Below, piece by piece: positions 1 to 64,000 of a stretch of 64,000 nucleotides of DNA. This DNA comes from Bradyrhizobium sp. 200 (GTDB taxonomy: Bacteria > Pseudomonadota > Alphaproteobacteria > Rhizobiales > Xanthobacteraceae). How positions within the stretch are numbered: the first letter of the stretch is position 1; every line of letters starts with the position of its first letter. The stretch is from positions 8,724,001-8,788,000 of the forward strand of contig NZ_CP064689.1 of assembly GCF_023100945.1 (NCBI RefSeq), read 5' to 3'. The position numbers were made by a program, and so were the translations under genes. The notes under the pieces are model-generated. The model saw only the letters and a program-made list of their open reading frames with translations. It had not been told where the DNA came from and searched no databases.

Positions 1-142
1 GATCGGCGAACCATTGCGCGTAAGAGTGCAGCGCCAATCGCGTGGCTTCCAGCGGCCACAGCCAGACCTGTTGCGCCCAGTCGGCGCTTGCATGCTGCTC
101 CGGTGTCTTGTTTTTCTCTGCCACCGATTGATCGCCCCACAT
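1..142 (-). CDS. Hypothetical protein, 5' part (runs off window)
   Basis: A minus-strand frame open from the left edge, beginning with Met-Trp-Gly-Asp and containing several Trp and Gln residues. The ATG at 142 has no good ribosome binding site. The frame stays open upstream to a stop at 206-208, so a TTG start at 202 is possible. Only about 47 residues are visible and I do not recognise a family. Confidence 0.35.
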   Translation of the reverse strand, partial: MWGDQSVAEKNKTPEQHASADWAQQVWLWPLEATRLALHSYAQWFAD

Positions 143-359
143 GACAAGGACGTCGAGATCATGCTTGTACGCCAAATCCGGCGCAGGCCCCAGCCCGATC
201 AATGGTCACGCTCGCGCGATTGCGGAGCGGCGGACCCGCAAAATCGAAATCCGTGATCTCCGAGGTCAAATCCTTGACCTCCGAGGTAATCGATCGGCCC
301 GGGCGAACCTTCGATAGTGCGTTCAGCCGATCCATCCGGCACCATCGAAGGAGAGCAAC

Positions 360-722
360 ATGACCGATCACAAGACCGTCGCGAGCCGCTATATCGATCT
401 GTGGAACGAGCGCGCGCCCGCCCGCCGCCGCGAGATGCTGGCGGCGAACTGGACGGCAGACGCAAGATACATCGACCCCCTGATGAGCGGCGATGGCCAT
501 GACGGCGTCGACGCGCTGATTGCAGGCGTGCAGCAGCGCTTTCCGGATTTCAGGTTCACGCTGATCGGCGAGCCCAATGGCTTTGGGGACCACGTCCGCT
601 TCTCCTGGGGACTTGGTCCCGAAGGCGGCGACAGCCCGATCAAGGGCACGGATTTCGCCGTGCTCAGCGACGGCCGCATCCGCAGTATCACCGGGTTCCT
701 GGATCAGGTACCGGCGGCGTAA
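360..722 (+). CDS. NTF2-like / SnoaL-type small protein
   Basis: A 120-residue protein of the SnoaL/ketosteroid-isomerase-like (NTF2 fold) superfamily. It has the N-terminal helix pattern of this fold (ASRYIDLWNER) followed by a Trp-rich first strand, and ends in the usual strand with a phenylalanine/leucine-rich turn. The start is well supported by AAGGAG a few bases before the ATG. It lies just upstream of the ECF sigma gene, in the same direction, with a 58-base gap carrying an ECF-type promoter. Members are often small hydrolases, isomerases or ligand-binding proteins. The substrate cannot be told from sequence. Confidence 0.8.
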   Translation: MTDHKTVASRYIDLWNERAPARRREMLAANWTADARYIDPLMSGDGHDGVDALIAGVQQRFPDFRFTLIGEPNGFGDHVRFSWGLGPEGGDSPIKGTDFAVLSDGRIRSITGFLDQVPAA

Positions 723-735
723 TCGAAATATTTCG

Positions 736-764
736 GGAACCTCTTTTCCCTTGCCGCATCCAAC
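736..764 (+). promoter_or_regulatory. ECF-type promoter upstream of the sigma gene
   Basis: GGAACC (736-741) and CATCCAAC (757-764) are separated by exactly 15 bases. The same pair with the same spacing lies upstream of the DUF4142 gene at 1487-1515. A GGAAC-like -35 element is typical of ECF sigma factors. The location implies autoregulation of the sigma gene, which is inference. Confidence 0.65.
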
Positions 765-791
765 CCCAATACCCTGTTATTGGTGGACATC

Positions 792-1478
792 ATGCGTCAG
801 GCACACATACCGCAAATCGCGCCCGTCGGATCCGGCGATGCCGAGCTGGTGCGGCGGGCGCTGGCCCGCGACGAGGCTGCGATCCGCACCATCATGCAGG
901 CGAACAACCGCAGGCTCTATCGCCTCGCCCGCGGCATCCTGCGCAATGATGGCGAGGCCGAGGACGTGGTGCAGGAAGCCTACGTCCGCGCCTTCACGCA
1001 TCTGGAAAACTTTCGCGGCGATTCCAGCCTGTCGACCTGGCTGTCGCGGATTGCGATGAACGAGGCGCTGGGGCGTCTTCGCCGCCAGCGGCCGGGCGTC
1101 GACATCGACTCATTGCCGCAGGGCGCGCTCGAAGCCCAAATCATTCAGTTTCCTCTCGCCGCCGGCGATGATCCGGAAAAATCCATGGCCCAGCGTGAAA
1201 TCCAGCATGTCGTCGAGCATGCCATCGACGAATTGCCGGAGGCGTTTCGTCTCGTCTTCATCACCCGAATCATCGAAGGCATGAATGTGGAAGAGACCGC
1301 CGAAATTCTTGAGCTGAAGCCGGAGACGGTGAAGAGCCGGCTGCACCGCGCCCGCAGCATGCTGCGCGACATCGTCGAGAAGAAGATCGGCCCCGTGGTG
1401 ATGGAAGCATTTCCCTTTGCCGGCCGGCGCTGCGAGCGGCTGACGGACGCGGTGTTGAAGCGGCTGGGGTTCAATTAA
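792..1478 (+). CDS. ECF-family RNA polymerase sigma factor
   Basis: A 228-residue sigma-70 family protein of the extracytoplasmic-function class. It has region 2 (about residues 40-105, with the DAEDVVQE-like core seen here as EAEDVVQEAYVRAF) and region 4 (about 150-210, with VEETAEILELKPETVKSRLHRAR as helix-turn-helix). Regions 1 and 3 are absent, as usual. The start at 792 follows GGTGGA; an in-frame TTG at 780 is less likely. No anti-sigma gene is adjacent. The next operon (DUF4142 protein and cupredoxin) carries the same promoter motif as this gene, so it is the likely direct target. Confidence 0.93.
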   Translation: MRQAHIPQIAPVGSGDAELVRRALARDEAAIRTIMQANNRRLYRLARGILRNDGEAEDVVQEAYVRAFTHLENFRGDSSLSTWLSRIAMNEALGRLRRQRPGVDIDSLPQGALEAQIIQFPLAAGDDPEKSMAQREIQHVVEHAIDELPEAFRLVFITRIIEGMNVEETAEILELKPETVKSRLHRARSMLRDIVEKKIGPVVMEAFPFAGRRCERLTDAVLKRLGFN

Positions 1479-1486
1479 CTTTTTCG

Positions 1487-1515
1487 GGGACCTTTGCCCG
1501 CTCCCGTCATCCAAC
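1487..1515 (+). promoter_or_regulatory. ECF-type promoter of the DUF4142-cupredoxin operon
   Basis: GGGACC (1487-1492), 15 bases, then CATCCAAC (1508-1515). This matches the motif at 736-764 in sequence and spacing. It lies 55 bases before the DUF4142 start and is probably read by the ECF factor encoded just upstream. Confidence 0.65.
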
Positions 1516-1569
1516 TCCTGTGTATCAACAACGCGCGGCCTTAAGCGCCGCGCCACAGGAGTGTCAGAC

Positions 1570-2091
1570 ATGTTCATTCGACTGAGCGCGGCGATCGCCG
1601 CATTGAGCATCCTGGGCAGTGCCGCGCTGGCGCAGGGCGCAAAGCCCACCGATCCCCAGATCGCGCATATCGCCTACACCGCAGGGGTCATCGACATCGC
1701 CGCCGCCAAGCAGGCGATCGAGAAGGCTGGCAACAAGGACGTGAAAGCATTCGCGCAGGACATGGTGCGCGACCATGAGGCCGTGAACAAGCAGGCGCTC
1801 GACCTCGTCAAGAAGCTCAAGGTGACGCCGGAGGACAACGACACCAGCAAAACGCTGTCGAAGCAGGCCGCCGACAAGCTTGCCGAACTCGCCAAGCTGA
1901 AAGGCGCCGATTACGACAAGGCCTATGTCGCCAACGAGGTCGCCTACCACAAGGCGGTCAACGGCGCGCTGGAGACGCAGTTAATTCCGTCAGCCAGCAA
2001 TGCCGAGCTGAAGAGCCTGCTGCAGACCGGCCTGAAGATTTTTCAGGGCCACCAGCAGCATGCCGAACAAGTCGCCGCCAAGCTGAAATAA
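1570..2091 (+). CDS. DUF4142 exported protein
   Basis: A 173-residue protein with a cleavable signal peptide (about residues 1-22, ending ALA-QG) followed by an all-helical, lysine- and alanine-rich DUF4142 domain of the ferritin-like four-helix type. Residues such as QDMVRDHEAVNKQ and the C-terminal GHQQHAEQ match the family pattern. The ATG at 1570 is preferred because AGGAG lies 9 bases upstream; the GTG at 1561 would be too close to it. It overlaps the reading of the next gene by its stop codon and forms an operon with the cupredoxin. In rhizobia such proteins are often under ECF or general-stress control. Biochemical role unknown. Confidence 0.85.
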   Translation: MFIRLSAAIAALSILGSAALAQGAKPTDPQIAHIAYTAGVIDIAAAKQAIEKAGNKDVKAFAQDMVRDHEAVNKQALDLVKKLKVTPEDNDTSKTLSKQAADKLAELAKLKGADYDKAYVANEVAYHKAVNGALETQLIPSASNAELKSLLQTGLKIFQGHQQHAEQVAAKLK

Positions 2092-2102
2092 TGGAGCACG
2101 CC

Positions 2103-2423
2103 ATGCGTCCGGGACGCTATCTGCTTGCTGTGGCCGCCCTGCTGTTCGGGGCGATAGAAGTCCCGGCGCATGCGGCGACGATTCAGATCACGACGACCGA
2201 TCTGGTATTCGCGCCGGCCGAGGTTTCGGCCAAGGTCGGCGACACTATCGAATGGATCAACAAGGACGTGTTCGTCCACACCGCGACCGCACGCAATGGC
2301 GACTTCGACGTCAACATGCCGCCGAAGAAGACGGTGACGTCGGTTCTGCAGAAGGCTGGCACCATCGAATACTATTGCCGATACCATCCGAACATGAAGG
2401 CTGTATTGACGATCGCGCCGTAG
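2103..2423 (+). CDS. Periplasmic cupredoxin (plastocyanin/amicyanin-like)
   Basis: A 106-residue exported blue-copper protein. After a signal peptide (to about AHA-AT) comes a cupredoxin domain with all four type-1 copper ligands: His in FVHTA, then Cys, His and Met in YYCRYHPNM. The length fits amicyanin/pseudoazurin-like single-domain proteins. The start at 2103 is supported by GGAG; the ATG at 2091 overlaps the preceding stop and has no site of its own. Co-transcribed with the DUF4142 gene. It probably acts as a small electron carrier or copper-handling protein in a sigma-controlled envelope response, which is inference. Confidence 0.9.
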   Translation: MRPGRYLLAVAALLFGAIEVPAHAATIQITTTDLVFAPAEVSAKVGDTIEWINKDVFVHTATARNGDFDVNMPPKKTVTSVLQKAGTIEYYCRYHPNMKAVLTIAP

Positions 2424-2431
2424 CGGACGGC

Positions 2432-4507
2432 TCAGGCCGCCCGCACCGAGCTCAGGAACTTGCCGACCTCGCGCTTGAGCCGCTCGCTCTCGCCGGACAA
2501 CGACTTTGCCGCGGTAAGCACCTGAGCCGAGGCAGACCCCGTCTCGCTGGCGCCACGCTGCACGTCGGCGATGTTGGAGGAAACCTGCTGGGTTCCGTTC
2601 GCGGCCTGCTGCACGTTGCGGGAAATTTCCTGGGTCGCCGCGCCCTGCTCCTCTACGGCGGCCGCGATGGTGGAGGCGATCTCCGACATCCGTCCGATGG
2701 TATCGCCGATCTCCTTGATGGCGCCGACCGATTCCTGGGTAGCTGCCTGGATGCCCGATATCTGCTGGCTGATCTCGCCGGTCGCTTTCGCCGTCTGTTC
2801 GGCCAGCGCCTTCACTTCGGACGCCACGACCGCAAAGCCGCGTCCCGCTTCGCCGGCTCGCGCCGCCTCGATGGTCGCATTGAGCGCCAGCAGGTTGGTC
2901 TGGCCGGCGATGGTGTTGATCAGCTCCACCACGTCGCCGATCCGGGCGGCCGCCTTGGCGAGCTCGCCGACGCGGTCGTTGGTCCTCTGCGCCTGCTCCA
3001 CCGCTTCACCGGCGATCCGCGCCGAGCCCTGAACCTGCCGGCTGATCTCGTTGACCGAGGAAGCCATCTCCTCGGTGGCCGATGCGACCGACTGCACGTT
3101 GGTGGAGGCTTCCTCGGACGCCGCCGCGACCATGGTCGTCAGTTCTTCGGAACGCTCCGCGGTCGCCGTCAGCGTGCCGGCGGAGGCTTCCAGTTCGGTC
3201 GAGGCCTGCGACACGACCTCGACGATCTGGCCGATCATCGCCTCGAAATCGCTGGTGATCCGGTCGACGCGCTGGCCGCGCTGGATCTTGGCATCCGCTT
3301 CGACCGCAGCGGCCTCGTCGGCCGCCTTCTTGGCGATCAGGGCGTCCTTGAAAATCTGCAGCGATCCCGCCATGGCGCCGATTTCATCGGCACGCTCGGC
3401 AGTCGGGATCGTGACGTCATGCCGCCCGGCGGCGAGTTCGCCAACGGCACCGGTCAAGGTCGCGAGCGGCGTGATCACGCGCCGGCGCAGCATCATGGTG
3501 ACGCCGGCGAGTACGCCGAGCAGCGCCACAACGGCAAGGCCGGCCAGCGCCAGCAGGGTCAGGGCAGCGTCGCGCGCGGCGCCCGCGCGTTCTCCCGCTT
3601 CGGCCAACGCGGCATCGCGCACGGCGAAGAAGGCCTGCACCGCCGGCACGATCATGCTGGCGAGTTGATCGGAGCCGATCGCGTATTTGCCGTCGTTGCG
3701 TCCGGCCGCCATTTCCTTTTCAAGCCATGGCGCGGCCTTGCCGAAATAGGCCTCGATCGCGTCGTTCATCGCTTTCGCAAGACGCGGCGGGCTGCCGATC
3801 TGGTCCACACCGGCCTCGATCCGTTCGCGATCGAGATCGACGCGGCCCTGGGCGCGGTCCATGGTGGATATTTCAGCCGCTGTCACTGGACGGCGGGTGC
3901 TGATCGCAAGCGATACTGTAGCGGCGCGGCCGCCAGCCGAGATCCGCAGATCCTGCGACGTGCGAGCGACATTCAACAGTGCCGTCAGCGACGCATCCGC
4001 CATCGCGACCTGATTTTCAAGGCGGTTCAACAGCGGTTCGAGAATCCCGACAACCGCGGCAATGCCCGGCAGGAAACCCTTGATCGCCGCCTGATCGCGC
4101 GCACTCATCGGCAAGCCCATCGCGCGATCGCTCGCCGCGCGAACCTCGGCCAGTTTGGCCGCCGCCTGGTTGAGGCCCTGGACGATAACAGCGCCATCGC
4201 TGAGCGCGCCGACGGCGGTGCGCGCCTTCGCGAATGCTGCATCTGCCGTCTGCACGGCCTTCGCGGCCACTTCGAGCTGGGCCGGCGTCGCGGCGCCTTC
4301 CTGGAACAGCGGACCGACATAAGGCGCGCGGTAGCCGGTAACCTGCTGGCCAACCGCCAGCACCGTGCCATAGGCCTCCACCGCCTTGATCGCCTCGGTC
4401 TTGCTGGCAAAGGTCCGGTACTGCGGGACCAGAACCCCGGCACCAAGAATCACCGTCAGGACCGTCACCGAAAGCATCGATACCGCAAAGAGACGACCGA
4501 TCCGCAT
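2432..4507 (-). CDS. Methyl-accepting chemotaxis protein
   Basis: A 691-residue receptor. It has a first membrane segment (about 8-28), a long periplasmic helical sensor region, a second membrane segment (about 312-338), a HAMP linker (about 340-393) and the cytoplasmic signalling domain (about 440-685). The hairpin tip sequence is recognisable ([34 protein letters not shown]). Glu/Gln-rich methylation helices flank it. The ligand is unknown. It is convergent with the cupredoxin gene and sits alone, with no che genes nearby. Confidence 0.95.
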
Positions 4508-4625
4508 GTTGTGATTCCGCTGGGTTAGGGAATAATCAACGTGCGCAGAACTCGGCTAAGGCAGCCTTAATGCAGGCTTCAATGCAGGCAGGTAGAACTA
4601 CGGGGCTGCGCGCGGCTCTCGGCCG

Positions 4626-5186
4626 TCAGGACCGCAGCGTCATCACCAGCCGCAGCGCGACCGCCGCCTGCCAGACAGGATAGAGGAACGAGACCTGATC
4701 GAGGCCAAGCGCGTTGTCCAGCGCGAGCAGCGTGCCGGCAAGCGTGCCCGTGATCAGCATCGGCCACCACGCGGCAGCCGTGCGCGGCCCTGCCGCCAGC
4801 AGCGCGATTCCGAGCGCCATCACGGCGGAGCCTACAAGGCCGCCGGTCAACCCGGCAAGCAGATAGCGCATGACCGTGGCAGCGCCCGCGGTCTGCCCCT
4901 CGATAGAGATGGCCGCGTTCACCGCACATACGAAAGCGACCATGGTGACGATCGCGGCAAGCCCCACAGCCCAAAGCGGATTGGCGCTGAAGCGCCGCAC
5001 CAGAATGAAGACGAGCACGGCGAACGGCACCGCGATCAGCGAAATCCGAAGCTGGCCGGGCAAGCCGACGATCTGGTCGACCAGCGTAGGCAATAGCGGC
5101 GTGAGGATGCCGGAGATGACGCCGCCTGCGGCGACCATCAGCAGGCTGTTGCGGGGGGTGTCGGTGGAAGTGATCGCCTGGGTCAA
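4626..5186 (-). CDS. Hypothetical integral membrane protein
   Basis: 186 residues with about five hydrophobic segments (around 15-40, 48-65, 72-92, 108-135, 145-180) and few charged residues. No family motif is recognised. It follows the toxin-antitoxin pair on the same strand and is separated from the chemotaxis receptor by about 120 bases. Real-gene evidence is the clean membrane-protein composition and codon use. Confidence 0.7.
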   Translation of the reverse strand: MTQAITSTDTPRNSLLMVAAGGVISGILTPLLPTLVDQIVGLPGQLRISLIAVPFAVLVFILVRRFSANPLWAVGLAAIVTMVAFVCAVNAAISIEGQTAGAATVMRYLLAGLTGGLVGSAVMALGIALLAAGPRTAAAWWPMLITGTLAGTLLALDNALGLDQVSFLYPVWQAAVALRLVMTLRS

Positions 5187-5222
5187 CGTTCAAATCCATT
5201 TGTGGCGTCTCTTGACGCGGGC

Positions 5223-5543
5223 CTACCCATTCTCGCCATCCGAAAAAATCTCTTCGATATCCTGCCTGCCGTCGAGCACCCGCACGATTTCGGGCCGACC
5301 ATCCCTCAATCGATAGAAGACAATTTGGGGAGCAACTGCCACGGAGCGCAGGCCGGATCGGATTTCGTCGCGCGCCCGGTCAGCAAGGGGGAACTCATCT
5401 ATGACTGCAACGGCCTTCGCGATCTCACGCAAAATCCTGTCTGCCGTGCCCCGTCCTGCCACTTGAGCGTAATAGTCCCACAGGTGATCAATATCGGCGA
5501 GAGCTTCAGACGACCAAACAATCGCCAGCCTATGATCCGCCAT
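5223..5543 (-). CDS. ParE/RelE-family toxin
   Basis: 106 residues of the ParE/RelE toxin superfamily. The N-terminal motif is IVWSSEALADIDHLWDYYA, followed by the central helix and the strand pair with RSVAVAPQIVFYRL and VRVLDGRQDIEEIF, typical of ParE. Its start lies inside the end of the upstream antitoxin gene (14-base overlap), the usual coupled arrangement. ParE proteins poison DNA gyrase and RelE proteins cleave mRNA; the sequence fits ParE better. Confidence 0.88.
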   Translation of the reverse strand: MADHRLAIVWSSEALADIDHLWDYYAQVAGRGTADRILREIAKAVAVIDEFPLADRARDEIRSGLRSVAVAPQIVFYRLRDGRPEIVRVLDGRQDIEEIFSDGENG

Positions 5544-5748
5544 GCCGCGAATTCTTGTCGCGAAGGAAATCTTCCAAATCCAAGGCGCGGCCCTCGCCCG
5601 CATCGAGTGACCGCACGCCCTTGTCTATTTCGGCGCGAAGCGCATTGAGCTTTTCGACATGAAAAAGCAGCTTTCGGCCGATCTGTTCCTGATCGGCGTC
5701 CGGGAGCCGGGAAATCTGCGCGATGGCTTGTTCGAGCGTCCTAACCAT
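5530..5748 (-). CDS. Antitoxin partner of the ParE-like toxin
   Basis: A 72-residue acidic helical protein (VRTLEQAIAQISRLPDADQE at the N-terminus, DLEDFLRDKN near the end). It directly precedes and overlaps the toxin gene. The C-terminal acidic helix would be the toxin-neutralising part. No clear ribbon-helix-helix is visible, so the DNA-binding class is unassigned. Confidence 0.8.
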   Translation of the reverse strand: MVRTLEQAIAQISRLPDADQEQIGRKLLFHVEKLNALRAEIDKGVRSLDAGEGRALDLEDFLRDKNSRHGGS

Positions 5749-5813
5749 GAACCCAGACTAGCACATCAGCGCAGGAAATTGAAGGCAACGCGCGAGGAGC
5801 GAGCCGGGCCCGC

Positions 5814-5850
5814 AAATAAAAGCCGCGCCAACCCGAAGGCTGACGCGGCG
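5814..5850 (-). terminator. Rho-independent terminator of the tmRNA gene
   Basis: On the minus strand, a GCCGCG...CGCGGC stem with inner GCC/GGC pairs and a TTCGG-type loop is followed by TTTTATT. It sits just beyond the tmRNA coding piece. Confidence 0.75.
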
Positions 5851-6185
5851 ATGGCCGTTCTGTTGCCAGGTGGACCAACCCCGAACGGTTACGCCGCGAG
5901 GCGCACTTCGTTCAATGCAACGTTATCGTTTGCATTTAGGTTTTTGACCCGATAACGGCGGTATCATGCCGAGCACAATTCAGAGCTTCTTTGCGACCAT
6001 CGATCCTGGTTCGCCCCCACCTTAGCAGCCCAGGGATTCGGCCTTTCGGCAGAATCGATCTCACCGAGATGAGACCTTTAAGCTCAAGCTGCTAAGGTGG
6101 AGGCGCCGGGTACTGCCCCCGGGTCTGCCCGCAGTCCACTCCAAGGTTCAGCGCCATCGTCTTGCGACGAAGCGACCCTACGCGT
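5850..6185 (-). ncRNA. ssrA: Transfer-messenger RNA, permuted two-piece form
   Basis: On the minus strand, 5933-5889 reads GCA AAC GAT AAC ... GCG GCG TAA, encoding the tag ANDNVALNEVRLAA and a stop. This has the ANDN...AA pattern of alphaproteobacterial tags. The acceptor half comes first: a stretch around 6103-6084 (GCCTCCACCTTAGCAGC) pairs over about 17 bases with GCTGCTAAGGTGGGGGC at 6029-6013. That is the extended acceptor/intervening-loop helix of circularly permuted ssrA genes. Processing would release an acceptor RNA (about 6096-6180) and a coding RNA (about 5850-6018). Both outer ends are approximate. It rescues stalled ribosomes together with SmpB. Confidence 0.9.
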
Positions 6186-6253
6186 GATCGCCGGCGAAAG
6201 ATAGGCCGGTGTTGCCCATAACCGGCGGATGGAGCTGGCGACAGGCTAAAGCC

Positions 6254-6619
6254 TCACAATCCCCCCTTCGGCACGAAGAAGCAGAGCTCCATTCCCGTGT
6301 GCTTATTGATGAACAGCACGGGCAGATGGTCCGGCGTATCCGCTTCCTTGATGATGTCAGGCGGGACGATTCTCCACTGTCCATCCTTCAGGTACTGCCA
6401 CTGGTCTGAGCGATCTTCAGCCACCCTGAAGCGGGTTTTGAATACGTCGCCGTTGTCGCAGCATGACTTCCAGGGGACACCGAGCCGCTGCCGTGCGGCC
6501 GGGTTCATTTCCTGCGCATTGAACCACTCGTGGTGCGGCATCGACGCATCGTGAGCGTCAGCACGAAAGGACACCAGAAGAATGCCGAACAACGTTAGTA
6601 CGCGACCGAATGCTTTCAT
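6254..6619 (-). CDS. Exported hypothetical protein
   Basis: 121 residues with a signal peptide (hydrophobic stretch about 4-20, cleavage near ADA-HD). A conserved-looking mature part contains a Cys-Cys pair (WKSCCDNGDVF) and a WQYLKDGQWRIVPPDI segment. The ATG at 6619 is chosen because GGAGG precedes it; the ATG at 6631 overlaps that site. I know this as a recurrent hypothetical periplasmic protein in Bradyrhizobiaceae. No function is assigned. Confidence 0.75.
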   Translation of the reverse strand: MKAFGRVLTLFGILLVSFRADAHDASMPHHEWFNAQEMNPAARQRLGVPWKSCCDNGDVFKTRFRVAEDRSDQWQYLKDGQWRIVPPDIIKEADTPDHLPVLFINKHTGMELCFFVPKGGL

Positions 6620-6878
6620 GGCAGCCTCCATTGTGGACTGTCATTAATTCGCGAATCACACGAACTCTCCGGCAACTAAGGAGGCCAGATTCCAGAGAAA
6701 ATGGGAGCCCCTTTTCTGAGCGATCAGCTTTTTAGACGAGACTGTTGCACTCCTGTTCGTGCGGAACGAAGTCGAAGGTCCTACCAGTGCAGCAAAGAAG
6801 CTCTCGGCGTTCCTTGTCAGCGCACCGGCTTACCATCAAGCGAACTACCCAACCGTAGAAACACGGGAAGAGGCTGAA

Positions 6879-7119
6879 ATGCGGACGGCACTCGTCGTCG
6901 CAATCACGCTTACATTTGCGATTGGCGCACAGGGGCAAACGAGGGCCGATCGGTCCGTCCCCATCGGGCGGATCTGTACAAGCCGCCGGCAAAGTGCGCG
7001 TTGAAACGCAGGCACAGTGTGAGGCGCGGCAACAGCAGATGCGCGACGCCGTCTTCGGCATCCGCGTTCAGGCGGATGATGCGGCGCGGATCTGCAACAG
7101 ACAACGCTCGAGGCGATGA
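6879..7119 (+). pseudogene. Small exported protein, frameshifted
   Basis: An N-terminal signal peptide (ATG at 6879, hydrophobic segment then AQGQ) is read in one frame. A plausible C-terminal part (VRVETQAQCEARQQQMRDAV..., ending at 7119) is read in another frame, with the switch between about 6940 and 6965. I infer a single small periplasmic protein broken by a frameshift. It could also be two unrelated fragments. Confidence 0.4.
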
Positions 7120-7140
7120 ACCCGATGCAGGGGATCCACC

Positions 7141-7203
7141 GCGGGCGAAGGGAATCGAACCCTCGTATGCAGCTTGGGAAAACGATTCATTAATTACGCC
7201 CGC
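7141..7203 (-). repeat. tRNA-Gly(CCC)-like 3' half; probable attachment site
   Basis: The minus strand has the 3' half of a tRNA: anticodon loop TTCCCAA, then GAGGG-TTCGATT-CCCTT as T arm, then CGCCCGC. The 5' end GCGGGCG pairs with the 3' strand over 7 bp. However, the D arm is missing (63 bases in total) and the anticodon stem does not pair. No CCA follows. The integrase lies on the side of the missing 5' half, as expected for the end of an element integrated into a tRNA gene. Confidence 0.6.
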
Positions 7204-7303
7204 AGAACAATCACCCATCTTAAGGCATTGAAAATACGCGATATTCCATGCCAACAGGGATCTTGAACGGATCATGAACCTATTTCTGTTCTGATAGCTG
7301 TTT

Positions 7304-7322
7304 TTGTACGATCGTTGTACGA
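7304..7322 (+). promoter_or_regulatory. Direct-repeat operator before the integrase
   Basis: Two copies of TTGTACGA (7304-7311 and 7315-7322) spaced 11 bases apart, about one helical turn, 13 bases before the integrase start. Probably a site for an integrase, excisionase or repressor. Confidence 0.4.
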
Positions 7323-7334
7323 GTTTTTGACCTG

Positions 7335-8932
7335 ATGTCGAACGCGCCGAAGTATCACCGCAAGTCTCTCCGATTGACCGACCACCTCGTCGCAAGGGCA
7401 GTAGAGTTGAGTCAGGACGACGGCCTCGGGAGCAACGTTGTTGAGTGGCGCGACGTCGGGACCGTAGGTCTCACGCTTCGCATCACGCGCAACAAGCCGA
7501 TCTGGTATTTGCGCAGGCGGGAGACCACGATTCGGATGTGCGATGTGCGCGACATCCGGCTGGACGAGGCGCGGTACATCGCCAAGCATGTCCAACTCGC
7601 CGCATCCAGGGGACGCAACCTCCGCGACGTCGTCAGTGTTCTGCTGAGCTACTCGGATCTCCCCATTGCAGGCGAAGTGTCGGGAACGACCCGCTTCGAT
7701 CGCGACGTCGAGGCGATATTGGATCACGGAATTGCGAAACGGGAGCATGCGAAAAATCGTCCTGTCCCCGACGGCGCCGTTCTGGACCTGGAAAAACGCT
7801 GACCGAGAAATTCCTTGCTTATAAGAAGCCCAAGCTAAAGGAGAGCTACCGGGATGAATACGCGCACTACCTAGAGCTTGAGCAGTTCGCGGCGATCAAC
7901 GAAAGGATGGTCCGCGACGTCAAGCTGAGCGACCTCGAGAAGCTCCGGGACGCAATCGCCGTGAATTACGCAAAATCGGCTGTTCACCGTGCTGTGACAC
8001 AGTCAAAGGCGATGTTGAGTTGGGCATGGAAATTCAACGCGACGGCATCGGGTTTGGAGGACGTCCAGTACGAGTGGTGGACGAGATGGTCGTTCGAGTA
8101 CCAGACGAACGAGCGTACCCGCACTCCCTCTGTCGAAGAAATCGCGCGCACGCTCGTTATCGCCGAAAAGTTCACGCATCTTGCCGAAGGCGAACATGAA
8201 ACGTATCCCGGCACGCTCGGTGCGTTGTGGGGCGTCTGCCTGACGGCTCAGAGATCCGGCGCCTTCCTCCTACTGCGTCCCGACAGGCTCTTCGACGCCG
8301 CGAAGGTCGAACGCAAGCTTCGCGGTTGGAAGATCGCGAACTGGACTGCGCAGGAAATGAAGGGCGGGAAGGACGGCGGTCGCCCCCACTCGCTGCCGAT
8401 ACCGCCCGAGGCGCTGAAGATACTTCTCAAGTTCTACTCCCGATCGGGAGGTAGATCGAAGTGGATGTTCACGGGGCGCGATCCGGCGAAACACATCACG
8501 CAGGCGGCGCTCAATCTCCTGATGTACCGGCTCCAGGGCCGGGTCTACGATCATACAGTGAAGCAGAAGTCCGATCGAAAAGGAAAACCCGGACCGAGGC
8601 CGAAACCTAAAAAGGAGCGCCCCGATCTTTTTGCGCTGTATGGGATCGAAAGATGGACGCCGCACGACTGCAGGCGCACGATCACGACTCTTCTTGACGA
8701 CAAGCGCCTCGGCGGTGCCGCCACGGCGATTCTGGGGCACAAAACCTCGACTGGTAAGACGAAAGAACGCGAGAAACTCGCTCCGGTCACCGAGCAGCAC
8801 TACAACCAATCACAGAAGATCGGTCTAAAGGCCGAAGGAATGGCATTGTGGGTGAAGACGCTTCTCTCGGCCTATACGAAAGAATTGCGGAAATTCCGCG
8901 ACCTACGCCCTGATCGCAGAGCCGCCGCCTAA
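7335..8932 (+). pseudogene. Tyrosine-type integrase (P4-like), one frameshift
   Basis: About 530 residues in two frames. The first frame runs 7335-7802 and has the N-terminal arm-binding part. The second continues from about 7795 to 8932 and holds the core-binding and catalytic domains. The switch is at a run of five A (about 7793), consistent with loss of one A. The catalytic set is present: Arg in TAQRSG, HDCR (H-x-x-R), GHK and the Tyr in TEQHYNQ. It lies next to the tRNA-like site, so it probably mobilised the element to its right. A sequencing error or -1 slippage could make it functional. Confidence 0.8.
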
Positions 8933-9073
8933 GTCACGGTCCACTGAGAGATAAGTGGCGAGGAAATCTCGCGATTGCGTCTGAACGAACGCTCATCGGC
9001 CGCCCCAAACGGCAGACCGCGAATTGAACAATCGGCCGTGACTTTGTCTCTAGTGGCGCTACGGAGTGTCGTT

Positions 9074-9545
9074 CTACTGAGCTCTTTCCAGATTCTCTAT
9101 CTTAGATGCGTTGGCACGCCGCGCCTTGGCAGGCACCGAAGGATGCACCGCGACGCAGAGATAGCCGCTCGCGATCTGCATGATCGGATCGAGGTCCTTG
9201 TGCCGTGTCATAGGCCTGCGCCATGACCTTGCCGGACACAATGTGTGGCGGCCAGTTGAGCCCGGCCTGCCGACCGATGCGATCTGTCAGATCGCGACTC
9301 AGGCCATGGACCACACGACGGAAATCCCCACGGACATTGGCGTGCAGGCCACGGAAATTGGTCACCCCCGCGGCCGTACCCATGCCTCCCAGGAAGCCGT
9401 AGCGTTCGACCAGCAGTGTCGACGCTCCTCCACGTGCGGCGGCCGCCGCGGCCGCAATGCCGGCCGGCCCGCCCCCTAGTACGACAACGTCGTACTCTCG
9501 CAAGACCGGAGTCGTGCGTTGAGGCTCCATAGTTGATCCAGGCAT
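9074..9545 (-). pseudogene. FAD-dependent oxidoreductase, truncated remnant
   Basis: The N-terminus has an intact dinucleotide-binding motif (VVVLGGGPAGIAAAAAAARGG, then LLVERYGFLGGMGTAAGVTNF) as in the large FAD-dependent oxidoreductase family. After about 120 residues the frame fails near 9190. A second frame gives a plausible C-terminal tail ending at 9074 (SGYLCVAVHPSVPAKARRA). The full-length family exceeds 400 residues, so most of the middle is gone. It is divergent from a LysR gene; the IS3 element now separates them. Confidence 0.65.
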
Positions 9546-9672
9546 CGTTCCCTCGTTTCGCTTCTCATTTAGTTCGACGTTAACCCCCGAGGGAATGCCG
9601 AAAAAGCAGCTTGGACTGCACCCCTTAAGTGAGACACGGTAATTCCTGTGACAGTGCGGTTGCCACGATAAC

Positions 9673-10530
9673 TTATCGTGCTTTGTTTTGCGCGAACGCG
9701 GTTTCGAACTCAAGAGGCGATTGGTATCCGAGCGCCGAGTGCAGGCGCTCCTTGTTGTAGACATCCGCAATGAAGCTATCGATCCGGCGGCGAGCGTCAC
9801 TGATGTCGGAGAATGCCTTGCCGTTGACCTCTTCGGCCTTGAGCGTCTTCATGAAGCTTTCAGCCTTGGCGTTGTCGAAGGGATTGCCCGGCCTGCTCAT
9901 GCTGATGGTGATGTCGCGATCGGCCAGTCGTTGGCGATAGGCGATGGATGCGTATTGCACGCCGCGATCGGAGTGGTGGATCAGGCTGCCGGGCGTCGGC
10001 TTTCGGTCCTGGAGGGCGTTCTCGAGCGCCGAGATAGCAAGCGAGGCATCGAGCGTATTCTCAAAAGCCCAGCCGACGGCCTTGCGAGAGAACGCGTCGA
10101 GAATGACGGCGAGATAGGCGAAGGTCTTGGCGAGATGGACATAGGTGATGTCCGCGACCCAGATTTGATCGGGCGCGGACGGCACCAGGCCGCGCACCAG
10201 ATTTGGGACGACGAGAACGTCCCTTGGTCGCTCCGCAGGTGGCTTCAGGAACGGCGCCTTGCGCTGCGCAAGAAGATTGTCTTCGCGCATAAGCCTCAGG
10301 ACTTTCTTGGCATTTACGACCATGCCTTGGCGACGGAGCGTGGCTGTCACGCGTCGATAGCCGTAGAAGGGATGCTTGAGGCAAATGCGCTGGAGCTGGT
10401 CGCGCAGTTCGCACTCGACCGTCTCGCGACTGTGTCTGTTAAGATGCCGGTAATAGGTCGCGCGCGGCAGACCCGCTAAACGGCAGAGGCGTTGCACGTC
10501 TGCGTGGGAATCGGTTGCTTCCGATGTCAT
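9673..10530 (-). CDS. IS3 transposase OrfB (DDE integrase domain)
   Basis: 285 residues. An N-terminal HTH_21-type region (KHPFYGYRRVTATLRRQG) is followed by an rve integrase core with the catalytic Asp in WVADITYVH, Asp in LIHHSDRGVQY and Glu in NAKAESFMKTLK. The ATG overlaps the OrfA stop (ATGA), so it is made by coupling or by the frameshift mechanism usual for IS3. Confidence 0.95.
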   Translation of the reverse strand: MTSEATDSHADVQRLCRLAGLPRATYYRHLNRHSRETVECELRDQLQRICLKHPFYGYRRVTATLRRQGMVVNAKKVLRLMREDNLLAQRKAPFLKPPAERPRDVLVVPNLVRGLVPSAPDQIWVADITYVHLAKTFAYLAVILDAFSRKAVGWAFENTLDASLAISALENALQDRKPTPGSLIHHSDRGVQYASIAYRQRLADRDITISMSRPGNPFDNAKAESFMKTLKAEEVNGKAFSDISDARRRIDSFIADVYNKERLHSALGYQSPLEFETAFAQNKAR

Positions 10531-10928
10531 GGCTTGGATGACTTCGATGATGCGGATGCGGGTTTGCCTTGCGCTGCCGGCCGCTCCAATGCGCGCAAGG
10601 CTTCCCGAAAAAAATCGATGTCCATTTGCTGGCGGCCCACCAGCCGTTCGAGTTCAGCGATGCGGGCATTCGCACGCGTGAGCGCAGAACGCTTGTCGTC
10701 ATACGTCGGTCGAGGCTTGAGCTTCCGGGGACCAGGCTTGGGTCCAGGCTTGCGGTTCAATCCCTCTGGCCCATGCGCCTTCCACGCCTTGATCCAGTCG
10801 TGAAGAATCTTGCGCGATATCCCGAGCTCGCGAGCCACAGGCAGAACGCCTTCGCCTCGCTCAACGCGCTTGATCGCCTTCAATTTGTACGCCGTCGGAA
10901 ACTGACGGTTCTTTCCTCTTACTGCCAC
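10527..10928 (-). CDS. IS3 transposase OrfA (helix-turn-helix)
   Basis: 133 residues. The N-terminal HTH (KLKAIKRVERGEGVLPVARELGISRKILHDWIKAW) binds the IS ends. A leucine-rich segment follows (IAELERLVGRQQMDIDFF) with a low-complexity tail. Overlaps OrfB by four bases. Confidence 0.93.
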   Translation of the reverse strand: MAVRGKNRQFPTAYKLKAIKRVERGEGVLPVARELGISRKILHDWIKAWKAHGPEGLNRKPGPKPGPRKLKPRPTYDDKRSALTRANARIAELERLVGRQQMDIDFFREALRALERPAAQGKPASASSKSSKP

Positions 10929-11029
10929 AGGTCATCCTCAAAATGCCTGTCACAGGAATTACCGTGTCTCACTTAAGGGGTGCAGTCCAAGCTTGTCACG
11001 GGAACACTTTTCGTGAATCGTGAATGATC

Positions 11030-11820
11030 ATGGATGTGCTGCAAAACATGCGGGCGTTCGTAGTCGTTGCCAGAACGGGCAGCTTCACCGCGGCCGCGCA
11101 GGCTCTTAATCTAGCGACTTCCGTCGTAACGAAGCGCGTTTCGCAGCTCGAACGATCAGTCGGGACTGTCCTGCTTCGCCGCACCACGAGAAAAGTGATG
11201 CTGAGCAGCGACGGCGAATATCATCTAGACCGGATAAAATCGACCATTTCGAATTGCGACGAAACTCTCGCCGCCATCCGCAAGGGCCAACAACGCCTTG
11301 AAGGCCCGCTTCGAATCAAGGTGCCGACCACGCTCGCTTTCGTGCGCCTCAATCGACTCATCCGCCGGTTCGCCAGCGAACATCCGGGATGTTGACGTCG
11401 AGGTCCTTCTCCTGGACGGTCCTCTCAATCCGGCAGCAGAGGGTCACGACATCGCGATTACCGCGTTTCCCACCACCTTCGACGGGGTGGCAGACGAGAT
11501 CTTGTGGCCGCTTCGCCGAAGCTTGGTCGCATCTCCAAGCTACCTCGCCAAACATGCGCCTCTGAAACATCCCCGAGAACTCGCAAGCCATCGATGTGTC
11601 GTGTATCAGCCCACGGGAGCGAGTTGGCCCTTTCTGGGAAAGACCGGTGTCACGAGCGTTACGGCTCGTCCCCGGCTTTCGAGCAATAACACGCTGATTT
11701 TGCTGGACGCGATCAAGCGGGGCATGGGGATCGGCTTGCTTAGCAATTGCGTAATCGGGCAGAACGGGTTGCGGCTCCTTAACTTCACGATCATCCCGCT
11801 CGATCTGTATGCTTCCCGAG
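11030..11820 (+). pseudogene. LysR-family regulator, frameshifted and 3' truncated
   Basis: The N-terminal winged helix is intact (MDVLQNMRAFVVVARTGSFTAAA...; VSQLERSVGTVLLRRTTRKV). The frame ends at 11395. The effector-binding domain continues in another frame from about 11390 to about 11815 (YLAKHAPLKHPREL, LDAIKRGMGIGLLSNCVIG). The last 40 or so residues are replaced by sequence encoding the end of an alpha/beta hydrolase. It once faced the FAD oxidoreductase remnant across a divergent promoter, now carrying the IS3 element. Confidence 0.75.
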
Positions 11821-11930
11821 CGTTCGCAAGAACTATTGCTCTTTGACGGCAAGGGGCACAGCCCGATGTTCTCGGCCACGGACGAGTTTTGCGATGTACT
11901 TCGCAACTTCATTCGCAGGGGACGCGGAGA
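11820..11930 (+). pseudogene. Alpha/beta-hydrolase C-terminal fragment
   Basis: In a third frame after the LysR remnant comes a short stretch with the typical end of an alpha/beta hydrolase: GKGHSPMFSATDEFCDVLRNF, where the His is the catalytic one. It is fused to the LysR remnant by recombination. The frame continues to 12027 without family resemblance. Confidence 0.45.
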
Positions 11931-12362
11931 GAACGTTTCAGGGGTCGGCGACAGCGTGAAAAAAGAACCTAAGCATTCTGGCCAAGGGCCAAGCGTGGGC
12001 AGACGACGGCTTGGGCAGCAGCGTTGATACCGTGCGCTTGAAACACTGATTTGGCGAGATCGAGATCAACGCGCGCGATATGGCAGACCTCCTGGCACGA
12101 GCCCGTGCTGGCGGATAGGACGGAGATTTTCCCGCGGAGCATTAGCGGCGCCTAAAAGGCCAAACGTTGCCGGACCGCAGTAGATGTCTCAATTAGGTCA
12201 AATGCGACATCGGGTCGGACTTACGGGCATTTCCGCTCTGCTCCTGAAGGCGGACATCATTCGGCGCACTTGGCATGTCCGTTGAGGGCCACGAGCTGAC
12301 ATCCACAAACCAGCGCAAAGGACTGGTGGCGCGGGTCAGCCCGACACCCGAACACCCGAACA
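11931..12362. other. Degenerate intergenic region
   Basis: No gene is seen. About 12195-12290 resembles a worn minus-strand copy of the dispersed repeat (TTTCCGCTCTGCTCC, GGCATGTCCGTTGA). Confidence 0.4.
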
Positions 12363-12710
12363 TCAATCCTCCGAAGTTCGCGGCTGATTGATTCGATTTC
12401 GGGCGATCAGGAGACCAAGAACACATCCCATCAACACCCCCGGTAGCCAACCAAGGGAAAACCCCAAGAAGCCGAGCATGCCGAAGATGAGTGTTAGGAT
12501 TAGCGTGATCGCATTCATACCTACACTGTTGAATAGGGCGAAGTATATTAGTGATGGTCCGATAACCATTGCTGTCGTCAAAAGCAGGGAATCTGGACGT
12601 CGAAATCGAGAGCGGCCGTAAATTGTCCCGGCGATGAGTCCGATCATCAACCAAATTTGCACCTGCGGCGCGTTCGCCATATCTCTCAAAAATATGAAAA
12701 ATTCAGCCAT
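12363..12710 (-). CDS. Small hypothetical membrane protein
   Basis: 115 residues with three hydrophobic segments (about 17-33, 45-62 and 66-100) and a charged C-terminus. No family recognised. An isolated gene surrounded by degenerate sequence. Confidence 0.6.
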   Translation of the reverse strand: MAEFFIFLRDMANAPQVQIWLMIGLIAGTIYGRSRFRRPDSLLLTTAMVIGPSLIYFALFNSVGMNAITLILTLIFGMLGFLGFSLGWLPGVLMGCVLGLLIARNRINQPRTSED

Positions 12711-13130
12711 GATTTTTCCCAGAGCGCTAAGAATCCAGAACGCTAGCTACGTTTTCCGCCCTAGCTCATCCGAGCTGACGATATACCTTGCATGGCTAAT
12801 TAATGCCCAAACAGCATTCATCAATTCCGTCCGAAACGCTTAAAACTTGATGCCAAGCTAAAACGCACATCATGACTTGCTCCACCGCAGCTCACATCCG
12901 AACCAATCTACGGCAGAGCTGAAATGCTCTGCTTTTCCTTAACTGGCTGCATTGGGCCAACAGCGGAAGCGAAGCCTCCGCTCAACGATTGCGCGGACCT
13001 TCACCCGCTGACGGTTGGCGTTCGTAGTTCTGTAACCTTTGGATGTGTAGTCTAGCTTTTCAAATGAGCGAAGACCGAGCGGAAAAATCACCATTCCCGT
13101 TGTACAACCTCACAGCCCCGCAGCGTATGA
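12711..13130. other. Noncoding stretch
   Basis: No gene or clear structure is seen between the small membrane protein and the next fragment. Confidence 0.4.
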
Positions 13131-13376
13131 ATGTCCGACTGGCGTCCACCAGAACCTCCCGCTATCCCACGGGGGTGCGTGCTCGCCCTCGCAACTCTCT
13201 TCTTTATTGTTTTGACCGTCGTAGCTCTCGTCTCGACTTGGTTAGCCACCGCAATATCGAACAGTTCATTACCTACCAACGACAAGTTCTGATTCACGGT
13301 GATATCGGTCGGCCTTTGGGCTGTATGGTTGGCATGCGCGGTTCTCATCGTCCGCGCTCTACAGAAATCAAACTAG
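13131..13376 (+). pseudogene. Small two-span membrane protein with an in-frame stop
   Basis: ATG at 13131 opens a frame with a strong membrane segment (LALATLFFIVLTVVALVSTW). It meets TGA at 13290-13292 and then continues in the same frame through a second membrane segment (VISVGLWAVWLACAVLIVRAL) to a stop at 13374. The TGA may replace a Trp codon. No ribosome binding site is obvious. Family unknown. Confidence 0.4.
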
Positions 13377-13403
13377 ACCTTTCAGGCAAATGACGTCTGC
13401 TTC

Positions 13404-13497
13404 GGGTCAATCGCGTCGGTTTGACTGCGTACCGCCGATTTCCGCTCTGCCCCCGTCAACGGACATCGTCAGGTCGGCCCGGCAGGTCCGTTTCGTG
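13404..13497 (-). repeat. Dispersed repeat, minus-strand copy
   Basis: Read on the minus strand it gives the family pattern: ACGATGTCCGTTGACGG, then GCGGAAATCGGCGG, then AAACCGACGCGATTGACCC. Confidence 0.6.
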
Positions 13498-13579
13498 CCA
13501 TTTCCGACCTAGGCGTACGTAACCGACCAGACATTCCGATGCAAAATCGCTCAAAGCAGAACGGCAGCTCACCCGTCAC

Positions 13580-14476
13580 TCAACGTTTCGACAGGAACTC
13601 AATCACGGCAGCGCTGAATCCAGCCGGATCGCGAAGAGGCGCATCGTGATTAACATTACGCAGAATGACCTTGCGGGCGCCGGGAATGCACTTGCTGAAC
13701 GCGTCATTGATCAGCCTCCAGGTTGCAGACGATTTCTCCCCTCCTAGGACTAGCGTCGGCCGACTGAAATTCTTCAGTGTGTCGCATGTGATCGCGGTTG
13801 GCGAAGCCGCGAACAACAGCGGGGTGGTCCGGGAATTGTCGAGCCAAATCGTCTGCGCTGCTCGCGGCTCCCGGTCGAACCCGCCGTGTGGGAGGTAGAA
13901 TACCCCCTCTAGCAGTAGCCGGGTCGCTTGGACCGCGTCACCGGCGTTGTTCGCAGCGACGGCCGGACCAAAAATTTTGCTGCGATCCTCGAGCGCTTCC
14001 TTTTCCTCGGGGCTATCGGCTGAGAGAACTTCCCACACGGCCGGCTCGTAAAGAATCAGGCTGCGGACCAGTGAAGGATTCTTCAACGCCGCTTCCGTGG
14101 CCACCGCACCGCCGTAGGACCAGCCGACGAGATGAACCGGTCCAGTGTTAACCGCCGTGATTAGCTTTGCGAGATCGCTGGCATGGTTCACAACGCCGAA
14201 TTGCTTCCCATCATCCTTCCAGGCGCCAAACCCGAAATATCTCTGGGTATAGGCGACGAACCTATACTTCTTGGCAATCTCGTCTCTGATCGGTTCCCAG
14301 GCGCGAAGGTCGGAAATTGCTCCATGGATAAAGACGATCGGCTCGCCTGAGCCCTGCTCCACATAAGGCAGGCGAACCCCGTTCACCTCGACTTCTTTGG
14401 TCGATGGGCCCGACATTGCACTGGCCGGGACAAGAAGGCACGATAGTAAAAGTGCGACTGCGGACGGATGAGCCAT
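13580..14476 (-). CDS. Exported alpha/beta hydrolase
   Basis: 298 residues with a signal peptide (about 1-20) and an alpha/beta-hydrolase fold. The oxyanion strand is IVFIHGAISD, the nucleophile elbow GWSYGG and the catalytic His lies in NVNHDAPL; an acidic residue in LVLGGEKS may complete the triad. A strong GGAGGAG precedes the ATG. Substrate unknown. It is divergent from the winged-helix/hydrolase pseudogene, an arrangement that suggests the latter once regulated it. Confidence 0.88.
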   Translation of the reverse strand: MAHPSAVALLLSCLLVPASAMSGPSTKEVEVNGVRLPYVEQGSGEPIVFIHGAISDLRAWEPIRDEIAKKYRFVAYTQRYFGFGAWKDDGKQFGVVNHASDLAKLITAVNTGPVHLVGWSYGGAVATEAALKNPSLVRSLILYEPAVWEVLSADSPEEKEALEDRSKIFGPAVAANNAGDAVQATRLLLEGVFYLPHGGFDREPRAAQTIWLDNSRTTPLLFAASPTAITCDTLKNFSRPTLVLGGEKSSATWRLINDAFSKCIPGARKVILRNVNHDAPLRDPAGFSAAVIEFLSKR

Positions 14477-14631
14477 TGTCTCCTCCCTAGCTTGCCCTTG
14501 TAGCGTGCCGTCGATTGTGCCTCCCCCGGTCCGGCCGCGCTTTGCCGTGACCTTTATTTCTTATTGCGATACCATTGATTTGCACGGCGGAGCCGTTGTT
14601 CGACCGCCTTTGCTCGCACTGGAGTGCACTC

Positions 14632-15600
14632 TTGGCGTACCTTTTTGGCGGCATGATTCTCGATGCCGAGCGGCGCGAGCTGCGGTCGGGGGCGAAGTTG
14701 ATTCCGGTCGAACCGCAGGTGTTCGACATTCTAGTTTTCTTGATTCGGAATCGCGACCGTGTGGTCAGCAAAGACGATCTCCTCACGGCCGTTTGGGATG
14801 GGCGCATGGTTTCGGAGTCCGCGATCGCAGCTCGGATCAATGCCGCTCGGCGCGCGGTCGGTGATGATGGCGAGCAACAGCGCTGGATTCGCACCGTCAT
14901 CCGTAGGGGATTCCGGTTCATTGGCGATGTCCGCGAAGACGCAGTATTGGAGACGCGGAGTTCATCGGTTGAGGCCGCCGCCCGTCAGGTGCCGTGTCAT
15001 CCCTCCCGCGGTCAAGAAATCACATTTTGCCGGACTGCGGACGGGATTAACCTTGCCGTGGCATGTGTCGGCCAAGGCATGCCTCTCGTGAGTATTCCGA
15101 CCTGGCTTACCCACCTTGAATACGACTGGCAGAACCCAGGCCGGGCGCCGCTCTGGCGTTTCCTCGCCGATCGCTTCCGGCTCATTCGCTTCGACGGTCG
15201 AGGTTTTGGGCTTTCCGATCGCGACATCACCGACATTTCCCTTGCAACGTTCGAACGCGATCTAGAAGCAGTGGTTGGTGCGTTGCATTTGCACCGCTAT
15301 GCACTTCTGGGCATATCGCAAGGGGTGGGAACGGCTATAGCCCATGCTGCTCACTATCCCGATCGCGTCACCAGGATGGTCTTAGTCGGTGGGTTTGCGC
15401 TCGGCCGCAATAAGCGAGGCTCCCTGGAAGAGATCGAATTGGGAAAGGCCCTTGTTGCCGTCATGCGTGAAGGGTGAACGAGAACTCGGCGTTTCTGAGG
15501 ATGTTTAGCTCCGTTTTTCTTCCAAGTGCCTCGCGCGAACAGATCAAGTGGTACGCAGACCTGCTGCGCGTATCGACCTCCGCTGAAAACGCAGTGAAGA
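14632..15600 (+). pseudogene. Winged-helix regulator fused to alpha/beta hydrolase, frameshifted
   Basis: N-terminal OmpR/CadC-type winged helix (about 85 residues; EPQVFDILVFLIRNRDRVVSK, IRTVIRRGFRFIGDV), then an alpha/beta-hydrolase domain with nucleophile elbow GISQGVG. The frame stops at 15477 where a base appears lost. The next frame continues with NENSAFLRMFSSVFLPSAS, up to about 15600, where the gene is cut off. A TTG at 14632 with GGAG 7 bases upstream fits the usual family start better than the ATG at 14575. A sister fragment carrying the missing C-terminal part lies at 33.6-34.25 kb. Confidence 0.75.
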
Positions 15601-15601
15601 A

Positions 15602-16507
15602 TCATAACGGCATGGCTGCGTGTCGATTTCGGCGACCACGCGCGCTCGATTCTCGTCGGCATGAAAAAGTAGCGGCCATATCCAAAGGTGTAGATCGGCG
15701 TCTGGTTTGCCCCCTTTTGGCGTCCAATATTGACCCCACTATGGATCGATTAACTGACTGAGGCCGCGTCCGAAAAAAGATTGCCGCGACCGGGGTCAAG
15801 GTTGGACGCCGAAAGGCGTCAATGTTCGGAGCCGGAACACAATCCAGCTTTGGGGCATCGCTTTCGCCTATCGTTTCCTTTTGCGCCTGGCGCTGCTTGA
15901 TGCCAGCCTGACGGATTGGGGCGCCGCGCATCTCATCATCGTACTTGCCAGCCTCGCTACCCCACGCGTGCCAGCCGTGGCGCGTCTCACGCGAGAAGAT
16001 GTCGGCGCGCCGCCAACCCGGCGTGCGATCCGCGATCATCTGATAAAGCTCATCCGGCTTGCGGCTGTGCTGGCGCGCGATGCCGTCAAAGATCGATGGA
16101 AACGTGATCAGTGGCGGCTTTCCGATGGTGCCGATCAGGACCTGCTCGTGCATTGATCGCGTCCAAAATCCGCAACCCATACGCAGCTTCCCGCGCCTCG
16201 TGACCTTGCGCCAGACGATGTTACTTTTATACCTGACACGCCACGCTTCAAGGCAGGCGAGCGCGTCCGGCAGCATAGGTATGGTGGCCCAACACATCAC
16301 GATGGCGTCATCCTGGCAGAGATCGCGGACAGGAAGCGCCTTGATCGCGTCGAGCGGCATCACGGTGTAATGTGCCTGAGCCGACTTGCTTTGTCCGGCA
16401 CGCGAGTAGGTTTGAAATTCTCACGGCGGATCAATCAGCACGAGCCGGAATGAACGCGGCAACAACGGCTCGAAAAACCAGGGAATGATCGGCACGGTAC
16501 ACCTCAC
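15602..16507 (-). pseudogene. MT-A70-type adenine methyltransferase with stop in the DPPW motif
   Basis: The frame reads ...SFRLVLIDPP-stop-EFQTYSRAGQ, so TGA at 16421-16423 sits exactly where MT-A70 enzymes have the Trp of catalytic DPPW. Downstream the family continues well: ALPVRDLCQDDAIVMCWATIPMLP, WRVRYKSNIVWRK, GCGFWTRSMHEQVLIGTIGKP, RKPDELYQMIADRTPGW. Start GTG at 16507 or 16495 is uncertain. The last 100 residues are not family-like and overlap a plus-strand fragment at 15613-15672. Such enzymes methylate adenine in phage or plasmid DNA. Confidence 0.75.
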
Positions 16508-16712
16508 GATCCTGCCCTAACGAAATATCCACGCTGGCCACATCGCTCGGCCGAAGACCGGCAGCTCGCAATGCGAATGCTCCTGGCAACGCCTGTGAGC
16601 GCCTGTCCCGCCCTGGCAGCTTTGTCGCACCCGGCTTGTCGTTGTCCGCAAGGTAAATGACATCGCGTTCCTTGAACACGGCCGCGATCTCTTGGGTCCA
16701 GACGGCGGCCAC
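16503..16712 (-). pseudogene. Toprim-domain fragment of a primase-like protein
   Basis: A short minus-strand piece has a toprim core strand and motif ([17 protein letters not shown]). The continuation is split over other frames (KAARAGQALTGVARSIRI). Phage- and plasmid-type primases have this. It lies just upstream of the methyltransferase remnant and is probably from the same element. Confidence 0.45.
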
Positions 16713-16730
16713 ACCATGTTGCCGCGCATC

Positions 16731-16832
16731 GGCACCAATTCGAGTTCGTCGTCAATCTGAAGACGGCCAAGGCGCTCGGAATTGAACTGCCGCGGGCACT
16801 CCTCGCCATCGCCGACGAGGTGATCGAATGAC
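16731..16832 (+). pseudogene. ABC-transporter substrate-binding protein, C-terminal fragment
   Basis: The last 33 or so codons of an ABC_sub_bind-type protein: [22 protein letters not shown], then ADEVIE and TGA. This ending is highly characteristic of that family. The rest of the gene is missing; it abuts the toprim fragment. Confidence 0.6.
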
Positions 16833-16875
16833 CGCTTGTGGCCCTGACCGACCAACGTGAACTCTTCTTTCCACG

Positions 16876-16920
16876 TCGGCTGTCAGGGGGTAGACCGGAA
16901 ATGGCTGACGTATGGCCAAA
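16876..16920 (+). repeat. Dispersed repeat, short copy
   Basis: Contains GGGGGTAGACCGGAA and AAAACGACGCGACCT, the middle and right parts of the dispersed family. It lies directly before the thioredoxin-like gene. Confidence 0.45.
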
Positions 16921-17003
16921 ACGACGCGACCTGCGAGCAGGCTTGGGAAACCGTGCCCCGGCAGGCCGTCGTCAGCATATATTTGGGCAGAAGGAGGTGC
17001 GAT

Positions 17004-17558
17004 ATGGCGACAACAGCTACCCAAGCCGTTCTTGATACGCCGGCGGCGGAGTTCCGGCTTCCGGCGACCGACGGCAAGACTTACGCGCTGGACGACGTTG
17101 CAGGCGAAAAAGGCATGGTCGTCGTCTTCATCTGCAACCATTGTCCCTATGTTAAAGCGGTGATCGACCGTATGGTTTCGGACGCCCGCGTGCTGATGTC
17201 GGAGAGCGTAGGCTTTGCGGCGATTTGCTCGAACGATGCGGCGAGCTATCCCGAAGACTCATTTGAGAATATGAAGCGTTTCGCGAAGGCCCATGATTTC
17301 CCGTTTCCATATCTCCACGACGAGACCCAGACAGTCGCTCGGGCGTATGGAGCGGCCTGTACGCCGGACTTCTTCGGTTACAATGCCGACCGCAAGCTCA
17401 AGTATCGCGGCCGGCTCGACGAAGGCCGCACAACTCCGCCTCGCGCGGGGGCGCCCCGAGAGCTTGTCGAGGCCATGCGTGCGATTGCGACCACCGGTGT
17501 GGCGCCGCCTGACCAAAAGGCGTCTATTGGCTGTTCGATCAAATGGAAGGACAAATAA
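17004..17558 (+). CDS. Thioredoxin-like (AhpC/TSA or redoxin) protein
   Basis: 184 residues with a peroxiredoxin/ResA-like thioredoxin fold: FRLPATDGKTYALDDVAG, then the active-site region VVFICNHCPYVKAVIDR. CNHC/CPYVK supplies vicinal cysteines. YGAACTPDFFGYNADRKL carries a third Cys and the cis-Pro segment. ATG at 17004 follows AGGAGGT, an excellent site. No signal peptide, so cytoplasmic. Likely a thiol-disulfide or peroxide-handling enzyme. It is an intact gene between degenerate pieces. Confidence 0.88.
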   Translation: MATTATQAVLDTPAAEFRLPATDGKTYALDDVAGEKGMVVVFICNHCPYVKAVIDRMVSDARVLMSESVGFAAICSNDAASYPEDSFENMKRFAKAHDFPFPYLHDETQTVARAYGAACTPDFFGYNADRKLKYRGRLDEGRTTPPRAGAPRELVEAMRAIATTGVAPPDQKASIGCSIKWKDK

Positions 17559-17576
17559 AGCCGGTCGCGGGTTCCA

Positions 17577-17791
17577 CCGAGACCTCGAGGCAAACCGAAA
17601 TTATTCAGTCGCGCATTTCCATCTCGCCGCCGCGCTTGCGCACCAGGCACGGGCGGTGGTGCAGACGGGATCCAAGCTTCACTGTCCGCCGCTTGCGTAC
17701 GACCATTACATGGAGCGAGAATTCGGCCTTCCTTGCCGGGCGCGAACGCGTCATTGAGGGCATGCGGATGGCAGGGGTGCCTGAGGGATGA
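17577..17791 (+). pseudogene. C-terminal TPR fragment of a regulator/cyclase
   Basis: Two frames together give the familiar tail of TPR-bearing winged-helix or cyclase proteins: NYSVAHFHLAAALAHQAR in one frame, then DPSFTVRR and FLAGRERVIEGMRMAGVPEG to the stop at 17789 in another. Everything upstream is missing. Confidence 0.5.
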
Positions 17792-17841
17792 CGTTCAAGG
17801 ATACCCGTTCTGCTTATTGCAGCGCATGAGTCTGAAAACGG

Positions 17842-17936
17842 CCCGTAGGTGAAGTGGCGGCACGTTGCATTGAGGTCCGCTCATGGACGTGTAGCGGACT
17901 AGGTTTGCTCATGCTGAGTTCTTCGCATTTTGACCC
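17842..17936 (+). repeat. Dispersed repeat variant; inverted partner at 25.2 kb
   Basis: A 95-bp sequence (GTGAAGTGGCGGCACGTTGC ... GAGTTCTTCGCATTTTG) recurs in inverted orientation at 25197-25292 with only a few differences. Its right end (CATTTTGACCC) resembles the right end of the wider dispersed family. Confidence 0.7.
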
Positions 17937-18022
17937 TTTTCTGAAGTGCTGCGAGGACGCGACGAGGCTCGCAATTGATGAAGAAGTAGAGGTCTGGGCG
18001 GCCTCCAGCTTAGGACCGCGGC

Positions 18023-18673
18023 TCATTGCGGGACATCAACCTCGTGGGTGTGATCTTCATGGGCATGTGGCTCGAGGCCCGGCATGGGCGCGCCCGTGAA
18101 ATAACCTAGAGCGCCAGGATGCAGCGGGATGCGCGAGTCGGGTGGCTCGGAGGACGAACCGCTCGGCAGCAGCAATTCGGGAAGGGCGCTGCGGCTCTTG
18201 TCCAACGCTTCGGCGATCAGCCAGGCATGGCGTGCTGCAAAGTCGTCGCGGCAGACGAACAAGTACTCTCCGATGCCGACGACGGTGAACAGCTTGACTG
18301 GTCCGTGCTCGGCGAAGGGGGGCCTCCCTTGTCGAAGGGCTGCCGCATCGTCGCGCCGCATCAGCGCGACGTCCAACTGCTGCGAGCTGATCAGATTGGC
18401 GATGCGCTCCTTGTGCGGCGCCCTGCTCACCTGAGCCTTGCTGCTCGGCAAGCGATCCGCGAGGACCTCAGCTACCCGCTTGCCGAGCTCGAACGAGGGA
18501 GGATCGGCGCGCGAAGTCAGGATCAGCAGGTGGCGCCGGCGGTAGACGCCCCACTGGCCATAGGGTGCGTGGCCACAAAGGAACATGGCTGCGGCGCCGG
18601 CCCCCGCCGTTCGCAGGAATTCCCGGCGGCTCGGCCTCCCGCCAACCTCAGGACCTTCGGTCTTATGCCACAC
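18023..18673 (-). CDS. Tat-exported TAXI-type solute-binding protein
   Basis: 216 residues. A twin-arginine signal (PSRREFLRTAGAGAAAMF) leads into a periplasmic-binding-protein-like domain related to TAXI receptors of TRAP transporters (LGKRVAEVLADRLPSS, LISSQQLDVALMRRDDAAAL). The C-terminus is His-rich (PHAHEDHTHEVDVPQ), which suggests metal contact. The GTG at 18673 lies 5 bases after the stop of the upstream amidase gene, so the two are probably coupled. It is shorter than usual TAXI proteins (about 320), and no TRAP membrane subunits are nearby. Confidence 0.7.
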   Translation of the reverse strand: MWHKTEGPEVGGRPSRREFLRTAGAGAAAMFLCGHAPYGQWGVYRRRHLLILTSRADPPSFELGKRVAEVLADRLPSSKAQVSRAPHKERIANLISSQQLDVALMRRDDAAALRQGRPPFAEHGPVKLFTVVGIGEYLFVCRDDFAARHAWLIAEALDKSRSALPELLLPSGSSSEPPDSRIPLHPGALGYFTGAPMPGLEPHAHEDHTHEVDVPQ

Positions 18674-18677
18674 GCGA

Positions 18678-19937
18678 CTACTTGCCGAATATGGTGGTCG
18701 GCAGGATGGCGGAGACTGCGTAGTTCGGCACGTCGACGACATTGCCGATACGCAGGTCGGCGGCCACGCTCGCCACGACATATGCCTGCTCCGGCGTGAG
18801 GCCCTTCTCGCTAACCATCCAGTCGATCAGCTCGATCAGGGCGTTGCGCGCCGCCAGCATCAGATCCTCCGAGAGATTCTCGAGCGGGCCGATTTTCTGG
18901 CTGTCGAGGTAGGTATGGTAAGGCGGGATCTGGCCCTTGGCTTTCAGCGGGAAGCCGGTGGTGGCGTAGAACTCGGTCGGCGCCAACCGGATGAGCTGAT
19001 CGCCGCCTTCGAAATGCGGGACTTTGACCTTCGCGGCTTGCGCCTTGCGGATCTCGGTGACCAGCGTGACCGTCGCCCCCATCTCGATCGCCGTGCCGGA
19101 GACCTCGCCATCGCCTTGCGCGAAATGGACGTCGCCGACGAACAACCCGCACCCGTCCACGAAGCAGGGCAGCAGCAGCGTCGTGCCCACCACCATCTGC
19201 TTGATGTCCATGTTGCCACCGTTCTCGCGCGGCGGAATGGTGCGCAGGCACTCATTCTTGCTGCTTCCGTTCTGGCCGCAGACATCGCTCGGCAGCGCAC
19301 CGAGCGGCTGCGGAGTCAGCACGACACCGCCCGCGCTCTGCAGCGCCGCCTCGCGCGTGAGGATCGTGGCCACCTCGGGCTGGCCCGGCAGCACCCCGAC
19401 CGTGCCCATAAATCCGTTAAAGGGGATGACGACGCCCGGGATCTGGTCGGAGACCGCCTCCTTGCGGTTGAGTTTCCAATTGGCGATGAACGGCTTGGTG
19501 AAGCGATCGCGCAGGAAACCGAAGCCCGGGACGATCACGGTGTAACCGTAGTCGTCCGGCTGTACGTCGAGGAGTGTTACCGCCAGTACGTCGCCGCGCT
19601 GGGCACCCTCGATGAAGACCGGGCCGGTCAGCGGATGGACGAGATTGAGATCGGCCGCCGACACATCCTCGGGCTTGGAGCCGAGGTTGAAGTCGGAGTC
19701 GAAGGCGTCGCGCGTTTCAAAGACGATATGCTGACTGGGGATGGCGCGACTCACCGGCTTGATGGCCGGGTGCATGCGGTTCATGCAGTTCTTGTCGTCG
19801 ACGCAGTGCGCGCCGGTCTTCGCGACGCGCACAACCTGCCACGCCTTAACGGACGTCGTATCCGCATGCGCTGCGGTTGCGCTGAGCAGCAATGTCGCGG
19901 CCGCAGTGATGATCCAGAATTGCCTTGATTGCATCAT
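18678..19937 (-). CDS. Exported acetamidase/formamidase-family protein
   Basis: 419 residues. A signal peptide (to about AHA-DT) precedes an FmdA/AmdA-type domain: PSQHIVFETRDAFDSDFN, HPLTGPVFIEGAQRGDVLAV, GGNMDIKQMVVGTTLLLPCF, GLFVGDVHFAQGDGEVSGTA, AYVVASVAADLRIGNVVDVP. The family hydrolyses formamide, acetamide or related amides and is usually cytoplasmic; export here is unusual. The start at 19937 follows GGGAGGAG. It is followed by a coupled solute-binding protein gene, suggesting linked amide capture and hydrolysis in the periplasm (inference). Confidence 0.88.
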   Translation of the reverse strand: MMQSRQFWIITAAATLLLSATAAHADTTSVKAWQVVRVAKTGAHCVDDKNCMNRMHPAIKPVSRAIPSQHIVFETRDAFDSDFNLGSKPEDVSAADLNLVHPLTGPVFIEGAQRGDVLAVTLLDVQPDDYGYTVIVPGFGFLRDRFTKPFIANWKLNRKEAVSDQIPGVVIPFNGFMGTVGVLPGQPEVATILTREAALQSAGGVVLTPQPLGALPSDVCGQNGSSKNECLRTIPPRENGGNMDIKQMVVGTTLLLPCFVDGCGLFVGDVHFAQGDGEVSGTAIEMGATVTLVTEIRKAQAAKVKVPHFEGGDQLIRLAPTEFYATTGFPLKAKGQIPPYHTYLDSQKIGPLENLSEDLMLAARNALIELIDWMVSEKGLTPEQAYVVASVAADLRIGNVVDVPNYAVSAILPTTIFGK

Positions 19938-20207
19938 TCGCTCCTCCCTCAGCAGAATCGTGACCCTATTCTGGTCGGGACGACGATCGGCAACGCCTTG
20001 GGCGCCCGGCGGCACGATGAGGAGATCAAGATCTCGTCCTGACGACCGTCCGGCGAAGCTACTCCCCTTTGGGATAAGTGCCAACCACCATGGGTCGAAA
20101 GGGCGGAAAAACAACGGCCCTCTTCACCGCCATGGCGTTCTTGTCGGTCCAGCATTTCCTTGTCCTCAAATGTGCCGCGTTTGATACGACGGACATATCC
20201 TTCGCGG

Positions 20208-20583
20208 TCAGATCACCGAAACGAACGGCGCGAGACCGATCAGCAACAGGGCGACGCCCGTGGCACCTTCCAGGAGACGGGACAGATGGGCTAGGGTTGC
20301 GCCATGCCGGGTCCAGCTGCGCACGCGCCGTTCGCGTGCGAAGATCGTCAGCAACGCAACGACGCAGAGCGTCAGGGCGACGCCCAGCAGCATCGCGGCG
20401 GCGAAAGCAACGCAGGCCGCTGGGATACCGTTTGCCAGGGCGTAGACCATCGCGAACAACGTGAGGCGGGCACGGTACGAGACCCGCCACAAGTCCCACG
20501 GACAAGCATCGTGATGGTACGGCTCACCGCGGATTGCGCGAAAGAGCAGCCATGCGCCGATGGCCGCCAGACGACCGCGGCTC
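20208..20583 (-). pseudogene. Nickel/cobalt transporter-like C-terminal fragment
   Basis: A minus-strand frame gives AAIGAWLLFRAIRGEPYHHD, then several membrane segments (LTLFAMVYALANGIPAA, AAAMLLGVALTLCVVALLTI, GATGVALLLIGLAPFVSV). This resembles the C-terminal half of RcnA/NiCoT-type exporters. The N-terminal half, with the metal-binding HxxxxD helix, is absent; the frame is cut near 20585. Confidence 0.5.
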
Positions 20584-20660
20584 AGCAGTTAGGGCGCCCG
20601 GCGCCTCTGGTCGAGTGTGAACGCATGAAGCCACCGGCGCCAACTCATAGCGACGTCCGC

Positions 20661-20760
20661 TTCTGGCACTTTTGAGACATGCCGGCGGACACTGAGAATG
20701 TCTGTTCATCGGGGTAGACCGGAAGTCATCGGCGCACAGCCAGAACGACGCGATTGACCC
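20661..20760 (+). repeat. Dispersed repeat, near-complete copy
   Basis: The best plus-strand example: CTTTTGAGACATGCCGGCGG, GAGAATGTCTGTTCATCGGG, GTAGACCGGAAGTC, and AGAACGACGCGATTGACCC at the right end. About 100 bp. Confidence 0.7.
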
Positions 20761-21167
20761 GAATCCGACGTCGCGCCAGTGCTATTTGGGAGTCGAAATT
20801 TGACGTTTGTCCGCGCCAAGCCCCGATCGGTGTCAATCGGCGTTCAAATATTGCAGGCCGAATAACACTTGGGTGCCCAACGCGGTCGCGCCTGTGCTTC
20901 GGACGCGCCTGCCGTGCAGCTGCTGCGATAAAGATATCGATCGTCGGCTCCGGGTCAAAACGCAACTTGCGTTCTACGTCGGCTTCCTGGGCGGGACCGG
21001 ACGTTCGCGGCGAGCGGGCGGGTGACGCCGGCGCCGCAACGTTCTGGTGGACTCGTTATTGCCCTAAACCGACTCGTTTCTGCTCTTAGGGCACACGCTA
21101 CAAGTGAAGTCGAAGCTATCTATGGGCATCGAACAGATAGCCGATTCCTTCGTAGCTCTCCCAAGCT
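20761..21167. other. Noncoding or degenerate stretch
   Basis: No gene is supported. The part near 20800-20870 has the look of an old IS flank, without ends or a transposase. Confidence 0.35.
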
Positions 21168-22370
21168 CTATCTGACGCAGTCGTCCGGAGGTGTTTTCCC
21201 GGCAAAGCGGCCAGAAATCCAGTTCACCGCCGCCATCGTGCTCGCTTGCGCGGCGCGCCCGTGGCCGATCCCGGGCAGCATGACCATCCTGACCTTGCTG
21301 CCGGCCTTGCACAGCTTGTCCATGTAGGCCTGGGTAACCGCGGGCTGGATGATCTGGTCGTTGGTCCCCTGCGCTAGAAAGATGGGGATCTCAGGGGAGA
21401 GCACGCCGGTGCTGTTCCGTTCGAGAAGCGAGCGCCAAGGTTCGGCCTTGGTCGGATCTTGCACCGTCAGGAAATATTGCTCGAGCGGCCTCCCTGTCCT
21501 CTGCCTGACGATCAGGTCGAAAGGCCCTTCGATGCATTCTTGCGCCAGCCGGTCGATCGCGGGCCTCGCGCGCGGATCGACGACGTTGTCGATGGGGGCT
21601 CCGTAGACGCGGTGCCATGACCATAACGTCATCGCCGTGATGTTCTTGCCGCCGATCGAGTTGATATCGTCGCTCATCAGCTTTGCGAGGTCGGTTGCCG
21701 GCGCCGCCGCGGCGACGCCGAGAAGCCTTAGCTCAGGGGCGTAGGCGTTTGCCATCATCCCAGCAAAGAGCGCGGCTTGCCCGCCTTGCGAATGTCCCCA
21801 TACCGTGAAGTCCCTGCCCTCGCCTGCGCGGGGAAGGGAGCGTGCCGCGCGCACGATGTCGATCACGGCGCGACCTTCGCTCTCACCCACCAGATAAGGA
21901 TGCGGGCCCGGCGTGCCGAGACCCGGATAATCGGTGGCCGCCACAACGAAGCCGCGGGCGATCATCGAGCGAAGGCCCTGGATCTGCTGAAACAGAAAAA
22001 TGGCAAGCGACGGCGCGCAGCGCGGTACGATGCCCGATGTAGGATGGGCCCAGGCCACGATCGGACGCCCACCGGGCGGGGGCGCGCCTTGCGGAACAAT
22101 GACGATGCCGGATACGAAGATGGGCCGGCCGTTCAGCCCCGTCGAGCTATAGAGCACGCGATAGGTGGAGGCGTCGAGCGGAGCGCCGTCCATCGGCTCC
22201 TGCCGCACCAGGGTTCCCGGGGCACCGGCGAGCAATGATTCCGGCGCTTTATAAAAGTCCGTCTGGGCCGATGCCATTCCCGCCAAGCCAGAGACAGCTG
22301 CGACCGCGACGAGCGCATTCGGCATCCATTTGCGCCGCCAGCGGCCAACGCAATCGGTGAAGTATCGCAT
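21168..22370 (-). CDS. Secreted lipase/esterase (secretory lipase family)
   Basis: 400 residues with a signal peptide (about 1-35, ending ASA-QT). The alpha/beta-hydrolase domain is of the LIP type: WAHPTSGIVPRCAPS as oxyanion region, GHSQGGQAALFAG as nucleophile elbow, GTNDQIIQP with the Asp and GIGHGRAA with the His. The ATG at 22370 is preferred; the GTG at 22382 also fits. It begins within a few bases of the end of the DUF4403 gene, so the two form an operon. Likely an extracytoplasmic ester hydrolase. Confidence 0.88.
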   Translation of the reverse strand: MRYFTDCVGRWRRKWMPNALVAVAAVSGLAGMASAQTDFYKAPESLLAGAPGTLVRQEPMDGAPLDASTYRVLYSSTGLNGRPIFVSGIVIVPQGAPPPGGRPIVAWAHPTSGIVPRCAPSLAIFLFQQIQGLRSMIARGFVVAATDYPGLGTPGPHPYLVGESEGRAVIDIVRAARSLPRAGEGRDFTVWGHSQGGQAALFAGMMANAYAPELRLLGVAAAAPATDLAKLMSDDINSIGGKNITAMTLWSWHRVYGAPIDNVVDPRARPAIDRLAQECIEGPFDLIVRQRTGRPLEQYFLTVQDPTKAEPWRSLLERNSTGVLSPEIPIFLAQGTNDQIIQPAVTQAYMDKLCKAGSKVRMVMLPGIGHGRAAQASTMAAVNWISGRFAGKTPPDDCVR

Positions 22371-22386
22371 GGTCCAGCTCACGTGC

Positions 22387-23835
22387 TTACAGTCCGTAAA
22401 GTATCTTCAGACCGCCGCTGGCATGAAGGGCAATCAGGATGCCTTCGTGCAGCAACTGCACCTTTTCGAGCCTTGCCGAGTCGAGGTGGCCTTCCATGCG
22501 AAAGCCGTCCTTCAGGGGGCGCGTCAGGCGTTCGTTCGCCGCCATGAGCAGGTTCTGGTAGGAGACGCCGTAGTCGAGATTAGCGACATTCTTCAATTGC
22601 GCCGCAAGCTGCTGCACGGCAGATCCAATCTGGCTGTCGTCTGATGAAGTTGTAAGGTCGACTTCGGCGAGGCCAACAGTCTTGTTGTCAGTATCGACTT
22701 TTGGCGTGGCGGAAAGATAGGTCCATTGGCCCGCGTTGGAATCGGTGTCCGAGCTCTTTGCGATGCGCAGGCCGATCACGAGTCTACCCGACGACGGATA
22801 AACCTGAACCTCGCGCACGGACGTGTCCTGCGCCGGCACGGCTGCGATCCCCTGGCTTATCTTGTCCTTGAGCGTGTCGTAATTGATGCGGACGGGAAGA
22901 ATGACATCGAAGGTGCCCGGCTCGGCCACCGCGGTGCCGAGCGACGGCAGGGCCGTCACCGCAACAGCTGGCGGCTGCTGCCCGATCACGGTTTCGGCGG
23001 AGCCGGCAAGCTCAAGTGATCCCCACAATACCTTGGCATTGGCGCGGACACCCGCGAAAGCCGCGCTCTGCGGGGTCAGTTGCAGCCAGACTGGCGGATC
23101 CTGCGCGAGTTTGACGGGCTCAAACGCATGACGCCACGCCGTCTCGGCCTTGCCGTGCAGGTCGAGTGCGCGCGCCGCCGCCAGCGCCCGCGACCGGATG
23201 CGGCCCAGCTGCGTCCGGATGTTGGGCTCGACATAGGGCGCAAGGTCAAACTCGCGGCCGAGCACGTGAAGGTAGGGATGTTCGCTCCAGTGGAAGGAGT
23301 CGCTGATGTTTAGCTGGAGCGATCCATCCCTCCGCAGCTCGGGGCGCGCTTCAACTTCGATCGTCGCGCGCGCCTCGGTGTCGCCGCGAATACGCGCCGT
23401 GAAACGATTGGCTCCCTGGCCCTCGGCGGCGCCGTGTATGGAGACCGCTCCGAAGACGCGGTCGCCCCGGCCATACAGCGACACCGGGCTAGTCCGGTCG
23501 ACAAAACCCCAGACGTCGCAATTTGCGTTGACGCGGAAGATGAAAACACGACGATGAACGCAATTGACGCGCTCGTCGATGGTGGCAAGCCGCTTCGGAA
23601 TATCCCGCTCGATCGCCGCAGCGAGAGCCGGCAGGCCGAACTCGACCGTCGCAGAGATGCGCGAAGTCGTTACGAGCGGCGTTGCTGCGTCCGGGCTCAG
23701 CGCCGGCTTATCGGCGCCGAACGCGATCGCCGGGAGCGCCCCAAGAGCGAGCGCGGCCAGACGGGCTATGCCCATGCGTGATCTATTCGCGATCGAATCG
23801 TATTCCGGCTGATATCTGCGTGATGGAGGCATCAT
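22387..23835 (-). CDS. DUF4403 family exported protein
   Basis: 482 residues. An N-terminal leader (RMGIARLAALALGALPAIAF) is followed by an extended beta-rich domain of the DUF4403 type: LPALAAAIERDIPKRL near the start, VWLQLTPQSAAFAGVRAN in the middle and the tail LKILYGL. The ATG pair at 23835/23832 follows GGAG. Located directly before the lipase gene. DUF4403 proteins resemble lipid-binding tubular folds, so a role in envelope lipid handling with the lipase is possible (inference). Confidence 0.85.
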   Translation of the reverse strand: MMPPSRRYQPEYDSIANRSRMGIARLAALALGALPAIAFGADKPALSPDAATPLVTTSRISATVEFGLPALAAAIERDIPKRLATIDERVNCVHRRVFIFRVNANCDVWGFVDRTSPVSLYGRGDRVFGAVSIHGAAEGQGANRFTARIRGDTEARATIEVEARPELRRDGSLQLNISDSFHWSEHPYLHVLGREFDLAPYVEPNIRTQLGRIRSRALAAARALDLHGKAETAWRHAFEPVKLAQDPPVWLQLTPQSAAFAGVRANAKVLWGSLELAGSAETVIGQQPPAVAVTALPSLGTAVAEPGTFDVILPVRINYDTLKDKISQGIAAVPAQDTSVREVQVYPSSGRLVIGLRIAKSSDTDSNAGQWTYLSATPKVDTDNKTVGLAEVDLTTSSDDSQIGSAVQQLAAQLKNVANLDYGVSYQNLLMAANERLTRPLKDGFRMEGHLDSARLEKVQLLHEGILIALHASGGLKILYGL

Positions 23836-24243
23836 TCTAGTGCTCCAGCTTCAAGGAAAACCAGAACCACAGGCGGTACTCAGTGCGCTCGCGAGCAATA
23901 AAGCCACTATACGTTAGGAGTGCACGAACGGCGGAAGCTGTTTCGCGATCCGGCTCGGCAAGCTGGCAACTTCCGAGATCCTAAGATCGAGCTACCACCA
24001 TTCTGTATCCGTTTTCGACAAGTGTTGGGCGGATCCCCACGAGCTCGAGAACCTCAAGGCAAACTTCACGATGAACGCCTGACGTCTCGCAAGTCAAATG
24101 ACAAATGACGCAAAACGATGGCCTTGCAGACCCTCCGCGTTACCGCACAAGTTTCGCACCAGAAACGGCTTCGACAAAGCGCAATGAACGCGGCCGAAAT
24201 CGACCGAAGCCAGAAAAATCAACGAAAACTGACCTCTATTCTC
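23836..24243. other. Noncoding stretch before the tRNA-like repeat
   Basis: No supported gene. It leads into the first tRNA 3'-half repeat. Confidence 0.4.
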
Positions 24244-24283
24244 CCGCTCATAACGGTCTGGTTGCAGGTTTGAGTCCTGCCGG
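24244..24283 (+). repeat. tRNA(CAT) 3'-half direct repeat, copy 1 (att-like)
   Basis: 40 bases identical to 28571-28610. They contain anticodon loop CTCATAA and the T arm GCAGG-TTTGAGT-CCTGC. After CCGG the sequence diverges, so the acceptor end and CCA are absent. Confidence 0.85.
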
Positions 24284-24337
24284 ACTGAAAGCTACGGGGA
24301 AATACGACCGTATGGCCGACCCGGTACTCGCTCCCGA

Positions 24338-24619
24338 CTAAAATATCGAAAACAACCCCATGCAAAGTAGCAGGAGGTCGCGGGCATGGATGCCTTGAGC
24401 GAATCCTGCGAAAGCATTTTGACACGTCGGGCAAATCAGCGGCACTATTGCATCGTCGCGCAATTCGTTAAATCCCATGGCCCCCCACAGGCTCTCGGCG
24501 CGATGCAGGCAAAACCTGTACAAGCGTGCATGATCTCGATCACGAACCGCTGATTTTGCTTGGTTTCCCGACAGAGCCCGCTGCCGGACTTGATGCATTG
24601 TTGGCGGGCAAGCTGTCAC
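24338..24619 (-). CDS. Possible small Cys-containing protein
   Basis: An open frame of 93 residues with GTG start, containing [10 protein letters not shown] and a hydrophobic tail ([16 protein letters not shown]). No family or ribosome binding site is recognised. It may be chance. Confidence 0.25.
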
Positions 24620-24626
24620 TTGCCTC

Positions 24627-25100
24627 GTGAGCGGCCTCTATCACCGTCTGGCGATCGGCCGGCGAGCGACGAACAAGCGTCAGCCCACCGTGCCGCTGCC
24701 GGACCGTCTGCTGGTCCACATGCGTCGCTGGTACGACAAGATCATCGCCAACCACTTCGTCGAGTGGCAGGGCACGGGCGTGAAGTCGGTCAAGAACGGC
24801 TTCGCTCGCGCCGTGGAGGTGGCGAAGCTCGACCTTTCGGAAGGCAACGTCACTCCCCACACGCTACGTCACACGGCGGCGACCTGGCTTATGCAGCTGG
24901 GCACTGACCCGTGGGAGGCAGCCGGATTCCTTGGTATGTCGGTGAAGGTTCTGATCGACACCTACGGTCATCACCATCCTGATTACATGAAGGAAGCGTC
25001 CGGGGCGATCACTCGCAAGAGGGAGACGACCAAGCGCGTCGTTGGCACCCCCCAGACTACCAAGTCAACCGTCCGCGCTCGCAGCATTCGAGCAATCTAG
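24627..25100 (+). pseudogene. Tyrosine recombinase, C-terminal catalytic fragment
   Basis: Starts abruptly with a recombinase catalytic-domain sequence ([20 protein letters not shown]) and runs to a natural end. It contains [10 protein letters not shown] (H-x-x-R), [20 protein letters not shown] (His and Tyr nucleophile). The N-terminal core-binding domain and the first catalytic Arg are missing. It lies 340 bases inside the first tRNA-half repeat, where an integrase is expected. Confidence 0.8.
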
Positions 25101-25196
25101 GCCGTGAAACTATAAATCTGCCGGGCGGACGGCTTGCCAAAGTCCGCTATGCCCGGATAGCGACCAAATTCCGCAGCTCAGCGAAATGACGCGATG

Positions 25197-25292
25197 GGCC
25201 AAAATGCGAAGAACTCACCGTGAGCAAACCTACTCCGCTACACATCCATGAGCGGACCTCAAAGCAACGTGCCGCCACTTCATCTACGGGCC
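25197..25292 (-). repeat. Inverted partner of the 17.8-kb repeat
   Basis: Reverse complement of 17842-17936 with a handful of changes (AAAATGCGAAGAACTCACC ... GCAACGTGCCGCCACTTCAT). Confidence 0.7.
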
Positions 25293-25762
25293 CCAATTGC
25301 TGACTCATGCACCGCAGCAAAAAGGGGGTCCGATTGGCCATACCGTCGGAGTGAAAACTCTGGCGGCTCCGGGTTGCGGACCGGGCCCGGTGCTGGAGTC
25401 GGCCGACTGCTGACGCAGAGATCTGTCAGACGCTTCCAATGATACCGAGATTCCAGGGCCGACACGAAACCGAATACCCCCGGCCCTCCCTGCGGAATTG
25501 ATCCGGCAGCCACATCGCATGAGGGCGCAGATGCCAACGTTCCCACGGGATTGGAGCCCGGCGGTGCGAAGTGAAGCTGGACCAACGCAGCCTTCCCATG
25601 TTGCGACCGGCCGCCTTGATATCCTGTTCGCGAATAGCCAATTTAGAAACATGTTGGAATGGGAGGACCTGACTGCACGATCAGATGAACTGACTAAGGC
25701 CGGTACCGAGCGGTAACCCGACTCGGTTCACCAGTGCGGCGGGTCATACCTTGGAGGGGATC
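25293..25762. other. Leader region of prkA
   Basis: No gene is supported; the short ATG frame at 25650-25716 is unconvincing. It holds the prkA promoter region. No clear element was identified. Confidence 0.35.
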
Positions 25763-27706
25763 ATGTATAGCGATTCGCTGTTCAGCGCTGTCGCTCGGTC
25801 CTTCGAGGCTCGAAGTCAGACCGACCTGTCGATGGCGGAATATCTGGAATCGTGTCGAACAGATCCGATGCGATACGCTAATGCGGTCGAGCGATTACTA
25901 GCTGCGATCGGTGAACCTCAGATGATCGACACGGCCAAGGACCGTCGCCTTGGCCGCATCTTTTCCAATCGGACAATACGCAGCTATCCGGCCTTCGCCG
26001 ACTTCCATGGCATGGAAGACACGATCGAGCGCATCGTTGGTTTCTTCCGCCATGCCGCGCAGGGGCTCGAGGAGCGCAAGCAGATCCTCTATCTGCTGGG
26101 TCCCGTTGGCGGCGGCAAGTCATCGCTCGCCGAGCGGTTGAAGTCGCTGATGGAAGTTCACCCGATCTATGTGCTTAAAGCCGGCGACGAGCTTAGTCCG
26201 GTGTTCGAGTCCCCGCTCGGCCTGTTCGATCCCGAAAACCTCGGACCGATGATCGAGGAGAAGTATGGCATTCCTCGCCGCCGCCTCAACGGGTTGATGA
26301 GCCCGTGGTGCTACAAGCGGCTCGAAGCTTTCGGCGGTGACATCTCGAAGTTCCGCGTGGCAAGGATTCAGCCCTCACGGCTGCGGCAGATCGCGGTAGC
26401 GAAGACGGAGCCGGGCGACGAGAACAACCAGGATATCTCTTCGCTGGTCGGCAAGGTCGATATCCGCAAGCTTGAGACCTACGCCCAGAACGACCCAGAC
26501 GCCTACAGCTACTCGGGCGGGCTCAATCGCGCCAATCAGGGCATTCTCGAATTCGTCGAGATGTTCAAGGCGCCGATCAAGATGCTGCATCCGCTGTTAA
26601 CGGCGACGCAGGAAGGCAATTACATCGGCACCGAAAATATCGGCGCGATTCCCTTCGGCGGCATCATCCTGGCGCACTCGAATGAGGCGGAATGGCAGGG
26701 CTTCAAGGCCAACAAGAAAAACGAGGCGTTCATCGACCGCGTCTGTGTCATCAAGGTCCCGTACTGCCTGCGCGTAACCGAGGAGCAGAAGATCTACGAG
26801 AAGCTGATCTCCGGCTCCGAGCTTGCGGCCGCGCCCTGCGCGCCGGCGACGCTTGAGACGCTCGCCCGCTTCTCGGTAATGTCGCGCCTGCGCAAGCACG
26901 AGAACTCGACGCTGTTTGGCAAGATGCGGGTCTATGACGGCGAAAGTCTTAAAGAGAGCGACCCCAAGGCGCGAAGCGTCCAGGAATACAAGGATGCGGC
27001 CGGCGTCGACGAAGGCATGGACGGCGCCTCGACCCGCTTTGCCTTCAAGGTGCTGGCGGCAACCTTCAACCACGACACCGCCGAGATTGGTGCCGATCCC
27101 GTCCATCTGATGTATGTGCTCGAGCACGCGATTCGGCGCGAGCAGTTGTCTGAGGAGGTCGAGAAGCGTTATCTCGAATTCATCAAGGCCGAGCTCGTGC
27201 CGCGCTATGCTGAGTTCATCGGCAACGAGATCCAGAAGGCGTATCTTGAATCCTATTCCGATTACGGCCAGAACCTGTTCGACCGTTACGTCGACTATGC
27301 AGATGCCTGGATCGAGGACCAGGACTTCAAGGATCCCGACACCGGTCAGATGCTCAGCCGCGAGTTGCTCAACCAGGAACTGACCAAAATCGAGAAGCCC
27401 GCGGGCATCACCAATCCCAAGGATTTCCGCAACGAGGTGGTGAAGTTCTCGCTGCGGTCGCGCGTTCGTAACGGGGGCAAGAATCCGTCCTGGACCTCAT
27501 ACGATAAAATCCGCGAAGTGATGGAAAAGCGGATATTCTCGCAGGTCGACGACCTGTTGCCGGTGATTTCGTTCGGCACGAAGAAGGACAGCGAGACCGA
27601 AAAGAAACACGACGATTTCGTTGCTCGGATGGTGCAGCACGGCTATACCGAACGGCAGGTCCGGCGGCTCGTCGACTGGTACATGCGCGTGAAACGGGCC
27701 GGGTGA
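25763..27706 (+). CDS. prkA: PrkA-family serine protein kinase
   Basis: 647 residues, full length for PrkA. N-terminal PrkA AAA domain with Walker A in LLGPVGGGKSSLAERLK (about residue 118), the long PrkA core, and the C-terminal kinase-like part ending VDWYMRVKRAG. ATG at 25763 follows GGAGGGG. In most genomes prkA is followed by yeaH and spoVR and the set responds to starvation or stress. Here yeaH is cut after about 60 codons and spoVR is absent. The gene sits between the two tRNA-half repeats and may be island cargo. Confidence 0.93.
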   Translation: MYSDSLFSAVARSFEARSQTDLSMAEYLESCRTDPMRYANAVERLLAAIGEPQMIDTAKDRRLGRIFSNRTIRSYPAFADFHGMEDTIERIVGFFRHAAQGLEERKQILYLLGPVGGGKSSLAERLKSLMEVHPIYVLKAGDELSPVFESPLGLFDPENLGPMIEEKYGIPRRRLNGLMSPWCYKRLEAFGGDISKFRVARIQPSRLRQIAVAKTEPGDENNQDISSLVGKVDIRKLETYAQNDPDAYSYSGGLNRANQGILEFVEMFKAPIKMLHPLLTATQEGNYIGTENIGAIPFGGIILAHSNEAEWQGFKANKKNEAFIDRVCVIKVPYCLRVTEEQKIYEKLISGSELAAAPCAPATLETLARFSVMSRLRKHENSTLFGKMRVYDGESLKESDPKARSVQEYKDAAGVDEGMDGASTRFAFKVLAATFNHDTAEIGADPVHLMYVLEHAIRREQLSEEVEKRYLEFIKAELVPRYAEFIGNEIQKAYLESYSDYGQNLFDRYVDYADAWIEDQDFKDPDTGQMLSRELLNQELTKIEKPAGITNPKDFRNEVVKFSLRSRVRNGGKNPSWTSYDKIREVMEKRIFSQVDDLLPVISFGTKKDSETEKKHDDFVARMVQHGYTERQVRRLVDWYMRVKRAG

Positions 27707-27725
27707 GGCGGCTGCAACAGTGGCG

Positions 27726-27914
27726 ATGTTCATCGTCGATCCGAGTCTGAATCCGGGCAGCAAGAGCCTGGAGAACCGCCAGCATTTCCTGCGTCGCGCC
27801 AAGGCGCTGGTTCAGGGTGCCGTCAAGAAGACCTCCGAGGGCCGCGACATCAAGGATGTCCTGGAGGGTGGCGAGGTCTCAATCCTGCTGGTATGGAATC
27901 AACCAACCGCATGA
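27726..27914 (+). pseudogene. YeaH (DUF444) N-terminal fragment
   Basis: Begins like YeaH ([48 protein letters not shown]) and then leaves the family. About 63 of roughly 420 residues remain. Its place 20 bases after prkA is the usual operon position. Confidence 0.75.
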
Positions 27915-27989
27915 CCTTGAGTTGCCGGATCTTGCAACGCGCAAGCTTGCTCGAGTCGAGAGCCGAAGGTCTGCAGCGGGCCGGCTATC

Positions 27990-28173
27990 GCCCGACTTCA
28001 ACACACAAGACCTTCGAGCTGCGCACCGCCACTGGCCTCGCCCGCCTCTGGCGTGATCAAGGCAAGCGCACCGAAGCCCGTGATCTTCTCGCGCCGATCT
28101 ACGGCTGGTTCACCGAAGGTTTCACACGCCTGTGCTGCAAGACGCCAAGGCGCCGCTTGACGAGTTGGCGTGA
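27990..28173 (+). pseudogene. C-terminal fragment of a TPR cyclase/ATPase regulator
   Basis: [20 protein letters not shown] and [17 protein letters not shown] are the classic tail of large TPR regulators with a cyclase or AAA domain. After a one-base shift the tail continues [14 protein letters not shown] and TGA at 28171. It is fused directly to the yeaH stump. Confidence 0.6.
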
Positions 28174-28570
28174 CTCAATTTCACGCTTGCTTGGGAAGAT
28201 AGTCGTCAAGCCCCACAGGGTGGCGATTTTTGTCAGGCGTCTTTTGAGTCGCGACCGCGCGGCAAGCTTGATCGCTATGAGAACCACACTACGTCCGAAG
28301 GTCCGGTTTGGGTCAATCGCGACCGGGTCGCGGCAATAGCAAGTCCAGCCATGTCCGCTATGCCGCCGAAGACGGAAGTAGATTCAGAGCATTGGCGGTA
28401 ACGCATAGGCATGGCGGGTTGATCTCATATGACGGAATCAGCCGTTCTCCTTTGTTCTTCGGGTCCTGTCGGGGTCCCGGTTGGGTCCCGCATGAACGTG
28501 AACGAACGCAGAAGATCGCAAATTGTCGACGTAAAAAACCCCGAGAAAACAAGGACGTTCTGCTGATCCA
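28174..28570. other. Degenerate intergenic region
   Basis: A worn piece of the dispersed repeat lies near 28285-28330 (GGTCCGGTTTGGGTCAATCG). No gene is supported up to the second tRNA-half. Confidence 0.4.
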
Positions 28571-28620
28571 GGCCGCTCATAACGGTCTGGTTGCAGGTTT
28601 GAGTCCTGCCGGGCCCACCA
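28567..28620 (+). repeat. tRNA(CAT) 3' half with CCA, copy 2 (att-like)
   Basis: Contains the 40-base repeat at 28571-28610 plus the real tRNA end: anticodon stem GGCCG/CGGTC, loop CTCATAA, T arm, CGGGCCC, discriminator A and encoded CCA. The D arm and 5' acceptor strand are not present upstream. The family is elongator Met or Ile2 (CAU anticodon). Confidence 0.85.
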
Positions 28621-28780
28621 CTATGTTGCTTTCCAGCGCCACTACGGAGGTCCCTGGTCGATTTTGGATGAGAGAGATCTGGACCTACGTCTCGTCGCTA
28701 ACGGGGGGGAAAGCGGACATGGCCCGAAAGGCCAAACTCGCCTCAGTTGGTTGCCCCTTTCATTTCAAACTGATGTCGCT

Positions 28781-28842
28781 TGTGGCACTTTTGCGAAGTG
28801 CCAACCGGCACGGAGAGTGTCTGCTTATCGGGGTAGACCGGA
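28781..28842 (+). repeat. Dispersed repeat, left half, interrupted by the intron
   Basis: TGTGGCACTTTTGCGAAGTG ... GTCTGCTTATCGGGGTAGAC-CGGA, then the intron. The right half resumes at 30756. Confidence 0.75.
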
Positions 28843-30755
28843 GTGCGCCGGGAGACCGGCAAGGAGTGGATGGTGCAAGTCCATCACGATGAAGGAGTAG
28901 CGAACCGCATCGACCCCGAGTCATGCGCAGATACCCGTGAGGGTATCGGCGAAGCGTTGACAGGGGAGCGCATAGGCCAGCCATTGAGCCGCGAAAGTAC
29001 CCTCATCCTGGGTGCCGACGTCGTTCCGGTGACGGAAGGCAACACGGATGGGCGCGATAACGCGAGCGCCCAGACGGCCCGGCGTGGTCTTAGACACTGG
29101 CATGTGCGCACGCTCCTTGCTCGGGAACCGGGAGATCTCATGGTCGGCCAGCGCCAGCATGCGTGCTGCACTGGTCCGCGTCGGGAAGGCGAGGAGCCGT
29201 AGCCGACGATGTACGATCATGAGAAGTCTGACCCCGCCATAGTAGCTGTGAAGCCGACGAACAAAGCCGGGCAACCGGCTGCGGAGTTGGTGGAGCCAAG
29301 GGCGGGGGCCGAGGGGAATGTGAGTCAGCAAAGCACGGGCCGGGCACAGTACCGGGGAACCGTGTCACAGGCGCTGGCGCGCATACGGCAAGCTGCAAGG
29401 CAAAGGAAGAAGGAGAAGTTCACCGCGCTCTTCCATCACGTCAGTATTGCTCACCTCGCAGAGGCATTCTCTGAACTCAAGGAGAATGCTGCAGCTGGAG
29501 TGGACGGGCTGACATGTCGGGACTACGAGCAGCACCTTGAGCGCAATCTTGAGGACCTGCATGCTCGCGTCCATCGGGGAGCGTATCGGGCACTACCGTC
29601 GCGGCGGGTTTACATACCCAAGCCGGATGGTCGGCAACGCCCGATCGCGGTCGCCGCCCTTGAGGACAAGATCGTCCAGAGGGCTACGGCTGCGGTGCTG
29701 AGCGCGATCTACGAGGAAGATTTCCTCGGGTTCTCGTATGGGTTCCGACCCGGACGCAGCACGCACGATGCGATGGATGCGCTCATGGTCGGGATCACCA
29801 GCACAAAGGTGAACTGGATACTGGACGCCGACATCCGCTCGTTCTTCGACACAGTGAGCCAGGAGTGGCTCATCAAGTTTGTGGAACATCGCGTCGGCGA
29901 CCGACGCATCATCCGCCTGATCCAGAAATGGCTCAAGGCAGGCGTCCTGGAAGACGGGATCGTGACGGTCAGTGACAAGGGGACCGGGCAGGGTTCGGTG
30001 ATCTCACCGCTTCTGGCCAATCTCTACTTGCACTACGCTTTCGACCTCTGGGCCGAGCGCTGGCGACGGCGTGAGGCTGCGGGCAATATGATCATCGTGC
30101 GCTACGCCGACGACCTCATTGTTGGCTTTGAGCACGAGACCGACGCCCGTCGCTTCCTCGACGAGATGCGTAAGCGGTTACAGGAGTTTGCACTGTCGCT
30201 GCATTCGGAGAAGACCCGGCTGATCGAGTTTGGACGCTTCGCGGTGGAAAACCGCAAGCGGCGCGGGCTCGGCAAACCGGAGACCTTCACCTTCCTGGGC
30301 TTCACCTTTATCTGCGGCAAAACTCGTCGGGGCAAATTCCAAATCAAACGGAAGTCCCGGCAGGATCGCATGCAGGCAAAGTTGCAAGCCATCAAACAGG
30401 AACTGCGACGGTGCACGCATCAGCCGATTCCCCAGCAGCGAAGATGGTTGCAGCAGGTCGTCACCGGCTACTTCAACTACCACGCGGTGCCGACAAATAG
30501 TTCGACGCTGACCGCGTTCCTATTCCACGTCACCAATCTCTGGCGGCGCACGCTACGGCAGCGGAGCCAGAAAGACTGGACGACCTAGGAGCGGATCAAG
30601 CGGTTGGCCGACGACTGGCTCCCGAAACCGCGAATCCTTCATCCGTGGCCGGAGAGTCGCTTCGCCGTTAGACACCCAAGGTGGGAGCCGTATGCCCGAA
30701 TTGGGCCCGTACGGATCTGTGCGGGGCGCGAGGTAACTCGCGTCCCTACCGCGAA
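28843..30755 (+). mobile_element. Group II intron
   Basis: Begins GTGCGCCGGGAGACC (group II 5' consensus) and ends with domain V (GAGCCGTATGCCC...GGGCCCGTACGG) and domain VI (GCGGGGCGCGAG-GTAA-CTCGCG, with a candidate bulged branch A in CCCTACCGC). The boundaries are fixed by comparing the flanking repeat with uninterrupted copies: exon ACCGGA + AGTCGGCGG matches ACCGGAAGTCGCCG at 33.07 and 55.7 kb. The 3' end is uncertain by one base and does not show the usual AY. Confidence 0.88.
29209..30588 (+). CDS. ltrA: Group II intron reverse transcriptase/maturase (premature stop)
   Basis: 459 residues. Reverse-transcriptase blocks 0-7 with catalytic YADD (MIIVRYADDLIVGFEH), followed by the thumb/X maturase domain (GYFNYHAVPTNSSTLTAF, WRRTLRQRSQKDWTT). 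TAG at 30586 is followed in frame by ERIKRLADDWLPKPRI and LHPWPESRFAVRHPRWEPYA, which is the usual C-terminal tail. The TAG therefore probably replaces a Trp codon and removes the last 30-50 residues. The RT core is intact, so partial activity is possible. Confidence 0.9.
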   Translation: MYDHEKSDPAIVAVKPTNKAGQPAAELVEPRAGAEGNVSQQSTGRAQYRGTVSQALARIRQAARQRKKEKFTALFHHVSIAHLAEAFSELKENAAAGVDGLTCRDYEQHLERNLEDLHARVHRGAYRALPSRRVYIPKPDGRQRPIAVAALEDKIVQRATAAVLSAIYEEDFLGFSYGFRPGRSTHDAMDALMVGITSTKVNWILDADIRSFFDTVSQEWLIKFVEHRVGDRRIIRLIQKWLKAGVLEDGIVTVSDKGTGQGSVISPLLANLYLHYAFDLWAERWRRREAAGNMIIVRYADDLIVGFEHETDARRFLDEMRKRLQEFALSLHSEKTRLIEFGRFAVENRKRRGLGKPETFTFLGFTFICGKTRRGKFQIKRKSRQDRMQAKLQAIKQELRRCTHQPIPQQRRWLQQVVTGYFNYHAVPTNSSTLTAFLFHVTNLWRRTLRQRSQKDWTT

Positions 30756-30812
30756 AGTCGGCGGTCCGCAGTCAAACCGACGCGATTGACCCACTTCGGA
30801 CATGCCGACTGC
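30756..30812 (+). repeat. Dispersed repeat, right half after the intron
   Basis: AGTCGGCGGTCCGCAGTC, AAACCGACGCGATTGACCC and CTTCGGACATGCC complete the copy begun at 28781. Confidence 0.75.
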
Positions 30813-31097
30813 GCCGCGCTTGCCTACAATGATAGTTCGAAGAGGTGAGGTCGGTCAGACCGGCTAGAGGTCACTAAACTCCACGGCCGACGCTACGCTG
30901 GGAGTCGCCTTCGTCTAGTCACCGTCTCGGCGAGGGCATAAATGTCGGTTGCGCCGCTGCGGATAACTTCAAAAAAACTCCAGATTACTATATTTGCACG
31001 CTGGCAGATACTCAACAAAATTCAACGGCAATCCGTGTTTGTATCGCGCCGCACCCCAGCACTCGGTTGGCAAACCTTCCCTAATGGTAGTAGTTGA

Positions 31098-31493
31098 ATG
31101 ACGGAGTTACGAGGAATTGAAGGCGTCGATCCGCGCGAACTAGAGAGCCAACGTGCGCTTACCGCGGCTTTGTGGTCAACGCTGAAAGAACAAGGCGTGA
31201 TAGACGGCACACCGGGGCGCATCGAATGCTATTTCTTCGCTAAAAGCGATGCGCACGTGACCGCTCTTGTAGCTGCCTTCCCGCGCTGGGAACGCGAGAT
31301 CGCGAACAGTGACAATCCTCTCGGACGGCTCTCGGTACACATCATCTCTCCTCCTGTCCACCTGAGCAAAGAGGCTTTTCTTGAACTGGTCGACGTCGCG
31401 ATGATCGCAGCGCATGAGAGCTCGTGCATCTTCGACGGTTTCCAGGTGGATACGAGCGCGCTGCAGAAGAGACGGTGGTGGAAGTTCTGGTGA
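31098..31493 (+). CDS. RraB-like / DUF695-type hypothetical protein
   Basis: 131 residues. The pattern resembles the RraB (ribonuclease E regulator B)-like fold: RIECYFFAKSDAHVTALVAA, then a beta strand pair and MIAAHESSCIFDGFQVD near the end, matching the family's terminal Gly-x-x-Asp-Gly-like segment. It ends with an aromatic tail RRWWKFW. RraB-like domains also occur as immunity proteins. No toxin is adjacent; the left neighbour is the group II intron. Confidence 0.65.
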   Translation: MTELRGIEGVDPRELESQRALTAALWSTLKEQGVIDGTPGRIECYFFAKSDAHVTALVAAFPRWEREIANSDNPLGRLSVHIISPPVHLSKEAFLELVDVAMIAAHESSCIFDGFQVDTSALQKRRWWKFW

Positions 31494-31530
31494 TGACCAG
31501 AGTCACCGCCCTTGGCCCAAAGCGGGCTTG

Positions 31531-31887
31531 CTAAAAGATGTTGTTGAGGTTGTTGTATTCGTACTCGATGACAGTCGTTTTATCGGGCCGACTTTCAGAC
31601 CTTTTGAGGACGAACCCTGTCTCAGGAGATATCCAAAACTCAGAGATTAGTTTTTCAACTGAGTTAGATTCGATTGTCGCGTAGAAATGCTCGGCTGCCG
31701 TTCTGGTTGTCGTTCTTGAACCGAGGCCCGCTCTGGTTATTGTCGTTGCACCGAGCGCGCGACATGCGGAGACCTTGGGAAAAGCGTCTGCCGCTTGCAC
31801 ATAAGGGTGTAAGACAGCTCGCCAGCATTGTGTCGGGATAGACCTGCGAACGACTTGCAAAACCTCCCTGAAATCCAACCACCACAA
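31531..31887 (-). CDS. Hypothetical protein, probably a C-terminal remnant
   Basis: The last 60 residues look genuine (AAEHFYATIESNSVEKLISE, FWISPETGFVLKRSES, ending EYEYNNLNNIF). The upstream part of the frame is Arg/Ala-rich and may be non-genuine. No start is supported and no family recognised. Confidence 0.35.
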   Translation of the reverse strand: MWWLDFREVLQVVRRSIPTQCWRAVLHPYVQAADAFPKVSACRALGATTITRAGLGSRTTTRTAAEHFYATIESNSVEKLISEFWISPETGFVLKRSESRPDKTTVIEYEYNNLNNIF

Positions 31888-31950
31888 TTCTTCCGTCGTG
31901 CGGTGTGGCTAGGCTGACACGATAGAATTGGGCCTCTTTCTGCCTGAAGT

Positions 31951-31986
31951 CGCCATGTCGCCTTGTGCACCTTTGAGACATGCCCC
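31951..31986 (+). repeat. Dispersed repeat, left half, interrupted by IS30
   Basis: GCACCTTTGAGACATGCCCC is the left part of a repeat copy whose right part resumes at 33034 (CCCCGCCTATCCTGAG). Compare the uninterrupted CTTTGAGACATGCCCGCCTA at 55.68 kb. Confidence 0.7.
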
Positions 31987-33033
31987 TTGGGTTCACGACA
32001 CAAGTGCAACACCTGCTAGGGTGTTGTGGCGATGGGACAGTGTTATGGCCAGCTCAGCCTTGAGGAGCGCGTTGAGATCTACCGCCTGCATGCAGACGGC
32101 AGATCTCAAAAGGAAATTGCGTCTGCGCTCGACCGGGCGCCGTCGACGATCAGTCGGGAACTGCGGCGCAACTCGCGACCTACCAAGGTCTGGCCGGGTG
32201 GCTACGAGCCTGTCCGGGCGCAGCAATTGGCCGAGCGCCAGCGCCAATGGGATGGCCGCTTCAAGCTGGCACGCCAGCTGGACCTGCGGAACCGCGTGGG
32301 CAAAAGCCTTGCGATGGGACATTCCCCCGAGCAGATCGCGGGCCGGCTGGCGCTGGAGCATGGTCGCGTCATCATCAGCCATGAGTCAATCTATCGTTTC
32401 ATTTATCATCGAACGGCTCAGAAGGATTACTGGCATCAGTTGCTGCCCCACCGCAAAAAGACACGAAGGCGACACGGACGCAGCCGGGGAAACTTCATCA
32501 AACAACGGCGCTCGATTGCCGAACGGCCCGCCGAGGTCGAAGGTCGCCGAACACCTGGCCATTGGGAAGCCGACTTCATGCTGTTCGCCAAATGCGGTCA
32601 GGGGCTGTTGTTTCTTCATGAAAGACAAACCCGCTTCAACATCGTTCACCGTCCGGCCGATCGGAAAGCCGGCCCCACAGCCAAAGCCATCGCCCGGAAA
32701 CTCGGCAAACTTCCAACGGCGATGCGAAAATCTATCAGCTTTGACAACGGAAACGAATTTGCCGAGCATCACAGCCTACACAAGAGCCTCGGCCTCCAAA
32801 CCTTCTTCTGCGATCCCCATAGTCCCTGGCAAAAGGGCGGGGTGGAGAACTCTATCGGACGATTACGTCGCTTCCTTCCCCGCAAAGCCGATCTCAACCT
32901 CCTCACGGCAGCCGATCTCAGGCGTCATATTCATCGCCTCAACAACACCCCGCGCAAATGCCTGGACTTCAAAACCCCTGCTGAGGCATTCTCCAAACTC
33001 AAATCAACCGTTGCACTTCAAACGTGAATCCAT
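31987..33033 (+). mobile_element. IS30-family insertion sequence
   Basis: A 1047-bp element. The ends are imperfect inverted repeats of about 24 bp: TTGGGTTCACGACACAAGTG at the left, ATGGATTCACGTTTGAAGTG (reverse-complement reading) at the right. A C-run on both sides is the likely short target duplication. Carries one full-length transposase gene. Confidence 0.88.
32032..33027 (+). CDS. IS30-family transposase
   Basis: 331 residues. N-terminal HTH (LSLEERVEIYRLHADGRSQK, IASALDRAPSTISRELRRN), a second helical domain (ESIYRFIYH), and the DDE core: Asp in GHWEADFMLF, Asp in ISFDNGNEF and Glu in GGVENSIGRLRRFLPRKAD. Typical length for IS30 is about 340. ATG at 32032 is preferred to the TTG at 32026. 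Confidence 0.95.
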   Translation: MGQCYGQLSLEERVEIYRLHADGRSQKEIASALDRAPSTISRELRRNSRPTKVWPGGYEPVRAQQLAERQRQWDGRFKLARQLDLRNRVGKSLAMGHSPEQIAGRLALEHGRVIISHESIYRFIYHRTAQKDYWHQLLPHRKKTRRRHGRSRGNFIKQRRSIAERPAEVEGRRTPGHWEADFMLFAKCGQGLLFLHERQTRFNIVHRPADRKAGPTAKAIARKLGKLPTAMRKSISFDNGNEFAEHHSLHKSLGLQTFFCDPHSPWQKGGVENSIGRLRRFLPRKADLNLLTAADLRRHIHRLNNTPRKCLDFKTPAEAFSKLKSTVALQT

Positions 33034-33123
33034 CCCCGCCTATCCTGAGAATGTCCGGTCACGGAGCAGACCGGAAGTCGCCGTGGTTCGGTCAAACCGA
33101 CGCGATTGACCCATTTCGGACCT
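33034..33123 (+). repeat. Dispersed repeat, right half after IS30
   Basis: CCTGAGAATGTCCGGTCACG, GCAGACCGGAAGTCGCCG and CAAACCGACGCGATTGACCC. Confidence 0.7.
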
Positions 33124-33134
33124 AGACGCTTCTT

Positions 33135-33563
33135 ATGCGGTCATGGAAATGTTGTGTAGTGCAACTGAAGGAACGGAAGTGTCTGCGCGTTTACTCGACG
33201 GCCGACGGCGAGTCCCACTTCGATGAGGTCGAAATCCCGACAACCTCTCGACAGGTTCACCCTAATGCCGCTGCATTCGAAGTGTCAGCGAAGTACGCGG
33301 CGTCAGGCATCCGTTTCACGCACATTCCGGCGGGTGCGCGACAGGTCGATTGGCATACAGTGCCGGAGCGCGTACTGACAGTGAGGCTTGATGGGTCGGC
33401 AGAATACCAGACAAGTGACGGAGATGAAAGGCGCGTACCGGCCGGTAGCTTCGTCTTGTTTGAGAACGTGGATGGCAAGGGACACAAATCGCTACATTCG
33501 CCGCAAGAACAGACAGTGCTCTGGATTAGTCTCCGCAAGGTCTCAAGAACCCTTGACGCTTAG
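33135..33563 (+). CDS. Cupin-like hypothetical protein
   Basis: 142 residues with a single cupin-type beta barrel: ASGIRFTHIPAGARQVDWHT, then VPERVLTVRLDGSAEYQTSD, VPAGSFVLFENVDGKGHKS. His and acidic residues occur in places expected for a cupin metal site. I recognise the sequence style as a recurrent small cupin of Bradyrhizobium. The start is uncertain; homologues probably begin near KCLRVYST, but no ATG lies there. Confidence 0.75.
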   Translation: MRSWKCCVVQLKERKCLRVYSTADGESHFDEVEIPTTSRQVHPNAAAFEVSAKYAASGIRFTHIPAGARQVDWHTVPERVLTVRLDGSAEYQTSDGDERRVPAGSFVLFENVDGKGHKSLHSPQEQTVLWISLRKVSRTLDA

Positions 33564-33619
33564 TGGAAAAATCGGCGGTCCGGTTTAGCCCGACTCTATG
33601 ACCGTTCATGGCGCAAAGC

Positions 33620-34250
33620 CGCCGTTCGGGCTCAGGCCGAGTTACGGCTCGACAAAAATACTTCAATTTCGTCGACGAGTGTTTCCCAGGCAGGTTAGAT
33701 GCCAGAAGCGTATGGTTTTCGCTGTCTAGCGGGACCAGTTTGGCATTCGGGATCGATGTCGCTATTGGTCGCCCTTGTTCGAAAGGGACAAGCTGGTCGC
33801 GCAGAGAATGCAGAACAAGAGTGGGCGCGGTAATCGATGAGAAGCGCCCCTGGAAATATATTTGATCGACAGCAATCCTAGAGGCAATACCACTTTCCAG
33901 CGTTAGCGCCGTCGAATGAAGGTCGCTGAACCATTTGAACTGCTCGGTGGTGGCGTTTGGTAGGAAGAGCGAACTGAACGCGCGCCAGAATGGCGACTTC
34001 ACGTCATTCGAGGCGCTCCGGATCATAGTGAGAAATGCTTTTTCCTTGTCGATCGTCTGTGGAGAGTGTCGTTTGTTGCGGCCGAGCGCATACCACCATA
34101 AATCATGAGCTTCGAAACCTGATTCGCGTTACCGGCGGCGTACGCAATGGCGGTCGCTGAGCCCCCCGATATTCCCAGCAGCGCGGACCACGGCCGTCAT
34201 AGAATACAAGTGAATGGCAATTCGCCAGACGCCGCATCAGTGTAGACGTC
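33620..34250 (-). pseudogene. Alpha/beta-hydrolase regulator, C-terminal remnant with frameshifts
   Basis: Reading leftward: LVFYDGRG, then (deletion) ALLGISGGSATAIAYAAGNA with the nucleophile elbow, KLMIYGG, a one-base shift, ALGRNKRHSPQTIDKEKAFL, PFWRAFSSLFLPNATTEQFK, then the Asp region LVLHSLRDQLVPFEQG and the His region LDSENHTLL. It is the same subfamily as the winged-helix/hydrolase pseudogene at 14.6-15.6 kb, which shares GGFALGRNKR and FSSVFLP. The DNA-binding part is lost. Confidence 0.7.
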
Positions 34251-34353
34251 AACGGGCTCTGCCATTCGTGCTCGATGTGCGTATCCGGACGCACACTACA
34301 ACCCGCGCGGTAAGCTTTTCCTTGAAGGGCACGAGCGCGTCGAATTTCTGGAC

Positions 34354-35691
34354 ATGTCCGCGCTTCAGAACGTGACCTTCGGTCCACGGAGCGGTATTCT
34401 CGGCTTTCAGCCGCGGGAAGTAGGGTTGCATGTCCGGATCGGAAGAATGCATGGCGCCGGAATGGCGGGAACGGTTGAGCCCATGATCGACCAGCAAGCT
34501 TACGCACAGTACCTTCCGATCGAGAAACACGAGCTTCTCCGCACGGCGCTCGGCAGCGCCGTCAGCCATATCTTCCGCGTCGACGAGCTTCAAGATCCCG
34601 ATCGCTCGCCGCTTCCGTTCTTCGCCCAAGCGGTTGGGTTTGCGGTGATCGACAGTTGTGGGAGGCTCGAAGTCGGGTTTCCGATCCACTACTGCCTGGT
34701 CAGGTCGGACGAGAGCGCATTCTCGGTCAGACTGAACGATTGGGCGTGCGTCGCGGTTTCCTATCACTTCGCGCTGCGGCTGTTCCTCATGACGAGCGGA
34801 CTCACGTTTTCCGAACCCTTGGTTTCCTATCGACAGGATGTCCGGGTCGAAGACGACTATGAGAAACGCACCTTCATCGATCGTCAGGAGATGATTCGGA
34901 TCGTCGCTCTTTCGACGTTGATCAACGAACCGCAGCGCCCTCTGGCGAAGATGCTGACCCATGTCGCCCTGAACTTCATCGCGAACCACGAATTCACCCA
35001 TATCGTCAACGGGCATCTGCTTGGTGGCGCCGGGGCCGTCTTGGGGGAGAACGGCGGTAGGGGCGACGTCGGCAGATTGCTCGAGTTGCGTACGCTCGAG
35101 TACGACGCCGACGCATTGGCGGTGCAGATGTCCATGCACCACTTCCTCGGAATGGCCCGTGGCACTGTCGAGTGCACGCCGGACGAGATCGAGTTCCTCG
35201 GGAACGACTCTGATGCCGTTCACACGGCGTTCGCCGGCGCATGTATCGCCATGTGCATGATCGACGCACTCCAGTCGTTCTCGTTGCCGGAAAGCCCGCA
35301 CGGCCATGCTCATCCTCCCGCCACGTACCGGTTGCTGGCGATGATGTCGGCTGCCGAGAACGCGCTTGCGATACTTCGCCGGGATGGGCGGCTCTCGTTG
35401 TCTGCCGACGCGGTCCGCGCGGCGCTGACCCGCGTTGTAAGGGCGATCGAATTGGCGATCAGCGAGCAGGCCGACGCCCGACCGGATCCGCTGCTGCTGG
35501 CGGTGGAAATGGGATCGCGCAGCGAACACGATGCCGAAATATACCGTTGTTGGACGCGCCTTCGGCCGGGCCTCGCGAGATACAAGCTCGGAGGTCATTT
35601 GCTCGCTGCCGCTCAATACGACCTCGACGGAAATCCGCTTCCGAGGTCGCGGCCCGAACTTCGTCACATGATCCGGCCCGACGAATCCTAG
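34354..35691 (+). CDS. HExxH metallopeptidase-like protein
   Basis: 445 residues, no membrane segment. A zinc-metallopeptidase motif NHEFTHIVNGH (about 211-221) is followed 30 residues later by LEYDADALAVQ, placing a Glu/Asp where a third zinc ligand is expected. The remainder matches no family I know. The ATG has no ribosome binding site. The same frame stays open upstream to 34243 (YNPRGKLFLEGHERVEFLDM) without a start codon, so the gene may be cut at its 5' end where it meets the hydrolase pseudogene. It converges on the caspase gene; proteolysis or regulation of that system is an inference. Confidence 0.7.
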   Translation: MSALQNVTFGPRSGILGFQPREVGLHVRIGRMHGAGMAGTVEPMIDQQAYAQYLPIEKHELLRTALGSAVSHIFRVDELQDPDRSPLPFFAQAVGFAVIDSCGRLEVGFPIHYCLVRSDESAFSVRLNDWACVAVSYHFALRLFLMTSGLTFSEPLVSYRQDVRVEDDYEKRTFIDRQEMIRIVALSTLINEPQRPLAKMLTHVALNFIANHEFTHIVNGHLLGGAGAVLGENGGRGDVGRLLELRTLEYDADALAVQMSMHHFLGMARGTVECTPDEIEFLGNDSDAVHTAFAGACIAMCMIDALQSFSLPESPHGHAHPPATYRLLAMMSAAENALAILRRDGRLSLSADAVRAALTRVVRAIELAISEQADARPDPLLLAVEMGSRSEHDAEIYRCWTRLRPGLARYKLGGHLLAAAQYDLDGNPLPRSRPELRHMIRPDES

Positions 35692-35841
35692 GATTATGCG
35701 AAATCGAAGAGGCCATCTCGGCGCGTCGGCTTCGTCCGTTCGTTGCGGAAGGATTCGATCCATCCGCCGTCCGGAGAGCGGTTTCCTACGGTCCACCCCA
35801 TAGGCGACGAGTGACGTTGGCGGGAGCGGTCCGACGATGGA

Positions 35842-38263
35842 TCATGTCGCGGAGAAACTGTTGTAAAGCGGCTCTCGATGCTCACCGGACCGCAGTCTCA
35901 TCAGGAAGTGCGCGGCCGACAGCAGGTTCGCCGGCATTCCCGTGCGACGGACCAGGGTCGCCATGTCCACCGGTACGCCTGTCCGCGCGCTCTGATCGAT
36001 GATCTCCCGCACGTATTCCACCAACCATTCGGGCACCGTCAGCAGGGAGAGTGTCTGCTCGGCAACGCCTTCGACGATCTCCGATCGTTCCCCTCGCAGG
36101 CTGAGGACGCTGCCGGTCTCTTCGTCTTTGTTCGTGACGGCGTATCCGAGAGTGCGCCAGAACTCTTCGATTTCGGCCGCCAATCGGGGTTCGGTCAAGG
36201 AGAGGGTCACGGTGTTTCCCTCCGGGTCGGCGATGCCGCTTGAGAGGCGCAGGCCGGACTGGCGCCAACGCCAGCATGTCCATGGCGAATTCGGTTCCAA
36301 CCCGACTGCGATCGCGGAAATGCCCGCGAGACCTCCTTCCGCACCGGTGGTGGCCTCCACGAAGGCCTCGAAGCTGACCGCGAGCAGGGGAGGACGCGGT
36401 GCGATCGCAACGAATTCCTGGCCGACGGAATTCCGATCCGCCTTCGACAATTGCTTGCGCCGCAGACGCAGTGCGATCACGTCGGGTGAGTTGGGACCGA
36501 AGAGACGGGCGAGATTCTCGATCGCCATGTCGAGCACGTCGAACTCTTCCTTCGATCGCATTCTCGAACGCGATATCTTCCTTACTTGGAAGTGCGCGCC
36601 TACCAGACAATAGAGGGGATTCCTGAATCTTCCCGAGAGGAGCGCGTTCATCGTTCGCCCATCGGGGCTTGGCCCGTCCGTCGCCAGGTCGGCGATCGCC
36701 CGCTCGTAGGCATCGATCAAACCGTCGGAAGGGTCGAAGCCGGTGCCGGCCTCGCGCATCGACACGGAGGCCGTCGATAGCGAAGGCTTCCCGTCATCTC
36801 CGAGCACGATGAAGACTTGCGTATCCCAGCCGGCGACGATCGGCAGAGGCAGGAAGACGAACGAACCGTCCGGATCGTGATAGGTCAAGGTGACCGGCTC
36901 GTCGTCCATGACGGGGATGAGAGCGTTGCCGACGGACAATTCCCGGATCGACTCTCGGGCCACGGCTAACAGCTGTCCGTTGAATTCCATGTCGCCGCGT
37001 GCCGGACGGACGTTCACGAAAATGGCTTGACGCCTCGCCGGCTCAAGTTCGGCGGGTGCCCACCGGCTCGCCTCGATCGCCGGGCTCACGGGGGCTTCAT
37101 TCTCCGCCAACGTGTCGGAGAGCGGGACCGCAGAATCGCGCTTTGGCAGATCGAAGGTGACGACGGTATCTTCGGTTAGTCTCAGGCTGTGCGTGGCGGT
37201 GGCTTCGCCGTGCGCGATGTGGATCTGGTAGTCGCCTGCAGGAAGCGGACCTTCGAAACTTCCGTTCGTGCGCCCCCTGATCGTCGTGCCGCGCAGAATG
37301 ATGTGCCGGCGCTTCGAGTTCCTCGGAAGAAGACAGCCGCCGCAGGGCCGATCTGACGTTGACAGTCAGATTGTGGGTCTCGTCGACGAGCATCCTTATC
37401 ACGCTCGCGACGACCCGTTCTCCACCCTCGGGCGTGGGAGCCAGCCGCGCGATCGTCCGATCTTCGTAGACCTGGGGAATCGGCTCGGCGGTTGGCGGTT
37501 TCCGGTCCGGCGGCCCTAAGTAGATCTTCTTGTCGGTCGGAAGGGAACGGACGGTCTGATCGCGCGGTCTCGCCAGGGCGGGAACGTCGACCTTCAGGCG
37601 GGTCACGAGGTCGTTGAGCTCGATGGTTTCCTTGTCCAGGATCCTGAGCATCGCGGCGGTGAAATAGCCCTGGACCTCGCCGTCCACCACCCCCTCGAGG
37701 CCCGGCTTGTAGTGGTCGCTCGCGAAGACGATGGCATAGTTCCGGTTTTCGACCTGCGGATCTCCGCACTCGAGGTCGCTCGGTTTGCCCAAAGGAGCGA
37801 CTTGACGGACGCGGCAACAATCGAGGAAGAACAGCGCTTCCGAGAATTTCAGACAGCCGATCGCCGCTTTCACGTAGCTGTCGACGTCCAAAGCCGCTCC
37901 GGCGAGCTGGGGCGACCAGTTGGGGAGGCAGAGACATTGCCGCTGGAACGATCCCGCGGGGCTGTGCCCGTGCCCGCTGAAATAGAAATAGAACCGTCTC
38001 CGGTCCTTGCCTTCGGAAAGTTCGCGGACCTGGCTGAAGAAATCGTCGATGCCGGACTGAAGCGGAGCGAGAGGCTTCGTCACGGACGTTATGAGGTGGG
38101 CGTTAGCCGGCGGTACACCGCCGCCAAGAGGATCCGTGAGCCATTTGTGGAATCCGATCGCATCTCTTATGGGCCCCCGGAGCGACTTCTCTCCCTTGTT
38201 CCAGTTCGGATAATCGTTGATGCCTATTACGAGCGCGTAGTCGTCGGGGGCATAGTAGTTCAC
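35842..38263 (-). CDS. Caspase-like (peptidase C14) protein, split by a frameshift
   Basis: GTG at 38263 overlaps the stop of the upstream hydrolase gene (GTGA). The N-terminal p20-like domain starts DDYALVIGINDYPNW, carries His in FYFYFSGHGHS (about residue 98) and Cys in FFLDCCRVRQV (about 150). The frame turns Arg/His-rich after about 37330 and ends at 37097. In the +1 frame, sensible coding (SFEGPLPAGDYQIHIAHGEA, HSLRLTEDTVVTFDLPKRDS) runs without any start codon into the 35842-37110 frame. I infer one protein of about 805 residues: caspase, beta-sandwich (carboxypeptidase-regulatory-like), then a large domain of unknown family ending LYNSFSAT. One extra base near 37300-37335 would explain it. 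Confidence 0.75.
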
Positions 38264-39693
38264 GGCACTGCTCTCGCCATTGAGAGCAGGCTCGCCAGCG
38301 TCGGCTGATCGTCGTCGAAATCGCCGTGACGTTCGGATCGCGTCCGCAATCCTTCTTCGGCGCCGTCGTCGGACGGGGCGTAGACGACCCGGTTCTCCTG
38401 GCGCAGCCACTGCCGCACGTCGTCGAAATCGCGGCCGGCCGACGTCGTGGTTTCTCGCAGAAAACGGGCCATCCCCGCGATGGCGTCATCCGGACGGTCT
38501 TCGAAGCAACCCGAGACGAGATAGAGCAGCGATCGCGGATAGATGGATCCCAGCAGTTTGTCGTACTTCTCCCACTCGTCCGTCATCGTGAACATGCGGA
38601 ACCGATCGAATATCCGGGGTCCGCGGACTATCCAACGGGCGAACAGGTCCAAGCGTGCGGCTGGCGCCAGAAATACGACGTTGCGGAATCGGATGCGGCG
38701 TTGCTTGGCGTCGATGGCCGCCAACATCTCGCATATAGCGATCGATCCTGCGCTGTGTCCGACCAGATCAATCGTCAATGCCGGATTTGCGGCCTGACGC
38801 TGTTCGAGACGACGCAGTATGTACCCGCCTCCGTGGCCATCCACGCCCGGATCTTCGCCGTCGTCGATCCACATGCGCTCGGCCTTCGTCTTCATCGCGT
38901 CCCAGGCGAACTTCCCGACCTCGGCCAGGTACGCCGCCCGGAAAAGCTCCTCTACCGCAGTCGGTAGGGGATCGTGGTGCGTTCCGCTGCGGTAACGCCG
39001 GACGGTGGCGACGATCACGCGTGCGACGAAGAGTGCGACCCCGGCGGAGGTGAAACCCCTCTCGCCTTCGTCGGTGTCGATCCGCTGTCGGATCTGTCGC
39101 GATCCCGGCGCCCCACTGTCGATCAGATCGGGAAGACTGGTGTCGGACGAGAAATCGTATTCCAGATCCTCGGCGATCTTCGCTTCGTCCAGATCGTCGT
39201 CGGTCGGCCCCTTCGCGATAGCTTGTCCCTTCATGCCCTTCGCTTCGGCCGTCAGCATTACATCCAGCTGTCTGGTTCCCTCCTCGGTTGCCAGCATCGT
39301 TTCGATGGTCGCCGGATCCATGGTTCCTTGGGCAGCCCCCTTCGGGCTTCCCAGGTCGCCTATGCCTGCCTTGGCCAGGATCCAGGAAAGAGCCTTTCGG
39401 AAAAGCTTGGTGTTCGTGATCCCCAGGGCATTGTCGCGAACGGTCTCGAAAATGCCGGTCTCCCAGAGAAGAGCAAGCGAGGGAACCTCGCCGTACATTT
39501 TGGCCATCGCGAGCGCGACATCGAGGCCCTGCTTCTCGGAGACCAATCCTCCATGGAAGTGCAGAACGAGATGCGGTTTCGCAGGCGGCAGCTCGCCGAT
39601 GAATCGATCGACGTCCGCGGGAGCCGAAGCGAGTTTTCCGCTTGGCGCGAACGTTCCATCGTGGCCAAGATTGATCCAGCACTGCCGGCCCAT
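38260..39693 (-). CDS. Alpha/beta-hydrolase-fold (esterase/lipase-like) protein of the caspase cassette
   Basis: 477 residues, cytoplasmic. The first strand is HLVLHFHGGLVSEKQGLDVA, giving an oxyanion-type HGG. The nucleophile elbow is TIDLVGHSAGSIAICEML (Ser about 313), and the strand with VVFLAPAARLDLFARWI follows. No clear family beyond alpha/beta hydrolase. The stop overlaps the caspase GTG by four bases, so the two proteins are probably made in a fixed ratio. A membrane-lipid or acyl-ester target is possible but unproven. Confidence 0.8.
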   Translation of the reverse strand: MGRQCWINLGHDGTFAPSGKLASAPADVDRFIGELPPAKPHLVLHFHGGLVSEKQGLDVALAMAKMYGEVPSLALLWETGIFETVRDNALGITNTKLFRKALSWILAKAGIGDLGSPKGAAQGTMDPATIETMLATEEGTRQLDVMLTAEAKGMKGQAIAKGPTDDDLDEAKIAEDLEYDFSSDTSLPDLIDSGAPGSRQIRQRIDTDEGERGFTSAGVALFVARVIVATVRRYRSGTHHDPLPTAVEELFRAAYLAEVGKFAWDAMKTKAERMWIDDGEDPGVDGHGGGYILRRLEQRQAANPALTIDLVGHSAGSIAICEMLAAIDAKQRRIRFRNVVFLAPAARLDLFARWIVRGPRIFDRFRMFTMTDEWEKYDKLLGSIYPRSLLYLVSGCFEDRPDDAIAGMARFLRETTTSAGRDFDDVRQWLRQENRVVYAPSDDGAEEGLRTRSERHGDFDDDQPTLASLLSMARAVP

Positions 39694-40495
39694 CTACTGC
39701 ACCCAATCAAAATCAAAAATCCATCAACTCGAAGTACACCGAGAATACTTTCTTCAAGGCATGTGGGAAAGTCGCTTTTCAGGCGGCAACTGATCTAAAG
39801 TAGAGCGTCGCCCCCGAGCTTTCTTCCGGTCCGTTCTAATTTTCGGAAGCGGAGCGTCGCAAAATGGCCTCCCCGCCACGTGCGCAGGGACCGACTCGGG
39901 TTCGCAAACGTCTTCCGGAACGGATCGACGATGCGCAGGTAAGACATCCGGCGGCAATTGCGTCGCGCCGCGCCCTGTCGGGTGCCGCGGACCTTGAGCG
40001 ACCGCTTCTGGCGCAAACCGGACATTCGGCCGGACCCGCTCCGCACGCGCATCAAAGAATGCACGTTGGCGTCATTCGAGCAGCCGCGTGGCGTCTCGTC
40101 CATCCGGATGCGATAGGGCGCGACGCCCGTGGTCCGGTCGGGCGGATCAGGCCCTAACCGGATCTCGGCTTTCACCTAGTCGTGAGTTGGGTCCGCTGCC
40201 CGCGCGGGTCTACATCAAGGGCGGGTTGATCGAGACGGTCTCTCGCGCCACGAGCGCCTTAGGACCTGAGTCGACAGTGCCAGTGCCGACAGTGCCAGCG
40301 TCCTAGCGGCCAGAGAAAGCGAGCATCAACCTCCGCGCCCCACGCGGCGCAAGCGCTTGCGCCGCGAGTTGGGCGCGGTTGGTTAGTTATGAGTCGTTTT
40401 CGTCTGATGATCCTGTAGGCCTTCGCGAGCCTCTTGCGCGGTGGTGCGACGTGAATGTCATCGCCACGCGCTCGCCTGCTGTGGGTTCACTTGTC
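39694..40495. other. Region without a supported gene
   Basis: Open frames exist on both strands (for example minus 39795-40175) but none has a family, a ribosome binding site or convincing composition. A short near-tandem repeat (CGACAGTGCCAGTGC, CGACAGTGCCAGCG) lies near 40272-40300. Confidence 0.4.
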
Positions 40496-41902
40496 ATGAG
40501 CGAAAGCATCTCATCGGTATTGCTCGATGCGCACCGCGCAAGAAGGCAAGGCCTCAACGCCATCGCGCAGCGACAACGCGCGCGGCTTAGCGAGGCCGTC
40601 GCCTTCGCTCGCGCCAACTCGCCGTATTATCGCGAACTCTATCAGGATCTACCGGAGCGGATTGAGAGTTCGTTCGTGCTGCCGGTGGTGAATAAGCAAG
40701 AGCTAATGCGTCATTTTGACGACTGGGTTACCGACCGCGAAGTTAGTTTCGCGGCAGTGCGAGGGTTCGTCGATAACCCTGAGCTGATCGGGCAACGTCT
40801 CCTTGGCAAGTATTCCGTGGCAACCACTTCGGGCAGCACCGGGATACCTGGAATATTTCTGTTGGACACACACAATTGGACGGTCACACTCGCTTTTTCG
40901 CTGCGCATGATAATGGGCTGGCTTAACGCCAGCGACATGTTTCGCCTCCTCGTCCGCGGCGGCCGCGCGGCGTCGGTGCTGGCGATGGGCGGCCATTACA
41001 TCGGCGCAACCAGCTTTGCTGCAATCCGCGCGAAACGGTCGGCCCGACGATTACGGGCGCTTCCGGCGCAGGCGCCGTTGCGCAATCTGGTCGCCGAACT
41101 CAATCGGTACCGCCCGGCTCTGCTCATCGGATACGCCAGCGTCATGGCACTCTTGGCGGCCGAGCAGCATGCCGGCCGCCTGCATATTCAGCCGGTGCTG
41201 GTTCTTCCGACTTCGGAAGGGCTTTCGCAGGACGGATACGACCGGATCGCAAGGGCATACCACGCCAAGGTCCGGACCGTTTACGTCGCGACGGAATGCC
41301 TGTTCATGGCCATCGGCTGCGAACACGGTTGGTATCATGTCAACAGCGATTGGGTGATTCTCGAACCCGTCGATGCGAGCTATCGGCCGGTTCCGCCCGG
41401 CGAGGAGTCGCATACGGTCCTCGTGAGCAACCTCGCCAATCGGGTGCAGCCGATCCTACGCTACGATCTAGGCGACCGCATCCTGCAACGACCTGATCCT
41501 TGTCCTTGCGGCAACCCGCTTCCGGCGATCCGCGTGCGGGGTCGCACGGCCGACATCCTCACCTTCCCAACCGAAGGCAGAGAGAAAGTCGCAGTGCCAC
41601 CGCTCGCGCTTGAGATCGATCATGTACCCGGTGTGGAGTTGTTTCAGATAGTGCAGACTGCGCCAACACAATTGCGCGTTCGCCTACATCCCGCAGCCGA
41701 TGCTGACCCAAACCGGGTTTGGCGGGCGGTGCATTCCGAATTGACCAAGCTGTTGAATGAGCATGGGCTTGGTCACGTGTCTGTTGAGTTGGCCACCGAA
41801 CCGCCAGTTCCATCTTCCGCCGGAAAGTGCCGCACCGTCATCCCACTGGTTTCGAGCGCTTTGAAGACTCATGAGAGCTTAGGCGGATCGCGCTGCTGCT
41901 AA
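40496..41902 (+). CDS. PaaK-like adenylate-forming ligase (phenylacetate-CoA ligase family)
   Basis: 468 residues. An AMP-binding motif TTSGSTGIPGIFLL (about 118-131) and the later motif PILRYDLGDRI with CPCGNPLPAIRVRGRTADIL match PaaK/CoF390-synthetase-type adenylating enzymes. The Cys pair (PDPCPCG) is common in this branch. Substrate unknown; no partner acyl carrier or transferase is adjacent. The ATG at 40496 gives the family-like N-terminus. Confidence 0.88.
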   Translation: MSESISSVLLDAHRARRQGLNAIAQRQRARLSEAVAFARANSPYYRELYQDLPERIESSFVLPVVNKQELMRHFDDWVTDREVSFAAVRGFVDNPELIGQRLLGKYSVATTSGSTGIPGIFLLDTHNWTVTLAFSLRMIMGWLNASDMFRLLVRGGRAASVLAMGGHYIGATSFAAIRAKRSARRLRALPAQAPLRNLVAELNRYRPALLIGYASVMALLAAEQHAGRLHIQPVLVLPTSEGLSQDGYDRIARAYHAKVRTVYVATECLFMAIGCEHGWYHVNSDWVILEPVDASYRPVPPGEESHTVLVSNLANRVQPILRYDLGDRILQRPDPCPCGNPLPAIRVRGRTADILTFPTEGREKVAVPPLALEIDHVPGVELFQIVQTAPTQLRVRLHPAADADPNRVWRAVHSELTKLLNEHGLGHVSVELATEPPVPSSAGKCRTVIPLVSSALKTHESLGGSRCC

Positions 41903-41927
41903 GTGGGCCCTAATGAGAGCCAAGGTT

Positions 41928-42311
41928 ATGAAACTAACCTATACGGATTCACGGGATGGAAGGGTGATTATTGGGTTCACCGATGAGCGCGGTAAACACG
42001 AAATCGCTCTAAGCACAGTAGAGACGGCAGACCTTATCGGTGCGTTGAGGACCTCGTTAGAGGAGGCGATTGGAAGTCCGGCCGCAGACAGCATGGCCCT
42101 TCCCGGCATTGAACGAGTGCGGATCGTTGAGACTGCGGAAGAAGTGGTTTTCCGCGTTTATATGAATGATCGCATTTCCCATGATTATCCGGTTCCGAGA
42201 GGAACCGTTCTTGCGGATGAGCTTCGGATGCTGGCAGACCGGATGGAGGCGCGCAATTCGGCAAAGGCCACACATCCATCGTCCGATGCCCAAAAGGGCA
42301 AACTGAATTAG
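41928..42311 (+). CDS. Hypothetical protein
   Basis: 127 residues: two mixed alpha/beta segments (RDGRVIIGFTDERGKHEIAL and VRIVETAEEVVFRVYMNDRI) and a lysine-rich tail. No family recognised. Starts at 41928 or 41913. Follows the PaaK-like gene by about 25 bases and may share its transcript. Confidence 0.6.
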   Translation: MKLTYTDSRDGRVIIGFTDERGKHEIALSTVETADLIGALRTSLEEAIGSPAADSMALPGIERVRIVETAEEVVFRVYMNDRISHDYPVPRGTVLADELRMLADRMEARNSAKATHPSSDAQKGKLN

Positions 42312-42594
42312 CGGATGGCGCGTACTCACAAATCGCGACCGTTCTGCCATCTCTAAGTGATGTCTGCTTAGCTCCCACGAGCGGCGGAAAAGCGGAAATC
42401 GCGGGAGGTCCGGCCAGGGCCACTAGCGGACTTACAAGGAACGGCAGCTATTCGCGCAAAGTCGACGGCCAAGCGCCAATGGCCTAAATTCCCGAAACTC
42501 GCGCTGTGAGCTTCAGTGGCTTAGAGGACTTCACAGACGTTGTCGGATTTGCCGGCCTTCGTTCGTCCTAGGTTCTCAACAAGGAGCCCAAACC

Positions 42595-43008
42595 ATGCCT
42601 GAACAGGCCAAGGCCGAAGAAGCCCGGATCAAAGCCCTTCTCGAGGGCTGGGCGGACGCTGTCCGCCGGCACGATCTTCCCGCCATTCTTGCGCACCACG
42701 AGCGGGACATGGTGATGTTCGACTTGCCGCCGCCACTTCAATGCAGGGGCATCGAAGCCTACGAACAGACCTGGGATCTGCTTTTCCGTTACCACAAGCC
42801 GGGTACGGCCTTCGACTTTCGAGAACTCGCCGTTACCGCAGGCGCTGACGTCGCCTTCGCGGTCGCCATCATGTGGTGCGGACCTGACTCGTCCAGCAAT
42901 CCTATAGACAAGGACGGCTTTTTGTTCCGACTGACTGTTGGCCTGCGCAAGGTCGATGGCGACTGGCGCATCGCACACGAGCATCATTCCCTGCCTGCTA
43001 CGGACTGA
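42595..43008 (+). CDS. SnoaL/NTF2-like protein (DUF4440 or ketosteroid-isomerase type)
   Basis: 137 residues. EEARIKALLEGWADAVRRHD and LPAILAHHERDMVMFDLPPP are the classic N-terminal helix and first strand of this group. The C-terminal GDWRIAHEHHSLP is the typical final strand. AACAAGGAG precedes the ATG. Function unassigned. Confidence 0.85.
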   Translation: MPEQAKAEEARIKALLEGWADAVRRHDLPAILAHHERDMVMFDLPPPLQCRGIEAYEQTWDLLFRYHKPGTAFDFRELAVTAGADVAFAVAIMWCGPDSSSNPIDKDGFLFRLTVGLRKVDGDWRIAHEHHSLPATD

Positions 43009-43016
43009 GTCCGTAG
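42998..43016. other. Perfect 19-bp palindrome over the stop codon
   Basis: CTACGGACT-G-AGTCCGTAG contains the TGA of the NTF2-like gene. No T-run follows, so terminator function is doubtful. Confidence 0.4.
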
Positions 43017-43412
43017 GTCAAAATCCGTCCACTGTGTCGGTTCATCGGGTGCTCAGAGGCCAGCTACGCGGGCTGGCCAATGTCCGCTTACCGGCTGGAG
43101 CCATGTCAGCTCTTCGCGAAGCGGACCTTCAGCGCCATCGGGACTAGCTGCGATCAGTCAAGGGACCATGATGTCCGGCCAACCAGCGAAGCGCCGCGGA
43201 GCACGAGTTCAAACACCACGCTCAACTGGAGAGGCCCCTTCCGGCGTTCATGGCGATCGTTGGACAGCTCGCTTGGGAATCTCAATTGACGTGGCAAACT
43301 GAACCGGATTGCCGTCAATGACGCACGCAAGATATACGCTCCGAAACGTAATGACTTTGTCGTCAAGACGGGCCTAATGTGTCTCGGAAAATGCATCTCC
43401 CAGGAGGTGACA
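43017..43412. other. Degenerate intergenic region
   Basis: No supported gene. It shows faint resemblance to the dispersed repeat (GTCCGCTTACCGG near 43081). Confidence 0.35.
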
Positions 43413-43598
43413 ATGAAAGACCTTGTGCAGTGCCGCAAGTTAGAGGCTAAGTTTCGCCAGCTCGCAGTGAGCGACCCGACTAAACGTTTCATATGGCTCG
43501 CCGAAGCTGAAAAATGGGAGAACGAGGCCGAAGCGGAAATCGCCTCTCACTTCGAAGCATGCAATGCTGTGCGAACTACCGGTGCAATTGACCAATAG
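43413..43598 (+). CDS. Small hypothetical protein, 61 residues
   Basis: ATG at 43413 follows a strong CAGGAGG site. The sequence (MKDLVQCRKLEAKFRQLAVS, then FIWLAEAEKWENEAEAEI) is a helical small protein of a kind repeated in Bradyrhizobium genomes. Function unknown. Confidence 0.75.
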   Translation: MKDLVQCRKLEAKFRQLAVSDPTKRFIWLAEAEKWENEAEAEIASHFEACNAVRTTGAIDQ

Positions 43599-44033
43599 CC
43601 ATAAAATCTAGTGCCGCCGCCCTGGAGGCGCCGCTTTGCGCCACGCCGCAACTTGCAATCACCACTCTGCGCCCCTAAGTAGTGTGGGTTAGCATGCTCA
43701 CAGTGCTCTTGATCAAGCGGGGAGCCCAGTCGCACACGGACGAACGTTTGGCTGCTACGCAGACCGTTCCGTCTTGTGAATGCGATTTCGAAGGCAAGCG
43801 CCGCTTGAGGTCACCGATGCGGCCCGCGATCCGCCGGCACAGCGCGCTCACATATCGACGGTACGACTAAGGCAACGCCGCGATAATCCCGATTGGAAAC
43901 CTAAGCCTAACTCTTACGGGTTGACGCTGAAAAAACTGAAGCGAGTTCGTTGCCGCATCGCTGAGTTAATCAGCGTGATCCTTTACAACTGCCATATAGG
44001 GAGCGAGCCGTGTGCGACGGCTCGAGGACAGCC
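43599..44033. other. Noncoding stretch
   Basis: No supported gene or repeat recognised. Confidence 0.35.
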
Positions 44034-44258
44034 ATGACTATGAATCAATCCAGATCCGCCGCGCTGTCGCGAAGACGGGCGGAGCGTTCACCTCCCGCGG
44101 AGGGGCGTTCCAAAAACCGCCAAAGCGTGAGGACCAACTATGAGCGGTATCTCGCGTTGGCTCGTGCCCAAACTCTAGCTGGCGATCAAGTCGAGGCGAA
44201 GAATTCCTACCAACACGCCGAACATTATTTCCGCTCTATGAGCGAGAGCGCGCGGTAA
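44034..44258 (+). CDS. Small DUF4167-like protein
   Basis: 74 residues. A basic Ser/Arg-rich N-terminus is followed by YERYLALARAQTLAGDQVEA and QHAEHYFRSMSE, the core of the alphaproteobacterial DUF4167 N-terminal domain (repeat unit plus AEHYFR). Much shorter than the usual 200-300 residue proteins. RNA-binding is suspected for the family. Confidence 0.7.
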   Translation: MTMNQSRSAALSRRRAERSPPAEGRSKNRQSVRTNYERYLALARAQTLAGDQVEAKNSYQHAEHYFRSMSESAR

Positions 44259-44567
44259 CCGAATGGGAATCCGCCCTTGGTTCCTCCGAGTGACTCAAAC
44301 CAGGCGCCGAAGTTCGAAGCTTCAACCTGGACCACCAACAGCGAGCATCCGTGCATGTGCAATTCGTGCTCGTGATGTATGCGCCTAGCTTCCGCCCGTT
44401 CGTTAGTGAGATCGACATTCGGTGGTCTGCGGGGCGACCGGCGGCAAGGGTCGCGATAATTAGCAAGTCATCTGCCACATTTGAATTGAACGGCTTTCTT
44501 CTTAATTTGCCGGAGCGAACCACCGTATGCTCAGTTGTCTTATGTTCCCGACCATTAAGGAGACGTG
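44259..44567. other. Noncoding stretch
   Basis: No supported gene. Plus-strand frames here lack a start site and family signal. Confidence 0.3.
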
Positions 44568-44730
44568 ATGACAAACAGAGCGATCCCAACAAGTATGGTC
44601 AGCAGAATCGACAGGGCGATAGTCCGCTAAGTCCGGCCAGAAACCGAATCAGACGCCTGGCCAACAGACGCAAACTCCAAACCAGGGCGGCCAGCAGAGT
44701 GGCGGCCAACAAAGAGGTCCGCAACGCTAA
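44568..44730 (+). pseudogene. Small Gln-rich protein, two frameshifts
   Basis: AAGGAG then ATG at 44568. After ATGACAAA a base seems lost; the next frame reads QSDPNKYGQQNRQGD. A further shift yields QKPNQTPGQQTQTPNQGGQQ and a natural stop at 44728. I take it as a low-complexity Bradyrhizobium-type small protein, now broken. Confidence 0.5.
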
Positions 44731-44896
44731 CGGAAACGAACTTCTCGCTTCGACGAGCAGTTTTGTTTAGCAAAGTTCTTCCGGCTCCCAATCCGCCTTC
44801 TTCATACGGGTTCTCCGTTTTCACGTCATCGCCGCTCAACAGCTAGTGGCCACGTTGTCGCTTGCGCAAGCGAGGGCGTCGAACAGCCAGCCTGCA

Positions 44897-45148
44897 TCAA
44901 GGGTTCAGATCCTCAGTGGTCACTACAACACCGCGGTCAGAGTGCCCCTCCCGCTGCAACTTCGCGAGAGCGAGATGTTCGATCTCGGCTCGGTGCCTTA
45001 CAAAGATAGCGATGAGCTGTGCAAAGCCAGCGTCCTTTCTGCTCATACGCTCTCTGTTCAGAAGGGCAGTCTCCGTTACCCGGCACTTTTCGATTTTGCC
45101 GCCGTACTCCACAACGAAATGGACGTAATCGCCGCCAGCAACAACCAT
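44897..45148 (-). CDS. DUF1488-like small protein
   Basis: 83 residues: VHFVVEYGGKIEKCRVTETA, then FVRHRAEIEHLALAKLQREG, ending VVVTTEDLNP. This order (strand pair, Cys, helix with RHR-x-x-IE, terminal strand) fits DUF1488. GTG/ATG start near 45148. No clear operon. Confidence 0.6.
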   Translation of the reverse strand: MVVAGGDYVHFVVEYGGKIEKCRVTETALLNRERMSRKDAGFAQLIAIFVRHRAEIEHLALAKLQREGHSDRGVVVTTEDLNP

Positions 45149-45202
45149 GAGAATGGTCCTCAGACGGGGGTGAGACTAACATATGGTGGTTTATCCGGCC
45201 CC

Positions 45203-45466
45203 CTACAAGCGAGGGCTGCATGAGCGCATTAATCTGCCCAGCGCCCATCTTCCATAGACCGACGCGATAAGCGTTTGGGCAATGGCCACGCCCGCGCGCG
45301 TCGGCATCGGATCAAGCGCGCCGTAGGTCCAATTCGGCCCCGTGCCTTTAGGGTACGTGCGAATTATCTCGACGCGCTTAATGCCTCGCGTGTGCGGATC
45401 CATCGCCAGAAGCCGAAGGCACTCGGCCTCAAGTTCGGCTGCGGATTTACGCGGCATCTCCTCCAT
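45203..45466 (-). CDS. Small hypothetical protein
   Basis: 87 residues with a sensible N-terminal helix (KSAAELEAECLRLLAMDPHT) and YPKGTGPNWTYGALDPMP. A GGAG 8 bases before the ATG at 45466 supports that start. I recall relatives as hypothetical proteins only. Confidence 0.6.
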   Translation of the reverse strand: MEEMPRKSAAELEAECLRLLAMDPHTRGIKRVEIIRTYPKGTGPNWTYGALDPMPTRAGVAIAQTLIASVYGRWALGRLMRSCSPRL

Positions 45467-45633
45467 CAAGGTTCTCCGGCTTCGGAGATATCGACCTCTC
45501 GGAGGTGGTGCTGTTACCGCTCAAGCTCAAGCTGGGACCCGGTCATCGGTGATGTCGGCAGCCATTTCGAGACAGGCTCCAAGGGACGACCACCCCTGTT
45601 GCGCCGGCCGTCCCGCGGGTGTTTGCTTGTTCC

Positions 45634-46077
45634 ATGCAGGCGGAGCAGTCAATCGTCGTTGACCCAAAAAGTCCTGGCGGCATCAACTCGCCGCACGGCC
45701 TGATCCTGTTCGACGGCGTATGCGTCCTATGCTCTCGCGGCTGCCGCTTCGTGAGCAAACGTGATCGCCGCGGCTATTTTCGCTTCGTTCCGATCCAGTT
45801 GGCCGAGGGACGTCCGCTTGCTCAGCAGCTCGGCATCGATCCTGATCACCCGGATTCCTTTGCCTTCTTGGCGAACGGACAGGCCTATGTAAAATCCGAA
45901 GCCGTGCTGCGCATTGCGCGCGAGCTTCCGCGCTGGCAGTGGACATGGATCTTCCAATTCATCCCACGTGTGATCCGCGACGCGATCTATGACTTGGTCG
46001 CGCGCAACCGCTATCGCTGGTTTGGCCGTCGTGACGCTTGCATCCTGCCGAATTCGGATCGTTCGTGGCCATCATGA
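45634..46077 (+). CDS. DCC-family thiol-disulfide oxidoreductase (DUF393)
   Basis: 147 residues. The DCC signature is present: LILFDGVCVLCSRGCRFV (D-G-x-C-x-x-C), followed by FRFVPIQLAEGRPLAQQLGI and AVLRIARELPRW. It ends with the typical aromatic motif NRYRWFGRRDACILP. Predicted thioredoxin-fold redox protein, cytoplasmic. The start may be ATG 45634 or the upstream TTG/GTG. Confidence 0.88.
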   Translation: MQAEQSIVVDPKSPGGINSPHGLILFDGVCVLCSRGCRFVSKRDRRGYFRFVPIQLAEGRPLAQQLGIDPDHPDSFAFLANGQAYVKSEAVLRIARELPRWQWTWIFQFIPRVIRDAIYDLVARNRYRWFGRRDACILPNSDRSWPS

Positions 46078-46164
46078 ACCGCGCCGAGACTGCGGGACGA
46101 TGGCGCCTGGCGCTGGTTGGCTGCGGCCGGCATGACGAAGGAAGCAGCGTTGCTGCTTTTCAAC

Positions 46165-46401
46165 TCAGTCCCTATTACCGTAAGCACAATCTGCCGGATC
46201 AGCTTCGTATGCGCCCAAGCTCGGATCGAAGCGGAATAGTGTAGAGCAATAGGGGCAGACGATCTCACTGGCATCGACCATCTTGAGGTAGATGTGTGGG
46301 TGATCTTGCGGCGGTTTATCCCCAATACACTTGAACTCGCGGCAGCCAATGCGCACGATCGGCACCCCGACTTCATTATGAAACGTCGGATAACATTCCA
46401 T
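46165..46401 (-). CDS. Zinc-finger (CHCC-type) domain protein
   Basis: About 78 residues. IGCREFKCIGDKPPQDHPHI, then VCPYCSTLFRFDP supplies the C...H...C-x2-C set of the zf-CHCC family (NDUFS6-like). Such proteins are widespread, small and often near respiratory or housekeeping genes. The stop is at 46165. Confidence 0.82.
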   Translation of the reverse strand: MECYPTFHNEVGVPIVRIGCREFKCIGDKPPQDHPHIYLKMVDASEIVCPYCSTLFRFDPSLGAYEADPADCAYGNRD

Positions 46402-46546
46402 CTGCAACGCGCGGCCTAGGCGCCCGATCGATGATGTAAAGTGCCGTGCGTGGATCGTCGAGCGAGGGCTCGATCAGCACCCGGTGAGCGGCGCCCCTCT
46501 CGCGCCGTTCGGTTGCCGTAAAGCGTACCCAGAGCGACACGGCCAT
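46376..46546 (-). CDS. Small hypothetical protein, 56 residues
   Basis: ATG at 46546: MAVSLWVRFTATERRERG, then HRVLIEPSLDDPRTALYIID. It overlaps the start of the zinc-finger gene. Composition looks genuine but no family is recognised. Confidence 0.45.
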   Translation of the reverse strand: MAVSLWVRFTATERRERGAAHRVLIEPSLDDPRTALYIIDRAPRPRVADGMLSDVS

Positions 46547-46581
46547 CGTCAGTTTCTCCCACCACGGGAGAGGGTTGGAAG

Positions 46582-47481
46582 CTAACGCACCTGCAGAGGC
46601 GCCGGGGTCGCCATCGACGCGACGCTCTGAATCATTGCGTTCTGCACCTTCTCGAAGGCGCTCACCTCGATCTGGCGCACGCGCTCGCGCGAGACGCCGA
46701 ATTCCTCGGCCAGCTCCGCGAGGGTGATCTGTTCCTCGGCGAGCCGGCGCGTCTCGAAGATGCGCCGCTCGCGCTTGTTGAGCACGGTGAGCGCATCGGA
46801 CAGCGTCTTGCGGCGGTTATCGAACTCCTCGCTCGCGGCGAGCGTCGTCTCCTGGTCCGGGGATTCGTCCACCAGCCAGTCCTGCCACTCGCCGGAATCG
46901 CCGTCCTCGCGGATCGCGGCGTTGAGCGAGGCGTCGCCGCCAAGCCGCCGGTTCATGTAAATCACGTCCGTTTCGGTGACGCCGATCCGCCGGGCGATGA
47001 TCTTCACCTGGTCCAGCCGCATATCGCCATCGCCGAGGATGGAGATTTTGCTCTGGGCCTTGCGGAGGTTGAAGAACACCTTCTTCTGGTTGGCCGTGGT
47101 GCCCATCTTCACCAGCGACCACGAGCGCAGGATGCATTCCTGGATCGCCGCCTTGATCCACCACACGGCGTAGGTGGCGAACCGGAAGCCCTTCTCCGGC
47201 TCGAAGCGCTCGACCGCTTGCATCAGGCCGACATTGCCCTCGGAGATCGCCTCGGAGATAGGCAGGCCGTAGCCGCGATAGTCCCTGGCGATCTTGGTCA
47301 CGAGCCGCAGATGGCTGGTGACCAGCTTGTGCGCCGCGTTGCGATCGCCGTGCTCCCGCCAGCGCTTCGCGAGCATGTATTCTTCCTGACGCTCCAACAT
47401 CGGGAACCGCCGGATTTCCTCAAGATAATGGGTGAGGCCGGGTTCGGCCGTGAGGATCGGCAGAGCCACATTGCGGGCCAT
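46582..47481 (-). CDS. rpoH: RNA polymerase sigma factor RpoH (sigma-32)
   Basis: 299 residues. Region 2 (HKLVTSHLRLVTKIARDYRG, FATYAVWWIKAAIQECILRS) and region 4 (LAELAEEFGVSRERVRQIEV) are intact. The RpoH box QKKVFFNLRKAQ lies between them (about 130-142). The N-terminus LTHYLEEIRRFPMLERQEEY is typical. GGAGGG precedes the ATG at 47481. Divergent from the marR gene across a 97-base region with palindromic operators. Many Bradyrhizobium have several rpoH copies; this may be an accessory one. Confidence 0.95.
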   Translation of the reverse strand: MARNVALPILTAEPGLTHYLEEIRRFPMLERQEEYMLAKRWREHGDRNAAHKLVTSHLRLVTKIARDYRGYGLPISEAISEGNVGLMQAVERFEPEKGFRFATYAVWWIKAAIQECILRSWSLVKMGTTANQKKVFFNLRKAQSKISILGDGDMRLDQVKIIARRIGVTETDVIYMNRRLGGDASLNAAIREDGDSGEWQDWLVDESPDQETTLAASEEFDNRRKTLSDALTVLNKRERRIFETRRLAEEQITLAELAEEFGVSRERVRQIEVSAFEKVQNAMIQSVASMATPAPLQVR

Positions 47482-47500
47482 GATCCAGCCCTCCAACTAG

Positions 47501-47555
47501 TTTCGAAACAAAATTATCCGTATCCGATTATCGGTTGTCAAGTTAATTTCGAAAC
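47501..47555. promoter_or_regulatory. Palindromic operators between rpoH and marR
   Basis: TTTCGAAAC occurs at 47501-47509 and 47547-47555 (46 bases apart; TTTCGAAA is palindromic). Between them CCGATTATCGG (47524-47534) is a perfect 11-base palindrome. The whole is AT-rich. Likely binding sites for the MarR-type protein. Confidence 0.65.
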
Positions 47556-47578
47556 GCTATTATTCCGAAGAGGCAAAC

Positions 47579-48181
47579 ATGTCAGCGCGCGAAACGGCAG
47601 AGCTCCTGCTGCAAGTGGGACGGCTCGTACAAGCTGAGGGCTATGACGGCGAACTCAGTCCGGCCCAATGGATGGCGCTCCGCTTCTTCGCCCGTGCCAA
47701 CCCGTTCTCGCGGACCCCGTCGGCACTCGCGGAATTTCAAGCGACAACCCGCGGCACCGCAACACAAGCCATTAAGGCGCTTGAAGCGGGTGGGTACTTG
47801 GTCCGACAGCCATTCAAGACGGACGGGCGAAGCGTAAGTCTGCGACTGACGAGCAAGGGCAAAAAAGCGAATGCACGCGATCCGTTCGAGGTTCTGGTGC
47901 GCGCCGTGGATTCGCTCGACGCGACAGAGCGAACTGCGATGCGTCGCGCCCTGCACCAAGTGCTGTCCACTCTAGCTACGAGTGGTGCGCATCGGCGCTT
48001 CGGTGTTTGCCAGGACTGCACGTACTTCGGCAGAGAGATGTGCGGCAACCTGCCGAGCACGGACCCCTCGGCCGCTGAATGCCTGCTCCTCGGTGTTCCG
48101 ATTCAGCCAGAGGACGTAGGTCTTCTGTGCGTCCATTTTCAACCAATGAACGAGCACCGCGAGGACAGGCCGACACCATGA
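47579..48181 (+). CDS. MarR-family regulator with a Cys-rich C-terminal extension
   Basis: 200 residues. Winged helix at about 28-95 (SPAQWMALRFFARANPFSRT, TRGTATQAIKALEAGGYLVR, SVSLRLTSKGKK). The C-terminal 60 residues hold Cys144, 147, 155, 168 and 184 (CQDCTYFGREMC and later), a plausible iron-sulfur or thiol sensor. It is read divergently from rpoH and is followed 38 bases later by a ferredoxin gene, so it probably senses redox or iron state and controls both. AGAGG precedes the ATG. Confidence 0.85.
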   Translation: MSARETAELLLQVGRLVQAEGYDGELSPAQWMALRFFARANPFSRTPSALAEFQATTRGTATQAIKALEAGGYLVRQPFKTDGRSVSLRLTSKGKKANARDPFEVLVRAVDSLDATERTAMRRALHQVLSTLATSGAHRRFGVCQDCTYFGREMCGNLPSTDPSAAECLLLGVPIQPEDVGLLCVHFQPMNEHREDRPTP

Positions 48182-48219
48182 ATGAGGTCGCCGCTGTGAT
48201 CTGCTGAAAGGACGCTTAA

Positions 48220-48555
48220 TTGACCTTCGTCGTCAACGAGAGCTGTATTCGCTGCAAAATCATGGACTGCGTCGACGTGTGCCCCGTAGACTGCTTCTAC
48301 GAGGGCGAGAACATGCTCGTCATCCACCCGGACGAATGCATCGATTGCGGGGTCTGCGTGCCGGAATGCCCGGTCGACGCGATCCAGCCTGACACCGAGC
48401 CGGGGCTTGAGAAATGGCTGTCGCTGAATGCGGAATACGCGAAAATCTGGCCAAATATTACGGTCAAAAAAGCGCCCCCGCCCGACTCTAAGGAGTGGGA
48501 GGGGAAGCCGGACAAACTTCCATACTTCTCGCCAAATCCCGGCGCGGGTGATTGA
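48220..48555 (+). CDS. fdxA: Ferredoxin FdxA (two-cluster type)
   Basis: 111 residues. [18 protein letters not shown] and [16 protein letters not shown] give the two cluster-binding sets. Spacing fits the FdxA 3Fe-4S/4Fe-4S ferredoxin with the extended C-terminus ([20 protein letters not shown]). The start is TTG at 48220 (GAAAGGA upstream), giving the family N-terminus TFVVNESCI. Downstream of the Cys-rich MarR gene, probably its target. Confidence 0.93.
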
Positions 48556-48743
48556 GGCGAACAGCGCCCGCGCCGTAACATTCGCCATCGCAATTTCCGC
48601 GAGGCGCTTACCTTTCTTCCAATATCTGCGAATTAACTCGCGTTTGAGATCCCTCAGGCGCAAACCCAGACAATCACCGCTCCGCCTCCTAGGCATTACC
48701 GGTGACAGAGAGTGCGCGCTCCCGCCTGTTCGAGGGAACCATC

Positions 48744-49021
48744 ATGCCCCAATCTCAACGCCTGTCGTCCGTCGTTCCAATCGCTGCAATTGAGCGCCCC
48801 GCCTGTCCGAAGTGCAAGGCCCCGATGATGCTCGTCAGCATCGAGCCAGCACGCGCCCGGGGCGTCGACTTGCAAACGTTTGAATGCGCTCTGTCTGCAA
48901 TCAGGTACTTACGAGCTTTGCCGCGTTTGAAGACCCCATGAAGTCCAAGGGTCTTGGACGCTGGCTTCAAGGCGATTTGGCCAGCCGGCGTGAACCGGCG
49001 GATCGGGCGGCGCGGGACTAG
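48744..49021 (+). pseudogene. Small zinc-ribbon protein, frameshifted
   Basis: IERPACPKCKAPMMLVSIEP and VDLQTFECAL in the first frame. After a shift at about 48894, CNQVLTSFAAFEDPMKSKGL, GRWLQGDLASRREP follow to a stop at 49019. Together they give the four-Cys ribbon of a small Bradyrhizobium protein. One or two bases gained or lost. Confidence 0.6.
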
Positions 49022-49680
49022 CTCGCGCCCTCGTGGTCAGATCTCCTCGGTTTCAGCCTCCGGCTGGCTGCGGTAGGCGTCTCGGAGCCACAGGCGATTG
49101 AGGGGGACCGTTCGCGCTAAACGCGCGCGAGCCGCCGGGCTTCCCCAGCGGCTCAAGCGTTGCGTAGCGATGTGTTGCGACGCGCAGCGTCGCGTGGCGG
49201 AACGTTACGATGCGCCGAGGCGCGTCCGTTGCCTACCGTGATGTCGATAAGTCCTACGCGCTCATCGACAACCCCAACATGGTGCAGTCGCGAGGCGACT
49301 TCAAGACAGCGCTGCTGCCATAAAACGTGCGCCATCTGTTTGTGATGCCATCTCCTTATGATCATGCCTAAGAAGGCCGCAACTGCCGTAACGAGATGTA
49401 ACAAAACCATGTAATATAATAGACACGCGCGTCGTTTTTTCGATTGCGATGCCTTCCTCGTCCGAGCCGGTCATCCTCATCAGCGCCGACCTGTTCGAGC
49501 AGTGGAGAGCTTTCGCGGCCATTGGGTACGCAACTATCCTCGAACGAAGGAGAACAACCCGTTTGTCGCAGTCGCCTAATCGACAACAGAAAATCGAAAT
49601 CTTCAAAGCCTCGGCATTGTCCGGGGCATTTGCAGCCATCTCAGTGGCGCTCTCCTCGTCGTAAGAAATGCAAGCGCTAT
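49022..49680. other. Region with gene scraps
   Basis: About 49209-49322 (plus) reads SVAYRDVDKSYALIDNPNMV, QSRGDFKTALLP and a stop, plausibly the C-terminus of an unidentified gene. A 71-residue frame at 49449-49664 is unconvincing. Confidence 0.3.
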
Positions 49681-49792
49681 GTCGCCTATTGGCACCGAAC
49701 AGACGTGTTCGCTCGAGCGGCGAATGTCTGTTGTTGGGAGTAGAACAGACCTGACTGACAACCGCCGCCACTTCCGAGTTTGACCCGAATGT
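49681..49792 (+). repeat. Dispersed repeat, diverged copy
   Basis: ATTGGCACCGAACAGACG, GCGAATGTCTGTTGTTGGG, AGTAGAACAGACC and TTTGACCCGAATG follow the family order. Confidence 0.5.
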
Positions 49793-50229
49793 ATGGTCCG
49801 GCCGCGCGTTGCAAGAGGTTTCGTCAACCTGGCAGATGCGGTCTTGCATCAATGTATCCGGCCTCTGATTGGAGCGTGTGGCGCTCCGGGCCATCATGGA
49901 TATCAGCGCGCATTTGAGCTGATTAGCGGACAGGCCTCGATCGGGCCATTTGGGTCACCAGTGTTCGCATGCGCCGGGAAGACCGATCCTCCATCGTCGT
50001 CTCATCCTCTCGCAGACCTCGGCGGGGGTAAGGGATGTTGATTACGTCATCGATAACTCCTCACTTCGCGCTGTTCCTTTGTTCGTGCCTGGCGGTCGTT
50101 CCTTCGTCCCGGCCTGTGCGCGCAGACGCGCCGCGCGCAAGGCCGTCAAGGCCGGCCGTCGTGCTGTCCTGACGTCGTGCTCTACCGCTGCCAGGCTGCG
50201 CCTTGACGGCCCCGAGCACGGCGCGAGGG
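49793..50229. other. Flank of the IS110-like element
   Basis: No gene is supported. The left end of the IS110 element lies somewhere between about 50040 and 50230 but no clear terminal repeat was found. Confidence 0.35.
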
Positions 50230-51294
50230 TCAGGCAGGTCGGGACGCCGTCTCCGCCGTCTTGTCGCATTCGAAGGCGCGGCCCTTGTTGAGAACCGCCC
50301 ACGCGATCCGGGCGAGCTTGTTGGCGAGCGCAATCGCCAGCACGTTGTGGTGCAATCGTTTCTTGGCGGCTTCGATCCAAGATTTGAGGCCAAAGCGCTC
50401 CCAACACTTGACCTTGACCAGCACGACCCACGCGGCTTGCACGAACAGCGCGCGCAGGTAGCGATTGCCGCGCCTTGATATCTTGCCGAGGATCGTGCGG
50501 TCGCCGGTCGAGAGCTGTTTCGGCACCAGTCCGAGCCAGGCGCCAAAGTCGCGGCCTTTCGAGAACACGTCTCCGGTGCCGATCGCGGCCACCATTGCGC
50601 TCGAGATGATCGGGCCAATACCGGGCACCGTCATCAGTCGCGCGCAGGCCGTATCGTGACGGGCCAGCGTTTCGATCTCGCTAGACAGCCCCTCGATCCG
50701 TGCATCCAGCCGGCGCCAGTCACCCGCCAGATCTTCGATGATGCGCAACATGCGAGGCAAGATCACATCGGTGCGCGTCGCGAGGATACCCGGCAACTCG
50801 GACCGCAGGGAATGCAGGCCTTGCCGCACGGCGATGCCCCGCTCCAGTAGGAACGCACGGATCTGATTGATGACGCCGGTACGCTGACCGACCAATCGAT
50901 AGCGGACGCGGTGCAGCGCCTGAAGGTCGAGTTGATCGGCGGTCTTGGTCGCGACGAACTTCATGGTTGGGCGTTGCACTGCCTCGGCGATGGCTTCCGC
51001 ATCTCGGAAATCATTCTTCTGTCCCTTCGAATAGGGGCGCACGTATTTCGCCGGCATCAGGCGGGCGTCGTGGCCAAGCATTTGGAGTTTGCGACTGAGA
51101 TGATGCGCGCCAACGCAGGCCTCCATACCGATCAAGCACGGCGGCAGGTTGGCGAGCCGCGCTTCCACCTGGCCGCGTGACCACTTCTGCCGCAGCACGA
51201 TGGCACCGCGGTGGTCATGACCCACGATGTGGAACGAGTTCTTGCCGATATCGATGCCGATCACGGCGATCGCTGCGTTGAGTTTCTGAGACAT
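50230..51294 (-). CDS. IS110-family transposase
   Basis: 354 residues. N-terminal DEDD catalytic domain (IAVIGIDIGKNSFHIVGHDH, CLIGMEACVGAHHLSRKL, YSKGQKNDFRDAEAIAEA). The C-terminal transposase_20 domain carries LMTVPGIGPIISSAMVAAIG and FGAWLGLVPKQLSTGDRTIL with the serine typical of IS110. Start at 51294 follows AAGGAG. Full length, probably intact. The element ends are not determined. Confidence 0.93.
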   Translation of the reverse strand: MSQKLNAAIAVIGIDIGKNSFHIVGHDHRGAIVLRQKWSRGQVEARLANLPPCLIGMEACVGAHHLSRKLQMLGHDARLMPAKYVRPYSKGQKNDFRDAEAIAEAVQRPTMKFVATKTADQLDLQALHRVRYRLVGQRTGVINQIRAFLLERGIAVRQGLHSLRSELPGILATRTDVILPRMLRIIEDLAGDWRRLDARIEGLSSEIETLARHDTACARLMTVPGIGPIISSAMVAAIGTGDVFSKGRDFGAWLGLVPKQLSTGDRTILGKISRRGNRYLRALFVQAAWVVLVKVKCWERFGLKSWIEAAKKRLHHNVLAIALANKLARIAWAVLNKGRAFECDKTAETASRPA

Positions 51295-51457
51295 GGCGTG
51301 CTCCTTGTCTTGAGCGCCCCTTGCGAGCTTCTCATGCTGGCAGGGCCGGAGCACGGCCGGACCATCCCATTAGCGGTCATTTCGACACATCCACATCGTT
51401 ATCCCCGCTGACAGAAGCCCAGTCCATGTGGTAGCTCGACAATTAAGGAGATCAACT

Positions 51458-51919
51458 GTGGTAATCAGACGGCTCAAACACAATGTGTGCTGCTTTGCGG
51501 CCGCGTCAGGAGTTATGATCGGAGCGACTTGTTCGCCTGCATCTGCAGACAAGACCGTCTATTACACTGACAGTTGCGTGGAACAGGAAAGCGGCGACAT
51601 CGGCGGCTATGTTGTCATCGCCTCGGACAGTAAGCCGTTCCCGGTGATCAGGCTGAGTTGGTCTGAAGGCGCACTGAAGCAGCCCGTCGCCGCTAAAGTC
51701 ACTAACTACGATCGAGGGTCCGGCCAATTATCTTTTTCAGTTTCGATTGAATGGGACGAAGGTAAAAAGCGCGATATTGAGTTCGACGGCAAATTTACAA
51801 TTGATCGGATGACAGGCACGTTTGCGGTGCCATGGGAGACTGCCCGAAAAGCCGTAGAACTCAAGGTCCGGTCGCGCAAAGCAGCATTTGAACCCGCAAT
51901 GACTTGCCCATCAGGTTGA
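51458..51919 (+). CDS. Exported hypothetical protein
   Basis: 153 residues from a GTG at 51458 with AAGGAG 7 bases before it. Signal peptide (CCFAAASGVMIGATCSPASA) then a beta-rich domain with two cysteines (YTDSCVEQESGD; AFEPAMTCPSG). No family recognised. Confidence 0.7.
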   Translation: MVIRRLKHNVCCFAAASGVMIGATCSPASADKTVYYTDSCVEQESGDIGGYVVIASDSKPFPVIRLSWSEGALKQPVAAKVTNYDRGSGQLSFSVSIEWDEGKKRDIEFDGKFTIDRMTGTFAVPWETARKAVELKVRSRKAAFEPAMTCPSG

Positions 51920-52061
51920 GCAAACGGTACGGCGGTCAATGTCGGCTAGTGACCCGAAAGGGACATGGCGCGCGGCGCGCCTTTGAGCTTAAGTACTATA
52001 AACTCAGCGAACCCAAATGGTATCTGCCAAGGCCAATTGCAAAAGCAACGGAAACACGCAC

Positions 52062-52913
52062 ATGCAAGACCTTACCGGACGGACAGCCTTCGTCACCGGA
52101 GCAGCCTCAGGCATCGGATTAGGGATCGCCACGGCGCTGTCGCAGGCGGGGGTGAAGGTCATGTTATGCGACATCGAGGAAGAGGCGTTAGCAACGGCGG
52201 TGGAGAAATTGAAACTTACCAACGCCGACGTTGACGGCGTGAGAGCGGATGTATCGCTTAAAGCAGAACTTCAAGCCGCAGCGGACGCCACCGTGGCGCG
52301 GTACGGCAGGGTCCATATTCTCGTCAACAATGCGGGAGTCGGTGGCGGCCGGGGTTACGGTCATTGGACAGATGCAGGTTGGAATTGGGTTCTCGGCGTC
52401 AATCTGATGTCGGTAATTTGGGGTATTGAGATTTTCGGTCCGCTGATCGAGGCGCATGGCGAAGGAGGGCAGATTGTTTCCACGGCGTCCGTCTCCGGAC
52501 TGATTGCGGGACCAAATCCCGGGTACGATGTGAGCAAATATGGAGTAGTGGCTCTGTCCGAAGGACTGCGGAACGTGCTCGCGCCGCGGAAAATCGGGGT
52601 ATCCGTTCTGTGTCCGGGCATCATCCGCACTCAAATCATGAATTCTCGGCGCAATGTGCCGCAGCGGTTCGCCGGGAAGATCGGCAGCCCGCTGCCGACG
52701 GAAGGGCCACTCGCCGAGTTCATCAAGGCGTTTCAGGAACGGATCAACAATGGCATCGATCCGCTCTATGTCGGCGAACTGGTTCGCGAGGCAATCGAAA
52801 ATGACTGGCCCTACATCTTCACCGACACCGAGCACGAGCCCTTCATCGAGCAGCGCTTCGCTGCGATCAAGCAGGGCTTCGACCGCATACGCGGAAGGAC
52901 GCCGCGGCGTTAG
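52062..52913 (+). CDS. SDR-family oxidoreductase
   Basis: 283 residues, classical short-chain dehydrogenase. TGAASGIGLGIATAL binds the cofactor (about 10-24). MLCDIEEEAL is the end of beta 2 with an acidic residue favouring NAD. NNAGVGGG, catalytic Tyr155 and Lys159 (GYDVSKYG) are present, and LCPGIIRTQIM follows. ATG at 52062 is chosen by family length. Substrate unknown. Confidence 0.9.
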   Translation: MQDLTGRTAFVTGAASGIGLGIATALSQAGVKVMLCDIEEEALATAVEKLKLTNADVDGVRADVSLKAELQAAADATVARYGRVHILVNNAGVGGGRGYGHWTDAGWNWVLGVNLMSVIWGIEIFGPLIEAHGEGGQIVSTASVSGLIAGPNPGYDVSKYGVVALSEGLRNVLAPRKIGVSVLCPGIIRTQIMNSRRNVPQRFAGKIGSPLPTEGPLAEFIKAFQERINNGIDPLYVGELVREAIENDWPYIFTDTEHEPFIEQRFAAIKQGFDRIRGRTPRR

Positions 52914-52944
52914 CTATCGCATCTGCTCACGTCTGATGTCTGCT

Positions 52945-53045
52945 GTTGGCACCTTTCGGACCTGGCGAAGCAGACTGACGATGTCCGTTCATTGAGGTAG
53001 AGCAGACCTCTCTACGGCATGCGCAGAAGTCCGAAAATGACCCAA
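52945..53045 (+). repeat. Dispersed repeat, diverged copy
   Basis: TTGGCACCTTTCGGACC, GACGATGTCCGTTCATTGAG, GTAGAGCAGACC and AGTCCGAAAATGACCC keep the family order. Confidence 0.55.
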
Positions 53046-53055
53046 CGCGCGCGGC

Positions 53056-53598
53056 CTATTGCTGCGATCTGCGTTCAAGCAGCCGGTCGCGGACCTCCTC
53101 CGATACAAAGCGCTCCGCCCGCTGCCATGCCTCGTCATTGTCACCGCGGAACTGGAAGTACTTTCTGAACACGACGCGCTGGGCTGTTGTATCGATGGCA
53201 GCAATCCGCACAACTTGCACCAGCGTGCTTAGCTTGTGAACGATGCCGATAATCAGGATCTGCGTGCCGGCCTGTGACGCCGCGCGCAGCCGATCGCGGA
53301 ACGCCGGTCCGTCGATCGGACAATTTAGCGCGCAGGAGGAGGGCACGAGCTCAAAACGCCGGTCTGCCGTGACGTCGTCCCGCAGCGCGGTCATGAAAGC
53401 CCGCAATCGCTTTTCATGTACGACCGTCTGATCGGCGGGCTCGTTCGACGTGTCGATATAATTGAAATCGTCGACGGAGACGGCCAAGGCGTGGCCGGCA
53501 GTCGCGGCGGATGCATCTGAGATGAGGCTGGATCCCAGGAACAGACCGGTGAACAGGCCGGCTGTGGCGAGAGCGTGCAACAGGGAGTCGTGGCGCAT
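53056..53598 (-). CDS. DUF2380 exported protein
   Basis: 180 residues. Signal peptide (LATAGLFTGLFLGSSLISDA) then AVSVDDFNYIDTSNEPADQT and the DUF2380 core with AASQAGTQILIIGIVHKLST. It ends VFRKYFQFRGDNDEAWQRAE, RFVSEEVRDRLL. A periplasmic lipoprotein-like protein of unknown role. Confidence 0.85.
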   Translation of the reverse strand: MRHDSLLHALATAGLFTGLFLGSSLISDASAATAGHALAVSVDDFNYIDTSNEPADQTVVHEKRLRAFMTALRDDVTADRRFELVPSSCALNCPIDGPAFRDRLRAASQAGTQILIIGIVHKLSTLVQVVRIAAIDTTAQRVVFRKYFQFRGDNDEAWQRAERFVSEEVRDRLLERRSQQ

Positions 53599-53998
53599 GG
53601 CGATGGCTCGATTGCGGTGCGACTATAACCCCTTCCAGGCATCAATTGCTGCAGTCCCTGCCGCTATCCGGCACCGTCGTTCAGACCAAGTCGCGCCAAA
53701 TGTCCAAAGCGGATTTGACCAGAACATAAGAGGTCGCCAGCGGAAAGTCAGCTTACAAGTTAGTCATTCAAGGCTGTTTGAAGTGCTCGCATTGCAAGCG
53801 CCGAAAAAAGGCGCAGTTTGCTGCAACGCATGAGTCCGCTTATGGCCCCTTAACCGACATGCCGAGCTAGTCGGCAGATGTCCGCCGTCGGGCGCAAAGC
53901 AGAAGTGCCAGCAAGTCCGAGCGACGTCGCATTTTGACCCAAAGCCGACAACGCAGTGCCGCATGTTGAACGTCGGCAGGATGCCGGACCCACTGCTT
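53599..53998. other. Intergenic region with a repeat
   Basis: About 53830-53947 is a diverged dispersed repeat (GAGTCCGCTTATGGCCCC, GCAGATGTCCGCCGTCGGG, CGCATTTTGACCC). No gene is supported. Confidence 0.45.
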
Positions 53999-54994
53999 CT
54001 ACAGTCGCAGCCTTCGTTTAAGGAAGGAAACCGCATCAGTGATCGATTGTGTGCGGACTGCCGCATCAAAGCCCATCCAATAGCCGGGCGCTGCTGCGAT
54101 GCAGGCGCCAAATGCAACCGGGTCGAAGGGCTTCGCTTCGTTATCGATGAGCAGGGCCGGCCGTTTTGGCCCGAGCAGAAGGAGCGGACATTTTTTCGTA
54201 CTGACCAAGTCCGGGTAGGAGCGCGCGCCCGGGAGGTCGGGAAAAGTCCAGCCATGGTAGGCGCCTGGGTAGATCACGGTGTCGATGGGGGCCGGCGCCC
54301 CCGCTGCCCGCGCGTAGCCAAGATAGCTCTCGATTTTTGCCAGGGGCAAATTGTCGTCTTTCCCGCCAAGCAGCATAAGCACGGGGGAGCCAGTGTAGGC
54401 CCCGGGCTCGGCGACCGCGCCAAAAGTTCCGCCGGGATAGAATGCAACGTGCGCGGCAAACCGGGCGGGGCCGGGAATGAGCGCCAATCTCAGCGTCTCG
54501 AATGACGTAAGGTGCGCTATTTCAGCGCCATAGGAGAAGCCGATGATCGCAATGCGCTCTGCATCGATGCGGCTTTCGCCCGAAAGAAACCGAAGCGCGG
54601 CGAATGCGTCCGCAACGCCAGGCAGCAAGTAGCCTGGCGATCCTTGCAGCGCTGTGCCCGTGGTCCCGCGCGCGGCAAAACTATCATAGGTCAGTGTGGT
54701 GAAGCCTGCCTTGCGCAGTTCGGCCGCGACATAGCCTTCGTTGGACTCACGATAGCCGGAGAGACCGTGAACGACGATCACGGCGGGATAGCGATCCGTC
54801 GCCTGCTCGGGAAAGCTGAGGCTGGCCTTGACCGTCACCGCTCCAACCGCGGGCCCTCGCGCCAAAAGTTGGCGTATGTCGCTGTAGGTGGAAGATTGAA
54901 GCGTGATCGTGCGCGTGCCCGCTTGCGTCTGACAGTTACCGGCCGATGCCTGCAACGCAAGCGTCGCTATCAACGCGTATAGAGTCCTGTGCAT
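53999..54994 (-). CDS. Exported dienelactone-hydrolase-like protein
   Basis: 331 residues. Signal peptide (ALIATLALQASAGNCQ) followed by an alpha/beta-hydrolase domain of the DLH type. VIVVHGLSGYRESNEG is the oxyanion region, IIGFSYGAEIAHL the nucleophile elbow (Ser), LLGGKDDNLPLAKIE the Asp and YPGAYHGWTFP the His. Ser replaces the Cys of true dienelactone hydrolase, so an esterase is likelier. Confidence 0.88.
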   Translation of the reverse strand: MHRTLYALIATLALQASAGNCQTQAGTRTITLQSSTYSDIRQLLARGPAVGAVTVKASLSFPEQATDRYPAVIVVHGLSGYRESNEGYVAAELRKAGFTTLTYDSFAARGTTGTALQGSPGYLLPGVADAFAALRFLSGESRIDAERIAIIGFSYGAEIAHLTSFETLRLALIPGPARFAAHVAFYPGGTFGAVAEPGAYTGSPVLMLLGGKDDNLPLAKIESYLGYARAAGAPAPIDTVIYPGAYHGWTFPDLPGARSYPDLVSTKKCPLLLLGPKRPALLIDNEAKPFDPVAFGACIAAAPGYWMGFDAAVRTQSITDAVSFLKRRLRL

Positions 54995-55100
54995 GTGAGC
55001 CCAATCACGCCGCTATGATGGGGTAAACCTACCTGCCAATCCTGCGAATGCCACGTCCGTCTGTGGTTCGTAGTCGACCACTTGGCCGCCCAAGCGCACG

Positions 55101-55204
55101 GCGGCTTTTGGCACCTTTGAGACATGCCGACGGACTCTGAACTTGTCTGCTTATCGGGGTAGACCGGAAGTGCTCGGCGCTCCGTCAGAACGACGCGAAT
55201 GACC
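55101..55204 (+). repeat. Dispersed repeat, near-complete copy
   Basis: GCACCTTTGAGACATGCCGA, TTGTCTGCTTATCGGGG, TAGACCGGAAGTGC, GTCAGAACGACGCGAATGACC. Confidence 0.7.
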
Positions 55205-55319
55205 GGTTACCATTCAGCGGCCTGAAGCTGAACTAGAATGGTGTGAAGCCGTGCGCCTCTAGCATCCGATGGATTGCCCTTCGACTAATAACGAGGTGCA
55301 GGATCTGTTTGCGAAACTG

Positions 55320-55508
55320 TTAGAAAAACGATTTGACCGTCAGCCCTGCTGCGCGGGCATCCTGTATGAATGTATGCGCTTCCTCATTGGACATTGTAAG
55401 GTCAACGCCGCCGAGGAATTTCTCTCCTTTGGGTGTGTTCGCACGGAACGTCGTCTCGTGTCTGCCTATATGAACCGTATAATCAATGTCGCTTGGTGCT
55501 TCGGGCAT
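55320..55508 (-). CDS. Small hypothetical protein, 62 residues
   Basis: ATG at 55508 follows GAGGAGG. The sequence (DIDYTVHIGRHETTFRANTP, GVDLTMSNEEAHTFIQDARA) is a small alpha/beta protein, genuine in composition. Function unknown. Confidence 0.65.
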   Translation of the reverse strand: MPEAPSDIDYTVHIGRHETTFRANTPKGEKFLGGVDLTMSNEEAHTFIQDARAAGLTVKSFF

Positions 55509-55665
55509 GGCATCCTCCTCGATCCCGAAGCGAGTATATTGTGTCCATTTCAACCGGTCCTACAAGGCGGCAATTGCGAGATAACGCTGCGGCGCGGTCG
55601 ATCGTGATTGTGGGGTGAAGAATCGTGCTCAGTATATCCGCGGGCAAACCTGCCGTATTGGCCCG

Positions 55666-55766
55666 CTTGTGGTAGCTTTGAGACATGCCCGCCTATCCTA
55701 GGAATGTCCGTTCGTCGGGATAAACCGGAAGTCGCCGTAGTCCGGCCAGACCGACGCGAATGACCC
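55666..55766 (+). repeat. Dispersed repeat, uninterrupted copy
   Basis: GCTTTGAGACATGCCCGCCT, GGAATGTCCGTTCGTCGGG, AAACCGGAAGTCGCCG, CAGACCGACGCGAATGACCC. Useful as the empty-site reference for both the intron and the IS30 insertion. Confidence 0.7.
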
Positions 55767-55942
55767 GTTGCGGAAGTCGGCGTGGTCTCGCTGGCGGTTA
55801 AGTGCGGCGCTAACCCTCATGCGCAAACCGGATCAGAGGTTGTAGGATCCGCTAGGGTCCACACCCGAGGAGCAACAGCATGACCCCACACGTCCCCGAG
55901 GAATTTTCAACCAGGTTGATCAACTGAAGTCCCTTCGTGATT

Positions 55943-56050
55943 ATGGGCAACACTATGCCGCTCCGAGATCCTGATGAAGAGGATGAGGACGAAGAGGAAG
56001 AGAACCGTGCCGACGAACCGCCGGTCGTTCGCGAGCCGGACGAAGACTAG
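55943..56050 (+). CDS. Small acidic protein, 35 residues
   Basis: MGNTMPLRDPDEEDEDEEEE, then NRADEPPVVREPDED and TAG. Two in-frame ATGs (55943 and 55955). A very acidic peptide recalling a recurrent small Bradyrhizobium protein. No function known. Confidence 0.6.
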   Translation: MGNTMPLRDPDEEDEDEEEENRADEPPVVREPDED

Positions 56051-56449
56051 GATGGGCTGAGTTTCGGAAATAGTTGGCGGATTCGGAGAGCGTAATTGCT
56101 CGGAGGATATTTGCTCCACCGCAATCCCTGGCTTGTTCGAGGCGCATCCGGGCGTTTGGGACAGCGACCCGACCCGATCCGGATCGGCAGACTGGAACGC
56201 TCTTGATGACGATGATGCCGACGTCGAGGCGCCTCCCTGCAAAGAAGGGGCTGCGAGGTCGTGTTGAAGCCGACACCCGAGACAATTCAGATTGTTCAAC
56301 CAGTCGCGCGCAAAGAGAAACGGACTCTTTCACGTGACCTGTTGATAGAAATGCCTGGTGAAACCGTGTATCCACGTTGGATCAGCCGGATTGACGCTAC
56401 GCTCATTGTTTTGTTTTGACCGTTGCGTCGTCGGTTTCGACGGTGCACG
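56051..56449. other. Noncoding stretch
   Basis: No supported gene or repeat was recognised. Confidence 0.35.
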
Positions 56450-57098
56450 CCGTTGAGGATACTCGCAAGGTGAGGCTGGTGTCCTTCGGCCTTTTCGGCG
56501 ATCAAGGCGTGTTTAGAAGCGAGGCGACCGGCGCAGCACGGGGTCGTAGCGGGCCGTTTCGGGGGCTGCCCCGATCAACGTGCAATACAATTCGAAGAAA
56601 GGTGGAGGTGCAACGATCGAGGGCCTGGCCATGTCCTTGCACGCGACGGCCAACGGAATGGACGCCAACAACGACATTCTGTTTTTGATTCTCACCTCGC
56701 ACGGCTCCTTGCGGTGAAAGCGGGGCAGCTTACGCAAACGCTCACCCGTCTAATCTCGCCAACATGCTGGCGCGGACCGGCATGCGAACAAGGTAGTGGT
56801 CATTTCGGCCTGCTATTCCGGGGTCATTATCCCTCGTCTTGCGAACCCCGATACGCTGGCAATCACAGCGGCCGATGCCGACCATCCATCGTTCGGCTGC
56901 CGGGACAAAGCCAAATGGACCTATTTCGGCAACGCCTTTTTTAGTGTGGCACTCCGGCAAGCTAAAAGCCTGAAGGACGCCTTTGTTGTTGCGCGCTCGC
57001 TCGTCAAAAAGCGAGAAATGCGCGAGCGCTCCGAGCCGTCGAATCCCCTAATGGCAGGCGGCGAAAACGTGCAGCCGTTGCTCATTTCGCGTCCTTGA
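56450..57098 (+). pseudogene. Peptidase C13-like protein, several frameshifts
   Basis: Pieces in all three frames line up as one C13 (legumain-like) protein: VSFGLFGDQGVFRSEATGAA, VQYNSKKGGGATIEGLAMSL, MDANNDILFLILTSHGS with the catalytic His, then KVVVISACYSGVIIPRLANP with the catalytic Cys, SFGCRDKAKWTYFGNAFF, to the stop at 57096. Most of the N-terminal part is absent or degenerate. Membrane-anchored C13 proteins of this type are common in Rhizobiales. Confidence 0.7.
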
Positions 57099-57485
57099 GC
57101 GACCGGCCGCCTTCGCGGCCGACGCCTGTGTGCCGAAAACCGCATCCGTATTGATCTAATGACCGGAGCGCGCCGCATGTCTGCCAACAGCACTTTTTGA
57201 AAGGCAACCATACCTCATTTGGGCTTGGCTGGTTGCCGCAGCACTAATTTGGCCGGGGACCGTAGTAGCCAGCGGCGTAGGCGCGATCTTAAGGCCGTTC
57301 GGCGCTGGAATTATGTTTACGCGAATCGGCGCCTTATGCCTTCTATGTTGCGTATCTCACTAGCGGCGCGGCTGCGCTCCTTGCCGTATCCCCTTGTCTT
57401 GAAAATAGGAGGATGAACTAGGAAACCATCGCGAGCCGGCGCGTTGGTATTCGCATAAGTGACGCTACGATGGGGAGGACTTTCC
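57099..57485. other. Region with remains of a small membrane protein
   Basis: From about 57195 one frame reads PYLIWAWLVAAALIWPGTVV and another AFYVAYLTSGAAALLAVSP, consistent with a frameshifted two-span membrane protein ending at 57415. Family unknown. Confidence 0.35.
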
Positions 57486-57763
57486 GTGCGAACCACAATG
57501 GTTGCGATGCTTGTGGCGAGCGGAACCATGATCACGCTGCCAGCGCTGGCGCAGCAGCAGCCGGCACCGAACCCACAAATGCAGGAGGAGGCTGACAAGG
57601 GCGCCAAGACCCGCCAGTCCGGTGAGTCGGGGTATGTCGGCGAGCAGGAAAAGCCCGGTGCTTCCGCCCGCCCCCTGGAAAGACTGACTCTCCTCCGCCG
57701 ACAACGGGCCCAGCCACGGGCACCTCAACCGGGGCGACAGGCAGCGGTGAAAAGCCGCGCTGA
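57486..57763 (+). pseudogene. Exported Pro/Thr-rich small protein, frameshifted
   Basis: GTG at 57486 follows GGAGG. A signal peptide (MVAMLVASGTMITLPALA) then QQQPAPNPQMQEEADKGAKT. After a one-base shift near 57668 the tail becomes GKTDSPPPTTGPATGTSTGA and stops at 57761. The unshifted frame runs on to 57809 as an Arg-rich tail that looks spurious. Confidence 0.55.
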
Positions 57764-57886
57764 GCCTTCTGGAGGTGTAGCACGACTGAGCGTAACCTCC
57801 TCTTTCTGACGCGGGGTTCATTACCCTTGCCGTCAAGCGCCGAGGGCGACTGAGATCCAGGCTCACAGCGGAGCTGGAGAAGACAA

Positions 57887-58472
57887 ATGCGGTGTCCGAA
57901 GCAAACGCGACGCTCGCTTCTTTTGACGACGCTCGCCACCGGAGCGTTTCTGACGGGGCGAAGGTTCGCTGCGGCACAAGAAGATCAGCCCGGCAGCAGC
58001 GACCGACCGAAGAAAGGCGATCTTCTTGTTATCTCCGAAGGCGAACGCGTTGGCGCCGTCATCGCGCCCGATGACGTGAAGCTCGGCGAACCGCCACTGC
58101 ACGCTTGGCCAAAGGACCCCAAGACTTCGGTCGTCCGCAACGGCTCGCGGTTGAACGAGATCCTAGTCATAAGGCTTGATCCCGGCGAACTGGATGAGGA
58201 GACACGATCACGCTCCGCTGACGGCATCGCAGCCTATTCGGTGATTTGCACTCACGCCGGATTTCCCGTCTCGGAGTGGGTGAAGGTAGGGAGGCGACAA
58301 GGACATTCTGAAATGTCCTTGTCACAACTGCGAGTTCAACCCCGGGAAAGCGCGCAAGTCGTGTTCGGGCCTGCCCCGACGTTTGGCCGCGCTTCCGAAG
58401 CAGATCACCGACGGTTCCCTGACGGTCGCTGGAACTTTTGTAGGAAAGGTAGGTGACCAGCGGGCCAAATAA
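57887..58472 (+). pseudogene. Rieske 2Fe-2S protein, frameshifted paralogue
   Basis: Exported leader (TRRSLLLTTLATGAFLTG), then a domain parallel to the intact Rieske protein at 60.8 kb: LHAWPKDPKTSVVRNGSRLN, ADGIAAYSVICTHAGFPVSE with the first C-x-H pair. The frame then shifts; another frame gives DKDILKCPCHNCEFNPGKAR with the second C-x-x-H and, after a further shift, LAALPKQITDGSLTVAGTFV to TAA at 58470. Two indels inactivate it as read. It precedes the PQQ dehydrogenase by about 70 bases. Confidence 0.75.
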
Positions 58473-58543
58473 GTCAACAAGATCGGATCTGTTTTCGCAC
58501 TGCCAAAGAAACAAAGCGAAGTGGACCAGGGAGGGTGTCGCCT

Positions 58544-60274
58544 ATGACTATGAAGCAATGGCTCTTATCGAGCTCTGTCGCATTGACATGCCTCGTTTCG
58601 ACCGCCGCGGTCGCCGGAGCGATTGAGAAATACAGTCCGGTGACCGCAGCCCGGCTGGAAAATCCGGAGCCGGGCAACTGGCTGATGACGCGCGGCAGCT
58701 ACAAGGGATGGAGCTACAGCTCGCTCGATCAGATCAACACCAGCAACGTGAGGTCGCTGGTGCCGGTGTGGAGCTTCTCCACTGGTGTGGATGAAGGTCA
58801 CGAAGCGCCGCCGATCGTGAACAACGGAGTGATGTTCATCTCGACGCCGTACAGCCAGGTGATCGCGCTGGATGCCGCCACAGGCGATCTGCTCTGGCGC
58901 TACAAGCCCAAGCTTCCCGCAGGGTTCAGCGCCCTGCACAACACCAACCGTGGCGTGGCGCTGTACGGCGACAAGGTTTATCACGCCGGGCTCGACGCCG
59001 TGCTGGTCGCGCTCGACGCCAAGACCGGCAAGGTCGTCTGGGAGGCGAAGGTCGAGGATTGGAAGACCGGCTATTACATGACCATGGCGCCCCTGGTGGT
59101 GAAGGGCAAGATTCTGGTCGGCGTGGCGGGCGGCGAGTTCGGCGTGCGCGGCTTTGTGCAAGCATTCGACGCCGAATCCGGCAAGTCGGTGTGGAAGACC
59201 TACACGGTTCCGGCACCCGGCGAGCCGGGAAGCGATACCTGGCAGAAGCCCGACACCTGGAAGACCGGCGGGGCCTCCACCTGGATGACCGGCAACTATG
59301 ACGCCGAGTCCAACACGATCTATTGGGGGACCGGCAACGGCTCGCCATGGTTCGGCGATCAGCGGCCGGGCGACAACCTGTACACCGCCTCCACGGTCGC
59401 GCTCGATGGCGATACCGGCAAGCTGAAGGGCTATTTCCAGTACCATCAGAACGAGTCGTGGGACTGGGACGAGATGAATGCCCCGTTGCTGGTGGACTTC
59501 CAGAGGGACGGCGTCACCACCAAGGGCCTGCTGAAGGTGGCGCGCAACGGCTACCTGTACTGGCTCAAGCGCAATCCGGACGGCGGGATCTCCTACATCA
59601 ATGCCCAGGCCTACGTGCCGCAGAACGTCTTCAAGAGCATCGATCCGAAGACCGGGCGGCCCGAGGTCGACATGGCCCACAAGCCGGCCACCGGCAAGGC
59701 GGCCCAGTTCTGCCCCGGCCTGTGGGGCGGCAAGGACTGGCCGTTCGATGCCTATAACCCGAAGACCGGAATGATCTACATTCCGTCCAACGAGAACCAC
59801 TGCAACAACCTGGAAGGCAAGGTCGAGGAGCGCGTTCCCGGACAGTGGTGGACGGGCGTTGCCATCCCGGATCTGCACTTCTCGGTCGACACGAAGGCGG
59901 GCTTCTACGGCGAGCTCCAGGCGTACGACGTCGACAGCGGCAAGCGGGTTTGGCGCAACCTGTATTCGAGCTCGATGATGTGGGGCTCGGTACTTACCAC
60001 CGGCGGCGGCCTGCTCTTCACGGGCGGCACCAACGACCGCGAGTTCCGCGCCTACGATGCCAAGACCGGCGAGCAGCTTTGGCACTTCAAGACCAACTCC
60101 GGTATCATCGCGCCGCCTTCGACCTACGAGGTCAACGGCGTGCAATATGTGGCGGTGCAGTCCGGCTGGGGGGTCGACGCGGCCTTCCAGCAGGGGCTGA
60201 TGAGCGAGCTGGTAGGTTGGCAGAAGGACGTACCGCAGGGCGGCGTCGTCTGGGTTTTCGCCGTCTCCAGGTGA
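58544..60274 (+). CDS. PQQ-dependent alcohol dehydrogenase, probably lanthanide-type
   Basis: 576 residues. Signal peptide (LLSSSVALTCLVSTAAVAGA), then an eight-bladed quinoprotein propeller with tryptophan-docking repeats (ALDAATGDLLWRYKP, ALDAKTGKVVWEAKV, AYDAKTGEQLWHFKT). Asp307-Trp-Asp309 (ESWDWDEMN) matches the Asp-x-Asp of lanthanide-dependent XoxF/ExaF-like enzymes, where Ca enzymes lack the second Asp. The vicinal Cys-Cys of MxaF/XoxF is not seen. There is no C-terminal heme domain, so an external electron acceptor is needed. GGAGG precedes the ATG at 58544. Confidence 0.92.
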   Translation: MTMKQWLLSSSVALTCLVSTAAVAGAIEKYSPVTAARLENPEPGNWLMTRGSYKGWSYSSLDQINTSNVRSLVPVWSFSTGVDEGHEAPPIVNNGVMFISTPYSQVIALDAATGDLLWRYKPKLPAGFSALHNTNRGVALYGDKVYHAGLDAVLVALDAKTGKVVWEAKVEDWKTGYYMTMAPLVVKGKILVGVAGGEFGVRGFVQAFDAESGKSVWKTYTVPAPGEPGSDTWQKPDTWKTGGASTWMTGNYDAESNTIYWGTGNGSPWFGDQRPGDNLYTASTVALDGDTGKLKGYFQYHQNESWDWDEMNAPLLVDFQRDGVTTKGLLKVARNGYLYWLKRNPDGGISYINAQAYVPQNVFKSIDPKTGRPEVDMAHKPATGKAAQFCPGLWGGKDWPFDAYNPKTGMIYIPSNENHCNNLEGKVEERVPGQWWTGVAIPDLHFSVDTKAGFYGELQAYDVDSGKRVWRNLYSSSMMWGSVLTTGGGLLFTGGTNDREFRAYDAKTGEQLWHFKTNSGIIAPPSTYEVNGVQYVAVQSGWGVDAAFQQGLMSELVGWQKDVPQGGVVWVFAVSR

Positions 60275-60388
60275 GTCCATCTTCGTTCGCGACCGGCCGC
60301 CAGCAATGGCGGCCGGTTTCTCGGCCGGCTGGGTTTCGTTGTCTTGTCAAGGAACCTGATCGGGCCTCACCCGTTGGGAATTCTGACG

Positions 60389-60844
60389 ATGCACCATGTT
60401 CGAGCAGGATCGCTGCTGATACGCTTCTCTGCCTTTGCACTGATCGCCGCGCTGGCGACCTCTCCGGCGTCGCTGGGGTTCGAACGGGCGCGGGCCGATG
60501 AATCGCCCGCCTACGCGGTCGAGGTGACCGACGTTTCCGCCAAGGTCGGCGAGCCGGCCGTGCTGCACGCCACGTTGCGCATTCGCGACGGCTACCGCGT
60601 TCTCCAGGGCTACAACAATCGCGTGATCGAGCTCTCGTCGATTGACGATGGGGTGGCGTTCGAGCGTCGCGTGGTGCGAGGCACCATTCGGGAGGGCGGG
60701 CTCGACTTCGCAATCGGCGTGCGGGCCATAAAGCCCGGCAGACACCCGATCAACGGCTATTTCAGGGTCGGCTACATCCATGGCCCCGACGAGTTGGCAA
60801 TGGTGTCGCTGCGCCTGATCGCGAACGTCAATGGAACCGAATAA
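60389..60844 (+). CDS. Exported hypothetical protein of the PQQ dehydrogenase cluster
   Basis: 151 residues with a signal peptide (to about ARA-DE) and a beta-rich domain (YAVEVTDVSAKVGEPAVLHA, GRHPINGYFRVGYIHGPDEL). It is placed between the PQQ dehydrogenase and the Rieske protein, overlapping the latter's ATG by its stop (TAATG). Possibly a carrier or chaperone in the same electron path; unproven. Confidence 0.75.
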   Translation: MHHVRAGSLLIRFSAFALIAALATSPASLGFERARADESPAYAVEVTDVSAKVGEPAVLHATLRIRDGYRVLQGYNNRVIELSSIDDGVAFERRVVRGTIREGGLDFAIGVRAIKPGRHPINGYFRVGYIHGPDELAMVSLRLIANVNGTE

Positions 60845-61440
60845 TGGAACGAGTGGGCCACATGCCTTGCGATGATTGGCTGCACTGTCGCCGCTACAAT
60901 CGTCGAACGATCCTCGGGCTGGCGCTTGCGCCACTGCTGTTGGCCGATCCCGCGCGCACGGCCGAGGAGGGCGAGAGCGCCAAGCCCCCGGCGCCAGACG
61001 ATCGCTTCGTGTTTCTGACCGGTCCGAAGAAGGGACAGGTGGTGCGGGCCGAGGACCTTGCGGTCGGCGGCCCGCAGGTGCAGGCCTATCCGATGGCTCC
61101 GGACGGCACGGTGCGCAGCGACAGCCGCCTCAATCTGGTGATCCTGGCGAGGTTCGACCCCACCGCACTGAGCGATGAGACGCGGGCGCGCGCCGCAGAC
61201 GGCGTCGTTGCCTATTCGGCGATCTGCACGCACCAAGGCTGCCCAGTGAACAGGTGGTCGAAGGAGCGCAACGCGTTCGCCTGCTCCTGCCACGCCTCCA
61301 TCTTCGATCCCACAAATGCCGCCGAGGTGATCGATGGGCCGGCTCCGCGTCCGCTTGCTGCGCTCGGGCTGAAGCTCAAGGACGACGTCGTGATGGTCGC
61401 TTCGACCTTTTCGGGCCACGTCGGCGTCACGCAAAGCTGA
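60844..61440 (+). CDS. Tat-type exported Rieske 2Fe-2S protein
   Basis: 198 residues. Leader with twin arginines (NRRTILGLALAPLLLAD) and a Rieske domain: ICTHQGCPVNRW (C-x-H-x-x-C) and FACSCHASIFDP (C-x-C-H), giving two Cys and two His ligands. The rest (VQAYPMAPDGTVRSDSRLNL) parallels the broken paralogue at 57.9 kb. Likely passes electrons between the PQQ dehydrogenase and a periplasmic cytochrome, inferred from linkage. Confidence 0.9.
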   Translation: MERVGHMPCDDWLHCRRYNRRTILGLALAPLLLADPARTAEEGESAKPPAPDDRFVFLTGPKKGQVVRAEDLAVGGPQVQAYPMAPDGTVRSDSRLNLVILARFDPTALSDETRARAADGVVAYSAICTHQGCPVNRWSKERNAFACSCHASIFDPTNAAEVIDGPAPRPLAALGLKLKDDVVMVASTFSGHVGVTQS

Positions 61441-61529
61441 TCCGCGCCTCACGGGGTCTGGGTCCTTGCTCTCAAGAAGTAGCGGCTGCGCCTGGATGGC
61501 GCGACTGTCGCTTTGACGCATGAATGAGA

Positions 61530-61565
61530 AAACGTGGCGGATGATCGAATCCGCCACGTTTTTTG
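61530..61565 (+). terminator. Rho-independent terminator
   Basis: AACGTGGCGGA-TGATCGAA-TCCGCCACGTT is a perfect 11-bp stem followed by a T-run (TTTTTT). It ends the PQQ-Rieske transcript. Because the stem is followed by T and preceded by AAAA, it can also serve the convergent gene. Confidence 0.88.
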
Positions 61566-61632
61566 TTGGTTTCGCCTGATCTGCCAGAATCCTCGGTCCG
61601 GAGCAGGCGGACCGATGTCTCCGAGCCTCATC

Positions 61633-63951
61633 TCACGCCTCGAGTTGCCTCCCGATCGGCAGGGCGCGGATACGCTTGCCGGTCGCGGCGAAGATCGCGT
61701 TGATCAGCGCCGGCGCAAAGGGCGGCACGCCCGGCTCGCCGACGCCGCTCGGCGGCGTGTCGGGCCCGGCGGGTACGATGTAGACGTTCGTTACGGCCGG
61801 GGATTCATCGATTCGGATCACCGGGAAATCGTCGAAATTACCCTGTTGCACCTTGCCGTCCTTGAAGGTGATCGCGCCATGTTTGACGAGGCTCATGCCC
61901 ATGATCGCGGCGCCCTCGATCTGCGACTGGATCCGCTCCGGATTGACGTAGGTTCCGCAATCTATGGCGGTATCGACCCGCGGCACGGTGAGCTTGCCCT
62001 TGTCGTCAACGGCTACCTCGACGATCGTCGCGATATAGCTGACAAAGCTGCGATGCGCGGCAATGCCGAGCCCGTGACCCTTGGGGACGGACCGTCCCCA
62101 ACCGCCCTTGTCCGCGACCAATTCGACGACCTTGCGAAGACGCGCGGTATCGATCGGATAGCTCTCATAAGGCTCGCCGTAGTTCCAGAGGTCTTTCACC
62201 GAATCGAGCTTGACGATCCGGGGCGAGCCGATCAGCTCCAGCAGCATGTCCTTTTGGTCGCGTTTGGTGGCATGGGCGATTTCAGCGACCATCGACTGCA
62301 CCGCGAAGGCGCGCGGGATGTTCGACACCGAGCGGAACCAGCCGATGCGGGTATGCGCAGCCGCTTCCGGATTCTCGCACTGCACGTTGGCGATCTCGAA
62401 GGGCATGTCGACCAGCCCCATGCCGAGTTCGAACGGCGCCTGGTGCACCGTATTGGCGGCAAAGGTCGAAGCGATGCTCGGCGCGACGCTGCGATGGCGC
62501 CAGGCCGTGACCTTGCCGCTCTTGTCGAGGCCGGCCTCGATGCGTTCCACCGAGACCGTGTGCAGGAAGCCGTTGCGAACGTCGTCTTCCCGCGTCCATT
62601 GCACCTGTACGGGGGCGCCGAGCTCCTTTGAAAGCAGGGCCGCTTCGATGGCGTAATCGCACTTCGACTTGCGCCCGAAGCCGCCGCCGAGCAGGGTGAC
62701 GTTGACGGTGACATTCTCCTCGGGAATGCCAAGCGTTTTGGCGACGTCCTCGCGCGTTCCGCCCGCGCTTTGCACCGGTCCCCAGATCTCCGCCTTGTCG
62801 CCCTTGACGTCCGCGACTGCAACCGGTGGCTCCATGGCGACATGGGCGAGATGCGGCAGATAGTATTCACCCACGATCACCTTGTCGGCGCCCTTCAGGG
62901 CGGCGTCCACATCCCCCTCCTTGCGCACCACCAGGCCGGGCTTGCGCGCGGCTTCCTCCAGTTGGGCCCGGTAGGCGACCGATTCGTATTTGCCGTTGGC
63001 GCCGTCGTCCCAGACGATCTTCAGGGCGTCGCGGCCCTTGATCGCCGCGCCGGTGTTGCGCGCGATCACGGCGACGCCGCCGAGCGGCTGGAATTTGGAA
63101 GGCCACGGCCAGCCCTTGACTTCCAGGACCTTCTCGACGCCGGAAACCTTCATCGCCGCCGCCCCGTCAAACGACGCGAGCTTGCCGCCGGTCACCGGCG
63201 GCCGGGCAATGACGGCGTATTTCATGCCGGGCAGGCGGACGTCGGCGCCGTAACGAGCCGCGCCCGTCGTGATGTCGTGGAGGTCGACGATCCCGATCTC
63301 GCCCTTGCCCAGATAGCGGAAGTCCTTGGGGTCCTTCAGCTTGAGGCCCTCGACGCTCGGCACCGATTGCTTGGCGGCATCGGCTGCCAGATCGCCAAAG
63401 CCAATGCGGCGTCCGCTGGCACTGTGGACGACCTCGTGATTGACCGCCTTCACCTCCATCGCCGGCACACCCCAGCGTTTCGCCGCGGCGCCTTCGAGCA
63501 TGGTGCGCGCCGAAGCGCCGATCTGGCGCATCGGCATCAGGTAGTGACGCGTGCTGCGCGATCCGTCGGTATCCTGGTTGCCGAATTTGACCTCGTCGCC
63601 ATGCGCCTGCTGGACGCGAACGCGCGACCAGTCGGCCTCCATCTCTTCGGCAACGATCAGGGGCAGGCTGGTGCGGACGCCGGTTCCCATCTCGGCGCGA
63701 TGGGCGACGATCGTGACAATGCCGTCGGGTGCGATCGCGACGAACACGCGCGGGTCCACCACGGTGCCGTGCGGCATCTTGTCCGCGCCGGTCTGGTACG
63801 CGGCAAAGCCGGGGCGTGACATCACGGGGGCGGCCAGAACGAAGCCGCCGGCCAGCCCGAGGCCCTTCAGGATGCTGCGGCGCGAAACGTTGTCGACTTT
63901 GACATATCGCTCAAAGCCACGGAGTTTTTTGGGATTGGTGAGAATGTTCAT
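61633..63951 (-). CDS. Molybdenum hydroxylase large subunit (xanthine-dehydrogenase/aldehyde-oxidase family)
   Basis: 772 residues. Tat signal ([20 protein letters not shown]), then the molybdopterin-binding domains of the isoquinoline-1-oxidoreductase beta type: [60 protein letters not shown] and the terminal Glu motif [20 protein letters not shown] with the likely catalytic Glu. ATG at 63951 is preferred over 63957. Exported and partnered with the 2Fe-2S subunit just upstream. Substrate likely an aldehyde or N-heterocycle. Confidence 0.93.
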
Positions 63952-63953
63952 GA

Positions 63954-64000
63954 TCATACCCCCGTCGATGCGAGATGGACGGCGTTTTCGATGCGCTGGT
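63954..64000 (-). CDS. 2Fe-2S subunit of the molybdenum hydroxylase, C-terminal end
   Basis: The last 14 codons (QRIENAVHLASTGV then TGA) of the gene preceding the large subunit, overlapping its start region. The position matches the small (2Fe-2S)-binding subunit that usually precedes this enzyme. Confidence 0.6.
   Translation of the reverse strand, partial: QRIENAVHLASTGV

Follow-up and report, generated by a model that had tools for sequence, protein, structure and literature searches.

A frame-broken hydrolase–caspase–C locus in Bradyrhizobium sp. 200 and the conserved unit to which it appears to belong

The locus analysed here raises the question of whether a caspase-like gene, the alpha/beta-hydrolase gene that overlaps it and a metallopeptidase-like gene facing both belong to one system and, if only some of them do, how these may act together. 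It lies within a window of 64,000 nucleotides (contig NZ_CP064689.1 of Bradyrhizobium sp. 200, positions 8,724,001 to 8,788,000 of the forward strand), and positions below are those of the window unless another locus is named. The original prediction had treated 34354-39693 as one block; the analyses presented here resolve it into a broken unit joined to an unrelated convergent gene, with the following principal features.

38260..39693, minus strand: alpha/beta-hydrolase gene, 477 aa, with homologues over its whole length
39544-39555, minus strand: hydrolase HGGL motif
38743-38760, minus strand: hydrolase GHSAGS motif
38308-38328, minus strand: hydrolase HGDFDDD motif
37580..38263, minus strand: caspase (C14) part, with GTG start at 38263, His98 at 37970-37972 and Cys150 at 37814-37816
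37299..37492, minus strand: frame-break stretch of the caspase-C gene, where homology switches frame relative to the intact relative L129
35842..37299, minus strand: C component, the second piece of the broken fused gene, by homology to L129
34354..35691, plus strand: HExxH metallopeptidase-like gene, convergent and outside the system

The arrangement of the reading frames is as first described: the GHSAGS hydrolase and the caspase overlap by four bases (GTGA, holding the hydrolase stop and the caspase GTG at 38263), and the HExxH frame converges on the pair. The caspase carries both SGHGHS and LDCCR and clears the curated cut-off of Peptidase_C14 (PF00656; 42.0 bits against 21.4). With DUF900 (PF05990) the window hydrolase scores 17.1 bits, under the curated cut-off of 20.5, which a relative, P0058, clears with 28.9 bits; the nearest named hydrolase is P0002 from Bradyrhizobium (72%).

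Judging by gene order in relatives, hydrolase, caspase and the component that we call C are a conserved three-part unit. A profile (A1) of 30 hydrolases, run against a genome collection, found 262 places with a relative, of which the best 80 were kept; 61 genome loci from these best 80 of 262, together with 3 plasmid loci, make up the 64 loci (L019-L082) with a hydrolase in the same size class. The gene directly after the hydrolase encodes a caspase of the same family in 59 of the 64, and C is present in 56. Since the 61 genome loci were fetched by the hydrolase alone, the linkage in them is not built in; the 3 plasmid loci were picked after both the hydrolase and the caspase searches had matched them. 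This survey of neighbours thus bears out the proposal that hydrolase and caspase are encoded together. Among the five loci lacking the caspase, L052 stops at a contig end, a further 1.2 kb is present at L063, and at least 5.6 kb follows at L038, L067 and L078; the three with a caspase and no C (L048, L058 and L064) each run into a contig end, and L077 is counted among the 56 despite having its own genes in pieces. The unit is found in Alpha-, Beta- and Gammaproteobacteria, Bacteroidota and Streptomyces. In a further 19 loci (L083-L101) the hydrolase domain sits in mostly longer proteins, and here neither caspase nor C occurs in the flanking sequence available for any of the 16 that were scored, or was seen at L098-L100, which fell outside the score limit of that count. 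Catalytic motifs, on whose conservation the idea of a system had also hung, are kept: GHG is present in 69 of 69 caspase ORFs and D-x-C in 68 of 69, the last reading DTC (each scored as a pattern anywhere in the ORF, not as an aligned column), and hydrolase residues H313, S314, G316, D372, H456 and D460 are invariant among 30 aligned sequences. The enzyme thereby has what a serine alpha/beta-hydrolase needs, a GHSAG nucleophile motif with a conserved His and acid, for which either Asp is a candidate.

Caspase and C are separate genes in 48, and a single gene in 8, of the 56 loci classified. In 42 of the 48 loci with separate genes (L019-L082 and L130), C overlaps or abuts the caspase and is read in the +1 frame; 28 of the 48 caspases finish on Phe-stop. 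Coupled translation would account for this +1 arrangement more simply than a programmed +1 frameshift, because a start codon for C sits in the overlap in most of the loci listed; nor would a programmed frameshift explain the window, since its lineage has a fused gene (L129).

L129, from a genome of the same genus (G305), is the best intact relative found, and comparison with it indicates that the window copy is broken. Its hydrolase is followed, again with a four-base overlap, by one caspase-C gene of 1139 codons (ATG at 11564 to 8145 of that locus, minus strand). The first window piece matches this protein at 63% over 254 residues and is alignable only to its own residue 257, and the second matches at 41% over 479 columns, from 37299 on; the window caspase frame runs on to 37097 without family homology, the real continuation being the other frame, which ends at 35842. 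Far from being intact, as had been predicted, the caspase-C gene is on this comparison frame-broken between 37299 and 37492, through mutation or assembly error, a sequencing error being possible because the break is seen in one assembly. The window copy is probably non-functional, because caspase and C no longer share one frame. The caspase had further been credited with a long novel C-terminal region. It does lack a match in NCBIfam (36 C proteins), and Pfam (20 C proteins) has no family that it could be assigned to as a whole, but the region is a separate component, C, in another frame. In the window C has a beta-rich first part, a helical middle and an alpha+beta and helical end, and is without a tail domain. 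Two further ideas were rejected. A window TTC-GAT had been considered as a relic of the caspase/C junction; alignment A2 and the comparison with L129 put this segment inside C. That the closest caspases (P0124-P0127, 277-495 aa) are broken does not speak for recurrent decay, because the search took only proteins of 0.55-1.75 times the query length and so shut out intact fusions.

How the unit may work is suggested by the hydrolase, which in this size class carries an insert with the following positions in the window.

39337..39342, minus strand: candidate caspase cut site 1, residues 118-119, SPK/GA (predicted cleavage)
39058..39339, minus strand: acid-rich hydrolase insert between the candidate sites, 94 residues, in a region absent from L083-L101
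39055..39060, minus strand: candidate caspase cut site 2, residues 212-213, GER/GF (predicted cleavage)

The distance from HGG to GHSAG has a median of 265.5 residues (range 127-305) in 54 rows of the size class, which take in four caspase-less loci and the second hydrolase part of L081, and a median of 125 in 20 others (L083-L101 and L146), one of which reads 724. Within the extra part some 90 residues, rich in acidic side chains and poorly conserved, lie between two Lys/Arg positions; each flank position is Lys/Arg in 51 of the 54 rows, followed by Gly in 44 (site 1) and 46 (site 2) of 54. A second alignment covered 71 hydrolases, leaving out the long fusions, L146, the broken L077, the duplicate L009 and the second hydrolase part of L081. 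In it, caspase-linked hydrolases have Lys/Arg at site 1 in 65 of 66, at site 2 in 66 of 66 and at both in 65 of 66, which, the rows being related, are not 66 independent events; the exception, L080, has a caspase and yet no Lys/Arg at site 1. Both sites are kept in 2 of the 5 caspase-less rows (L038 and L052), or in 1 of 4 when L052 is left out because its contig ends: L063 and L078 lack site 2 and L067 lacks both, and site 1 of L063 is alignment-dependent, absent in the first alignment and present in the second. For at most 1 of 4 caspase-less hydrolases with both sites the hypergeometric P is 2.9e-4, a guide only, given that the rows are related.

In paracaspases an Asp two residues before the Cys helps to form the Lys/Arg pocket. 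The Asp of D-x-C, found by pattern in 69 of 69 caspases, fits a Lys/Arg specificity by analogy with these enzymes, and the insert, its flanking Lys/Arg and this Asp together predict that the caspase cuts on both sides and frees the hydrolase. We therefore favour, with moderate and by no means strong confidence, reading the window as a decayed three-component caspase system of hydrolase, caspase and C, in which the caspase would un-gate a pro-hydrolase. C would be a putative sensor or platform protein, fused to the caspase in the window lineage, which upon infection or another insult would license the caspase via its own surface or a fused bait. The caspase would then cut the hydrolase after the Lys/Arg on either side of the insert, so that the active site is freed, and the enzyme once activated, which is probably a lipase/esterase or a peptide hydrolase, would harm the cell or the invader. 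Such activation of a lipase-like bacterial enzyme by a caspase is open to direct test and would, if true, extend gated-effector logic from nucleases to hydrolases and could account for the recurrent company of caspases and alpha/beta-hydrolases.

The conserved Lys/Arg could be structural or docking features instead of cut sites. Hydrolase and caspase would then be two side-by-side effectors licensed by C, with the insert and its flanks as a structural or docking loop, an arrangement that we regard as possible if rather doubtful. It would suit the retention of the insert itself in the caspase-less L038, L063 and L067, and the available text of Kaur 2020 (PMC7159879) says only that caspase and alpha/beta-hydrolase operate together; the side-by-side arrangement does not lead one to expect that Lys/Arg should border the part that the longer fusions lack, or that at least one site should be lost in 3 of the 4 caspase-less hydrolases with readable downstream sequence.

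For an un-gated pro-hydrolase the nearest parallel is Canu, in which, according to the accessible part of its description, the caspase CanA with CanB turns the gated pro-nuclease CanC active (PMC12799240). As in Canu and the gated pro-nucleases of Hachiman and AVAST, to the extent that this text covers them, a caspase and a companion stand beside an enzyme with a gating insertion and conserved residues, and effector activation by proteolysis, shown there, is what we infer here (PMC12799240). The Canu effector, however, is an MBL-fold nuclease and here it is an alpha/beta-hydrolase, there being no MBL match in the window hydrolase, caspase, C and metallopeptidase pieces; the flanks here are Lys/Arg, mostly before Gly, and C is without a family in the libraries scanned.

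The available portion of Kaur 2020 (PMC7159879) describes further relatives in kind. In VMAP (MoxR-vWA) ternary systems it finds the caspase always paired with a neighbouring alpha/beta-hydrolase gene, as here. The present unit reads as hydrolase-caspase-C; no MoxR AAA+/vWA was found among the subset of window proteins scanned, and VMAP models were not among the Pfam matches of 20 C proteins, in a Pfam copy that may lack such models. EACC1 two-gene systems likewise join a constant caspase to very diverse C-terminal domains, of up to 50 kinds and including EF-Tu, in the same portion of PMC7159879. There, however, the partner is the small membrane protein EACC1, whereas here it is hydrolase and C, with the tail on C; the window pieces scanned gave no EACC1-type match in a Pfam copy that may lack such a model. 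Nuclease and trypsin modules, present here as a tail (L019) or a separate gene (L161), recall the NucA-trypsin conflict systems as set out in that text (PMC7159879), but in our loci caspase-C occurs both with and without them. The pairing of caspase with hydrolase, variable tails and decoys are already published for other systems in the part of Kaur 2020 available (PMC7159879), which also places S1-like domains among VMAP effectors and suggests that some domains may be decoys. The literature searched, with few preprints and no subscription papers, gave no paper recognisably dealing with the hydrolase-caspase-C operon, the insert sites or the S1, GroEL and EF-Ts tails. We class the unit as a variant of caspase-centred conflict systems and do not assign it to VMAP, EACC1 or Canu.

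In the 58 loci measured, the conserved region takes most C proteins to their C-terminus or nearly so; certain divergent ones carry a further 100-300 residues without a match. A domain scan of nine C proteins, seven of them with tails, together with the loci compared, gave nuclease plus trypsin (L019), PLD plus trypsin (L020), amidase plus papain (L081), pYEATS (L131, also L143-L145) and three core host proteins, namely S1 domains in four stretches (L129), the chaperonin GroEL (L130) and EF-Ts (L082). In L081 a single protein (12538-16965 of that locus) comprises C, an amidase, a papain-like peptidase and a second hydrolase part without an insert. Identity to the corresponding protein of the same genome is 77% for the GroEL tail and 54% for the EF-Ts tail. 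The S1 tail (residues 9-352) is 97% identical in protein, and 96.9% in DNA, to the ribosomal S1 of the same genome, G305; of 339 codons compared, 309 agree, 26 have silent differences and 4 encode another residue. Taking half of these 30 changes to have occurred in the tail, with replacements making up three in four, gives P = 0.0001, and so few residue changes make an unconstrained copy unlikely; gene conversion could be an alternative cause of the likeness. Compared with the fused copy, the G305 gene itself (rpsA, L135) has a gap of one base close to the 3' end, perhaps an assembly error.

S1, EF-Ts and EF-Tu, of which EF-Tu is the one known from EACC1 caspases, are the three host subunits of Q-beta replicase, which makes single-stranded RNA phages one conceivable trigger. 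Read from the sequence, the S1 tail sets in shortly ahead of domain 3 of its host counterpart and so holds domains 3-6. According to the available part of PMC4200798, S1 is held on the ribosome and on Q-beta replicase by two of its domains, so the tail would have the RNA-binding domains and be without the two anchor domains, a conceivable argument against such a trigger. The S1, GroEL and EF-Ts tails, three instances and so few, may be candidate baits. Caspase-C could then, as we suggest tentatively, be a new class of bacterial innate immune receptor that has captured virus-exploited host proteins (S1, EF-Ts, GroEL), whole or in part, as integrated bait and that acts through a pro-hydrolase cut twice around a gating insert. 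If the tails are bait, bacteria share the integrated-decoy trick with plant immune receptors (plant NLR proteins offer an analogy only, in that they too unite an immune protein with the likeness of a protein from the host), and the bait would reveal host proteins attacked by unknown phages.

Housekeeping or developmental proteolysis, in stress, symbiosis or envelope turnover rather than conflict, is in our view unlikely. Several relatives do lie on large rhizobial plasmids, including hydrolase, caspase and pYEATS-tailed C on pSymA of Sinorhizobium meliloti (L144; strain BL225C also carries the genes, L163), and no relative was found in the viral contigs searched, nor in the phage records searched with the L129 hydrolase, so that there is no direct phage link, a result that in itself speaks neither for nor against a defence role. 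PADLOC models matched neither the hydrolase (30 proteins) nor C (36 proteins). A housekeeping role fits poorly, however, with a rare and patchy distribution (any hydrolase match in 10 of 265 same-genus genomes, mostly weak), and swapped neighbours and nuclease tails suit conflict systems better. In particular, the same caspase-C core elsewhere adjoins an M10/M12-type metallopeptidase (L159), an S8 subtilase (L160) or a nuclease plus trypsin (L161), for which reason the hydrolase looks like an exchangeable effector.

That the metallopeptidase regulates the hydrolase-caspase pair as a third part, as originally predicted, is highly improbable: it is adjacent and convergent, and a metallopeptidase of another family (M10/M12) precedes caspase-C in L159, but it lies on the opposite strand, no homologue of it occurs in any of 95 related loci (L019-L101, L129-L131, L143-L146 and L159-L163), and its matches beyond its own genome, weak and in 4 of 257 same-genus genomes sampled, include none in a genome with a hydrolase match. 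On this distribution we take it to be an unrelated neighbour of the hydrolase-caspase-C unit. Its ORF (34354-35691, plus strand) has NHEFTHIVNGH and LEYDADALA, an HExxH with downstream EYDAD that in our judgement resembles M48. Among 8000 candidates, two members reached an E of 0.001 or lower in a protein search, the window's own and its one known homologue, P0122. P0121 and P0122 bear the precomputed label PF10463, which we take to be the Lit-like peptidase U49; hmmscan at E up to 10 gave a weak M48 match instead.

The predicted mobile setting is supported by the first and last of these transposase genes, which lie near the locus.

32026-33027, plus strand: transposase gene, HTH_38/rve
9673-10530, minus strand: transposase gene, rve/HTH_21
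50230-51354, minus strand: transposase gene, IS110-type

The window also holds a reverse transcriptase (29209-30588, plus strand) with a weak group II intron maturase match, a PrkA serine kinase gene (25751-27706, plus strand) and a predicted tmRNA gene (5798-6187, minus strand), a possible island attachment site. Beside the block, a short ORF (33526-34026, minus strand) weakly matches alpha/beta-hydrolase models in their C-terminal part and is a possible gene remnant. The source genome (G000) has 17 caspase-domain matches, that is, 16 besides the window's. An 866-aa caspase-domain protein at 8843698 of this genome resembles the caspase part only, and three same-genus genomes have proteins of 800-900 aa whose likeness is limited to the same part.
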